A DNA stretch of 64,000 nt from Physcomitrium patens (lineage: Eukaryota > Streptophyta > Bryopsida > Funariales > Funariaceae): the NCBI RefSeq assembly GCF_000002425.4, contig NC_037254.1, positions 23,007,661 to 23,071,660 of the forward strand, in the 5' to 3' direction. This document shows, piece after piece, positions 1 to 64,000 of the stretch (the stretch's first letter is position 1; every line of letters begins with the position of its first letter). The translations under genes and the position numbers were made by a program. The notes under the pieces are model-generated. The model had not been told where the DNA came from, did no database searches, and worked only from the letters and a program-made list of their open reading frames with translations.

Positions 1-454
1 CTCGAGATAGCATGTCTACTACTAAATTTTCCTTTCCAGTGATATGCTTAAATTCTAGATTTAGTGACTTAATATAAGCAATTCATCTCAACATTGCAAT
101 ATCTGGCGTTGAACAGTTAATAATCATTCCAAGCAATGGCAAGCAATCTGTTTCAATTACTACTATTGTCCCAATGAAATAGTCCTTTTCAGCTTTCATA
201 GCCGAAACGACTCCCCAAAGTTCTCTTTTGACTTGCGAATATGCACGCTGACGAATACTTAAAACTTTAGCCCCAAATCGAACTGCAAATCTACTCACAT
301 TTGAATCATTTTGACCCACAGCCCATCCAATGGCAATTGGACTAGCGTCCACAATAAGAATCACTGATCTATTATACTTATAATCAACCTTCCTCAATAT
401 TGGAGGTGACATTAATAATTTCTTCAATCTTTGCATTGCCTGAATATGCCTTTC
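1..454 (-). mobile_element. Left piece of Ty3/gypsy fossil A3 (RNase H region)
   Basis: This minus-strand stretch matches the RNase H part of family A pol. The frame at about 83-450 reads HIQAMQRLKKLLMSPPIL and VILIVDASPIAIGWAVGQ, closely matching A1 and A4. It ends exactly where chromovirus B1 starts, and the same pol resumes at 15,491. A3 is therefore one element split by B1. Its integrase and 3' LTR must lie left of the window. It is broken. Confidence 0.9.
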
Positions 455-876
455 TGTCAGGGACATAGTCCTTAGAACCTTCTAGGGACAAGTTTCTAGA
501 ACCTTCTAGAGACAAGCTTCTAGAACCTTCTAGAAGCAAGTCTCTGAAACCTTTTGGAAGCTTCTTAGTTGCTAGAAGATGTTAGGGACATAGTCCTTAG
601 AACCTTCTAGAGATAAGTTTCTAGAACCTTCTAGAAGCAAGTCTCTGAAACCTTCTAGAAGCTTCCTAGTTAGTAGAAGTTGCTTGAGAAGCTTCCTAAA
701 TAGGAGTATATATTGGAATCGAGGCTGAAGAGTTCTTCAGTCTCGACAACACATCTCTTGGAGCTCTAGCTCACCTCTCTGGTGTTGTTCTTGTATTCAT
801 CTGATTAATCTAGTTCTTGCCAGTTCTTCTTAAACTTCTTGTTAGATCTCAAGCTTGTATTTCTGTGTCCGTGACA
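455..876 (+). repeat. 5' LTR of chromovirus B1
   Basis: It begins TGTCAGGGACATAG and ends TGTCCGTGACA. It matches, in reverse, the two LTRs of B2 (22,144-22,600 and 28,966-29,417). The LTR head is partly duplicated internally: a second TGTTAGGGACATAG starts at 580. A TATA-like GTATATAT lies at about 706-713, so U3 is roughly 455-735 and R/U5 follows. Confidence 0.88.
494..713 (+). promoter_or_regulatory. Heat-shock-element-like array plus TATA box in B1 LTR
   Basis: Alternating TTC and GAA triplets spaced by two bases occur in perfect four-unit runs at 518-535 and 619-636, and a three-unit run lies at 653-665. Further units lie at 494-511, 557-564 and 688-695. The run TTCTAGAACCTTCTAGAA is a textbook match to the heat-shock factor consensus. 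The array sits directly upstream of the TATA-like box at 706-713, where U3 enhancers belong. Response to heat is inference. Confidence 0.6.
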
Positions 877-1436
877 ATTTGTCGAGACTTCACTCACCTC
901 AGATATCAGAGCTAGTTTCTTCTTTGTTAGAGTGTGGATTATCCCTATGCTTGGAAGTGTACTAGAATTTTAGTGGTTGTGGATTACCCTCCTCTAAACT
1001 GATACTTCTTTTGTTACAATATTGGAGCCTTATTCTTCTCAGAGAGAGTGGATTACCTCTTTTCTTGAAGCTCTTAAGGCATTTTAGAGGTTGCGGAGTA
1101 CCCTCCTCTAAACCAATATTATTTTCTTGTAGAGTCATTTTTGTCCTTCTCTTAGAATGGCCAGGGGCCAAGACATTAGTATGACGGAGAGTTCAGAGTC
1201 CAAGTTAGATGCTATCATGAATGCCCTTGCTACGTTATCGCAAAGAACTGCAGAGATTGAAGGAGTCGTGGCAAGGCTTCATAATGATGGAGCATTTGGG
1301 ATGGCACAATCTAGGTTGCACCAGCCTCAAACTTCTGACCTTGGAGAAGCAACTTTGCCTCAGGTTCGACAAGCACTACTGGTTCTACAACATAAGGAGC
1401 CCCGAGTTAGCCTTCCGGACAAGTTCGATGGTACGC
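877..1436 (+). pseudogene. B1 leader and start of gag
   Basis: This is the untranslated leader followed by the start of B1 gag near 1,157 (MARGQDISMTESSESK, then a coiled-coil-like stretch and LPDKFDG). The PDKFDG motif is typical of Ty3 gag. The gag reading is cut at 1,436 by the A1 insertion and its continuation begins at 11,534. A sequence like the initiator-tRNA primer site (GATATCAGAGC) lies about 24 bases from the LTR end, further than usual, so the true primer site is uncertain. Confidence 0.75.
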
Positions 1437-2697
1437 TGTCATATTACGTGCTTTCCTCCTCGAGAACGTGCTGGGCGTCTGGCTGTAGAAGGTAGTATGG
1501 AGATTCGCCAATATTCAAGCAGTTTATCGGTTTTTGACTGTTGGAATACAAACAACTGCAAAAATACACCGTAAATCTATATGGATGCCCTTCGATTGCT
1601 TGTCAAAGTCCTTTTTGTCCCAGCCAGTAGGTCTCTAGACGTTGCAGAGAACCCCAAACAACCCAAACTTCTAATCTTCGATACCGCTTTATACTTACGA
1701 TCTTGTATCCAGTGACTGTCTTGTTAGATTAACCCAATAAATTTCATTCACTCCGCATACTCAATCCTATAGACACCCTTTTAATTCTTCATCACAGACA
1801 TAACTCGATTTTATAAAAACAGTCAAGAGTAATCAAACCCACTTCATTAAAAATCTCGATTCACCATTACAACACTGACTTCAACAACGATTGCTTCAGT
1901 CTTTCCAAAACCCTATGAAGAAAAAAAAACCCAATTCTCTGTCTTCTTTCCCTGCCCAAAGCATGAAGCTAGCTCTCTCCTATCTTCAAAACCTCCCCCC
2001 CAAACTTCTTCTCCCCTCTAACCTTATCCTCTGAATTTCTTCAATCTTCCATCTTGGATCCAGAATTGGCTCCTACCGTCAGAGCTTGGATCCAAAATTG
2101 GCTCTTGCCGTCAAAGCTTTCTCCCCCGTTTTTACCTTTAAGAGATCTTTTTATCGAAAACAACGTTCCCTGAAACGACACAAAGAACAGGACAGCCTGA
2201 AACAGAATCGAAACCTCGTAATCGGGACCACATTGAGTCGCTCGTCCAATTCAGGTCTCATATTGGCTAAGAGTCCAGTAGTAAGACCCGGATGTCCCCG
2301 TAATTGGATCAAATTGGTCCTTCGTGTCAGATTGGCTGAGGCCCGTAGTAAGACCTGGATTTTCTCGTAATTAGACTGCATTGAATTGCCCGACCAATTT
2401 AGGTCTCATATTGGGTAAGAAGACCCAGATTGGATTCTTGAAATTGGATCCAATTGGCTCTTCCAACCAAGCTCACCCGTCATGTGAATTGGTCCTTTCT
2501 CTTCCTGCTGACTCTTGATATTGGAATCGAACGGAGCATTTCAGTAGGCCCCAACTGACTGTAAAGGCGTGACTGAACCTGGCCACTCAGTATTTGTACT
2601 AGAGTTGGTCGTTGCTCCCAATATTCGAGGTAACTGAACATTAATAAAAGTCCCCTTTCTTTATATTTTCACGGTATACTCGTGTTACAACACAACA
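1437..2697 (-). repeat. 3' LTR of A1
   Basis: It starts TGTCATATTACGTGC and ends GTTACAACACAACA, the family A LTR termini (an imperfect TGTCGT...ACGACA inverted pair). It is about 1.26 kb long and holds roughly one copy of the 65-base unit that is tandemly repeated in the solo LTR at 10,577-10,836. Confidence 0.9.
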
Positions 2698-5600
2698 TCC
2701 ACCCCCTCTGAACCTGTGCATCCTCCGGTATGCACCAATTTACCCAATTGCTGTTTGATTTAGAAAATATCCTCTACGTCTTTGTCCAATTCATCTTCGT
2801 CACCTTCATTATCCAAATCACTTTCAATCTCTTGCTGCAGAATCTCTATACCTTCATTAAGGTCTTCCATATTCATCTCCGTGTGTCTTCATTAAAATAT
2901 TTTTACTCGCTTCCCTGCAATTGGTATTTTCAATTTTCTACCATCTAACTCCCGTAACGAGTAAGTCGTATTATCATGAACAGTTGTTACCACATATGGT
3001 CCAAACCAATGTTTTGAAAATTTCCACAAAGTACTATGTTGATTATCCAGACTATTGTCATAAACAAGTACCCAGTCACCTTCCTCGATTGCTTTTGGTC
3101 TCAATCAATGTTGCTTATCGAATCACGCCTTGTTTTGTAACCTTGCTCTTTTTAACCTTCTCAATGCTATCTGGACATCTTTCATTTTTTTCTCCAATTG
3201 TCGAATCCTAATAGCCAGAAGTTCTTCTCTTGTCAATCCATCTTCCCATGGTAGCATACTCCAAGTAAGTACCTTTTCTTCAATCGGCATAATAGGTTTT
3301 CGACCTGTCATAAGTTCTACTGGCATATATCATGTCACCAAACTATGTGTTGTTCAATCAACCCATAATGCAAATGACAAAAGCCGTGGCCACTCTCTAA
3401 CTTTCCAATTACAAGCTTTAACTAATGCTTTCACAATCGGTGGGTGACCGCGTTCACTTTTTGCATTCCTTTCCGGATTATAAGCAGTAGTCACTGATAG
3501 TTTAAATCCACATCTTTCAAAGAACTTACAAGCTTCTTGTGCATTTAATTCTCCACGATCTACAGTGATTTTTCCTACGCATCCGTAGCGGCAAATGACA
3601 TCTTCAAGCAAAAACCTACAAATTCCCTTTGTAGATTTTGTCCTCAATGCTCTTTCTTCTACTTGATTTGATAAATCTTCACAAGCTAAAACCAAATATC
3701 TCATCTGCTATAACCCAACCGGCATAATAACCAAATCAACAACCCATTTAAAATGAATAGCCAGAGGATACATAGGATGAAGACCATCTCGATGTCGGAT
3801 ATTAGAATACGATTGACAGATTTCACATGACTCTACAAATGAGAGCACATCTCGATACATATTTTTCCACCAATATCGTTCCTTGAGTTTAGCAAAAGTA
3901 GCCCAGATTCCTCTATGCCCTGCCCATAAACTATCATGAAACTTCTTTGATAATTTTAGTCTTTCTTCCTTTTTGCCTATCATTCACTGTGGCATCCCAA
4001 TTCCTTTCTTCGGTCTCTTCCATAAGAATCCATCTCGAAGTAAAAATCCATATGATTTTTTTCTTATTTGTTTGAATTTTTTTGTAGACCAATTCCCCTG
4101 CTTAGTCAAGGTATTCAAGTAATGACCAATATCCGATAATTCTCCTTCATAAGATTCTTCAAGAAATAGCTTGTCTTCTTCGTTGAGATTTGATATTGAA
4201 TAGAATTTCAAACCGATGTCATCAATGTCTTCAACCATATTGTCCTCCCTCTCGTATCTTGCTCGAGATAGCATGTCTGCTACTAAATTGTCTTTCCTAG
4301 TAATATGCTTAAATTCTGGATTTAGTGACTTAATATAAGCAATTCATCTCAACATTGCAATATCTGGCGTTGAACAATTAATAATCATTCCAAGCAATGG
4401 CAAGCAATCTAATTCAATTACTACTACTGCCACAATGAAGTAGTCCTTTTCAGCTTTCATAGCCGAAACGACTCCCCAAAGTTCTCTTTTGACTTGCGAA
4501 TATGCATGATGACGAATACTTAAAACTTTAGCTCCAACTCGAACTGCAAATCTATTCCCATTTGAATCATCTTGACCCACAGCCCATCCAATGGCAATTG
4601 GACTAGCGGCCACAATAAGAATCACTGATCTATTGCACTTATAATCAACCTTCCTCAATATTGGAGGTGACATCAATAATTTCTTCAATCTTTGCATTGC
4701 CTGAATATGCCTTTCTTCCCATTTAAATCGGTAACCCTTGCGTAACAGTTCATATAATGGATCCGCTATGTGAGCAAAATGAGGGATCCAGATTCGATAA
4801 AATACACATGCACCCAAAAATCTGAGAACCTCTGTCAAAGAATCACAATCCTCTTTCATCCTTCTAATTGCATCAACTTTAGTCTGATCTGGTTTTCTTC
4901 CATAAGATCCACATAAATGTCCAACAATTACAACCTCTCGTACTCCAAATACAGACTTCATACCCGATAATGTAAGATGAACTTCTCCAAGCCGAGTTAA
5001 AATCTTTTCACAATCTTCTATATGATCAACAATATATTTGCGACACCCCCTCGTATCTAACGTTTCATCCTTGTCTCCTTCTCTGCACCCTTTTATAGGA
5101 ACATCATCCAGAAAAGGCATAGTCTTTTTTCGAATAAAATCTCTCAATACCTTATTCATCCCATTCATCATATGCGTAACTGAGTTGGTCGTGCCTTGAG
5201 GAAGAGTGCACATTCTAACCAATCCAAGCGGTGTCCTCATCGTTGTCATATCTCTACTTCCTTCGGCAAGTTGAAATTGATCATAACCTGAATACAAATC
5301 ACCCATTGAATAGATCGCCCTTCCAACAAACGCCTCAACAAATTCATCCATAATAGGTCCAATTCCTGCATTCTTCATAGATATTGCATTCACCGGTTGC
5401 ATATCTTGAATAAACCGTAGTGACCCATTCTTCTTAGGTACCGTAAACCATCGACTAGAATACGGCACAAATGAGGGTTCCAATATTTTCATCTTTATCT
5501 TTTCTTTTAATAATTCCACCAATTTAGGTAAATGTGTCCTCGATACTGGAATCGATCTTAGATTCCAAGGTACATGCGGTACAGTGAAGATAACCATAGG

Positions 5601-6240
5601 TGTTATAATAATTGGATCTACACACCCAATTTCATAAGATTCGAAGGCAAATGATCTACCTTGTTTAGCCAACATCTTTTTGAAGCAAGTAATTTCTTCC
5701 GACAATAATGAATCATCAGAACCAATCTTCAATTCTTCAAAAGTCTCTTTATGAACTGATGTCCAATACTCATTGGATCTCTTAAACTTGCTTCTTTTGA
5801 CGCTTCTTCCATTTTTTCTTTAGAATCTTCTGGTAATGGTCCGGCAACGGGCTTTACCTTCTTATCTGCCATTTTATATCTCGTCTCTATAGTGACTTCT
5901 GGTGCTTGAAAAGATTCAAGCATGGTATAAACCTCTCTTGAATGAATCTCAAAAATCTTATCATTATCCCCTAACCCAATAGATGTAATTAATTCCAATG
6001 AATCTTCCAGTCCATTTTCTTCATAAACATCTAAAATCCTCTCATCATCTTACAATGTACCTAACTTGTGTAATTGTCCTTCAATATCATATAATCTTTT
6101 TCTTTCTTTTCTTTTAAAATCATCAACTTTCTTATACATAATATTTCCATTCTCCAATATACCAATAAAACTCGCATCAAAGGCACCTTCATCTCGCGAG
6201 AGTACCTCCTCTTTTGTACCTCCATAATCTCGCTTTATAG
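2698..6240 (-). pseudogene. A1 pol region (RT, RNase H, integrase)
   Basis: Going from right to left: RT at about 5.7-4.8 kb with the box PFLDDVPIKG in place of the usual YxDD, RNase H at about 4.7-4.3 kb (VILIVAASPIAIGWAVGQ), and integrase at about 4.0-2.9 kb. The integrase has an HHCC finger (AGHRGIWATFAKLKERYWW, SCEICQSYSN), the core starting VVDLVIMPVG, and a GPY/F-type module (KHWFGPYVVTTVHDN). No chromodomain follows; the tail is acidic. The family's gag-pol boundary may use read-through or a shift, which I cannot tell here. Broken. Confidence 0.88.
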
Positions 6241-8640
6241 TGGTACCTCCCCAAAATCCTTAAATCCTTCAACAATCTTTGGCAATGGTTTCTCCCTCAA
6301 CCTATCTCGATTCCGTTCATGATTAGGAGGTACTGTTAGAAATTGTACAGCTTTCCTCCCATCCTCGCTACGTACCCTTGCATAAGCAGGACCATCGTTA
6401 AGTACTTTTGTTTCCATCCGTGTTGCCATAATATAAGATTGTCCTAAAATCAACGGATAAGACGTTGTATCTTGAACAAAGAAATGTTGCTTCGTCGCAA
6501 CATCCCCAATCCGAATTTTGACATCTGGACAAACTCCATATAATTCGCCCCGTGTGTTATTAGCTGCTTGTATTGCTCATCCATGTTCCATATCAATTGG
6601 CCATTTTTGCTTCTTATAAAGATCTTTAGACATGAGATTTATTTCAGAACCATGGTCGACCAAAGCAACAATTGGTTCTTCTATATCTCCTACTTTCACC
6701 AATACCTCAGTAGTTGCCCTTGCCCAATGCTTTCGAGTATAATGGCTCAAAGTTTCCATTTCCTTATCACTATAATCTTCGAAACGTACTCGTTGATTAT
6801 ATCCATTCTTTTCATTTGTTGGTTGCTTGTAACCAATATCAACCTCTTCTTTATCTTTGTATATTCTTGCATCAATAGCATGACTCATTCCAGTTTTGTC
6901 CATTAATTGCCTCTTTCGCTTAATGCTGTCAATGATAACATCATGAAACTCCTTCTTTGTAATTTCCAAGATTTCTTTCAATGTGAATTCCACCTTAGTA
7001 TTTAATATACGTTCTTTTAACACCCCTTTCAAATTTGTTGCCGCTTCAATGTCAGAAAGAAACTTATAAGCAATTGATTTGCCTTTATCTTTTGTCTCCT
7101 TTGTTTTTTCTCCCAATGATGCTGAGGTATCCTTTACAGGCAATTCTTGTGAAGCTGCCTCCCGAGCCTTGTTTCCTCGAGTTTGCCTCTTAGAAGAATT
7201 TCCTTCTCTAGTATCATCAAAATTTCCTCGTCTCTTTTCTTCCATCAAAGCTTCATGTTGGCTCTTAGCAATATATGCATGAACTGAAAGAGACTCAACA
7301 GGATCCTCCCAACCTATTCTACCTCGTATTGTAGCTGCTGTCCTCAATAACACTTCTCGAGGTAATTTCCCTTCTTGCATTGTAGAAACGGTAGAAGCCC
7401 AAAACTCACTAGTTTCCGTACTTCCACCAAGGTCATCATCTACTCTAGCACCATAACTTGCACTTTCTCGTGCTGCTGTTTCATGCTCTTTTAAGTAATC
7501 TTGAACCAATGCTCTCATTCCTCCCTTGCCAAAATTTGTTTGAAGAAGATCATCCCTATCTTTCAATGCTATCTTTCCATCTTTCTAGCAAATAATTCCT
7601 TGCCGTATCATATTATTAAATTCATTGCAATCTTTTCTAGTGTGTGAAGCATCATCACACCAAATGCATCTTTGTACATATCCTTGTTTTGAAACATTCT
7701 TCGAATTGTTTATAGAAGTATTCTCTTCAAGTCTTGCCAATTTGATTTGAAGATCTCGCATTCCTCGTATAATTTCTTCCATCCCCATATCTGCTTTCTT
7801 TGATAAGGATGTCGAAGGTTGAACTGTAGGCATTGTTGGTGGTGTTGTACGTATTGGAGCTTTGGGTGCTTGTATTGTTTTTGGAATATTGCTCCTATCC
7901 TTCCTCTTTTCTTTTTTTGTAAGCAACCCCACCACATCTTCAACGTTCTTCCACTTTGTTGTTAATCCTTCATCTTCTTCTTTGTCTTCAAGAAGGAGTT
8001 CTAATTTTCCTTGCAATTCTCCATCAGCAGCTTGAAGAAATAGATCAACTTTGTTGGGCTCCAATGTCAATTTTTCTACCTTCAATAATTGAGAATACTG
8101 CCTTTTAAATTCTCTTAATAGCTCTGTTGCTTGCAAATTCTTATTAGGCCATTCAATCCATTCCAAAAACAACTTCTTAGTAACGCGATCAGCATCTTCT
8201 AAAAATATTTGTCTTTCAATGCATGTGAAAAAACCTCCCATGAATTCCCATAATGATCTGTAATCGATGTAATATGGTTTCTTATCTCCGGTATCATGGC
8301 AAGTCCAAATAGTTCAACCATTTTCTTCTCAGAAACCCGATTTAATTCCATTTCACGAACATAACATCTTAAATACCTTGAAATATTCCTTCCATCAAAT
8401 TGATCAATTTTATTGACCACTGCTTGCAATGCTTTGGTTGCCAAAGCTTCCTTTCGATCATTGCTTTGCAGTTGCTGCATTGATAATGAGAAGGCTTAAA
8501 ACATACTAGCAATAGACGGATCCATGTGCATACCTTGTCCTTTAGAAGAATCCCCACCAGAAACTCCTCCCAAAAATCCTTCAAAATTTTTATTTTCTTT
8601 TTCCATAAAATAAAGATAAAGATGAAATCTAATACCTTCC
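6240..8640 (-). pseudogene. A1 gag and protease region
   Basis: Gag lies on the right (about 8.6-7.6 kb), with KIDQFDGRNISRYLRCYV in the capsid-like part and a zinc knuckle CIWCDDASHTRKDC (CX2CX4HX4C). A charged linker follows, then a retropepsin-like domain near 6.7-6.3 kb (IVALVDHGSEINLMSKDLYK). From about 6.6 to 7.8 kb the DNA is almost identical to A3 (17.4-18.6 kb), much closer than on either side. Broken. Confidence 0.88.
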
Positions 8641-9630
8641 ACCTCAAGCTTTCACGTCGGGTTCACCACTTTTGTCGTAATACGTGCTTTCCTGCTCGAG
8701 AATGCGTCGGGCGTTTGGCTGTAGAAGGTAGTATGGAGATTCGCCAATATTCAAGCATTTTATCGGTTTTTGACTGTTGGAATACAAACAACTGCAAGAA
8801 TACACCGTAAATCTATATGGATGCCCTTCGATTGCTTGTCGAAGTCCTTTTTGCCCCAGCCGGTAGGTCTCTAGACATTACAGAAAACCCCGAACAACCC
8901 AAACTGCTAATCTTCGATACTGCTTTATATTCACGATCTTGTATCTACTGACTGTCTTGTTAGCTTAACCCAATAAATTTCATTCACTCGGCATACTCAA
9001 TCCTATAGACACCCTTTTAATTCTTCAATCATTGGCATAACTTCGATTTCACAAAACAATCAAGAGTAATTAAACCCTCTTCATTAAAAATCCCGATTCA
9101 CCATTACAACACTGACTTCAGCAACGATTGTCTCAGTCTTCCCAAAACCCTATGAAGAAAAAAAACCCAATTCTCTGTCTTCTTTCCCCGTCCGAAGCAT
9201 AAAGCTAGCTCTCCTCTATCTTCAAAACCTCCCCAAAAACTTCTTCTCTCCCTTAACCTTATCCTCTGAATTTCTTCAATCTTTCGTCTTAGATCCAGAA
9301 TTGGCTCCCATTGTCAAAGCTTGGATCCAAAATTCGCTCTCGCCGTCAGAGCTTTCTCCCCCATTTTTACCTTTAAGAGATCTTTTTATCGAAAACAACG
9401 TTCCCTGAAACGGCACAAAGAACAGGACAGCCTGAAACAGAATCAAAACCTCGTAATTGGGACCACATTGAGTCGTCCGACCAATTCAGGTCTCATATTG
9501 GCAAAGAGTCCAGTAGTAAGACCCGGATGTCCCCGTAATTGGATCAAATTGGTTCTCGCGTGAGATTGGCTAAGAGGCCCGTAGTAAGACCTAGATGTTC
9601 CCGTAATTGGATCAAATTGGTCCTTCTCGT

Positions 9631-11159
9631 TGTCGTATTATGTGCTTTCCTGCTCGAGAACGCGCCGGGCGTCTGGCTGTAGAAGGTAGTATGGAGATTC
9701 GCCGATAGTCAAGCAGTCTATCAGTTTTTGACTGCTGGAATATAAACGACTGCAACAATGTACCGTAAATCTATACGGGTGCTCTTCGACTGCTTGTCGA
9801 AGTCCTTTTTGCTCCAGCCGGTAGGTCTCTAGACGTTACAGAGAACCCCGTACAACCCAAACTGTTAACCTTCAATACTGATTTGTACTTACGATCTTGT
9901 ATCCACTGACTGTCTTGTTAGATTAACCCAATAAATTTCATTCACTCCGCATACTCAATCCTATAGACACCCTTTTAATCCTTCAATCACAGACGTAACT
10001 CGATTTCACAAAACAGTCAAGAGTATTCAAACCCACTTCATTTAAAAATCCCGATTCACCATTACAACACTGACTTCAGCAGCGATTGCCTCAGTCTTCC
10101 CCAAAACTCTACGAAGAAGAAAAATCCAAATTCTATGTCTTTCCTTCCCCGACCCGAAGCATGAAGCTCCTCTCTCTAATTCCCTTGATCTTCAAAAAAC
10201 CTCCAATAAAAAAAACCCCGAACTGGTAACCTTGCAAAAACTTGAAAAAACTCGCTCCCCCCGATTCCCCTCAAAAAAAACCTCCCCAAAACTATATCCC
10301 ACCTAACCTTATCCTCTGAATTTCTTCAATCTTCCGTCTTAGATCTGGAATTGGCTCCCACCTCAAGCTTGGATCCGAAATTGGCTCTCGCCACCAAGCT
10401 TTCTCCTCCGTTTTTACCTTTAAGAAATCCATTTACCGAAAACAACGTTCCCTGAGACGGCACAGAGAACAGGACAGCCTGAAACAGAATCGAATCCCGT
10501 AATCGGGACCACATTGAGTCGCCCGACCAATTCAGGTCCTATATTGGGAAAGATGCCCGTAGTAACCTGGATGTTCCCGTAATTGGGTCAAATTGGTCCT
10601 CGCGTCAGATTGGCTAAGACCCGTAGTAAGACCTAGATTTCCCGTAACTGGGTGAAATTGGTCCTCGCGTCAGATTGGCTAAGACCCGTAGTAAGACCTG
10701 GATTCTCCGTAACTGGGTCAAATTGGTCCTCGCGTCAGATTGGCTAAGACCCGTAGTAAGACCTGGATTCCCCGTAACTGGGTCAAATTGGTCCTCGCGT
10801 CAGATTGGCTAAGACCCGTAGTAAGACCTGGATTTTTCGTAAGTAGACTGCATTGGGTTGCCCCACCAATACAGGTCTCATATTGGGTAAGAGGACCCGG
10901 ATTGGATTATCGAAATTGGATCCAATTGGCTCCCCGAACCCGTCGTGTGAATTGGTCCTTCTCTTCCTGCTGACTCCCGTTATTGGAATCGAATGGGGCA
11001 TTTCAGTATGCCCCGGCTGACTGTAATGGAGTCACTGAACCTGACCACTCAGTATTTGTACTGGAGTTGGTCGATGTTCCCAATATTCGAGATAACTGAA
11101 TATTAATAAAATTCCCCTTTCTTTTTATTTTCACTGTATACTCGTGTCACAACATGACA
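9631..11159 (-). repeat. Solo family A LTR inside the A1 LTR
   Basis: A complete LTR beginning TGTCGTATTATGTGC and ending GTCACAACATGACA with no internal region attached. It is flanked by TCGT on the left and GCGT on the right, an imperfect 4-base duplication. It is closer to the LTRs of A4 (56,148 and 63,408) than to its host LTR, so it belongs to another subfamily. It is the youngest level of the nest. Solo LTRs normally form by LTR-LTR recombination. Confidence 0.85.
10577..10836. repeat. Four tandem 65-base units within the solo LTR
   Basis: The unit runs from CCGTAAYTGGGTCAAATTGG to CCGTAGTAAGACCTGGATT. Unit starts at 10,577, 10,642, 10,707 and 10,772 give an exact 65-base period and near-identical copies. 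Other family A LTRs carry none, one or two units. There are no spacers, so it is not a CRISPR. Confidence 0.9.
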
Positions 11160-11533
11160 GCGTCAGACTGGCTAAGGCCCGTAGTAAGATCTGGATTTTT
11201 CCGTAATTAGACTACATTGGGTTGCCCGGCCAATTCAGGTTTCATATTGGGTAAGAGGACCCGGATTGGATTCTTGAAATTGGATCCAATTGGCTCTTTG
11301 AACTAGGCTCACTTGTCGTGTGAATTGGTCCTTTCTCTTCCTGCTGAATCCCGTTATTGGAATCGAACGGAGCATTTCTGTATGCCCTGGCTGACTATAA
11401 CGGTGTGACTGAACCTGGCCACTTAGTATTTGCACATGAGTTGGTCGTTGCTCCCAATATTCGAGGTAATTGAACATTAATAAAAGTCCCCTTTCTTTAT
11501 ATTTTCACGATATACTCGTGTTACAACACGACA

Positions 11534-14500
11534 ACGCGTTCCAAATTTCAAGGATTCGTCAACCAAATGAAGTTGATAACACTTTTACAGCTTGAACGCT
11601 ATTCAATCGAGGAGTCATGTGTTGGGCTTGTTGGAACCTTACTTACAGGACAAACTCTATCATGGTTTGCTCTTTTGTTTGAGAAACGATCGTCCATACT
11701 AAACAACTTTGAAACCTTTTAGGAGGCATTTGCGGAAGCATTTGGTGAACACGAAAAGGTTCGATGGACTTCAACAAAGATCCGGTCACTACGACAAGAG
11801 ATGCGTTCTACATCAATCTATGCATCGAACTTCAGGCAATTAGCATGCGACATCAATTGGGATGAAGAAGCGTTGATGAGTCAATTCTATTGGGGTTTAA
11901 GGGGCGATGTGAAGGATTTGCTATTAACTCTTCCTGATCTGTAAATGCTCAACGAAGCTATTAGCCAAGCTGTGAAGTGCAATAATCGCCTATTTCAACG
12001 TCACCAAGACCAACGTTCAAGACAACATACGATTCGCCACACCCCAACTATGTCGGCAAGCAGTGTGAATTCACATTCAGAGGTAGAAGACATGCAAATT
12101 CATGCGGTATGTGTCAAATCTCTTACTCTAGAAGAAAAAAAGCGACGTATAGAGGGAGGTCTATGCTTGTATTGCGGTGAAGAAGGCCACAAAGTTGGAA
12201 ACTATCCCAAGAAGCAAAATCGACATATTATCAAGACTAGGGGCACGTTTATTCAGGAAAACGAGGATGCCTAGCCACAATAGGAACCATGCGGTTGGAC
12301 AGTGAAATATCACACCAACAACCAGGTTCCTTTCTTTCCACTCAACTTGTCCTTTGCTTTACAATCTCTTTGCTTATTGGCCCTCAGAAACTGAGAACCT
12401 TAGCATTATTAGATTCAAGAGCATCTACTTGTTTCTTAGACGAAGAAGTTACAAAGCATCATAAGATCCCTTTAGTACAAAAATCCAAACCTATTCACGT
12501 TGAGGTCATAGATGGACGACCTTTATTGTTTGGTAGTGTCACCCATGAATCAGAACCTATAGAAGTGTTGTTTAAGGGGCATAGTAGTCATATTATTTTT
12601 AATATTATTAGAATCCCATCAAATCTTATTATTTGTTGGTCTTTCCTCGTTGAAAAAGCATAACCCATCCATAGATTGGAAGTTGCGGAAGATAACCTTT
12701 GCCACAAAACCACCCAAGAGCAAGCCTAGTAGAAAACCCCGAATAGAGAAATCCTTATTCATTGGAGCAAGAGCGTTTATAAGATCTTCTAAGGAAGGCA
12801 CACTGTTTGTCATTTATGCGACTCCAGCTACCGGGGAGAAGATCTCGATAGCAAGTATACTTGAGCAATATAATGATTTTAAAGACGTGTTTCAAAAGAA
12901 AAATATCAACATGCTATCGGAACACAGACCATATGATTGCGCCATAGACTTGCAAGAAAGAGCACAACCGCCTTTTGGCCCAATCTACAATCTATCGTAG
13001 ACAAAGTTGGTGGAGTTGCGGAATTACATGGACGAGAATCTAGCCAAGAACTTCATCCGTCATTCAAAATCGTCAGCTGGAGCACCCATCTTATTTGTGA
13101 AGAAGAAAGATGGCTCGTTGCAGATGTGAGTGGACTATCGAGGCCTCAACAAGATAATAAAGAAGAATCGTTATCCATTACCCTTGATTTTTGGTCTCTT
13201 AGAACAACTTGGATGTACAAGGATCTTTACAAAAATTGATCTAAGGGGAGCTTACAACCTCATATGAATCAAGGAAGGAGATGAGTGGAAGACAGCGTTC
13301 TGTAGAAGGTATGGCCATTTTGAATATAATGTCATGCCCTTTGGTCTTACCAATGCTCCAGTGGTCTTTCAACATATGATGAATGACATTTTCCGAGAGC
13401 ACCTTGATGATTTTGTTGTCATTTATTTAGATGATATTTTGATATTCTCGAAAAATGAAGAAGAGCATGAAAAATATGTTCGTTTGGTCTTGGAGAAACT
13501 ACGCAAGCGAGGACTATATGCCAAGTTGGAGAAGTGTTTATTTCACCAAATAGAGACATAGTTTTTGGAATTGATTGCAACTACGGAAGGCTTGAAGATG
13601 GACCCCAAGAAGGTGGAAGCAATCGTGTCCTGGGAGGTTCCGAAGACGGTTAGAGACGTACAATGCTTGCTTGGTTTTGTCAACTTCTATCGGATCTTCA
13701 TCAAGAATTACTCTCAAGTTGTTGTTCCTCTCACTTGGTTGACATGCAAGGATAAGCTGGAATGGAGACCTCTAGCAAAGAAGGCGATTCAAAACTTGAA
13801 GACCGCATTTACTACGGCTCCAATCTTGGTACATCTAGACTTTACAAAGGCCTTTTATTTAGAAATTGATACTTCGGATTTTGTTTTGGGAGCTGTACTT
13901 TCACAAATGGGAGAAGACAAGAAGCTCCATCCAATTGCATTCTATTCTCGAAAGTTCTCTACTGTTGAAATCAATTATGAGATCCACGATAAGGAACTTC
14001 TTGCTATAGTGGATTCTTTCCAAGAATGGCATCACTTTCTTAAAGGAGCTGCGTAGCCAGTTATTGTATACACAGATCACAAGAATTTGGAGTATTTCAT
14101 GTCGACTCGAGTTCTAAATCGACGTCAAGCTCCGTGGAGTATGGTACTATCTAGGTTTGATTTTGTTATCACTTATCGACCTGGAAAGCAGCAAGGCCTA
14201 TCTGATGCCTTATCAAGGAGATCGTATCTTGTACCAAAGGCTGGGGAAGTAGCGTTTGATCAACAATGCACGACATTGTTGAAGCCAGAGCAATTTCAGC
14301 TTTGCGCTACTATTTTGCCAATTGATGCTGACTTCTTGAATCAGGTACGTGCCGTGACCATTGAAGATTCAGTAGCCATTGATATTAAGCAGCATGCCAA
14401 TGACGACAAGTTTAAGGTGGAGGGAGAGCTTTTATACTTTGAGGAGCGGTTATATATCCCAAAAGGACCAGCACGACTCCGAGTTCTTCAATCTCGCCAT

Positions 14501-15490
14501 GATTTTCTAGCTGCAGGATATTTTGGATTCAACAAGACCTTGGAGCTTATTTCTCGAGATTTTTGGTGGCTCCAAATGTGGAAGGATGTGAAAGATTTTG
14601 TCCTCTTCTGCGATATCTGTTCAAGATCCAAGAATCTTTGGCATCGCCCTTATGGACTCTTACAGCCATTGCCGATTCCATGTCCACCATGGTCTTCAAT
14701 TTCCATGGACTTCATCACGGACCTGCCATCATCGAATTCATTTGACAGCAACTTTGTCGTAGTAGATCGGTTACAAAAATGGCGCACTTTGTCCCTTGCA
14801 AGAAGACATCATCTATTGAAGTTACAGCAAGGCTCTTTCTCAATAATGTGTATCGTTATCATGGACTACCAGATGATATCATATCAAATCGAGGAACCCA
14901 GTTCGTATCAAAGATTTGGAGATCTCTCTTTGAGATACTGAAGGTGGATATCAAGCTTTCTTCGGCTTTTCATCCTCAAACTGACGGCCAAACAGAATGG
15001 GTGAATCAAGTCTTGAAACAATACTTACGATGCAGTATCAACTATCAGCAAGACGATTGGACCACATATCTGCCGCTAGCTGAGTTTACATATAACAACA
15101 CCCTCCATGCATCGACTCAATACACATCATTCTTTTTCAAATATGGGTATCATCCAAAGCTTGATTTATTGAGTCCATCAACAAATAACAATCTAGCAAC
15201 TGAAGGATTTGCGAAACAACTATCAGAGCTTCAAAATACGTTGAAGCTTCAATTCCAATCCGCTCAAGAATCCTACAAGGCGTCTGTAGATAGATTCCAG
15301 AATCAAGCACCTACTTTCAAAATTGGAGATAAAGCATGGCTTCTTCGATGAAATATCAAGACTAAGCGACCCTGTGATAAGTTGGACTATCAAAGATTGG
15401 GACCATTTATCATCCAGAAGCAAATCAATCCACTGGCGTACCGTTTGGAATTACCAGCTTCTATGAAGGTACATCTAGTCTTTCATGATA
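11534..15490 (+). pseudogene. B1 gag remainder, protease, RT, RNase H and integrase
   Basis: This continues B1 after the A1 insertion. Gag capsid sequence (KFQGFVNQMKLITLLQLE) comes first, then a zinc knuckle near 12.17 kb (CLYCGEEGHKVGNYPKK), protease near 12.4 kb, RT at about 12.85-13.55 kb ([28 protein letters not shown]), RNase H at about 13.6-14.2 kb, and integrase at about 14.45-15.45 kb. The piece ends in the GPY/F-like part of integrase ([20 protein letters not shown]). The chromodomain seen in B2 is not seen here. Broken. Confidence 0.88.
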
Positions 15491-18400
15491 CTTTCTTCCC
15501 ATTTAAATCGGTAGCCCTTGCGTAACAGTTCATATAATGGATCCGCTATGTGAGCAAAATGAGGGATCCAGATTCGATAAAATACACATGCACCCAAAAA
15601 TCTGAGAACCTTTGTTAAAGAATCACAATCCTCTTTCATCCTTCCAATTGCATCAACTTTAGTAGGATCTGGTTTTCTTCCATAAGATCCACATAAATGT
15701 CCAACAATTACAACCTCTCGTACTCCAAATACAGACTTCATACCCGATAATGTAAGATGAACTTCTCCAAGCCGAGTTAAAATCTTTTCACAATCTTCTA
15801 TATGATCAACAATATATTTGCGACACCCCCTCGTATCTAACGTTTCATCCTTGTCTCCTTCTCTGCACCCTTTTATAGGAACATCATCCAGAAAAGGCAT
15901 AGTCTTTTCCGGAATAAAATCTCTCAATACCTTATTCATCCCATTCATCATATGCGCAACTGAGTTGGTCACGCCTTGCGGAAGAGTGTACATTCTAACC
16001 AATCCAAGTAGTGTCCTCATCGTTGTCATATCTCTACTTCCTTCGGCAAGTTGAAATTGATCATAACCTGAATACAAGTCATCCATTGAATAGATCGCCC
16101 TTCCAGCAAACGCCTTAGCAAATTCATCCACAATAGGTCCAATTCCTGCATTCCTGACAGTTACTACATTTACCAGTTGCATATCTTGAATAAACCGTAG
16201 TGATCCATTCTTCTTAGGTACCGTAAACCATCGACTAGAATACGACACAAATGAGGGTTCCAATATTTTCATCTTTATCTTTTCTTTTAATAATTCCACC
16301 AATTTAGGTAAATGTGTCCTGGATACTGGAATCGATCTTAGATTCCAAGGTACATGCGGTACAGTGAAGATAACCATAGGTATTATAATAATAGGATCTA
16401 CACACCCAATTTCATAAGATTCGAAGGCAAATGATCTACCTTGTTTAGCCAACATCTTTTTGAAGCAATTAATTTCCTCCGACAATAAAGAATCATCAGA
16501 ACTAATCTTCAATTCTTCAAAAGTCTCTTTATGAACTGATGTCCAATACTCATTGGATCTCTTAAACTTGCTTCTTTAGATGCTTCTTCCATTTGTTCTT
16601 TAGAATCTTCTGGTAATGGTCCGGCAACGGGCTTTACCTTCTTATCTGCCATTTTATATCTCGTCTCTATAGTGACTTCTGGTGCTTGAAAAGATTCAAG
16701 TATGGTATAAACCTCTCTTGAATGAATCTCAAAAATCTTATCATTATCCCCTAACCCAATAGATGTAATTAATTCCAATGAATCTTCCAGTCCATTTTCT
16801 TCATAAACATCTAAAATCCTCTCATCATCTTACAATGTACCTAACTTGTGTAATTGTCCTTCAATATCATATAATCTTTTTCTTTCTTTTCTTTTAAAAT
16901 CATCAACTTTCTTATACATAATATTTCCATTCTCCAATATACCAATAAAACTCGCATCAAAGGCACCTTCATCTCGCGAGAGTACCTCCTCTTTTGTACC
17001 TCCATAATCTCGCTTTATAGTGGTACCTCCCCAAAATCCTTAAATCCTTCAACAATCTTTGGCAATGGTTTCTCCCTCAACCTATCTCGATTCCGTTCAT
17101 GATTAGGAGGTACTGTTAGAAATTGTACAGCTTTCCTCCCATCCTCGCTACGTACCCTTGCATAAGCAAAACCATCGTCAAGTACTTTTGTTTCCATCCG
17201 TGTTGCCATAATATAAGGTTGTTCTAAAATCAACGGATAAGACGTTGTATCTTGAACAAAGAAATGTTGCTCCGTCGCAACATCCCCAATCCGAATTTTG
17301 ACATCTGGACAAGCTCCATATAATTCGCCCCGTGTGTTATTAGCTGCTTGTATTGCCCATCCATGTTCCATATCAATTGGCCATTTTTGCTTCTTATAAA
17401 GATCTTTAGACATGAGATTTATTTCAGAACCATGGTCGACCAAAGCAACAATTGGTTCTTCTATATCTCCTACTTTCACCAATACCTCAGTAGTTGCCCT
17501 TGCCCAATGCTTTCGAGTATAATGGCTCAAAGTTTCCATTTCCTTATCACTATAATCTTCGAAACGTACTCGTTGATTATATCCATTCTTTTCATTTGTT
17601 GGTTGCTTGTAACCAATATCAACCTCTTCTTTATCTTTGTATATTCTTGCATCAATAGCATGACTCATTCCAGTTTTGTCCATTAATTGCCTCTTTCGCT
17701 TAATGCTGTCAATGATAACATCATGAAACTCCTTCTTTGTAATTTCCAAGATTTCTTTCAATGTGAATTCCACCTTAGTATTTAATATACGTTCATTTAA
17801 CACCCCTTTCAAATTTGTTGCCGCTTCAATGTCAGAAAGAAACTTATAAGCAATTGATTTGCCTTTATCTTTTGTCTCCTTTGTTTTTTCTCCCAATGAT
17901 GCTGAGGTATCCTTTACAGGCAATTCTTGTGAAGCTGCCTCCCGAGCCTTGTTTCCTCGAGTTTGCCTCTTAGAAGAATTTCCTTCTCTAGTATCATCAA
18001 AATTTCCTCGTCTCTTTTCTTCCATCAAAGCTTCATGTTGGCTCTTAGCAATATATGCATGAACTGAAAGAGACTCAACAGGATCCTCCCAACCTATTCT
18101 ACCTCGTATTGTAGCTGCTGTCCTCAATAACACTTCTCGAGGTAATTTCCCTTCTTGCATTGTAGAAACGGTAGAAGCCCAAAACTCACTAGTTTCCGTA
18201 CTTCCACCAAGGTCATCATCTACTCTAGCACCATAACTTGCACTTTCTCGTGCTGCTGTTTCATGCTCTTTTAAGTAATCTTGAACCAATGCTCTCATTC
18301 CTCCCTTGCCAAAATTTGTTTGAAGAAGATCATCCCTATCTTTCAATGCTATCTTTCCATCTTTCTAGCAAATAATTCCCTGCCGTATCATATTATTAAA

Positions 18401-20648
18401 TTCATTGCAATCTTTTCTAGTGTGTGAAGCATCATCACACCAAATGCATCTTTGTACATATCCTTGTTTTAAAACATTCTTCGAATTGTTTATAGAAGTA
18501 TTCTCTTCAAGTCTTGCCAATTTGATTTGAAGATCTCGCATTCCTCGTATAATTTCTTCCATCCCCATATCTGCTTTCTTTGATAAGGATGTCGAAGGTT
18601 GAACTGTAGGCATTATTGGTGGTGTTGTACGTACTGGAGCTTTGAGTGCTTGTACTGTTTTCGGAATATTGCTCCTATCCTTCCTCCTTTCTTTTTTTGT
18701 AAGTAACCCCACCGCATCTTCAACGTTCTTCCACTTTGTTGTTAATCCTTCATCTTCTTCTTTGTCTTCAAGAAGGGTTTCTAATTTCTCTTGCAATTCT
18801 CCATCAACACCTTGAAAAAGTAAATCAACTTTGTTCGGCTCTAATGTCAATTTTTCTACCTTCGATAATTGAGAGTACTGCCTCTCAAATTCCTTTAGTA
18901 GCTCTGTTGCTTGTAAATTCTTATTAGGCCGTTCAATCCATTCCAAAAACAACTTTTTAGTAACGCGATCAGCATCTTTCAAGAAATATTTGTCTTTCAA
19001 TGCATGTGAAAAAACCTCCCATGAATTCCCATAACGATCCATAATCGATGTAATATGGTCTCTTATCTCCGGTATCGTGGCAAGTCCAAATAGTTCAACC
19101 ATTTTCTTCTCAGAAACCCGATTTAATTCCATTTCACGAACATAACATCTTAAATACCTTGAAATATTCCTTCCATCAAATTGATCAATTTTATTGACCA
19201 CTGCTTGCAATGCTTTGGTTGCCAAAGCTTCCTTTCGATCATTGCTTTGCTGTTGCTGCATTGATAATGAGAAGGCTTGAAACATACTAGCAATAGACGG
19301 ATCCATGTGCATACCTTGTCCTTTAGAAGAATCCCCACCAGAAACTCCTCCCAAAAATCCTTCAAAATTTTTATTTTTGTTTTCCATAAAATAAAGATAA
19401 AGATGAAATCCAATACCTTCCACCTCAAGCTTTCACGTCGAGTTCACTACTTTTGTCGTAATACGTGCTTTCCTGCTCGAGAACGCGTCGGGCGTCTGGC
19501 TGTAGAAGGTAGTATGGAGATTCGCCAATATTCAAGCAGTTTATCAGTTTTTGACTGTTGGAATACAATCAAGTGCAAGAATACACCGTAAATCTATATG
19601 CATGCCCTTCGATTGCTTGTCGAAGTCCTTTTTGCCCCAGCCGATAGGTCTCTAGACGTTACAGAGAACCCCGAACAACCCAAACTGTTAATCTTCGATA
19701 CCGCTTTATACTCACGATCTTGTATCCACTGTCTTGTTAGATTAACCCCATAAATTTCATTCACTCCGCATACTGAATCCTATAGACACCCTTTTAATTC
19801 TTCAATCATTGACATAACTTCAATTTTACAAAATTGTCAAGAGTAATCACACCCACTTCATTAAAATCCCGATTCACCAGTAGAGCACTGACTTCAGCAA
19901 CGATTGTCTTTGTCTTCCCAAAACCCTATGAAGAAAAAAAAATCCCAATTCTTTGTCTTTTTCTCCCTCACGAAGCATAAAGCTTGCTCTCCGACCCCTC
20001 TAAAACCGTTATTCTCTCCTTTTTATTTTTAATCTATCCTCCCCTTTAACCCTAATTCTCCCCTCTTTCAAACCCTAGCCTCTGAATTTCTTCAATCTTT
20101 CGTCTTGGATCCGAAATTGGCTCATGGTGTCAGAGCTTTTTCCTTCGTTTTTACCTTTATGAGATCCTTTTACCGAAAGGACGTTCCCAGAACGGCACAA
20201 AGGATGGAATAGCGTGAAACGGAATCGAAACCCCCATAATCGGGACCATATTGAGTTGCCTAACCAATTCAGGTCTTATATTGGCTAAGAGGCCCGTAGT
20301 AAGACTTGGATGTTCCCATAATTAGACCGCATTGGGTTTTCCCACCAAGTCAAGTCTCATATTGAATAAGAGGACTTGGATTGGATGTCTTGAAATTGGA
20401 TCCAATTGGCTCTTCGAGCCAAGCTCACCCGTCGTTGAATTGGTCCTTTCCTTTTCTGCTGACTGCCGTTATTGGAATCGAATGGAGCATTTTAGTATGC
20501 CCTAGCTGACTGTAACGGGGTGACTGAACCTGGCCTCTCAGTATTTGCACTGGAATTAGTTGTTGCTTCCAATATTCGAGGTAACTGAACATTAATAAAA
20601 GTCCCCTTTCTTTATATTTTCACGATATACTCGTGTTACAACACGACA
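15491..20648 (-). mobile_element. Right piece of Ty3/gypsy fossil A3
   Basis: This is the 5' half of A3 on the minus strand: 5' LTR (19,454-20,648), gag (about 19.4-18.4 kb, MENKNKNFEGFLGG, then the CIWCDDASHTRKDC knuckle), protease (about 17.5-17.0 kb) and RT (about 16.5-15.5 kb, PFLDDVPIKG). The reading continues into 1-454 across B1. The right edge abuts chromovirus C protease sequence at 20,649, so A3 sits inside C. A3 shares some of its lesions with A1. Broken. Confidence 0.9.
19454..20648 (-). repeat. 5' LTR of A3
   Basis: It starts TGTCGTAATACGTGC and ends GTTACAACACGACA; length is about 1.2 kb. It has at most a partial 65-base unit. It resembles the right LTR of A1 at roughly 95% by eye. 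The partner LTR lies outside the window. Confidence 0.88.
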
Positions 20649-22143
20649 TCATCCGTTGTCTTTAGAAGATGTTACTCATGAAATCCTTCCTATAGAAGTA
20701 GCAACTAATAGTCATAGTAGCTTTGTAATATTTAATATCATTAGATCTCCCTCTAATCTAATCATCTTAGATTTATCATGGCTAGAAAAATATAATCCTA
20801 AAATAGATTAGACTTCTCGTAGTCTTCACTTTTCTAAAAGTATAACTAAGAACATAATTAATCAAGTAAAAAGTCATAAGTCTAATACAATTAAACTTGT
20901 ATTTGTAGGTGCAAGAGCTTTCTTGCATGTTGCAAAAAAAAAATCATCTTATGAGATTTATGCCGCTCTTGTTTCTACAAGTCGAAAGACTTCAAGTGGC
21001 ATTCTAAACCAATATCAAGATTTTCGAGATGTATTTGAAAAGAAGAATGCAGATACTCTTTCAGAACATCGTTCCTATGACTACTCAATTGACCTTGAAA
21101 AAGGAGCACAATCACCATTTGGACCAATCTACAGTTTATCACGAAATGAGCTAGCTGAACTCAAGGAGTATATTGAAGAAAATTTGGCCAAGAACTTCAT
21201 ACGCCATTCCAAATCTCCACCAAGAGCTCCAATTTTATTTGTGAAGAAAAAAGATGGATCATTACAAATGTGTGTTGATTATCGAGTATTCAACAAAATT
21301 ACTATCAAGAATAGGTATTTGCTTTCTTTGATATTTGGACTCCTTGATCAATTGAATCAAGGTAAGATCTATACAAAAATAAATCTATGAGGAGCATATA
21401 ATCTAGTATGCATCAAAAAAGGAGATGAATAGAAGACTTCGTTTTGAACAAGGTATTGACATTTCAAATACAATGTCATGCCTTTTGCACTTACAAATGT
21501 ACCAACAACATTCCAACATCTAATAAATGATGTCTTTCAAGATTTTTTAGATGATTTTGTTATCAGCTACCTAGACGATATCTTAATCTATTCTAAAAAT
21601 ATAGAAGAACATGAACTTCATGTTCGTTGTGTATTACAAAAACTAAGAGATAGGAGACTCTATGCTAAGATAGAAAAATGTGTATTCTACACTACTCAAG
21701 TTGGCTTCTTAGGATACATCATTTTAAATGATGAACTTATGATAGATCCTAAGAAAATTTGAACTATTATAGAATGGAAGATCCCAAAAATGGTAAGAAA
21801 TGTCCAATGTTTTTTGGGATTTGCCAACTACTATCGGATCTTTATCAAAGACTTCTCTCAAGTTGTAGCTCTACTTACACGTTTGACTTATAAAGACAAA
21901 CTTCAATGGAATCAAGAAGCGGAAGTAGCATTTGAAGCTTTGAAAACAGCCTTTATTTTTGCACCAATCTTGTATCACATCAATTTTTCTAAACCATTTT
22001 TATGAAAATAGACACATCAAACTTTGTCTTAGGTGCCGTATTATCATAAATGGGAAGAAATGATAAACTTCATCCAATAGCTTTTCATTCCAGAAAATTT
22101 TCAGCAGCCAACATCAACTACAAGATTCACAACAAAGAACTTC
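20649..22143 (+). mobile_element. Chromovirus-type Ty3/gypsy fossil C, first piece (protease to RNase H)
   Basis: Plus-strand sequence related to, but distinct from, family B. It has the end of the protease region (FNIIRSPSNLIILDLSWLEK), RT at about 20.9-21.7 kb ([30 protein letters not shown]) and the start of RNase H. The left edge is the A3 insertion point and the right edge is the B2 insertion point. ACTTC at 22,139-22,143 is repeated at 29,418-29,422, after B2. The 5' half of C must lie left of the window. It is broken, with well over ten lesions, and is the oldest layer of the nest. Confidence 0.85.
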
Positions 22144-22600
22144 TGTCACGGACATAGAAATACAGACTCAAGATCTAAGAAGAAGTTCAGAAGAACTGTC
22201 AAGAATTAGATTAATCAGATGAATACAAGAACAACACGAGAGAGGTGAGCTAGAACTCCAAGAGATGTGTTGTCGAGACTGAAGAACTCTTCAGCCTCGA
22301 TTCTAATATATACTTTTATTTAGGAAGCTTCTCAAGCAACTTTTACCAACTAAGAAGCTTCTAGAAGGTTCCAGAGACTTGCTTATAGAAGGTTCTAGAA
22401 ACTTATCTCTAGAAGGTTCTAAGAACTATGTCCCTAACATCTTCTATCAACTAGGAAGCTTCTCAAATAATTTCCATCAACTAGGAAGCTTCTCAAATAA
22501 TTTCCATCAACTAGGAAGCTTTTAGAAGGTTCCAAAGACTTGCTTCTAGAAGGTTCTAGAAAATTGTCTCTAGAAGGTTCTAATGACTATGTCCCTAACA
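22144..22600 (-). repeat. 3' LTR of B2
   Basis: On the plus strand it reads TGTCACGGACATAG to ATGTCCCTAACA (457 bases). It holds heat-shock-like runs at 22,354-22,371 (GAAGCTTCTAGAAGGTTC, four perfect units) and 22,388-22,400, upstream of a TATA-like box near 22,305 when read on the minus strand. Confidence 0.9.
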
Positions 22601-22677
22601 TCACCCCCTCCTTTAGCTTTGAGGTCTCTGAGAAGCAATGTTGTTAATCAGTACCTATGCAAGAAAATGAAGATCTG

Positions 22678-23001
22678 TCACATAACGTCTACTATGAACT
22701 CCAACTGTTGTTCACGAGGCAAGTGATTCATTGGTCCTTGAAGCCAATGGTAGTGGCCCACGCCTTTGACTTTTGACCAAGCATGAACTTCCGTGTCTTC
22801 ATTGTAAAATTGTCCTGCAAACATGCCTTCTGGCTGACCATCGTAAGGAGGCTCGAACTCAAATACAATCACTAATGATCGGTTACTCGATATCCTCCAT
22901 CGTCGTCGTGGTATAGGCAGTTCTTCATCTCGGGGTCGTCTTTGTGACCTAGTTGGTTGAGATAATTTGACTGGCATAGTATCTATCTCTTGGCTATCCA
23001 T
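22678..23001 (-). CDS. Small extra reading frame between B2 chromodomain and 3' LTR
   Basis: An uninterrupted 107-codon frame starts MDSQEIDTMPVKLSQPTR, passes through a basic stretch (RRPRDEELPIPRRRW) and ends QLEFIVDVM. It lies downstream of the chromodomain and upstream of the polypurine tract and 3' LTR, where most Ty3 elements have little coding. It could be an additional element gene or the unusual C-terminal tail of pol. I recognise no domain. Survival of an open frame in an otherwise broken element could be chance at this length. Confidence 0.4.
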   Translation of the reverse strand: MDSQEIDTMPVKLSQPTRSQRRPRDEELPIPRRRWRISSNRSLVIVFEFEPPYDGQPEGMFAGQFYNEDTEVHAWSKVKGVGHYHWLQGPMNHLPREQQLEFIVDVM

Positions 23002-23079
23002 ATCAGAAGACCAAATTATGGCTACTGAAAAAATTCTACTTTATCTTGGAGAAAATAACTACATCAACTATGAATTTTG

Positions 23080-24620
23080 GTGGTGCTCTTACCCTTTCTT
23101 ATATTCTTGGGTGAGCAAGCTTCGGAAGGAAGCTTTCGTGGAACCAGCTTAGGTTTATGATGATGTTGTTGATGAAACTCATATACCTTTTGTGGCGCAT
23201 TGGTGAGATTTTCAGCTGGCTCCCACATTCGCTCATTAATGTCGTAGCCGCACCAATGAACAATATACTCCAACTTACTCCACCTTCGTCGTGAATCCAG
23301 TACCTTTTCAACCTCGTATTCCTCGTGGTTCTCGATCTCAATACTAGGTGGCGGACATTGCACTCTTCCAGGAAAAGACGACTCTCAATAAGGCTCCAAT
23401 AGAGAAACATGAAAGATTGGATGTACCTTCATAGAAGCCAGTAATTCCAAACGGTACGCCACTGGATTGATTTGCTTCTGGATGATAAATGGTCCCAATC
23501 TTCGATAGTCCAACTTATCACATGGTCACTTCGTCTTGATATTCCATTGAAGAAGCCATGTTTTATCTCCAATTTTAAAAATACATGCTTGATTCTGGAA
23601 TCTATCTGCAGACGCCTTGTAGGATTCTTGAGCGGATTGCAATTGAAGCTTCAACGTATTTTGAAGCTCTGATAGTTGTTTCGTAAATCCTTCAGCTGTT
23701 AGATTGTTATTTGTTGACGGATTCAATAAATCAAGCTTTGGATGATACCCATAGTTGGAAAAGAATGGTATATATTGAGTCGATGCATTGAGGGTGTTAT
23801 TATATGCAAACTCGGCTAGCGACAGATATGTGGTCCAATCGTCTTGCTGATAGTTGATGCTGCATCGTAAGTATTGTTCCAAGACTTGGTTCACCTATTT
23901 CGTTTGGCCGTCAGTTTGAGGATGGAAAGCCGAAGAAAGCTTGATATCCACCTTCAGTATCAAATGAGTTCGATGATGGCAGGTCCGTAATGAAGTCCAT
24001 GGAAACTGAAGACCATGGTCGACGTGGAATCGGCAATGGTTGTAAGAGTCCATAAGGGCAATGCCGAGGATTCTTGGATCTTGAACAGATATCGCAAAAG
24101 AGGACAAAATCTTTCACATCCTTCCACATTTGGAGCCACCAAAAATCTCGAGAAATAAGCTCCAAGGTCTTGTTGAATCCAAAATATCCTGCAGCTAGAA
24201 AATCATGGCGAGATTGAAGAACTCGGAGTCGTGCTGGTCCTTTTGGGATATATAACCGCTCCTCAAAGTATAAAAGCTCTCCCTCCACCTTAAACTTGTC
24301 GTCATTGGCATGCTGCTTAATATCAATGGCTACTGAATCTTCAATGGTCACGGCACGTACCTGATTCAAGAAGTCAGCATCAATTGGCAAAATAGTAGCG
24401 CAAAGCTGAAATTGCTCTGGCTTCAACAATGTCGTGCATTGTTGATCAAACGCTACTTCCCCAGCCTTTGGTACAAGATACAATCTCCTTGATAAGGCAT
24501 CAGATAGGCCTTGCTGCTTTCCAAGTCGATAAGTGATAACAAAATCAAACCTAGATAGTACCATACTCCACGGAGCTTGACGTCGATTTAGAACTCGAGT
24601 CGACATGAAATACTCCAAAT
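23080..24620 (-). pseudogene. B2 integrase and chromodomain
   Basis: The integrase has the HHCC finger (FGFNKTLELISRDFWW, LFCDICSRSKN) and core motifs SMDFITDLPSSNSFD and AFHPQTDGQTK. The chromodomain follows near 23.3 kb with YEVEKVLDSRRR, KLEYIVHWCGYD and MWEPAENLTNAP, carrying the aromatic residues typical of histone-methyl-lysine readers. In this family the domain is thought to steer insertion to heterochromatin. The region is broken. Confidence 0.88.
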
Positions 24621-26625
24621 TCTTGTGATCTGTGTATACAATAACTGGCTACGCAGCTCCTTCAAGAAAGTGATGCCATTCTTGGAAAGAATCCACTATA
24701 GCAAGAAGTTCCTTATCGTAGATCTCATAATTGATTTCAACAGCAGAGAACTTTCGAGAATAGAATGCAACCGGATGGAGCTTCTTGTCTTCTTCCATTT
24801 GTGAAAGTACAGCTCCCAAAATAAAATCCGAAGCATCAATTTCTAAATAAAAGGCCTTTGTAAAGTCTGGATGTACCAAGATTGGAGCCGTAGTAAATGC
24901 AGTCTTCAAGTCTTGAAACGCCTTCTTTGCTAGAGGTCTCCATTCCAGCTTATCCTTGCATGTCAACCAAGTGAGAGGAGTAGCAACTTGAGAGTAATTC
25001 TTGATGAAGATCCGATAGAAGTTGACAAAACTAAGCAAGCATTGTACGTCTCTAACCATCTTCGGAACCCCCCAAGACACGATTGCTTCCACCTTCTTGG
25101 GGTCCATCTTCAAGCCATCCGTAGTTGCAACGAATCCCAAAAACTTCGTCTCTATTTAGTGAAATAAACACTTCTCCAACTTGGCATATAGTCGTCGCTT
25201 GCAGAGTTTCTCTAAGACCAAACGAATGTGCTTTTCATGCTCTTCTTCATTTTTCGAGAATATCAGAATATCATCCAAATAGATGACAACAAAATCGTCA
25301 AGGTGCTCTCGGAAAATGTCATTCATCATATGTTGAAAGACCACTGGAGCATTGGTAAGACCAAAGGGCATGACATTATATTCAAAATGGCCATACCTTC
25401 TACAGAACGCTGTCTTCCACTCATCTCCTTCCTTGATTCATATGAGGTTGTAAGCTCCCCTTAGATCAATTTTTGTAAAGATCCTTGTACATCCAAGTTG
25501 TTCTAAGAGACCAAAAATCAAGGGTAATGGATAACGATTCTTCTTTATTATCTTGTTGAGGCCTCGATAGTCCACTCACATCTGCAACGAGCCATCTTTC
25601 TTCTTCACAAATAAGATGGGTGCTCCACCTGACGAGTTTGAATGACGGATGAAGTTCTTGGCTAGATTCTCATCGATGTACTTCTGTAACTCCGCCAACT
25701 CCGTCTGCGATAGATTGTAGATTGGGCCAAAAAGCGGTTGTGCTCCTTCCTGCAAGTCTATAGCGCAATCATATGGTCTGCGTTGTGGTAGCATGTCGGC
25801 ATTCTTCTTTTAAAACACGTCTTTAAAATCCTCATATTGCTCAGGTATATTTGCTGTCGAGATCTTCTCCCCGATAGTTGAAGTCGCATAAATGACAAAC
25901 AATGTGCCTTCTTTAGACGATCTTATAAACGCTCTTGCTCCAATGAATAAGGATTTCTCTATTCAGGGTTTTCTACTAGGCTTCCTCTTGGGTGGTTTTG
26001 TAGAAAAGGTCATCTTCTGCAACCTCCAATCTATGGATGGGTTATGCTTTTTCAACCAGGAAAGACCAAAAATAAGAGGATTTGATGGAGTTCTGATAAT
26101 ATTGAAAATAATATGACTACTTTGGCCTTTAAACGTCACTTCTATAGGTTTTGATTCATAGGTGACACTACCAAACAATAAAGGTCGTCCATCTATGACC
26201 TCAATGTGAACAGGTTTGGATTTTCGTACTAAAGGGATCTTATGATGCTTTGCAAATTCTTCGTCTAAGAAACAAGCAGATGCTCCTGAATCTAATAATG
26301 CTAAGGTTCTCAGTTTCTGAGGGCCAATAAGCAAAGGGTAGGTTGAGCGGAAAGAAAGGAAACTGGTTGTTGGTGTGATATTTCACTGTCCAGCCGCATG
26401 GTTCCTATTGTGGCTGGGCATCCTCGTTTTCCTGAATAAACGTGCCCCTAGTCTTGATAATACGTCGATTTTGCTTCTTGGGATAGTTTCCAACTTTGTG
26501 GCCTTCTTCATCGTAATACAAGCATAGATCTCCCTCTATACGCCGCTTTTTTTCTTCTAGAGTAAGAGATTTGACACGTACCACATCAATTTGCATGTCT
26601 TCTACCTTTGAATGTAAATTCATGC

Positions 26626-27876
26626 TGTCGTACTGTAATTACTTACAATATGTAAAAATTAGTGAAGACATGTAATATTTTTATAAGTTTTAATGTGAGT
26701 TAGAATAGTTAGTATGTTAATTTAAAATGAATTGAAATAAGAAAAATTATTTGGAAGTTAATCTAGTTTGATCATAGAGTTTATATTATATAGGATTTAG
26801 ATAGTTAGTATAAAGATTAAGGGAAGGGAGGAGTTAAAAGATGAAAATATAACTAGAAGGTGGCTTATTGGGAAGGATGAAAGTAAGGCATGGTTGGATG
26901 AAGGCAAGGGGTGAAGAACTTCATCCCTATTGGTCGAAAACCATGCCCAATGGGCTTTGAGGAGGCTGCCCGAGGCAATATTAGGAATTAGGGTTCCTCT
27001 TTCGAGGCCATTCGAGCTTTTGAGGCTAGGGTCAGAAGGTTTAGGGTTTTGGATATAATTTGGGTGAAGATTTTGTATGATTTCGAGTTTTTATGGAAAA
27101 GATATGAATGTTCAAAGATAAGGTGTCAATTTCGTACCTACTGTCACTTCTTTTGGGCATCACATACGAATACGGAGAGCAACGGAAGATCGGCGACTGG
27201 ATTTGGAGGGAGCATTTTTTCGGCTACACATTCTACTTACTTTATAGTGAATTCTAAGATTGGGTGAAGGAGTTATGAGGCGTTGAAGACAGCACTTGTA
27301 ATTTGAAGGCAATAAGTATATCGTTTTGTTGCTAGTTATGGGTGAAGCCATATCTTGAGTTTCTGGACGAATTTTTGGCTCAAAATTTCCACAAGTGTGT
27401 GTAATTGGGTTAAAAAGCTTTAGATCAAAGTTTCATAGTATTTGAATAATTACTTTGTGAGATATGAAGGATGTTGTACACGGGTGTAAAAAAGCTAGGG
27501 TTTGAAGCTACAGTTAGAGTTTTCAAGATATCACAAGATCCAAGACGAATTTACGGTTGAATTTTGGTGTGGTAGTTGCTAAAGATATATCAGTACTCCA
27601 TGTAAAATTTGGAGTTGTTTAGACGGTTAGATCGTAAGTTATGAGCTGTTGAACTTCGGGAAAAATTCCTCATAAGGATATATAAGTTTTTTATAACACC
27701 TTATCAAGTATTTTGGTGTTCTTTGGATTTTAAGGCTTGTATATTGATGTAATTGCTCCAAAGGAGAGGAGTTTATATATATAAAATTATTACCCTTATA
27801 TTTCAAACTTGATTGAGTATTTAGTGACAGCCAGAAGCCCAGCGCTTTCTTGAGGCAAACTCTCTCTACCCCTACA
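26626..27876. mobile_element. Non-coding 1.25-kb insert of unknown family inside B2 gag
   Basis: B2 gag is continuous on both sides of an AT-rich block with no coding. Read on the minus strand it begins TGTAGGGGTAGAG and ends CAGTACGACA, so it has TGT...ACA ends. The flanks are ATGCT (26,622-26,626) and ACGCT (27,877-27,881), a near-perfect 5-base duplication. TGTC...GACA at 26,626-27,829 is an alternative boundary. Most likely it is a solo LTR of a family not otherwise seen here. A non-autonomous element is possible. Confidence 0.55.
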
Positions 27877-28965
27877 ACGCTACTCGCTGACATAGTTGGG
27901 GCGTGGCGAATCATATGTTGTCTTGAACATCGGTCTTGGCGGCATTGGAATAGGTGGTTATCGCACTTCACACCTTGGCTAATAGCTTCGTTGAGTGTTT
28001 GCGGATCAGGAAGAGTTAACAGCAAATCCTTCACATCGTCCCTTAAACTCCAATAGAATTGACTCATCAACTGTTCTTCATCCCAATTGATGTCGCATAC
28101 TAATTATCTAAAGTCCGATGCATAGACTGATGTGGAACGCATCCCTTGTCGTAGTGACCGGATCTTTGTTGTAGCCTATCGAACCTTGTCGTGTTCACCA
28201 AATGCTTCTGCAAACGTCTCCAAAAAGGTTTCAAAGTTGTTTAGTATGGACGATCGTTTCTCAAACAAAGGAACAAACCATGATAGAGCTTGTCCTGTAA
28301 GTAAGGTTCCAATAAGCCCAACACGTGACTCCTCCGTTGAATAGCATTCGGGCTATAAAACTGTTATCAACCTAATTTGGTTGACGAATCCTCGAAACTT
28401 AGAATGCATACCATCGAACTTGTCCGGAAGGTTAACTCGGGGCTCGTTATGTTGTAGAACCAGTAGTGCTTGTCAAACCTAAGGCAAAGTTGCTTCTCCA
28501 AGTGCAGAAGTTTGAGGCTGGTGCAACTTAGATTATGCCATCCCAGATGCTCCATCATTATGAAGCCTTGCCACGACCCCTTCAATCTTTGTAGTTCTTT
28601 GTAATAACGTAGCGAGGGCATTCATGATAGCATCCAACTTGGACTCCGAACTTTCCGTCATACTGATGTCTTGGCCTCCGGCCATTTTAAGAAAAGGACA
28701 AAAATAACTCTACGAGAAGACAATATTGGTTTAGAGGAAGGTACTCCGCAACCTCTAAAATGCCTTAAGAGCTTCAAAAAAAGGAATAATCCACTCTCTC
28801 CAAGAAGAATAAGACTCCAATATTGTAACAAAAGAAGTATCAGTTTAGAGGAGGGTAATCCACAACCTCTTAAATGCTAGTACACTTCCAAGCAGAGAGG
28901 TAATCCACACTCTAACGAGGAAGAAACTATCTCTGATATCAGAGGTGAGTGAAGTCTCCACAAAC

Positions 28966-29417
28966 TGTCACGGATATAGAAATACAAACTCGAGATCTAA
29001 CAAGAAGTTCAAGAAGAATTGGCAAGAACTAGATTAATCAGATGAATACAAGAACAACACCAGAGAGGTGAGCTAGAGCTCCAAGAGATGCATTGTCGAG
29101 ACTGTAGAACTCTTTAGCCTCGATTCTAATATATATTCTTATTTAGGAAACTTCTTAAGCAACTTCTACCAACTAAGAAGCTTCTAGAAGGTTTCAAAGA
29201 CTTGCTTCTAGAAGGTTCTAGAAACTTATCTCTAGAAGGTTCTAGAAACTTGTCTCTAGAAGGTTCTAAGAACTATGTCTCTAACATCTTCTACCAACTA
29301 GGAAGCTTTTCAAGTAATTTCCATCAACTAGGAAGCTTTTAGAAGGTTCCAAAGACTTGCTTCTAGAAGGTTCTAGAAACTTGTCTCTAGAAGGTTCTAC
29401 TGACTATGTCCCTAACA
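28966..29417 (-). repeat. 5' LTR of B2
   Basis: It reads TGTCACGGATATAG to ATGTCCCTAACA (452 bases), paired with 22,144-22,600. It has the same internal duplication of the LTR head and several GAAGGTTCTAGAA-type heat-shock-like runs between about 29,180 and 29,400. Confidence 0.9.
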
Positions 29418-32307
29418 ACTTCTTACAATCATGGATTTATTTCAAGAATAGCACCATTATCTAGAAGGTGTTCTTAGCCAAGTCATCGTAAATATGGATC
29501 ATAAGAACCTTGAATATTTTATATCAGCACATGTTTTGAATTATCGCCAAGCTCGTTGGAATATATCTTGGTCAAGATTCAAATTCAAGATCACTTATCG
29601 ACTAGGAAAATAATAAGGTTTGTCAGATGCACTCTTTAGATGATCTTACCTTGTACCAAAAGAAGGAGATGCTACTTTTGATCAAGAATGGATAATTTTC
29701 TTGAAGCTAGAGCATCTTCATCTTCAAGCAATGAAATCAACACTAACTGTTGATTCAACTTTCATTAAGCAAGTTTAGTCAAGTATATCTTTTCATCCTC
29801 TTATTTGTGATATTAAGAAAAATCCTTCAAAGTCTCATGATACTTCCAAGTTTGAATTCAAGAACAATCTACTATATTTTAAGGGATGCCTATATATTCC
29901 AAAAGGTGAAGCTCGATTATGTGTTCTTCAAGCTCGTCATGACTATCCAGCAGTTGGACATTTTGAGTACAATAAAACTTTGGAACTAATATCCACGGAC
30001 TTTTGGTGGCCCCAAATGTGGAAAGCAGTCAAAGATTTTGTACAATCTTGTGATGTTTTCTCGAGATCAAAAAACGCCTCGTCATTGACCTTATAGACTT
30101 CTTCAACCGTTATCTATTCTAGAACAACTATGGTCTTCTATTTCTATGGATTTTATCATAGATCTTCCAATTTCAGATTCTTATGACTCTATATTTGTGA
30201 TAGTAGATTGTTTTACCAAGATGGCACATTTTGTACCATGTACAAAATCCATCACATGTGAAGAAACAGCTAAGCTCTTTCTTGACAATATTTATTGGTA
30301 TCATGGATTATCCAAGGATATTATATTAGATAGGGGAACTCAATTTGTATCAAGATTTTGGCAGATCCTTTTCAAGATTCTAAAAATGGATATAAAACTA
30401 TCTTTGGTATTCGATCCTCAAACTAATGGATAAACGGAGCGTGTTTATCAAGTTTTGGAGTAGTATTTAAGATGTACTATCAACTACCAACAAGATGATT
30501 GGACAATTCTTTTGCCATTAGCAATGTTTGCTTAAAATAACACGATATATTCTTCTACAAAATAAACACCTTTCTTTGTCAATTATGGTTATCATCCATA
30601 ACTTGATATTTTTGACTTTTCAAAAGTTGATAATCCTATAGTGAAAGGTTTGGCAATTCATTTGTCAGAGCTTCATACAACAATGGAGGCACAGTTAAAA
30701 GAAGCTTAAGAACAAGAAAAGATCAATGTGGATGTCTATCAAAAAGAACAACCACTATTCTACACAGGTGACAAGGTATAGTTACTTCGTTGCAATATCA
30801 AGACTACTCATCTTTGTGACAAGTTGGACTATCGAAGGTTTAGACTATTTTCTATTTCTGCACAAATCAATCCATTTTCATATCATTTACACCAATCAGA
30901 GTAAATAAAAATCCATCTAGTATTCCATGTATCTCTTCTTAAACCATACAAGACAGTGCATATATTAAAAAGAAGATAAGTTCTATCTCTTCCTATAGAA
31001 GTAGACATTAATGAAGAGTTCAAAGTGGAAGAAGTCTTAGATTGAAGGCAGCGCCAAAATAAATTAGAATATCTTGTCCATTGGCACATATATGATATTA
31101 GTAAATGCACATAGGAGCCAATAAAGAATCTTGTCAATGCAACAAAGGTGGTGGAGGCTTTTCATCGATGACATCCATCAAAATCAAGATGAAAATCTTT
31201 CTTATAAAAGAAACAAGATTTAGACAAGATAACATTCTACTTTCAATCCTTGTTTGTAACTTCTTTGTAGTTGTGCCACTATGAGATGGAGAACCAGCAA
31301 CTAGTGGATTTGACTGAAGAGCCTGCGTATGTTGACTTGCCAGACGAGACATTACAATTATCACAACCTTTAAGATGACGTAATTGATATGAAGATCCTC
31401 AAGAATGACATGTTCTTCCTTGAATAGATGGCGAGATACAACACATTTGATATCATGACCTTGGAAGGGACTCCCAATGTTTGGTGATTTTATTAGATGT
31501 AGAAATAATTCTTGACAGTGTTTCAAATGTTTTATTCGAAGGAAGTTATGAAGGCTTCAACAATGATTAAATAACTAGGTGATCTTTCTGCCTTGTTATG
31601 GGACACTATCGATGGTTGAGAGGTTCTATCAATCATCTTTGAAGAGAACAAAGATCAGAGTATGTGGCGAATACAATTCGTCACATCATAGATTTCTTCA
31701 ACATATGATGACTGCTCTTCAGGGAACTTATCCCTAAAAGAAGGGATAATGTCACAGACATGCACATATAAGCCTGTAATTACATGTATAACTAGGTAGA
31801 AGTAAGTAAAAGCATGTAAAAGTAAGTTAATTCTATAATATCTTCTATGGAAGCTTCTTAAAAGCTTTATAGATGCTACTTTGACTTTATAGGTGTCTTA
31901 AATTGACTTTTTGGATTAAAAACATAGTCAACAAGTTGGTCATGTACCATACATGTTGTTAGCTTGAAGTCCAAGCTAATTATGTGGTCCACACATAGAA
32001 AAACTTGCCTTGTAAGTCAAAGCATGTGTCCTACAAAGACAACATATATTGAAGGTCCTATAGAACGTCGCCACATAGCCCCTAGTTAGGTAGTATATAT
32101 AGAGAGAAGAGTGAAGCCTTCTTCACTCTTGTCAACTCTTTTCTTGCTTCCAGTCTAATTTCAAGAGTCTCTTGTTTTCTTGGCTTTTGGCAATAGCCAT
32201 TCTAGTTTTTTTCTTAATATGTATTTTTAGTCATTTCTATTTTGTTATCTTTTTTTGAAAGAAGTCTCATTAATTTATTTATTTTTATCAAGTTCTTGTC
32301 TTTGACA
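29418..32307 (+). mobile_element. Chromovirus fossil C, second piece (RNase H end, integrase, chromodomain, 3' LTR)
   Basis: This continues C after B2. It shows RNase H end near 29.5 kb, the integrase finger near 29.95-30.06 kb, core (MDFIIDLPISDSYDSIFV, then GTQFVSRFW) at about 30.14-30.43 kb, and chromodomain traces near 31.0-31.13 kb (FKVEEVLD, KLEYLVHW). A purine-rich tract (AAAAGAAGGGATAA) ends at 31,749, next to the 3' LTR at 31,750-32,307. It is more decayed than B1 and B2, as expected for the host of the nest. Broken. Confidence 0.85.
31750..32307 (+). repeat. 3' LTR of chromovirus C
   Basis: It begins TGTCACAGACATGCAC and ends TTGTCTTTGACA (558 bases). A TATA-like TATATATAGAG lies near 32,092 with an RNA start expected about 30 bases on. 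Two related LTR pieces occur at 55,682-56,147. Confidence 0.8.
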
Positions 32308-32549
32308 GACCATAGGATATCTTTGTGGTTAGTTAGATGCCAAATGATCCTATGATCATATGTATAAAAGTCAAAGAGTGGAAGTTATTTTTTTTATGGA
32401 GCAACTACTACCTTTAAGTAATGGGTGTTGGAAGTGAGAGATATCTTATTCAATACTTTCTTTGTATATAACTGTATTGATAGTATGTGTTGTAAATTCA
32501 AAGTTCTATTTTTTTAATTATCATTCCTTTTATATAATAGCATAACATA
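32308..32549. other. Short AT-rich spacer between C and D
   Basis: About 240 bases with no reading frame or motif that I recognise. It is the right flank of chromovirus C and the left flank of element D. Confidence 0.6.
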
Positions 32550-32749
32550 AGAATTAAAAGAATAACATTCTAAAAATATTATTGATTTCTTATTAAATGA
32601 ATAGAGAATCTGATATAAACTTATGGTTTGGAAGGAGGGCAACCTCACTACTTGTGCTTCTTTGAGGAGATGTGAATGGATGCAACTATTATTATTCTAT
32701 TACCTTTACGTACGGTGATTAATAATGATGGATTTTGTGCATTCATACA
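32550..32749 (-). repeat. Putative 3' LTR of D
   Basis: About 200 bases, roughly 75-80% like 37,327-37,528, sharing GAGATGTGAATGGATGCAA and ending (minus start) TGTATGAATG. The left edge is approximate. Confidence 0.6.
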
Positions 32750-33189
32750 TGCTTGCTTAGTCATTAAGAGGAGGTTATCAAGATTTGTTTTTAACAATTC
32801 CTAATGACAATAAGTATTGTGTTAATTTGTAGTGTTTTAATATTGCTTAAGTAGAGAGATAAACTTGCATTGTTGCAATCAGGCAATATTAAAAAGATAA
32901 TTTCTTGAGTACCAACAATTGCCAAATGAAGTGGCACTTCATAGCTATGTACTTGGTTTCATTATGGAATTCCATAGTATCAACAAGGACTAATTTTGAT
33001 TGGTTATCCCATAAGATTGTTAAAGGTGCAGATAGATCTTATCCTAGGTCATGTAGCAAATGTTGGAGCCACACGACCTTGGAGGCAGTGGTGGCCATGG
33101 CCATGTACTCCGCCTCTGTACTTGACTTTTGTTGTGATGATTCCCAACTTACTATTCCTTGAGATAGAATGTAACAATCGTGAACTCTG

Positions 33190-33600
33190 GGTCGGGTCAG
33201 GTGCACAAGCTTGCCTAGTTGAGGCTGTCGACATCGTTAGCATAAAGAACGTTGGGCCTGAAGAGCGGACGTCAGTGCGGGAGAGGTTGACGGCATCAAT
33301 GGGAGAGTGTCGATTGTCATTGGCGCGGGAGTGGCGGACAGCATTGGGGCGAGAGAGGTAGTCGTTAGCAACAGGAGAGTGGCGGTTGTCTGTTGTGTTG
33401 GATCTATGAGCGTCATTAGTGCTGGAATGGCGGGATACATTGTTGAAAAGTCAGGTGTTATCGTTGGAGGAACAAACTGCATTACAGAGGGCGTGGATTG
33501 CAACGTTGGGTAAGCAGCCTTCAGCATTGGATGAGTGGCCTTTAGCATCGGAGGGGCGATTTGCAGCAGATAGACGAAGTCCCGGAACCAAAGGTGTCGA
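33190..33600. repeat. Degenerate 24-base minisatellite within D pol
   Basis: A GC-rich block of imperfect, roughly 24-base units (minus-strand core CCACTCYCGCSCCAATG) gives a Pro/Thr/Ala/Met-rich translation with an eight-residue rhythm, for example TSPALTSA and ATPAPMTI. It lies between the copia RT and RNase H sequence, where a conserved segment is expected. Confidence 0.55.
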
Positions 33601-36600
33601 CATCGGCCGAGCATCTTGGAACCCAAATTCTACTAGTTTCTGCTGAAGATAATGAATTTGAGTTATACGTAGCAAGCCTTCATCCACATTACGAGTGATC
33701 TGAGGACTGAGGAGGTGATGAGCTTCACCAAGTTCTGAAAGAAGAAAGCAGCAATGGAGATGATTTTTTATGTGTTGTAAGAGTGGAAGCTCGTTGCACG
33801 CTATCAAAGTGTCAACCACATGTAGGGTAAGAATAGCTCGTTGCACGCTATCAAAGTGTCATCCACATATAGGGTAAGAATACCAAACATTGATCCTTTG
33901 TGAAGATAATACACATTACCATCTGCAATAGAATTAATAAAGTCGAGAGAGCTGAGAAAAACGTCGATTACTTTGTACCATTCCCTCATGGATTATTTCA
34001 ATCCATATAAAGTTTTGTGTAATTTGTACACCGTTCTCTAGCGTGGAAGAAGAACTCCTTCCGGTACTTATAGATTTCTTCATGTAGAAGTCCATTGAGA
34101 AAAACAGTCTTCACATCCATTTAGTGAATGTGAAGGTCTTGTAGAGCAGCAAGAGTAAGAATGAAATTGAATGCGAACAACAGGGTTGAAAGTTTTGTTG
34201 AAATCTAGACCTAGTACTTGGTTAAATCCTCTTGCAGCAAGTCACGCTTTAAACCAATCTATAATGCCATTGGACTTGAGCTAGACCAATCAATAATGCC
34301 ATTGGCTTGAGCTAGAGCTTAAAAATCCACTGGCACGTGATCAGGTGAACGTCGGAAGGGAGGTCAGAAAACGACTATGTGCCATTCACCGTGTGAGAAT
34401 TTAATTCTTCAAAGATGTCTTGTTTCCACTGGACCGATTCCAAAGAGCGAAGAGTTTGTTGAAAATTCCAAGGTTTAAGAGAAACTGTCAGCAGGCTAGT
34501 AAAACAGCGTTCTTTTGGTTGATTTGGATTTAGCACAAGCAGGGCAAGGGCAGATAGGATGAAGATCGTAACTCTCGTCAAGGTCCAGCGGTGGTGGTAC
34601 ACTGCGATTGGGCCGCATGGACTGACAAGGTGGAGGCAAGGGAGCTTCAACAGAATCTGGAAATTTGGAGGAGTTGTAATTTGCGCAAGGGGGTGACGCC
34701 AAATTCACATGTTGGCCGAGGTGGGGCATCACCTCCAGGCCAGAAGGAGCATCAATCACCCGCGGTGAATGACACGCAAGGTGCAGGGCAGGTGAATCGC
34801 ACGGAGCTCAAAGAGGTGAGCAAAGAGACCCTACTGTCGAATCCGAAGGAGAAGCAGCCTCCAGAGACGTCGTCGCCGACGGGATTGTTGTAGGGAGTGG
34901 AGAGACACCAGCATGGAGCAGCATAGTCGTCGGCGAAGGCCACGGATCAACTGGCAGCGTGTTCGGGAGAAGCGGTGGTGCCTTGGGCAGATTAGGAAGG
35001 GAGGAGGGCACTGGAGCAAAATCGCCAGGAGGCGGTTACAGTGGCTGGGACGGGCTTCCCGACAAATGTCAAGTGGCAGTATGAGGAAGAGGATAGGGAA
35101 GTCCAGTATGTTGATAGAAAAGAGGATCCTTTTAAAACTTGGTGTCGGAAGCAGGAGTACTTAAGAAAGTACACGTAGCAGCAAGAGAGTAGTCTTCGTT
35201 GAAGGAGACATTGTGAGATACAATTATTTTACCCGTTGTATTGTTCTGGAGCTTATTGCCTTTGCTCAAGGCACTGTAGCCCAGTATGATACATTCAACA
35301 AAACGGGTGTCAAGTTTGACCCTGGTTGCATCAGGAATTTTTGCAAATGCTTGACTGCCAAACATACGAATGTGTGAAAGATCAGGTTTTCTTTTGTGCC
35401 AAAGCTCAAATGGAGTTGTGTGTGGTGGTATGGCTTTGATTGGGCACCAATTTTGAAGATAAGTGGCACACATTACAGCTTCATCTTAATATGGCTTGGT
35501 TAGATGTGCCTCGTGAAGCATACTCCTAGTTGCATTGAGAAAGGTACTATTCTTCTGTTCAGCTATGCCATTTTGTTGAGGTGTAAAAGCTATTGTAAGT
35601 TGACTTTGAATACCATGAGTGGCAAGATACTGATCAAAGTTGGATGAAAGATAATTCTCTATCTCGATAGGAGTGGAAATTTTTAACTTGTGTCCAATTT
35701 GAATTTCAGCCTATACATGGAAGAGTTTAAACACATTGAAACATTCACTTTTTTGTCGAAGGAGATGCAAAACCGTGTATTGGAAATAGTCATCTATAAA
35801 AGTGGCACAATATTCAAAATTCGAGAATGTAGGAGTGGAAATGCGGCTACTAAGATTGGAGTGAATAATTTCAAGAGGATGGAAAGCACGAAAGGTGGCT
35901 AATTTTGGAAACTTAGTTGCACTTTGTTTTCCAGAAAGGCATATGGAACAAGTGTGTTGTGTGACACGTTGAATGGGAATTCAAGTAACTGTGTCTAGTC
36001 AAATTAGATGGTGAAGTCATCCTGAGCTGATGTGGCCTAGTCTCCAATGCCACAAAGAATCTTTTTCTGAAATTCTAATACGAGCTACACACACGCTGTG
36101 GACCCTGGAATTAATGGAGAATCGAGGCCCGAAGTGAATCGCTAATTGGGGTGGCGTCCCAAATTTTGGAGCAGGGTCGGTGGAGAGCAGCTTTGAGAAC
36201 CAAATGCGGTGGATAAAGGCAAAGGCAAAAAAGAAGTGGAGCCATTTACTATTGGTAACAGCCAGCCAGGGACCGACAGCGACTAGCTTAATATGTTGCT
36301 GTCGGCCGGTGAACTCGCCGCCTGTGGGGTGAACTGGTCAAAACCACCAATGCATGGAGGTGTTTCTGTCGAGCAGCGAGACTGTGATGAGCACAACCTT
36401 GGAATAGGAACAAACATGGAGGCTCTCCCGAAGAGGTGATGCAGCCGTGATCGGATGAGCAATGGAACCTTGTAGTGCCGTTACTTAACATGGGCGAGAA
36501 TCTTGTTGTGTTATCAGGAGAGAATACAGAGGTGGTAGCTTGATCAGAAGATTCTGTATTTGTAACACTTAAATCGGCTGAGTGTGAAGGCAGCAATGTG

Positions 36601-37326
36601 GTTCCAAGTAGATAGAGATTGTCATGTAGTGGGCATTATGCAAGAGTTGAATTATTTATGTCAAGAAGGCCTCATTGTCGATTTTTGATGAGTATGCCAC
36701 CTCCGTTCTCATTAATTTTGCAGACTAAAAATATTTGATTTTGCAAATTTGGAACATTCAATGTGTTCGTAAGGTGAAGAGTTTGTTGTTATACAAACGT
36801 CGACTTTTCTTTGTCCATACATGAGAAGGGTTGTATTATCACCGAGATATACTTTTTTTATTAGGTGAATATGTACTCTCTAATAGAAGCCATGTTTCAT
36901 TAGATGTTTTGCATGTGCCAACATGAAAAAATATAGAGTTATCAATATAATCTCAAATGGCTACAAGTACAACATTACCCCTTTTCTTCCATACTTGAAT
37001 TTTTGTTTGCTTTGTTGGTATTGTTGCATTTGCTTCTAGGATAGGTGTTGGTGCTTTTTTCTTTCTAAAAACCAACTTTTACATTCTTTTTCTATTTCAA
37101 ATTTCATTTATAACTTTTGCTTCCAAATTGTGTACCAAGTTTTATAAAACTTTTCCCATTCCTTGGTGGTGAGGCTATTAGAAGCCATGTTCTTGAGAGA
37201 AAGTATATTGGTACTCCAATTTTTTTACGAAATTCTTAAGCATAGTCTTTTTCTTGTGAGCTTTGTTTTTTTAGTTGTCTATTTTTCTTAAGCTTGTACT
37301 AGATTTTGTTGATCTAATATCATATA

Positions 37327-37528
37327 TGAATTAAAAAAAATAATATAGTTTGAGAATATTATTGATTTTTTATTAAAAAAATAGAGAATCTGATTTAAAC
37401 TTATGTTTTGTGAGGAAGGCAACCTCATTGGTTGTGCCTCCTTAAGGAGATGTGAATGGATGCAATTATATTGGTCTATTATTGTTATGCATAGCAATTA
37501 ATGACAATGAATTTTTCTCATTTTTACA
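37327..37528 (-). repeat. Putative 5' LTR of D
   Basis: Partner of 32,550-32,749. Read on the minus strand it starts TGTAAAAATGAG. The base order around its inner edge leads into a diverged TGGTATCAGAGC primer site. No clear target duplication is seen. Confidence 0.6.
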
Positions 37529-38035
37529 TGTAAAGGATACTTGAACATAGCAAATAATAAACTATTAACATCTATTGCAATTTTTATTTTTATATTTTAT
37601 AAAAATTATTATTGAAATGGACATTTTAAATTTTTATTTGAAGTACAATCCAAATTTTTTAAAATTATCACTTCTAACTACTTATTTAGATTAATGATGT
37701 AGCAATTCAATAATTTTTGCATATGTAAAAATATTCTTTACATATTTTATATATTTTTTGTAATTATATCTCTTATATTATAATTTTTAAAATAATATTA
37801 TAATTATATTAAAGTATGATTTCTTTACTATTTTAAAATTTGATTGTTGTTTCTTTATAATTTTGTTGCATCATTGTATTACATTTGTCTATTAACCTTG
37901 TCATCAAATAATTATACTAGGTTTCAAGACAAATATGATTTTTATCATATACTAATGACTTATTATCAAATTTATTGAAGACAAACTATATATATTTTTT
38001 AATACCAAATTAGGCATAACATAATAGTATTATAT

Positions 38036-38069
<34 letters not shown>

Positions 38070-38520
38070 CAATTATAGCATGTAAATTATTTTGGTTCTT
38101 ATAAAATCTAATTTTGAAGTTTTTTTTAAATTAGGATTCTAATTTTATAATATATTTTAAAATTAGTTATTAAAATTTTATTAATTATATACTATGTTTA
38201 AAAATAAGATAAAAAATTTACATCTACTAAAATCATGACAATATACATCTTTTATAAAATATTTTTTCTATAAACATGACAGTATACATATTATAAAACT
38301 CCTCCTAACTTTTTTTCAACTCATGTGATAGTCCTACAATGATACATAACATTTCTGAGCCTCAAAATTAGATTTCTTATTAATGTCATTAATAAATGTA
38401 TATCTGATGATTTTTCAATAATATATGATAATAATAAATGAATTTGACATCACTTATTGATGTCGAATTCAAAGACAACATGTGACAAAAAAAATTAATT
38501 TAGTGTGAGTTCAAATCCAT
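37529..38520. other. Very AT-rich intergenic DNA
   Basis: About 1 kb at roughly 20-25% GC by eye, with poly-A and poly-T runs and a (TA)n tract near 38,042-38,069. I see no gene. Confidence 0.7.
38042..38069. repeat. (TA)n microsatellite
   Basis: Uninterrupted TA dinucleotides, about 14 units, in AT-rich spacer. Confidence 0.9.
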
Positions 38521-40500
38521 GAGCAAGCACAGTCTAGAATGCCCATCCTTTGTTAGGAGCAAAACACAAACTTTCACCAAGTCCCAATAAAAATCCTCTC
38601 TGCTAACTCATCACAAAAAATAAAAAATGCATATGCTTAGTGTGAGAACTAAACAAATAGTTGCTGATCGACAGAGATATGTTTGCTAGTTTCCTCTTGT
38701 GGGTCTTTTGATGCTTACAATATTGTACGAAGCCCACAATCTCTCTACTGTGCAGTGCAGACAATAATCTGCTTGAAATCTTCTCGACTGTTAGACCTAT
38801 TTCGAAACTGGGCTTGCTTATTAGAAAACACCTTGGGAGTGATTGTAGAACATTCACAACTTCTAGCAGCACAATCTGAATACTGAAAATAGGTTTTTGG
38901 AGTCTAAAAATTGCAACTGGGTCAGAGACTCAACATGAAAGGTAAATTTTTTTCCTTTAACCGTCTGGTTCAGCTCGAATTCTACATTACTCCAGCATGG
39001 CATGCTTGCGGAAGCCGTCTTTCCTATTTCAATAATTCCATTCGTACACCCTGATACATTCAATCAAAAGGCAGAGGGTGTTCGACCAGAATTCCACCAG
39101 GGAGTTTAAACGGCGGTTGTTGGGTTGTTTCTTAAGTTCGTGACTACCCTCACAAAAGTAACAAGCTCGTCACCGTTCGAAAGAGCAGACGGAATTTCGC
39201 AACAACTAACTGACCCCTATTTTCAAGGATGCACCTCGATAAGGAACACATTCCATAAATAGTCAAAGCTTCACCACCTTATTGTCTCCGTCCAACATGG
39301 ACCTCGACGCATGAGACGATCCTTCAACCAGAACATACCGAAACAGGACAACAACATCCAACCAGGACAACAGACACAAGCGGTTATCAACGGCTCAGCA
39401 TACGTCCTTGGCATGGCGAAGGAACAAAATAAGTCACTTCGACAGCAACTAAAATATGACCCATAAAAAACAAGTCCTGGAGAATCGTGAACATTAATTG
39501 AGTTCATTCTGACATATATCATGCTCGTTGGTCTGAAACCTTTGTTCAACCTGACGGCTTGACCAGTGGGCTCCACTGCCCCCGTCGTTGCCATGTCCGC
39601 GGTGTGCCGTATGTAGGGATGACTTGCAATTGCCTACACTACAGTCTCCGCGCATCACTGAGATAATGTCTAGAACACGTCGACGTTCATCAACGGCGCT
39701 AACCCTGGCAGGGTTGCGTCTCTGACTCGCAGCAACCTTCGCAAACCTTACGCACGCTGAAAAACACTGATACGCGGTGGCTAGATCCACTCACACGCGT
39801 ATCATCGCCAATGCCTATCTCTGGTCAAATGCCGATCAAGCACCATCAGATCGGCAGATGATAGGACCGATATTTACGAGAACAGGAGGTGTTCAGTTGA
39901 TGTCCAGATTTCAACACGCAGAGTACTCTGATTCCAATGTCTACGACCCCATCTCAGCGGGAGAGTCGCCGGCTCCAACACAGGCATGCATCCACAGGGG
40001 CGACAGTTCATTCGTTATTAAATCTAACACAGCATTTCTAGAATACAGGGCTCGATCTGGGAGGTTACCTTTGGAGCAGATCCTTTCAGAACTAGAATCT
40101 CACACGATTGCAGCTTTTCTCTACTGACCACAGGATCGACGCACCACACCAGTTAATGTGGTTGCGCAATCGGCTCAAACTGGGTGTGCTTCAGAATCCC
40201 ATACCACCCAAGTGGTACTCTCTGATCGATTGCGCATTGTGCGACTTGCATCATTGTCGAACGCTATCTACACCTCTTGTTGCATGTCTTGACATGTTCG
40301 GCGCCCACTCACCGGATGTTGCTCAATCCGATGCAGTGAAGTCGATGAAAATAGAGTCTGATCCAAACATGAGACTCTGAATCATCGATCGTGAATCTGG
40401 ATCTCGTGCATCGGCGAGCGAGCTCTGGGCTGCACCATGCGAGCTATCACACCCAATTTGGCAATGCTGCAAGCTCCACAACATTTGCATGTTGTGCTCG
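38521..40500. other. GC-richer island of unrecognised origin, possibly decayed coding sequence
   Basis: Composition rises to roughly 45-50% GC from about 39.0 to 40.45 kb, against 20-25% on either side. Several short plus-strand frames read like ordinary protein without low complexity, such as RIIANAYLWSNADQAPSDR (near 39.8 kb) and QLMWLRNRLKLGVLQNPIP (near 40.15 kb). I recognise no family, LTR, terminal repeat or splice pattern. It may be a decayed host gene, a transposon relic, or an old virus-derived insertion; I cannot decide. If viral it is a broken fossil. Confidence 0.4.
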
Positions 40501-40638
40501 TTTTAAATTTAATAAATTATTAATAAATTTAATAAATTTATTTCTAGATAGATATTTGATTTAATATGTGATATTCATGTGAGTATTAAAAATCTAAACA
40601 AATTTGTATTTTTTTTATTATGACTATTTTTTCATTAA

Positions 40639-40640
<2 letters not shown>

Positions 40641-40674
<34 letters not shown>
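40641..40674. repeat. (AT)n microsatellite
   Basis: About 17 uninterrupted AT units. Confidence 0.9.
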
Positions 40675-40678
<4 letters not shown>

Positions 40679-41138
40679 ATGATGTTTTTATTAAAGTGAA
40701 AGTGATTTAAATCTTTATCATATTACACTTAACATTTTATCTTTTAAATCAGAAAAATTATCCACTTAAATATATTTATAAAAAAATAATAGAAAAGTTT
40801 TGTAAAGACACAAATAATGAATGTTTACCAATTTTTAGTTATTATGATTGTTTGAAAATATCAAAATTCTAGATTTTTTTCTTAACACAAATTAATTTTA
40901 TATTAATCTATTGAAATTACAATAAATTAACATTAAAATCAATTAAAATTAATATAAAATAATCAATTTATTTTTACACAAATCTCTCTCTCTATATATA
41001 TGTGTGTGTTTTGAAATAATCATCTTAAATTTTCATTTTAAATTATTCTATATAATCAAATTATACTTAAAATTTTAAATTTTGATATTTAGATTGAAAA
41101 TAAAGCAGCTTCGATAATGATATAAGAATTCCCATTAC

Positions 41139-41143
<5 letters not shown>

Positions 41144-41187
<44 letters not shown>
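41144..41187. repeat. (TA)n-(GATA)n compound microsatellite
   Basis: A TA run passes directly into four to five GATA units. Confidence 0.9.
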
Positions 41188-41189
<2 letters not shown>

Positions 41190-41540
41190 GAAATTCTAAA
41201 TTCTAGTCCTTTAAATTTACGAAATATCAAAAAATACAATTTAAAAATCATAAATCCTAAATTTGTGGTCCTCAGATGAGAATGAAGTGGAAGAAACATT
41301 GAAGGAAAATCCAAATGGTCAGTAGCAAAGTGGAGAATTAAAAAGTTTCTTTCATAGTTGGTTTTAAAACTTAGCCCAAGATTTTACCTTCGCATAACTA
41401 CTACCTGGTGGATTGTAATTTTCAGGAATTGAGGCAAGGCAAAATGTTTTGTCCTACTACCCATTTATTGCTTTTGTGCTCAGATGCAATAAATGGATGA
41501 GTAGAATGCTTCTATAAAAAAATATTAAAAAATAGTTACA

Positions 41541-43640
41541 CATTCTCTAATTTGAACAAGCGCCAGTTTGCAACCAGTAGTACTACGCCAGTTTGCAAGC
41601 CTAAGTGTGGGGGATGTTTTTTTTAGGGTTTTAGCGTTGCGTCGCCACTCTCGGCGTCATTCGATGGCTCGGACAACAGAAGTCTCATCGCCAATCTGCC
41701 CAGCTCGCTTTCAGGTTCGTCATTGTGCTAGCATCGATCAAAAAGTTATGTGCTTTCCCTGTTACTTCGGAACCCATCTGCAGGTGAGGCGAGTCTACTG
41801 TTTCATTTTGTTCTGCTATTCCTGTATTGTTTACTTATCATGGAGGTTTTCTCGGTTCCTTTGGAGGCTCATCTATTCGAGCACACTCATCCTCCTCCTC
41901 TTTGTGGAATCCAGTTCTAGGTTCTACTTCTCGGAAGAGTTGAAACTTTGATGGTTTGAAGCTCTGGTTAGGAGCGCAATAACGAGTTGGGTTCAGAGCA
42001 ACACAATCGAGCAATACAGTTGTAAGGTGGGCTATTCTAAACCATTGGGTTTAAGTGTTGTGATGTTGAAGATTATACCATATTTTGGTGTGGGTTTGAT
42101 ATCGCCCGTCAGTTTGAGTCACTATTAGCATGTAATGCTCACAATTCACGTCATGTGGATTGTAATCCTGCAATGAAGGTCGGGAAGGGCACGATTGTGA
42201 CGCTTACATAACGGACGGACTCTTTGCGCCATCGTAAGAATGTGCAAGGGATTTTCGGATAAGTGTACAAGTTGCTGTGAGTGTGATTCCTTTTTTAGCG
42301 TTTGTAGGTACAAAGTCAGCCTTCTTTTTAAGGCATTCTTCGCATAGCATCCCAACAGTATCTGCTTGGAGTGGTTGCTGCCGCTGAAGCATCTTTCGTC
42401 CTGCTGCTGTTAGCACCCTTGTCAATTGGGCTTTCCATATAAGTTCTGGAGCTAGCGAAGAGAATACTCCAATCCAGTATGGCTGTTGCGCCGTGCTCTC
42501 TTTTCCAGCTCTCGGGTAAGATGTCAAAACCATGTTTTAGAACCACAATCACTTTCAGTCTGTGTTACAGGTTTTGAGAGTTTCGATTCAAGCTGTTGTG
42601 ACATAGCGTATGTCTTTCCTTAGAAGTTTCATGTGGAAATCTCGAAGCATCTCAAATTTGACGTGGACGTTTGAGATTTTGGCTGCCATACGTCGGGTGG
42701 TCTTTCTTTGAGATTGTATTTTTCAAGGCTAATCCAGCCATGGGGGGATTGTTTAAAATTTCTCTGTGGACTGTGACGTTGATAAGAAAAAGATCTGTGT
42801 TCTTGAAGCACAATAATCTCTTGTATTCTCGTTTCTTATATCGGTAGTGCTCTGGCTTTTCATTGTCATCAAATATGGATTGGACTGCAGAAGCCTACTG
42901 GGAGTATGAAAACCTTAACAATTGCAGTAAGGAGGAGTGTTCGCCATTTGAGAAATCTTTTTTCAAAGATCAGTAAGAGCCGCATTCTTCCGAGAACGTC
43001 TTATTTGTCAGCTCAATTCAAACCGGCAACCTCCTATACCTGCATGCATCACCAAGAACATCCACAATTTGCACGAGTATTATGACACTTAATAGTGTAT
43101 ACTTTGAATTTACTAGATCAAAGTACTAGATCATCAAATTTATTCAAGTCTTGTCTCTATGTGCTTGCCATTAGTGGTGTTTTCTTGTACTGGTAGGTAT
43201 GCGGCTTTTTCTTTTCTATTTTTATATTTCTAAAAGTAAATAAGTGAATAAAAACAATCTTCAACGTTTATTTTGCATCTTTGGCCTTGTTTCTTTTGAC
43301 GTTGCACGCAATCGATCACCAACTCCGCGCAATTGATTTCGTTGAAATCGGGGGAATAATTTGACACCTTGTTTGTGCGTGAAGAATGTCAAGTATCTCT
43401 TGAATGTCTATTTAAACAATGAACTTACAATCTTCTCTTTTAGCCCTCTAGCCTGTGTGGCAGCTACATTTTTAATTTCTTTGGGTCTTCTCCGCAGGCT
43501 ACTGTTCTAGATTGCACAGATTTCACAAGGTTTGTTGCAAGCTGAGAATCGGGCGAAGCTCGCGAAGGAAGAGTGATAATTTCATCTGCTGGTTTTGTAA
43601 ATTTAAATGCACAATTTACACGAAGGTCGTATGGTTTGCT
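41541..43640 (+). other. Gene-like but unidentified stretch
   Basis: GC content rises to plant-gene levels. A short frame at about 41,660-41,710 (MARTTEVSSPICPARFQ) runs into possible donor sites (CAG/GTTCGT, then CTGCAG/GTGAGG). A possible acceptor near 43,498 (CTCCGCAG) precedes a short open stretch ending GLLQAENRAKLAKEE. These could be exons of one plus-strand host gene or non-coding RNA, but I cannot link them and recognise no protein. GCCAGTTTGCAA is repeated at about 41,562 and 41,588. Confidence 0.25.
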
Positions 43641-45352
43641 AGAATTTTCATATGTAGCTTAAAGAATTTTAGATAAGTGTTTGGATCATAGTTGTAGCTT
43701 GAGATAAATGTGGTGGAATATCTGTTGGCATAACACATTCTCGAATATTCAGACCAGGTAATTTTACCTGGTCAACAAATTTCCAGTTTTAAGAGTGACT
43801 ATCCAAGTTAAAAAGTATCCGCCCTCTCTAATTTCCACTGTCAACAGATTTTGTTAATTTTTCTACCTAATGGGACAAATCTTGTGCATTTGTCAGCCAA
43901 CGCTTCATGATGTAGTTTATGAGGTTTCACGGTACTCATTACTGGTATGTCATACTATTCCTGGTTGTTCCATCCACTAATGGTTATGTGAGTTTGTTGT
44001 CTGTATGATGTCCTCTTTGATGCTAGTTCAGAACTTACGAAAAGTTTGGCTTCATGAAAGTGCTTCATTCTTAATTTTATGGTATATGTATCAAATGTCA
44101 GACAGACTTCTGTCCTGAAGTCTGTTCCTGTGCTTTCCACTCAATTTGAGTGCTTATTCATTGAAGGCCCACACAAAAATACAGAAAATAGAAAATTCTC
44201 TGGTTCTTGCAAGCGTCACAGTGTTGGCATGACTTTCTGTACTAGACGCATGACAATTCCATTCCACACGTACACAATGAGTACCTTGCAGGTGGCTGCA
44301 CACATCGCAGAGCTACACTCCACAGACAAGCACCAGAGTAGCAAGGAGGTGGTGTGGACTATCAGGACCTGGACCACCATCATATTGTACCATATTTCCA
44401 CAGTAGCTCCCCTCCAGCATCCACCTGGTTTGTATTTCACCTGTGGATCAGGATTAACTCATACAATTGAATGTTGCATTACATGCTGCCACAATGTCAA
44501 CAAAATCGCACTTGCACCAGAAATGAATCTTAAGATACCTGGGGCATTCTTGTGCCACCACGGCGGTTTCTAGTGGCTGGGATACTTCACTAAAAGTCCA
44601 GCAGCAGCAGCAGCAACAGAAGAAGTACTTAACTGTACTCAAGAATTCTAATGCCACTGCTTCATCTCGTACCGCCTGGGAGTATACAACTTGGCATAAA
44701 CTCCCAGCTCTGACACACATGCTTGACACACATGCTTGACAAGCTCTGAAATGAGAGGCAAGGACCCAACTGTGTTGTAGATAATGCAATGATGAACCAA
44801 ACTCAAGCAACTGTTTGTGAGGCTCAAATAGCGACTAGCTGCACAGCTCTGGTTCAATTCTTCTGTCATGGCAGAGGGCAAGCCTCTCCTCTGGATTCAC
44901 AGCCACAAAGAAGGGATTCAGGGTAGACCATTCTTCTTTACTGTGTAGTTGGGATGGGTTTGGTGAGCAGGAGTATTCACAACAGCTGGTGTCCAAGTTG
45001 CTTGCCAGGGTGAGAAAGGCTCTCACTGAGCCTCAAGCCCTGTCCTTGAGCCCCCTATCAAAGCAATTGTGTGGACGCAGTGTGTGGAGAGGGAGCTGTC
45101 GAGCCAGTCCAGCACGGGAGATTTCTGCTGATCTCCCAGGAACCCTGAATATATTTTTGTGAGGCTTCAATGCCGAGAGTTAAGTGCACTGATTAGGGTG
45201 AAAAAAAAAACGTGCCCATGAAATGAGGCAAAAAACAGGAGACTAAAACTAGAGTTATTTATCCCACAAGCAGCAGCTGAGGAGGTGAAATATTGGTGTG
45301 TGCTCAGCTGCCTTGTCTTGATGATAAGTACCACCTAATAGCTACTTGTTTC

Positions 45353-45390
45353 CTCTTTTTTTTTCTTTTTTTTTTTTTTTTTTTTTTTTC
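45353..45390. repeat. Poly-T tract
   Basis: A T homopolymer of about 25 bases, preceded by shorter T runs broken by single C bases. Confidence 0.85.
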
Positions 45391-45960
45391 CCCTCTGGTA
45401 TGGAAGGTAGGTTGATGTTTTGATTGCTTATATGCTCCCCCTCACCCACTTTCAACTTGTCAGTGGCTAGTGCATCTCATCAGGCTGAGTAAGTAACACA
45501 TTCATATGGATATTGTGATGAGTGACTATTCTATAATGGAGACAAAAGTTGAGCTATCCTTCAAAGAAATCTACATGAATTTTGTCAAATAGAGAAGACA
45601 TTCATTCTTCTGACAAATGATGTTGCTATGGCAACTTGAATCTACTCATAGATTACAGATGTATATATTCCCCTTGTTAACAATAAACCCCTGTTAACAA
45701 CCCAATTCTTAATCTGATTTCAGCTGAAAGGTTTTAGCAAAGTCAGCATGAAATGCAAATACCAAGCACAGGTGATAAAGCGAGGAGTCATACGAAAACC
45801 AAATATTTCTGGGGGCTTGAGTATATGATCTATGGGTGATATCAAAGTAGGTGGTGGTGTTCCAAGTGGGATCTTGTGACCTACTCATTAACAACCTCCT
45901 CATACGTTTGATGTGCCCACTCCTAATTACTGCTACCCAAAAGAATGCCATATCAATGCA

Positions 45961-45992
45961 TAATAATAATAATAATAACAACAACAACAATA
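45961..45992. repeat. AAT/AAC trinucleotide microsatellite
   Basis: A run of AAT units passing into AAC units. It creates artefactual poly-Asn and poly-Leu frames on the two strands. Confidence 0.9.
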
Positions 45993-46439
45993 ATTGCACC
46001 TACATTGAAGCTGCTGTAGATGTTTGCAAAGGAAATTATCCTAGAGCTGTTTGAATATTCAGCACAATGAGATGAGACCATTGTTCTGGTGTCATTAATG
46101 ATAACTTTTGAGGTCCCTTGTGGAGTACAATAGGATCAGAAACTCATTTTCTATTGCAAAAAAGTGTTGCAATTCATTTCAATGTGATAAACAGGATCTA
46201 CAATTCTGTTTTGTTTTGTACTGTTTAGACTCACCCTGAAAGCTTCCAGACAGTAGACTGGAATCTAGTAGCCCTCATTCTCCTAAATGCAATGAATGGA
46301 TGAGTACATTATAAGCAGGGTGGTATGTTAGGTGAAAGTATATGTGAGAATATAATGGAAAAATAGGTGGACCCAACCAAACATCCAATGAATGAAATTT
46401 TCTGATTACCAAACTTTGTATATATGTATATATATAAAT

Positions 46440-46524
46440 ATATTTGAGTATCAGCCCAGACCTCAAATATATATAAATATATATTTATATATATATTTAT
46501 ATATTTGAGTATCAGCCCAGACCT
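46440..46524. repeat. Local duplication around a TA-rich core
   Basis: ATATTTGAGTATCAGCCCAG occurs at 46,440 and again 61 bases later at 46,501, with a TA-rich stretch between. Confidence 0.85.
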
Positions 46525-46897
46525 CCAAAACTTCAAGGCAAGACCAAGCAAGATATTCAAAAGAGTGCACCCAATGAAAGAGTCAAATGCAACACACACG
46601 AAGAAATCTGTCCCCTGAACTTGACTTTATTTGGCACCGTTCGATTTCCTGCTTGTAACGGGTCAACAGATGTTGTATTATATATATATATATATATATA
46701 TGTCATTCCGAGCTTACTCACTCACTAGTCCTGCTTATTCCTGCACAATGAATCAAAAGAAACACACAGAAATTGACCTTTGAAGATTCCACAAGGCAAC
46801 AAAGGCATGACCAAGAGCAGCTCAGCCAGTTATGACGAAGATATGAGAAGGGTCCATTTTCCAATAGATTTCTGAGAAGTGGGGGACTAAAGAACGA

Positions 46898-47032
46898 CAC
46901 GTGTAGCACTATGAGTCCACTTCCACGTGGCATAGACCGAAAATATGGGTCACACCACAGGACACGTCAGCTTGAGTTCGGTGGATGCCACGTCACCCAC
47001 ACCACCCATTATGTGGGACCATCAGTACGTCA
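46898..47032 (+). promoter_or_regulatory. Cluster of five ACGT-core (bZIP-type) sites
   Basis: Two palindromic CACGTG boxes (46,898-46,903 and 46,924-46,929) and three ACGTCA sites (ACACGTCAG at 46,962-46,970, CCACGTCAC at 46,988-46,996, TACGTCA at 47,026-47,032) lie within 135 bases. ACGT is expected about once in 256 bases. In plants such boxes bind bZIP (ABF/HY5/TGA) or bHLH factors in light, abscisic acid and stress responses. A TATA box follows at 47,085. Target gene by inference: the reductase-like gene at 48,369. Confidence 0.5.
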
Positions 47033-47084
47033 TAATTTCTCAAAAACGGAATATTACCTGTATTGTAAAATAATAAAAAATAAA

Positions 47085-47091
47085 TATATAA
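47085..47091 (+). promoter_or_regulatory. Candidate TATA box
   Basis: TATATAA lies 53 bases after the last ACGT site. Transcription would start near 47,115-47,125. The background is AT-rich, so the match alone is weak; its position next to the ACGT cluster gives it weight. Confidence 0.35.
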
Positions 47092-47119
47092 TGCATGATT
47101 CCTTGCACTGAACATAGAA

Positions 47120-48368
47120 TACGAACAAAGAAAAGGACAATAGAGACTTTACAAACAGAGTGTGTGCAGGAGACCCGATTGGGGCCCAGCTTGGTTTTTG
47201 CAGAGGCGGATCCATTTCCAGGTTGCGGAACAATGGCAGAGCGGTAACAACAGTGCCAGAATCTCTGAGCATCTGACTTCCCCGCAGTCCACAATGTCTC
47301 GCAACACTGAGTTGAAACTAACTCTCTCTCGCTCGCTATCTTTCTTCCCAAAATCAAGCATTGAATGGCGAGAGAAGTGCCAGCTTAGTAAGGCGTAGTA
47401 AGTGGGTTGACTCGCAGCGACTGATGTCGCGTTAGGGTGAGAGAAAAAAAAGGTTTGCAACCACAGCAGCATGCGTGGAGCCTGGCAGTGCTGGTGAGAC
47501 CGTCGCTCTTTTAGCCCTCGCCAGCAATCCAGCAATCCCACCCACTCATCCATCCCCCGCACGCTGGTATTCATCAGGAAGCAAGCGAGGGTCAGCGGTT
47601 GCTGCTGGTGTTGGTTCCCTGAATGTGGGTATCGTCGCAGTTTGTCCAACCTTGGGCTCTAACTTACCCCCGGCCCTCCCTCAGTAGTAGTGCTTTGGTG
47701 GTCCAAACTCCCAATCTGGCCCCTGCGAGTTGTACCGTGTCCTCTTTCTGTCAAGCTTCGATCTTCATCACTATACCAGCCTATATTAGCTCCCCACCTG
47801 CACTGTTACTATCCGTATACTTCATCTCACTCCTCTGCATTCAAATTTTGGCAATCAAGCAGTAAGCTTGTTGTCTCCTTCACGTTCCAGGCCGCCGCAT
47901 GGGAGAGATTGGCGAGCTTCCTGTTGTTGTTGTCTCTGCCATTCGGCTTGTGGGCTTGGTTGCCGCTTGTTGACTCGGAGGAGCTCAGTGAGTTGCTTGG
48001 CGTGAAATCTGGGTACGGTTTGGGCGAGACAGGGAGTTGGTTGTTGTTGTTTTAGGTCGTTCGCGTGGGCTCAGTGAAGTGAATTGGATTAGTCGTTGGT
48101 AATTTGGGTGGTGAGGTCGGTTGAGAGTGTTTGTGATTGTGAGGATCGTGGGATTGGAGGATTGGGCTGTTCGCAACTTTTTTGCACATTTTAGTGAAGG
48201 GTCAGTGGAGCTACCGAAGTTTTTCGCCTGCAATTTGAGTTCTTACGCCGGTGGATGGTAGTGTTGTTATTGGCGGAGCGGAGGGAGAGAAGTTAGGTTG
48301 CTCAGGTCCAAGCGACATATTTATTTTTTCTGCTTTGAGAGCGTCATTGCACTCGAAGCAGAAGCAGA
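47120..48368 (+). other. Probable promoter-proximal and 5' leader region of the reductase-like gene
   Basis: About 1.25 kb of gene-like composition with a pyrimidine patch (CTCTCTCTCGCTCGC near 47,325) and no frame I can assign. It may be a long 5' untranslated leader, perhaps with an intron, or the true start may lie closer to the ATG at 48,369. Confidence 0.35.
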
Positions 48369-50539
48369 ATGGGATTGTGGGATTCATTTGAGGATGTGAG
48401 AGGCCAGCAAGAAGTGGCACAGACGGGGAAACGCAAGTATGTTTGTGTGACCGGCAACTGGAGTCTCTTAGCCTCGTGGTTGGTGCGCGCGCTTTTGGAA
48501 AAGGGCTACAATGTCCGCTCCACCATCCGCACCACTGTTGGTAATTAATCCTGTACACCTTGCACCACTTCATAGTCTTGAAAGGTGAAGGCGAACTCTG
48601 AGTATGAACTTTTCTTATGCATCAAAAATTCTAGTGGCTACATGCTAGACTGCAAATGGCCTTGTAAGTGACTGCCATGATTAACGAGTCTGTAAGTAGG
48701 TTGCGCTAACCACAACAATGTAAAGAAGCTCTACACTTCAGAGATTTGCACTTCCTGAGGGATGATTGCTGTCCATGACGAGGGAGGTGAAGAAATCAGC
48801 AATCAAAAAGGTTGATTGAGAGCTTGCAGTATTGAGTACAATTGGGATCTGTAAGCTTACTGATATCGGTTATACAATTTTATTATATGGATTGTGATTA
48901 ACTGGTTCTTTTGTGCAGACGAGGCTGCTGCTTTGATGGCTTTGCCTGGAGCCGAGCAACGGTTGGAGCTAACGCAAGCTGATATGCTGGACTATGGAAG
49001 CCTTGTGGAGGTTTTCATGGGTTGTGACGGAGTGTTCCATACCTCATCACCAAGCGACCTTGTCTCCAACTACCCAGTAAGTACTCATTATGCTCTGCTT
49101 CTTCAATTACAATCTAACTCCTAACATATCAATCTTGCGTTGTACTGTTTTCTCAGAAGACTTATTGCTAACAGCTTGTAATGCTGTGTTCGAGCCTTCG
49201 AGATCGCAAACAATTTGGTGATGTTTACAATTGGGTTTCCTACATGAAGAGTATAGGGTAGGCGAGGATAAATGGTTTACATCCCTTCTTGTGTAGGAGC
49301 ATTCGTTCATCTTTTCTGACAACCCTGTGACTTTTTTGCAGTCTGAGATGGCAGACTTCGAAGTGCGTGGGACCTTGAATATTGTGGAGGCATGTGCGAA
49401 CTCCTCGGTGAAGAGATTGGTGCTAACTTCCTCCCTCGCTGCTATGGTTTGGGATCAGCAACGGCACGCCGATAAGGTCATTGACGAGAAATGTTGGAGC
49501 AACATGGACTTCTGTCGCTCAAAGAAGGTGCACTATCTGTTGCTCTCAGTTCTTTTCAGCACACTGTGTAAGAGCTGATATTGAATTCAAATATACACAA
49601 GAGTTTCAGTCTTTGATCCTTCTAGTTCTTTCATCCGGAATTAACAGCAGTATTGCTTGCTCTACAGCTTTGGGGTCCACTGGCCAAGACAATGGCCGAG
49701 AAAGCAGCCTGGTCACTTGCGAGAGACAAAGAGTTGGATATGGTTGTCATCAACCCTGCCATCGTTCTGGGCCCTAAAGTGTTTGGCACTACCCAATGCA
49801 TCTTCACTTACTTGAAAGGTATATTTGATAATTGTACGATCCCCAGAGCATAATTTTCGTTTTTTCTTTACTTGAAGATCATCTTGATCTACACTTATAA
49901 CCATTTTGTGCAGTGCATCCCTGGATCTAGTGCTCAGTCGACAGGCGGATATCCTAGTGATAAGTACTGACGAAGTTGTGTTCAATCTTTCCTTGCAGGT
50001 GTGAAAGAACTTCCTCAAAGTGGTCTGTTTGCATACGCCCATGTTGAGGACGTGGCAAAAGCTCACATCTCAGCTCTGGAAGTATCAGATGCATCCGGCC
50101 GCTACATCTGTTATGAGAGTGTTGTGAGTGAGGAGAAGCTTGTGGGCCTTATTCGCAAACTTTACCCGGACAGCTCCGTTCCCTCGAGGTATGGGGCTTT
50201 TCTTAAATGTGTCATCCTTACCTATGCATGTGTATTATAGTTTGACGTAACTGGTCTATTCCATCCATAAGTTAGTGGACCCCATTGAGAAACCATTAAT
50301 TCTCTATACACGTGGTTATTCGGCGTTGGGTATGCAATTTACTCACATTTAATGAATGTCTTTTATTTAGTCTGCTTGTCAAGAAATTCTGTTATGACAA
50401 ACATTAAAACAGTGCTTCAGTTTATTGATTTACGGATGTTTTGTGTAGATTTTCCAAGAACGGAATTCCACATGTGCTGTCCAACGACAAGTTGAAGTCT
50501 CTTGGATTGGCTCTCCACGCAGAGCAGAAGTTGCTTTAA
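48369..50539 (+). CDS. Cinnamoyl-CoA-reductase-like extended short-chain dehydrogenase (atypical)
   Basis: Six exons (48,369-48,540; 48,919-49,076; 49,342-49,527; 49,668-49,818; 49,999-50,188; 50,449-50,539) give a 315-residue protein; every intron is GT-AG. It has the order of a CCR/DFR-type extended SDR: beta strand YVCVTG (24-29), NADP-type VRSTIR (49-54), the D-M-L-D loop, TSSLAAMVW with the serine near 140, INPAIVLGP, and a C-terminal substrate half. Two key parts are unusual. The Rossmann loop reads TGNWSLLASWL, without the TGxxGxxG glycines. The YxxxK motif reads GPLAK, with Lys179 kept and Gly at the tyrosine position. This resembles the CCR-related branch I recall as Arabidopsis At4g30470/At2g23910. 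The fold is confident; reductase activity is doubtful. No lesion is seen. Cytosolic, with no signal peptide. Confidence 0.88.
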
Positions 50540-50880
50540 AGGTGAAGGGAGCTACAGTGGCTGTGAATATCACATTGTCCTTCACCTACTATTTTCAATC
50601 CATGGGGAGAGGGTAATGCCCATTCGCATACAATCAGCTTGTCAAGCGTCAACAATCTGAACTTGACGGGAGGCCGTTCACATGTATATAATAATACCAT
50701 TTGAAGTCATAGACAATTATCAAGTAGGACATGGGTTACAGCAGTGATCTGTCCTGGCAAATGGATGCTGCTCACCTTAGAGGAAAATCATTGCTGTTAT
50801 TATCTCTAAGCTGTAATGAAATAATATATCAAACTCTTGATTCTTATTTGAACATTGAACAAGATTCTGATCTATGACAG
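50540..50880 (+). other. 3' flank and probable 3' untranslated region of the reductase-like gene
   Basis: Sequence of ordinary composition follows the TAA, with AT-rich polyadenylation-like signals near 50,815-50,830 (AATGAAATAATATAT). Confidence 0.5.
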
Positions 50881-51471
50881 ACGCGCTGTGTGTTTTCCAC
50901 AACACTCTTATGTTTTTTGTGTGATTTAGGATGATAACTTCTTCATTTAACTGTTCTAAACTTTTCTAACATATTTGTAATGTTGTTATAAAACCTTGGG
51001 TTATACCTCTATGATCAAAAAGTTTAGACGGAAAATATTGATTACATTCTTTCCAGGTGTACATACACTACACTTAAATACTATGCACTAAAATAGGATG
51101 CAGAGTAATGTTGGTGGTGAAAAATATGAGTTGCAATGTTTTCTCTTCTGTAATCATCTACAATCCCAGACTATGTATACATGCCAAAAGCTTCTTTTAC
51201 TTTGGTGGTCAATGTTGTGTTACTATATTAAAACTAAAAAAACACTTTTAAGATGAAAGATATGATAAAAAGTAATAAGAAATATAGAGACAAAATATAT
51301 TTGGTATAGTATTAAAATCGCTGCTAAAGATGTAGTTTAATTTAGTTGTCTTTTACATCATCATATGATTTGAAATGCTTCAATATAGAATAATGTGATG
51401 CATTTCATTAGAAATGATAATTATTTATGATTATTTGTAAGCAATTTTTCCAACTTGTACAACTATAAAAG

Positions 51472-51473
<2 letters not shown>

Positions 51474-51507
<34 letters not shown>
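51474..51507. repeat. (TA)n microsatellite
   Basis: About 16 uninterrupted TA units. Confidence 0.9.
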
Positions 51508-51509
<2 letters not shown>

Positions 51510-52156
51510 TATTAAAAAGAGTATTAAGAATAACTCCATTATAAATTATTAGTTTTACATACATCAAAAAATAAATAAATGGAATTCAACTAGAGAACAC
51601 TTCATACTTAAAATCCCACTTTGAAAGATCTTTGTTCAAAAGCCTTACTAAGGTTTTTTCTTAGAGAAGAAAAGTCCTATTTTAGAAATCTTGTTTTTTG
51701 GTTATAATATACCTTTAGATTTATTTTTCAACTTATAAAACCAACTAAAGGAGGCTTCTTGATTTCAACCAAACAAAGCAATTAAAAATTAAGGCTTCTC
51801 ACCTTGTTCCTAAGTATAAAGTATCCCTCAACCACAACAACATGGATTATATATGTTTTGCTATTAATTTTAAGTATAAGTTATTAACAATGTTTGAATA
51901 AGTTGATTCTTTTACATTTATTATAAGTTCGTGAGTTTTTTATAATTATTTAAGTCCACTAAAAATATTTTTATACTTTGATATAGATTGATGCAATTGA
52001 AGGATGCCATAATGCAAAATTAGATCTAAATTTCCTATTTTACATCACAAAATATTTTTTTATATTTAAATTTTAAAATTTTGTTTATATATTTATTATT
52101 ATAAATAATTTATGTATATAATGAATAATTCATAATAATGTTAAAACCAATTTTTT

Positions 52157-52159
<3 letters not shown>

Positions 52160-52203
<44 letters not shown>
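52160..52203. repeat. (TA)n microsatellite
   Basis: About 22 uninterrupted TA units, the longest in the window. Confidence 0.9.
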
Positions 52204-52204
<1 letters not shown>

Positions 52205-52296
52205 CTTTAAAATATATTAAGAATTTTAAAAATAAAATAAAATAACAACTTATATGATATTAAATAAATAATTAAAATATTATATATATATGGAGT

Positions 52297-52978
52297 TGTT
52301 AAAGCTACATCTCAATGTTATTAAAGTCACATCTCCTATAATAGGGTATAGATAAGATATTTGTATTATTAACACATAAGAATAGATAGTTGGAACTATG
52401 TTTAAGAAGTTATGGAAGCTTCTAAAATTGGGGCTAGGTTAGTGGATCACATAAGATCTGCTATAGAAAATTCTAGAAAGTTCTTAAGGTGGTTATCTAA
52501 GTTGGATCTACCATGGAACCTTCTAGAAAAGACTTACGACAGTTATTTAGATAAGGTCCACCATGGAACCTTCTAGAAAAGACTTAGGATAGTTATTTAG
52601 GTAAGGCCCATGATGGAATTTTTTAGAAAAGACTTAGGACAATTATTTAGGTAAGGCCTACCATGGAATCTTCTAGAAGGAATTTAAGATGGTTATCTAA
52701 GTGGAATCCATTATCTAAGAATACTTTAGAAAATCCAAGGTGGTAGAACAAAATATAAATAAGACTAATTAGGGCTTTTGGAGCATTTGGTTAGGTATGG
52801 CTTTGGACCTTCTGTCTTAGTAAAGTTTCGTTTTGCATAGTTTTGTCTTTTGTATCTTATTTTATTTAGTTATGTTGAATTTTGTTTTGATCTATTTTGT
52901 CCTATTTTGTGATGAGGTTTTTATGTTGCTATTGATTAAAAGAGTCTTAGACTCTGAAGATAGACTATTCATATTTCA
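52297..52978 (+). repeat. Left LTR of E
   Basis: It ends ATTCATATTTCA directly before the primer site; the start (TGTTAAAGC) is approximate. It resembles 54,065-54,618. Confidence 0.65.
52508..52708 (+). repeat. Four tandem 50-base units carrying heat-shock-like sites in E LTR
   Basis: The unit pattern is CATGGAACCTTCTAGAAAAG then ACTTAGGACAGTTATTTAGG and TAAGGCC. Perfect GAAnnTTCnnGAA runs lie at 52,515-52,527, 52,566-52,578 and 52,666-52,678; the third unit (near 52,616) has a decayed version. The period is 50-51 bases, so each repeat adds one site. Confidence 0.7.
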
Positions 52979-54064
52979 TTGATATCAGAGCAAATATTAG
53001 ACAGTTCTTTGGTAGTGTGTCGACAACCATCATCTAGTTTGATGTCAATTATTGTGATTATACTAGATACTATATTGAGGCTACTATGAGCTATTCTTAA
53101 AAAGTCAACTAGAAGGTGAGAAGGCATTATAATAGTGAAGTCTAGCAAAGAAATTATAGCATGGAAGATATGGCAAAGTAATTCCAAATAGAGGCTCATA
53201 TACACCACCTCTTAGGCCGAATAGGTACTTTACAAGGACACATAGAAGCCTCGAGAACAAAGGAGTGAACATTTGCTAGATTGAAATTAAGTAAGCCTAG
53301 TACATACTATGGGACTTCAAGACAAGAAGATGTATGTCAATGGCTCTTCAACATGTGACAATACCTCCAGCTATCTGGAACAAATACCATTGAAGGAATT
53401 ATATATGCAACTAATTATTTGAGAGATGCGGTAGCTATATGGTGGCAATATTGAGTTCAAAGTATAGAGCTCAAGATCAATTTTTTGATTGGGAGGAGTT
53501 TGAGACCGATTTTAGGAATCAATTTTGGTCCATAAATGTGGAAAAGATAGCACTCAATTACTTGAATGTCATACAATCTAGGTTAGTACAAGATTATGTC
53601 TTTTGATTTAAGTTCCTATGTGTCCAAATTGGCAATGTTTTAGAGGCAAAGATGATAAATTAATTTCTACAAGGTTTAAAACTTAGGGTCCAACAAGAGG
53701 TGGAACTAAGAGATCTACAAATGTTTAAAGAGACAATTAGGATTGCAGAAAGAGTCAATGCTATAGATTTCAATAATCGTAAAACATGATCTATAGCACG
53801 AAGTCTTATGCCTCTATCTAATACTATGGTACAATAATTGACACCAATAGAGATTGATGCCCTACAAGGATCATTGACACCACAAAGACGACAAATATTC
53901 ATGCAAAAAGAATTATGTTTCTATTGTTGAGAACTAGACCATTAGATTGGAGGTTGTCCAAAACATCAAAATTCAATCACCAACAAAACAAGGCAAATTC
54001 ACAGTCTTGAGACTCACCAAGTCGATAATGAGACAAAGTAAGGAAATGAGGCTCTCTAATAAAT

Positions 54065-54618
54065 GCGCTATAATAGGATATAGATAAAATAATCATATAG
54101 ATAATTAGAACCATGGAAGTTTCTAGAATTGGAATTAGGTTAGTTGACCTGGAAGGATCCATTATAGAACATTTTAGAAAAGATTTAGGGCGGTTATTTA
54201 GGTAAGGCCTACCATAGAACCTCCTAGAAAAGGCTTAAGGCAGTTATCTAGGTGGAGCCTATTATAGAACCTTCTAAAAAAGAATTTAAGGTAGCTATTT
54301 AAGTAGAGCTTATCACTTAAGAACATTCTAAAAAGTCCAAGGTAATAGGACAAGAAATAAATAAGACTAACTAAAGCCTTTTAGGGCATCTGGTCTTGTA
54401 TGGCTTTAGATTCTTTTTCTTAGTAAAGATTTGGTACTCCATCTTTTTATTCAGATTTGTTCTATTCTATTTTTATTTTTTTAGTTTTATCTTTTATGTC
54501 CTATTTATCTTAATTTTGTTCAATCTTGTTTTAGTCTATTTTATCTTATTTTGTGATGAGGCATTATATTGTGGATTGGAAGGATCTTGGATTTTTGAGA
54601 TAGTGTAGTTCTATTTCA
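54065..54618 (+). repeat. Second E-family LTR copy inside E
   Basis: It runs from CTATAATAGGATATAG to TTCTATTTCA and parallels the left LTR with fewer 50-base units. Gag zinc-knuckle sequence lies before it and protease sequence after it, so it is most simply a solo LTR inserted later. AATGC and GATGC flank it, a near match. Confidence 0.65.
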
Positions 54619-55681
54619 GATGCCAAGAGCCGTTATTAAGATTAGCTACTACCTCTCAGAGACAAATGGCATGGCCTCAGATAACTATAAAAAGAGTTGA
54701 GTAATACATCTAACAGAACTACTAAAAGAACAACCATATTAAGTACTTATGGATTGTGGCTCTATAAAAAATTACCTCTCGAGTAAAATTGACAACCGAC
54801 TTGAGATTAAAACTAAGATAATCAAAGAAGGAAGTATATACCTTGTAAATGACTGAGAGAACATATTAAATGAGACATGTGAAGAAAAAATCTTCAAGTT
54901 GATTGACACTTATGTCCTAAGAGAGAGGTTCAAGATAACAAAGCTAAGATATGATGTTATCCTTGGTATGCCATGGCTAGAGGTGGAAAATAAACAAGTT
55001 GGCTAGATAATAAGAACAATCTCATTCAAAGATGGTAGACCCAAGGTGATTCTTTATACCTTCCCATCAAGTGAAGAAGAAAAATAATTTACAACTAAAG
55101 ACTTACTTATAGGAATGACTTTTATACTACATAAGCAACCAATGTACATATGGTGGTTCCAAATCTTGCATTAGTAGTAGAAAAGACAACTAAAAGAGTA
55201 GAATGGGCACAATAATTCATATGAGAATATTAAAATATCTTTCTAATTTATCTACCTAATGGTGTGCCTCTTTTCAAATAGAATTATTGCCTAGAGCCAA
55301 ACCAACAAGTTGGCCAATTTATTGCCTAACACCAAATAAACTTGAAGAGATGTAGAAAATATTGAACGAACTCTTTAAGAAGAGTCTCATTCAAAAAAGC
55401 ACATCATCATGGAGAGCACCTATATTTTTTATATCTAAGAAAGATGGTAGACTTTGACTTTGCATCAACTATTGAGGCCTCAATAAGCAAACTGTTAAAA
55501 ATGCATATCCACTTCTATATGTAGATGATCTTTTTGATCAACTTCAAGGTATGCCATCTTTAGAAAATTAAAACTTTAGAGTAGATATTGATAGACACCT
55601 ATTACAAGAGAGGATGTTAAAAAGACTACATTTTGTATGCGCTATGGACATTTTGAATAGCTTGTTTGACCTTTTAGCCTA

Positions 55682-56147
55682 GTACAAACATACACATAAA
55701 TTAATAATTACCTATATGATTAGATAAAGGTGGATAAAAATAAGTTAATTCTATAATATCTTCTATAGAAGCTTTTAAGAAGCTGCATACATGCTGCTTT
55801 GACTTTATAGATATCTAGAATTGACTTTTTAGGTTAGAAATGTGGTCAATAAGTTAGCTATGTGCCACACATGTTGGTAGCTTGACAAACAAGCTAACTA
55901 TGTGGCACATACATAGAAAACTTGCCTTGTAAGCTAAAGCATGTGTCCTGCAAAGTCAACATATATTAGAGGTCCTATACAACATCACCACATTATCGTG
56001 ATGTAAATACTTTTGTGTATAGAAACCTTGTGTCATGGATATACATATAATTACCTACAAGAGTCGATAAAAGTATGTAAAAGTAGATAAAAGTAGGTTA
56101 ATTGTACAATATCTTCTAGAAAAGCTTTCTAGAAGCTTCATAGATGC
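55682..56147 (+). repeat. Two adjacent C-type LTR pieces
   Basis: 55,682-56,030 resembles most of the C LTR (31,750-32,100), for example the shared stretch AACTTGCCTTGTAAG. A second LTR head begins TGTCATGGATATAC at 56,031 and is cut at 56,148 by A4. The second piece has a perfect TTCTAGAAGCTTC heat-shock-like run at 56,127-56,139. The rest of this LTR should lie to the right of A4, outside the window. Confidence 0.7.
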
Positions 56148-57425
56148 TGTCGTATTACGTGCTTTCCTACTCGAGAACGCGCCGGGCGTTTGGCTGTAGA
56201 AGGTAGTATGGAGATTCGCCGATAGTCAAGTAGTCTATTAGTTTTGACTGCTGGAATATAAACGACTGCAACAATGTACCGTAAATCTATACGGATGCTC
56301 TTCGACTGCTTGTCGAAGTCCTATTTTGCTCCAGCCGATAGGTCTCTAGACGTTACAGAGAACCCCGAACAATCCAAACTGTTAATCTTCAATACCGCTT
56401 TGTACTTACGATCTTGTATCCACTGACTGTCTTGTTAGATTAACCCAATAAATTTCATTCACTCCGCATACTCAATCCTATAGACACCCTTTTAATCCTT
56501 CAATCATAGACATAACTCGATTTCACAAAACAGTCAAGAGTATTCAAACCCACTTCATTAAAAATCCCGATTCACCATTACAATACTGACTTTAGCAGCG
56601 ATTGCCTTAGTCTTCCCAAAACTCTACGAAGAAGAAAAATCCAAATTCTATGTCTTTCCTTCTCCGACCCGAAGCATGAAGCCCCTCTCTCTAATCCCCT
56701 TGATCTTCAAAAACCTCCAATGAAAACCGAACTAGTAACCTTGCAAAAGCTTGAAAACTAGCTCCCCCCGATTCCCAGAAAAAAAAAAAAAAAACCCCCT
56801 CTTCAAAACTATATTCATCCCCAACCTTATCCTCTGAATTTCTTCAATCTTCCGTCTTGGATCTGGAATTGGCTCTCGCCATCAAGGCTTAGATCCGAAA
56901 TTGGCTCTCATCGTCAGAGCTTTTTTCCCCCCCCGTTTTTACCTTTAAGAGATCCTTTTACCGAAAACAACGTTCTCTGAAACGGCACAGAGAACAGGAC
57001 AATCCGAAACAGAATCGAAACCCGTAATCGAGACCACATTGAGTCACCCGACCAATTCAGGTCCCATATTGGGTAAGATGCCCGTAATAACTTGGATGTT
57101 CCCGTAATTGGGTCTGCATTGGGTTGCCCGGCCAATTCAGGTCTCATATTGGGTAAGAAGATCCGGATTGGATTCTCAAAATTTGATCCAATTGGCTCTT
57201 CGAACCCGTCGTGTGAATTGGTCCTTCTCTTCCTGCTCACTCCCGTTATTGGAATTGAATGGAGCATTTCAGTATGCCCCGAATGACTGTAACGGGGTGA
57301 CTGAACCTGGCCACTCAGTATTTGTACAGGAGTTGGTCGATGCTCCCAATATTCGAGGTAACTGAATATTAATAAAATTCCCCTTTCTTTTTATTTTCAC
57401 GATATACTCTTGTTACACCACGACA
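56148..57425 (-). repeat. 3' LTR of A4
   Basis: It starts TGTCGTATTACGTGC and ends GTTACACCACGACA (1,278 bases). It belongs to the same subfamily as the solo LTR at 9,631-11,159 but lacks the tandem 65-base units. Confidence 0.9.
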
Positions 57426-60400
57426 TCTAACCCCTCTGAACCTGTGCATCCTCTGGTATGCACCAATTTATCCAATTGCTGTTTGATTCAGAATATATCC
57501 TCTACGTCTTTGTCTAGTTTATCTTCGTCACCTTCATTATCCAAATCACTTTCATCTTCTTGCTGCGGAATCTCTATACCTTCATTAAGGTCTTCCATAT
57601 TCATCTCTGTGTGTCTTCGTTTAAATATTTTTACTCGCTTCCCTGCAATTGGTATTTTCAATTTTGTACCATCTAACTCCCGTAATGAGTAAGTCGCATT
57701 ATCATGAACAGTTGTTACCACATATGGTCCAAACCAACGTTTTGAGAATTTCCGCAAAGTACTATGTTGATTATCCAGACTATTGTCATAAACAAGTACC
57801 TAGTCATCTTTCTCAATTGCTTTTGGTCTCAATCGATGGTGCTTATCGAACAGCACCTTGTTTTGTAACCTTGCTCTTTTTAACCTTTCCAATGCTATCT
57901 GGACATCTTCCGTTCTTTGCTCCAATTGTCGAATCCTAATAGCCAGAAGTTCTTCTCTTGTCAATCCATCTTCCCATGGTAGCATACTCCAAGTAAGTAC
58001 CTTTTCTTCAATCGGCATAATTGGTTTTCAACCTGTCATAAGTTCTACTGGCATATATCCTGTCACCGAGCTATGTGTTGTTCGATCAGCCCATAATGCA
58101 AATGACAAAAGCCGTGGCCACTCTTTAACTTTCCCATTACAAGCTTTAATCAATGCTTTCACAATCGGTGGGTGACCACGTTCGCTTTTTGCATTCCCTT
58201 CTGGATTATAAGCAGTAGTCAGTGATAGTTTAACTCCACATCTTTCAAAGAACTTACGAGCTTCTTGTGCATTTAATTCTCCACGATCTGCAGTGATTTT
58301 TCCTACGCACCCGTAACGGCAAATGACATCTTCAAGCAAAAACCTACAAATCCCCTCTGTAGATTTTGTCCTCAATGCTCTTCCTTCTACTTCATTTGAT
58401 AAATCTTCACGAGCTAAAACCAAATATCTCATCGGCCATAACCCAACTGGCATAATAACCAAATCAACAACCCATTTAAAATGAATAGCTAGAGGATACA
58501 TAGGATGAAGACCATCTCGATGTCGGATATTAGAATACGATTGACAGATTTCACATGACTCTACAAATGAGAGCACATCTCGATACATATTTTTCCACCA
58601 ATATCGTTCCTTGAGTTTAGCAAAAGTAGCCCAGATTCCTCTATGCCCTGCCCATAAACTATCATGAAACTCTTTTAATAATTTTAGTTTTTCGTCCCTT
58701 TTGCCTATCACTCGTTGTGGCATCCCAATTCCTTTCTTCGGTCTCTTCCATAAGAATCCATCTTGAAGTAAAAATCCATATGCTTTTTTTCTTATTTGTT
58801 TGAATTTTTCTGTAGACCAATTCTCCTGCTTAGTCAAGGTATTCAAATAATGACCAATATCTAATAATTCTCCTTCATAAGATTCTTCAAGAAATAGCTT
58901 GTCTTCTTTGTTGAGATTTGATATTGAATAGAATTTCAATCCGACATCATCAATGTCTTCAACCATTTCGTCCTCCCTCTCGTATCTTGCTCGAGATAGC
59001 ATGTCTGCTACTAAATTGTCCTTTCCAGTGATATGCTTAAATTCTGGATTTAGTGACTTAATATAAGCAATCCATCTCAACATTGCAATATCTGGCGTTG
59101 AACAGTTAATAATCATTCCAAGCAATGGCAAGCAATTTGTTTCAATTACTACTACTGCCCCAATCAAATAGTCCTTTTCAGCTTTCATAGCCGAAACGAC
59201 TCCCCAAAGTTCTCTTTTGACTTGCGAATATGCACGATGACGAATACTTAAAACTTTAGCCCCAAATCGAACTGCAAATCTACTCCCATTTGAATCATCT
59301 TGACCCAAAGCCCATCCAATGGCAATTGGACTAGCGTCCACAGTAAGAATCACTGGTCTATTACACTTATAATCATTTTTTCTCAATATTGGAGGTGACA
59401 TCAATAAATTCTTCAATCTTTGCATTGCGTGAATATGCCTTTCTTTCCATTTAAATCGGTAACCCTTGCGTAACAGTTCATATAATGGATCCACTATGTG
59501 AGCAAAATGAGGGATCCAGATTCGATAAAATACACATGCACCCAAAAACCTGCGAACCTCTGTTAAAGAATCACAATCCTCTTTCATCCTTCCAATTGCA
59601 TCAACTTTAGTCGGATCTGGTTTTCTTCCATAAGATCCACATAAATGTCCAACAATTACAACCTCTCGTACTCCAAATATGGACTTCATACCCGATAATA
59701 TAAGATGAACTTCTCCAAGCCGAGTTAAAATCTTTTCACAATCTTGTATATGATCAACAACATATCTGCGACACCCCCTCGTATCTAAAGTTTCATCCTT
59801 GTCTCCTTCTCTGCACCCTTTTATAGGAACATCATCCAGAAAAGGCATAGTCTTTTTCGGAATAAAATCTCTCAATACCTTATTCATCCCATTCATCATA
59901 TGCGCTACTGAGTTGGTCGCGCCTTGAGGAAGAGTGCACATTCTAACCAATCCAAGTGGTGTCCTCATCATTGTCATATCTCTACTTCCTTCGGCAAGTT
60001 GAAATTGATCATAACCTGAATACAAATCACCCATTGAATAGATCGCCCTTCCAGCAAACGCCTCAGCAAATTCATCCACAATAGGTCCAATTCTTGCATT
60101 CCTAAAAGTTACTGCATTCACCGATTGCATATTTTGAATAAACCGTAGTGACCCATTCTTCTTAGGTACCGTAAACCATCGACTAGAATACGGCGCAAAT
60201 GAAGGTTCTAATATTTTCATCTTTATCTTTTCTTTTAATAGTTCCACCAATATAGGTAAATGTGCCCTTGGTACTGGAATTGGTCTTAGATTCCAAGGTA
60301 CATGTGGTACAGTGAAGATAACCATAGGTGTTATAATATTTGGATCCACACACCCAATTTCATGAGATTCGAAGGCAAACGATCTACCTTGTTTAGCCAA

Positions 60401-60480
60401 CATCTTTTTGAAGCAAGTAATTTCCTCCGACAATAAAGAACCATCAGAACCAATCTTCAATTCTTCAAAAGTCTCTTCAG
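57426..60480 (-). pseudogene. A4 pol region (RT, RNase H, integrase)
   Basis: The longest open stretch in the window, about 810 codons, covers most of it. From right to left: RT with SSRWFTVPKKNGSLRFIQ, SMGDLYSGYDQFQLAEG and box PFLDDVPIKG; RNase H with VILTVDASPIAIGWALGQ; integrase finger HRGIWATFAKLKERYWW and SCEICQSYSN; core VVDLVIMPVG with ITADRGELNAQ and AYNPEGNAKSERGHP, in which the D, D and E positions can be seen. Beyond it lies the GPY/F-like WFGPYVVTTVHDN and an acidic tail. There is no chromodomain. Broken. Confidence 0.9.
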
Positions 60481-60489
60481 TAAACTGAT

Positions 60490-63340
60490 GTCAAATACTC
60501 ATTGGATCTCTTAAACTTGCTTCTTTTGATGCTTCTCCCATTTGTTCTTTAGAATCCTTTGATAATGGTCCGGCAATAGGCTTTACCTTCTTATCTGCCG
60601 TTTTATATCTCGTCTCTACTGTGACTTCTGGTGCTTGAAAAGATTCAAGTATGGTATAAACCTCTCTCGAATGAATCTCAACAATCTTATCATTATCCCC
60701 TAACCCAATAGATGTAATCAATTCCAATGAATCTTCCAGTCCATTTTCTTCATAAACACCCAAAATCCTCTCATCATCTTGCAATGTACCTATCTTGCGT
60801 AATTGTCCTTCAATATTATATAATCTTTTTCTTTCTTTTCTTTTAAAATCATCAACTTTCTTATACATAATATTTCCATTCTCCAATATACCAATAAAAC
60901 TCGCATCAAAGGCACCTTCATCTCGCGAGATTACCTCCTCTTTTGTACCTCCATAATCTCGCTTTAAAGTGGTACATCCCCAAAATCCTTAAATCCTTCA
61001 ACAATCTTTGGTAATGGTTTCTCCCTCAACCTATCTCGATTCCGTTCATGGTTAGGAGGTACTGTTAGAAATTGTACAGCTTTCCTCCCATCTTCGCTCC
61101 GTACCCTTGCATAAGCAGAACCATCGTCAAGTACTTTTGTTTCCATCTGTGTTGCCGTGATATAAGGTTGTCCTAAAATCAACGGATAAGATCGTGTATC
61201 TTGAACGAAGAAATGTTGCTCCGTCGCAACATCCCCAATCCGAATTTTGACATCTGGACAAGCTCCATATAATTCGCCTCGTGTGTTATTAGCTGCTCGT
61301 ATTGCCCATCCATGTTCCATATCAATTGGCCATTTTTGCTTCTTATAAAGATCTTTAGACATGAGATTTATTTCAGAACCATGGTCCACCAAAGCAACTA
61401 TTGGTTCTTCTATATCTCCTACCTTCACCAATACCTCAGTAGTTGCCCTTGCCCAATGCTTTCGAGTATAATGGCTCAAAGTTTCCATTTCCTTGTCACT
61501 AGAATCTTCGAAATGTAGTCACTGATTATACCCATTCTTTTCATTTGTTGGTTGCTTGTAACCAATATCAACCTCTTCTTCATCTCTACATATTCTTGCA
61601 TCAATAGCATGACTCATTCCAGTTTCGCCCATTAATTGCCTCTTTCGCTTAATGCTGTCAATGATAACATCATGAAATTCCTTCTTTGCAATTTCCAAGA
61701 CTTCTTTCAATGTGAATTCCACCTTAGCGTTTAATATACGTTCTTCCAACACCCCTTTCAAATTTGTTGCCACTTCAATGTCAAAAAGTAGCTTATAAGC
61801 AATTGATTTGCCCTTATCTTTTGTCTCCGTTGTTTTTTCTCCCAATGATACTGAGGTATCCTTTACAGGCAATTCTTGTGAAGCTGCCTCCTGAGCCTTG
61901 TCTCCTCGAGTTTGCCTCTTAAAAGAATTTCCTTCTCTTGTATCATCAAAGTTTCCTCGTCTTTTTTCTTCCATTAAAGCTTCATGTTGGCTCTTAGCAA
62001 TATATGCATGAACTGAAAGGGATTCAACAGGATCCTCCCAACTTTTTCTACCTCGTATTGTAGCTGCAGTTCTCAATAACGCTTCTCGAGGTAATTTCCC
62101 TTCTTGCATTGTAGAAACGGTAGAAGCCCAAAACTCACTGGTTTCCGTACTTCCACCAATTTCATCATCTACTCTAGCACCATAACTTGCACTTTCTCGT
62201 GCTACTGTTTCATGCTCTTTTAAGTAATCTTGAACCAATGCTCTCATTCCTCCCTTGCCAAAATTGGTTTGAAGAATATCCTCTCTATTTTTCAATGCTA
62301 TCTTTCCATCTTTCCAGCAAATAATTCCCTGCCGTATCATATTATTAAATTCATTGCAATCTTTTCTAGTGTGTGAAGCATCATCACACCAAATGCATCT
62401 TTGTACATATCCTTGTTTTGAAACATTCTTCGAATTGTTTATAGAAGTATTCTCTTCAAGTCTTGCCAATTTGATTTGAAGATCTCGCATTCCTCGTATA
62501 ATTTCTTCCATACCCATATCTGCTTTCTTTGACAAGGATGTCGAAGGTTGAACTGTAGGCATTGTTGGTGGTGTTGTACGTACTGGAGCTTTGGGTGCTT
62601 GTATTGTTTTCGGAATATTGCTCCTATCCTTCCTCCTTTCTTTTTTTGTAAGCAACCCCACCGCATCTTCAACGTTCTTCCACTTCGTTGTCAATCCTTC
62701 ATCTTCTTCTTTATCTTCAAGAAGGGGTTCTAATTTCTCTTGCAATTCTCCATCAGCAGCTTGAAGAAATAGATCAACTTTGTTCGGCTCCAATGTCAAT
62801 TTTTCTACCTTCGATAATTGAGAGTACTGCCTCTCAAATTCCCTCGGTAGCTCTATTACTTGCAAATTCTTATTGGGCCGTTCAATCCATCCCAGAAACA
62901 GCTTTTAGTAACGCTATCAGCATCTTCCAAGAAATATTCGTCTTTTAAGGCATGTGAAAAATCCTCCCATGAATTCCCACAACGATCCGTAATCGATGTA
63001 ATGTGGTTCCTTATCTCCGGTATCGTGGCAAGTCCAAATAGTGCAACCATTTTCTTCTCAGAAACCCGATTTAATTCCATTTCACGAACATAACATCTTA
63101 AATACCTTGAAATATTCCTCCCATCAAATTGATCAATTTTATTGACCACTGCTTGCAATGCTTTGGTTGCCAAAGCTTCCTTTCGATCATTGCTTTGCTG
63201 TTGCTGCATTGACAATGAGAAGGCTTGAAACAAACTAGCAATGGACGGATCCATGTGCATACCTTATCCTTTAGAAGACTCCCCACCAGAAACTCCTCCC
63301 AAAAATCCTTCAAAATTTTTATTTTCGTTTTTCATAAAAA
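60490..63340 (-). pseudogene. A4 gag and protease region
   Basis: Gag lies on the right, with KIDQFDGRNISRYLRCYV near 63.1 kb and zinc knuckle CIWCDDASHTRKDC near 62.4 kb. A long charged linker follows, then the retropepsin-like IVALVDHGSEINLMSKDLYK near 61.4 kb. A further linker (METKVLDDGSAYARVRSEDG, GLGDNDKIVEIHSREVYT) connects to RT. Differences from A1 and A3 are spread evenly, unlike the A1-A3 pair. Broken. Confidence 0.88.
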
Positions 63341-63407
63341 TAAAGATAAAATCAACCGAAATCCAATACCTTCCACCTCAAGCTTTCACGTCGGGTTCAC
63401 CACTTTT

Positions 63408-64000
63408 TGTCGTATTACGTGCTTTCCTACTCGAGAACGCGCCGGGCGTTTGACTATAGAAGGTAGTATGGAGATTCATCGATAGTCAAGCAGTCTATCA
63501 GTTTTGACTGCTGGAATATAAACGACTACAACAATGTACCGTAAATCTATACGGATGCTCTTCGACTGCTTGTCGAAGGCCTTTTTGCTCGAGCCGGTAG
63601 GTCTCTAGACGTTACAGAGAACTCCTAACAATCCAAACTGTTAATCTTTAATACCGCTTTGTAGTTACGATCTTGTATCCTCTGACTGTCTTGTTAGATT
63701 AACCCAATAAATTTCATTCACTCCGCATACTCAATCCTATAGACACCCTTTTAATCCTTCAATCACAGACGTAACTCGATTTTACAAAACAGTCAAGAGT
63801 ATTCAAACCCACTTCATTAAAAATCCCGATTCACCATTACAATACTGACTTTAGCAGCGATTGCCTCAGTCTTCTCAAAACTCTACGAAGAAGAAAAATC
63901 CAAATTCTATGTCTTTCCTTCCCCGACCCGAAGCATGAAGCTCCTCTCTCTAATCCCCTTGATCTTCAAAAACCTCCAATGAAAACCGAACTAGTAACCT
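63408..64000 (-). repeat. 5' LTR of A4, partial (continues past the window)
   Basis: It starts TGTCGTATTACGTGC and parallels 56,148 onward to the last base of the window. Confidence 0.9.

Follow-up and report, generated by a model that had tools for sequence, protein, structure and literature searches.

Perfect heat-shock-element arrays in the LTRs of an abundant moss chromovirus form a putative HSF-type promoter

The LTRs of family B, a chromodomain Ty3/gypsy retrotransposon of the moss Physcomitrium patens, carry arrays of perfect heat-shock elements (HSEs) in U3, ahead of a TATA box and a predicted RNA start. The family probably owes its amplification to transcription from this promoter, which heat-shock factors (HSFs) would bind and activate. 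The window analysed is a stretch of 64,000 nucleotides, C2:23,007,661-23,071,660 of the P. patens genome, and genome-wide counts were taken over 470.4 Mb in 101 contigs. The host was identified from a light-harvesting reading frame of this genome (L045), which matches chain 8htu_9 without a difference over 249 of 249 residues; the structure 8HTU is PpPSI-L, a large photosystem I complex from P. patens (PMC10005731).

HSE arrays in the window and across family B

The 5' LTR of the first copy, B1, runs from TGT to ACA at 456-876 on the plus strand, its ends having been read from the sequence, and aligns by BLAST with both LTRs of the second copy, B2, at 84% identity over about 450 bp. The span to which the arrays had been assigned, 455-713, includes most of the U3 of this LTR. 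Pattern matching on the plus strand of the B1 LTR identified a three-unit HSE at 494-506, perfect four-unit HSEs at 518-535 and 619-636, which lie at -221 to -204 and -120 to -103 from the predicted start, and a three-unit HSE at 653-665 (-86 to -74). The last three had been named in the original prediction and were recovered as described, the two longer ones as perfect four-unit TTCnnGAAnnTTCnnGAA and the third as a perfect three-unit run. By repeat analysis, the HSE-bearing U3 of B1 is a 24-bp tandem array (473-659, plus strand), and the same U3 has a 101-bp duplication (483-679, plus strand).

Both B2 LTRs, located on the minus strand by BLAST and pattern matching, keep the runs, as had been proposed: the 3' LTR (22144-22604) at 22354-22371, 22388-22400 and 22544-22561, and the 5' LTR (28966-29418) at 29177-29189, 29206-29223, 29235-29247 and 29361-29378. 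The run at 22,354-22,371 has four units but is GAA-first (GAAnnTTCnnGAAnnTTC), the TTC-first four-unit runs of B2 being those at 22,544-22,561, 29,206-29,223 and 29,361-29,378. Five TTC-first four-unit runs are present in the window, all five inside B LTRs, against a mean of 0.01 in 100 dinucleotide shuffles; three-unit matches number 27 against 1.55 in shuffles, and 17 of the 27 fall within the three B LTRs. Genome-wide, the perfect four-unit HSE pattern is found at 8,121 places, compared with 114 for the reversed pattern used as a control.

A sample of 60 LTRs was drawn from C1 (3.0-10.2 Mb) using exact matches to a 22-mer downstream of the HSEs, here called the R anchor; as the anchor lies outside the HSEs, the LTRs were picked without regard to HSE content. 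Among the matches listed, 66 anchor places lie beyond 3.0 Mb, of which six were omitted from the sample. The U3 search for HSE runs reached up to -400 from the predicted start. All 60 LTRs possess at least one four-unit run in either phase (reversed control 0) and three-unit runs, and 16 possess five-unit runs. The expectation that HSE runs would exceed those of shuffled LTRs was amply borne out, with a mean of 3.12 four-unit runs per U3, and up to 10, against 0.0005 per LTR in 100 shuffles of each. The sampled LTRs share descent, and so the figure of 60 of 60 characterises family B and not 60 independent events.

The R anchor has 5,915 genome places with at most two mismatches, and its control none. 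Below 2.97 Mb and among the matches listed, a count restricted to TTC-first runs shows one at 27 of 34 exact R anchors, and 68 of 94 TTC-first runs adjoin a B LTR anchor. The retrieved loci, which were themselves selected for containing runs of this kind, hold 55 of them, all beside a B anchor; the remaining 26 of the 94 come from outside these loci. The only 24-mers of locus L010 that recur in 9 or more of 12 B loci come from the start-site palindrome, a stretch of RT, a stretch of integrase and the HSE module, a comparison in which two LTRs per element and repeated HSE units favour the palindrome and the HSE module. Paired LTRs of 31 B elements are 88.8-99.4% identical (median 96.2%). The wording that family B "was once" heat-responsive need not be confined to the past, given that LTR identity reaches 98% or more in 6 of the 31 dated elements, each of the six with four-unit runs. 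HSE number showed no link with element age (rho -0.25, p = 0.38, n = 15).

An MK-like test on 31 elements for which both LTRs were available (E58, which would have been the 32nd, was dropped) gave a pre/post ratio for HSE letters relative to other U3 letters of 0.36 (95% 0.26-0.50), with post-insertion divergence alike in HSE letters (58/1,299) and other U3 letters (227/5,160). A gapless control pointed in the opposite direction, with pre-insertion values of 0.173 for HSE letters and 0.048 for other U3 letters. This reversal is attributed to misalignment, as repeat units are shifted between subfamilies and the linker differs by a 1-bp indel, and the strength of the MK-like result to its dependence on the alignment of repeats. 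In a hand-anchored comparison of two subfamilies, 0 of 36 HSE columns and 5 of 42 others differ (p = 0.058), and widespread variants in hand-anchored comparison showed no difference, at 5 of 48 HSE and 13 of 84 other columns (p = 0.60). Between-group variation anchored at the LTR start, with subfamily labels that merged types III and IV with I, was 0.093 for HSE letters, 0.183 for flanks and 0.053 for spacers. Purifying selection is not claimed for HSE letters, as the MK-like signal is contradicted by the gapless control, the hand-anchored comparison is not significant and the one anchored at the LTR start does not single out GAA/TTC.

Chains of GAA/TTC phased at 10 bp, with at least three units, varied GAAnnTTC spacers and an A before GAA, are the signature of the HSF trimer. 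Across the 60 LTRs, A precedes GAA in 751 of 847 units, a base preference that fits putative HSF binding; 390 of 407 TTCnnGAA spacers read TA, and GAAnnTTC spacers are of 12 kinds. The genome holds at least eight HSF DNA-binding exons. Upstream stretches of 500 bp from 5 of 28 HSP20 matches, with the translation start unmapped, all contain one-mismatch three-unit HSEs, nine in total, where the rate at other gene loci (15 across 60,883 bases, near-identical copies included) predicts about 0.6. A perfect three-unit HSE is found in none of the five stretches, from which it follows that the LTR form differs from the form of these host genes; by the same count, host HSP20 promoters were rejected as a source of the perfect HSEs. 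Judged by their letters, the HSP20 HSEs would be weaker than those of the LTRs and of the same grammar. The motif GAAGYTCTAGA, reported in 49 of 100 promoters of P. patens heat-induced genes (PMC7073223), resembles the LTR module.

Start site and base composition of the promoter

The TATA-like box of the original prediction is present upstream of the start and is best placed at 707-714 rather than 706-713 (plus strand), where TATATATT was read from the sequence with its first T at -32 from the predicted start. The predicted RNA 5' end is the self-primer AGTCTCGACAA (739-749, plus strand), recognised by its complementarity to the primer-binding site TTGTCGAGACT (879-889, plus strand), which is its perfect complement and lies 2 nt past the LTR. 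Tf1 of fission yeast has an 11-nt self-primer at its RNA 5' end that pairs just behind the 5' LTR, and the self-primer layout of family B is like that of Tf1 in a different host; Tf1 is not known to carry an HSE array. From this Tf1-type layout, the RNA is predicted to begin at the A of AGTCTCGACAA.

The geometry is the same across the family. TATATA begins 32 bp ahead of the predicted start in 60 of 60 sampled LTRs, and the 11-mer 2 nt after the 5' LTR complements the predicted RNA start of that LTR perfectly in 22 of 32 cases and in 31 of 32 when a single mismatch is allowed, while a complement with at most two mismatches is found at 0 of 31 3' LTRs and in 1 of 672 control 11-mers. The self-primer and the TATATA spacing are two independent features that converge on one start site, predicted at window position 739. 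In priming itself rather than through a tRNA, family B agrees with the Tcn1 clade. A tRNA primer was considered for ATATCAGAGC, about 25 nt behind the LTR, which we take to resemble a Met-tRNA primer site, and was set aside as the self-primer 2 nt behind the LTR fits far better. In the B1 LTR, a strong 12-bp hairpin (719-746, plus strand; -18.9 kcal/mol, z -3.2) bridges U3 and R, and its 3' arm contains most of the self-primer.

The 60 LTRs contain 187 four-unit runs, of which 186 start at positions from -350 to -80 relative to the predicted RNA start and one lies farther upstream. Taken with the TATA box and the predicted start, these positions put the HSEs in the enhancer position of a well-defined promoter. 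On its letters, the U3 of family B is an anatomically convincing HSF-type promoter, with HSF binding and a heat response as its putative functions.

The U3 is also poor in symmetric methylation sites. Between -260 and -40, the observed/expected ratio is 0.29 for CG and 0.25 for CHG, compared with 0.43 and 1.03 in the R/U5 of the same LTRs; in the internal parts of six B elements the ratios are 0.78 and 0.75. Outside the HSE chains, the U3 of the 60 LTRs has a CG ratio of 0.38 and a CHG ratio of 0.12. With 127 CG and 86 CHG in 13,200 U3 bases, the region is strongly depleted of both and not free of them, whereas the ONSEN promoter is reported to be without CG and CHG sites (PMC3907296). Such a scarcity of CG and CHG sites would restrict symmetric methylation of the DNA across this enhancer.

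Identity of family B and neighbouring LTR families

B1 gag begins at 1325-1436, is interrupted by a family A insertion at about 1437 and continues at 11537-12388 (both plus strand, by protein comparison); RT, RNase H, integrase and the start of the chromodomain lie at 13307-15519 (plus strand, by domain and protein comparison) in a broken reading frame. The internal region of B2 (23148-28517, minus strand, by protein comparison) holds gag, RT, RNase H, integrase and chromodomain and is 81-85% identical in amino acids to other B copies, with one short stretch at 64%. Pfam and PDB matches to open stretches of several B copies give the gag-pol order RT, RNase H, integrase, which is that of Ty3/gypsy. 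A Chromo domain (PF00385) is present at the integrase C-terminus, behind SH3_Tf2-1 (PF24626), with E-values of 1.7e-16 (L010) and 9.7e-12 (L021), and these two domains behind the integrase support the earlier designation of family B as a chromovirus. With its chromodomain and self-priming, family B is a Ty3/gypsy retrotransposon of the Tcn1 type, an assignment in which tree position plays no part.

In the sampled part of C1, B LTR pairs are mostly spaced 5.6-6.1 kb apart, with an additional class near 4 kb. Past the chromodomain and ahead of the 3' LTR, family B has an extra reading frame (L010:7210-7563; L005:1418-1789, minus strand), which ends QQLEFIA.VMR.IFIFL.WY in several copies; no Pfam match was obtained for the two frames tested. 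A 26-mer of the B RT is found at 2,463 genome places with at most three mismatches, and another B RT 24-mer at 6,206, a count to which family C also contributes.

RLG1, whose integrase carries a chromodomain, is reported to be the most abundant transposable element family of P. patens, with a tree that is not clearly congruent with plant phylogeny (PMC7466625). From the chromodomain and copy number of family B, rather than from comparison with an RLG1 sequence, we infer that family B is RLG1. The two are alike in host and chromodomain, and the abundance of family B would fit RLG1; however, RLG1 is reported to be expressed in protonema without stress, and heat shock and UV-B to repress it (PMC7466625). 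If family B is RLG1, this repression makes plain heat activation doubtful under the published conditions. The two findings are in sharp conflict, a seemingly ideal heat-shock promoter being present in the family that most resembles one reported as heat-repressed. RLG2, a smaller gypsy family of P. patens with 529 complete copies, is reported to be heat-induced (PMC7466625).

Other LTR families are present in the window. Family D, a second and older LTR family at about 52300-54400, has its own HSE array, built of a 50-bp tandem unit with GAACCTTCTAGAA and located upstream of a TATA box, with a four-unit run at 52466-52483. Its LTRs are about 72% alike, and its anchor has 33 genome places with at most three mismatches (control 2). 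Of four further D copies, three have a perfect three-unit HSE and all have at least three one-mismatch three-unit HSEs. HSE arrays are thus present in at least two moss LTR families, B and D, either by ancestry or by recurrence. Family C is a related chromovirus, split by the B2 insertion into 20400-22140 and 29420-31200, with a pol 55-69% identical to that of family B; its window variant, counted apart from the common variant, has 40 genome places. Family A is Ty3/gypsy with three window copies (1437-9150, 15475-19423 and 56148-63882), no chromodomain detected, and a pol 24-mer at 2,668 genome places with at most two mismatches; B1 is broken by family A insertions.

Explanations and comparison with known systems

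The HSE promoter suggests that family B was or is switched on through the heat-shock system. The U3 holds perfect HSEs over about -75 to -350, followed by a TATA box at -32 and a constant predicted start. In the preferred reading, host heat-shock factors would bind these arrays as trimers and activate transcription, and the RNA supply of family B, and hence its amplification, would have depended on HSF activity. Heat would be the putative trigger; if family B is RLG1, net heat induction at present would be doubtful and basal HSF activity in protonema would be the likelier trigger. HSFs may act on family B mainly on heating, now or recently, as in ONSEN, with transcripts of RLG1 and family B that differ or a heat regime that missed family B, and this is possible without being favoured. 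In copia elements of Brassicaceae, four-unit runs of the 4P type are associated with heat induction of as much as thousand-fold (PMC5059998), the CG- and CHG-poor U3 recalls an ONSEN promoter reported free of both (PMC3907296), and RLG2 provides the moss with a heat-induced gypsy family (PMC7466625). However, the 529 complete copies of RLG2 are too few for the 5,915 R-anchor places of family B, and RLG1, which fits in size and chromodomain, is the family reported as heat-repressed (PMC7466625). It may tentatively be proposed instead that HSFs use the arrays in unstressed protonema and that heat redirects them to host genes, whereupon expression of family B falls. The expression pattern reported for RLG1 (PMC7466625) and the HSE arrays of all 60 sampled LTRs fit such a course, but the equation of family B with RLG1 is unproven and repression on heating may have other causes. 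That family B spread on an HSF promoter active at rest and not on heating, with its LTR HSEs forming a large reserve of HSF sites, is quite unlikely; if true, most perfect four-unit HSEs of the genome would sit in transposon LTRs, and the reserve could sequester heat-shock factors and so weaken or delay the host's heat response.

Two further explanations dispense with HSFs. The TTCTAGAA arrays could be a by-product of 24-bp tandem duplication by replication slippage, serving no factor, with their presence in 60 of 60 LTRs reflecting common descent. The U3 is indeed a tandem array, the arrays vary between subfamilies, and the gapless, hand-anchored and LTR-start-anchored comparisons do not bring out HSE-specific constraint. 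This explanation is nevertheless unlikely, as the HSE module is among only four stretches of L010 whose 24-mers recur in 9 or more of 12 B loci (a count that repeats and doubled LTRs favour), the unit grammar fits HSF and the HSE arrays of family D use a different, 50-bp unit. Several factors recognise palindromes, and one other than HSF could bind the palindromic TTCTAGAA sites, at which HSF binding is itself presumed; phased GAA/TTC chains with varied GAAnnTTC spacers and an A before GAA are, however, the known HSF-trimer signature, and a different factor is therefore improbable.

P. patens, a model moss, is amenable to easy gene targeting, and as arrays of the ONSEN kind occupy thousands of LTRs of its self-primed chromovirus, a link between HSFs and transposon success is directly testable. 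Among the matches listed by searches of the open-licence PMC literature, no paper concerns HSEs in moss LTRs, and a 95-base DNA query returned no match in a search that skips very common words and so is silent on rarity. In the published accounts cited here, heat-driven plant retrotransposon promoters are described from flowering-plant copia elements of modest copy number. ONSEN/COPIA78, COPIA37, TERESTRA and ROMANIAT5 are Ty1/copia elements of flowering plants, whereas family B is a moss element of the Ty3/gypsy type with a chromodomain; the LTRs of ONSEN and TERESTRA are reported to carry at least four adjacent nGAAn units (4P type), as do those of family B in 60 of 60 cases (PMC5059998). 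The HSE of ONSEN is reported to have arisen by duplication, and COPIA78 has 55 copies in A. lyrata compared with thousands of LTRs for family B (PMC5059998; PMC3907296). Heat induction is demonstrated for ONSEN and putative for family B.

Closer to family B in structure, the Tcn1-clade chromoviruses of mosses and club-mosses (PpatensLTR, SM-Tcn1) likewise have a chromodomain (PMC6317226; PMC2864245), and most plant members of the clade are predicted to self-prime (PMC6317226). The available text of these descriptions mentions no HSEs, whereas family B has arrays of them (PMC6317226; PMC2864245). Putative LTR HSEs are also reported for TCN3 (Ty3/gypsy) and TCN12 of Cryptococcus, which show more transposition at 37 C (PMC12810828). 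TCN3 has two putative HSEs, and two full-length copies in the isolates described, and TCN12 has one putative HSE, both in a fungal host, whereas family B has arrays of perfect runs (PMC12810828). What appears to be new here is an ONSEN-like promoter in a moss chromovirus, the kind of promoter itself being already known.
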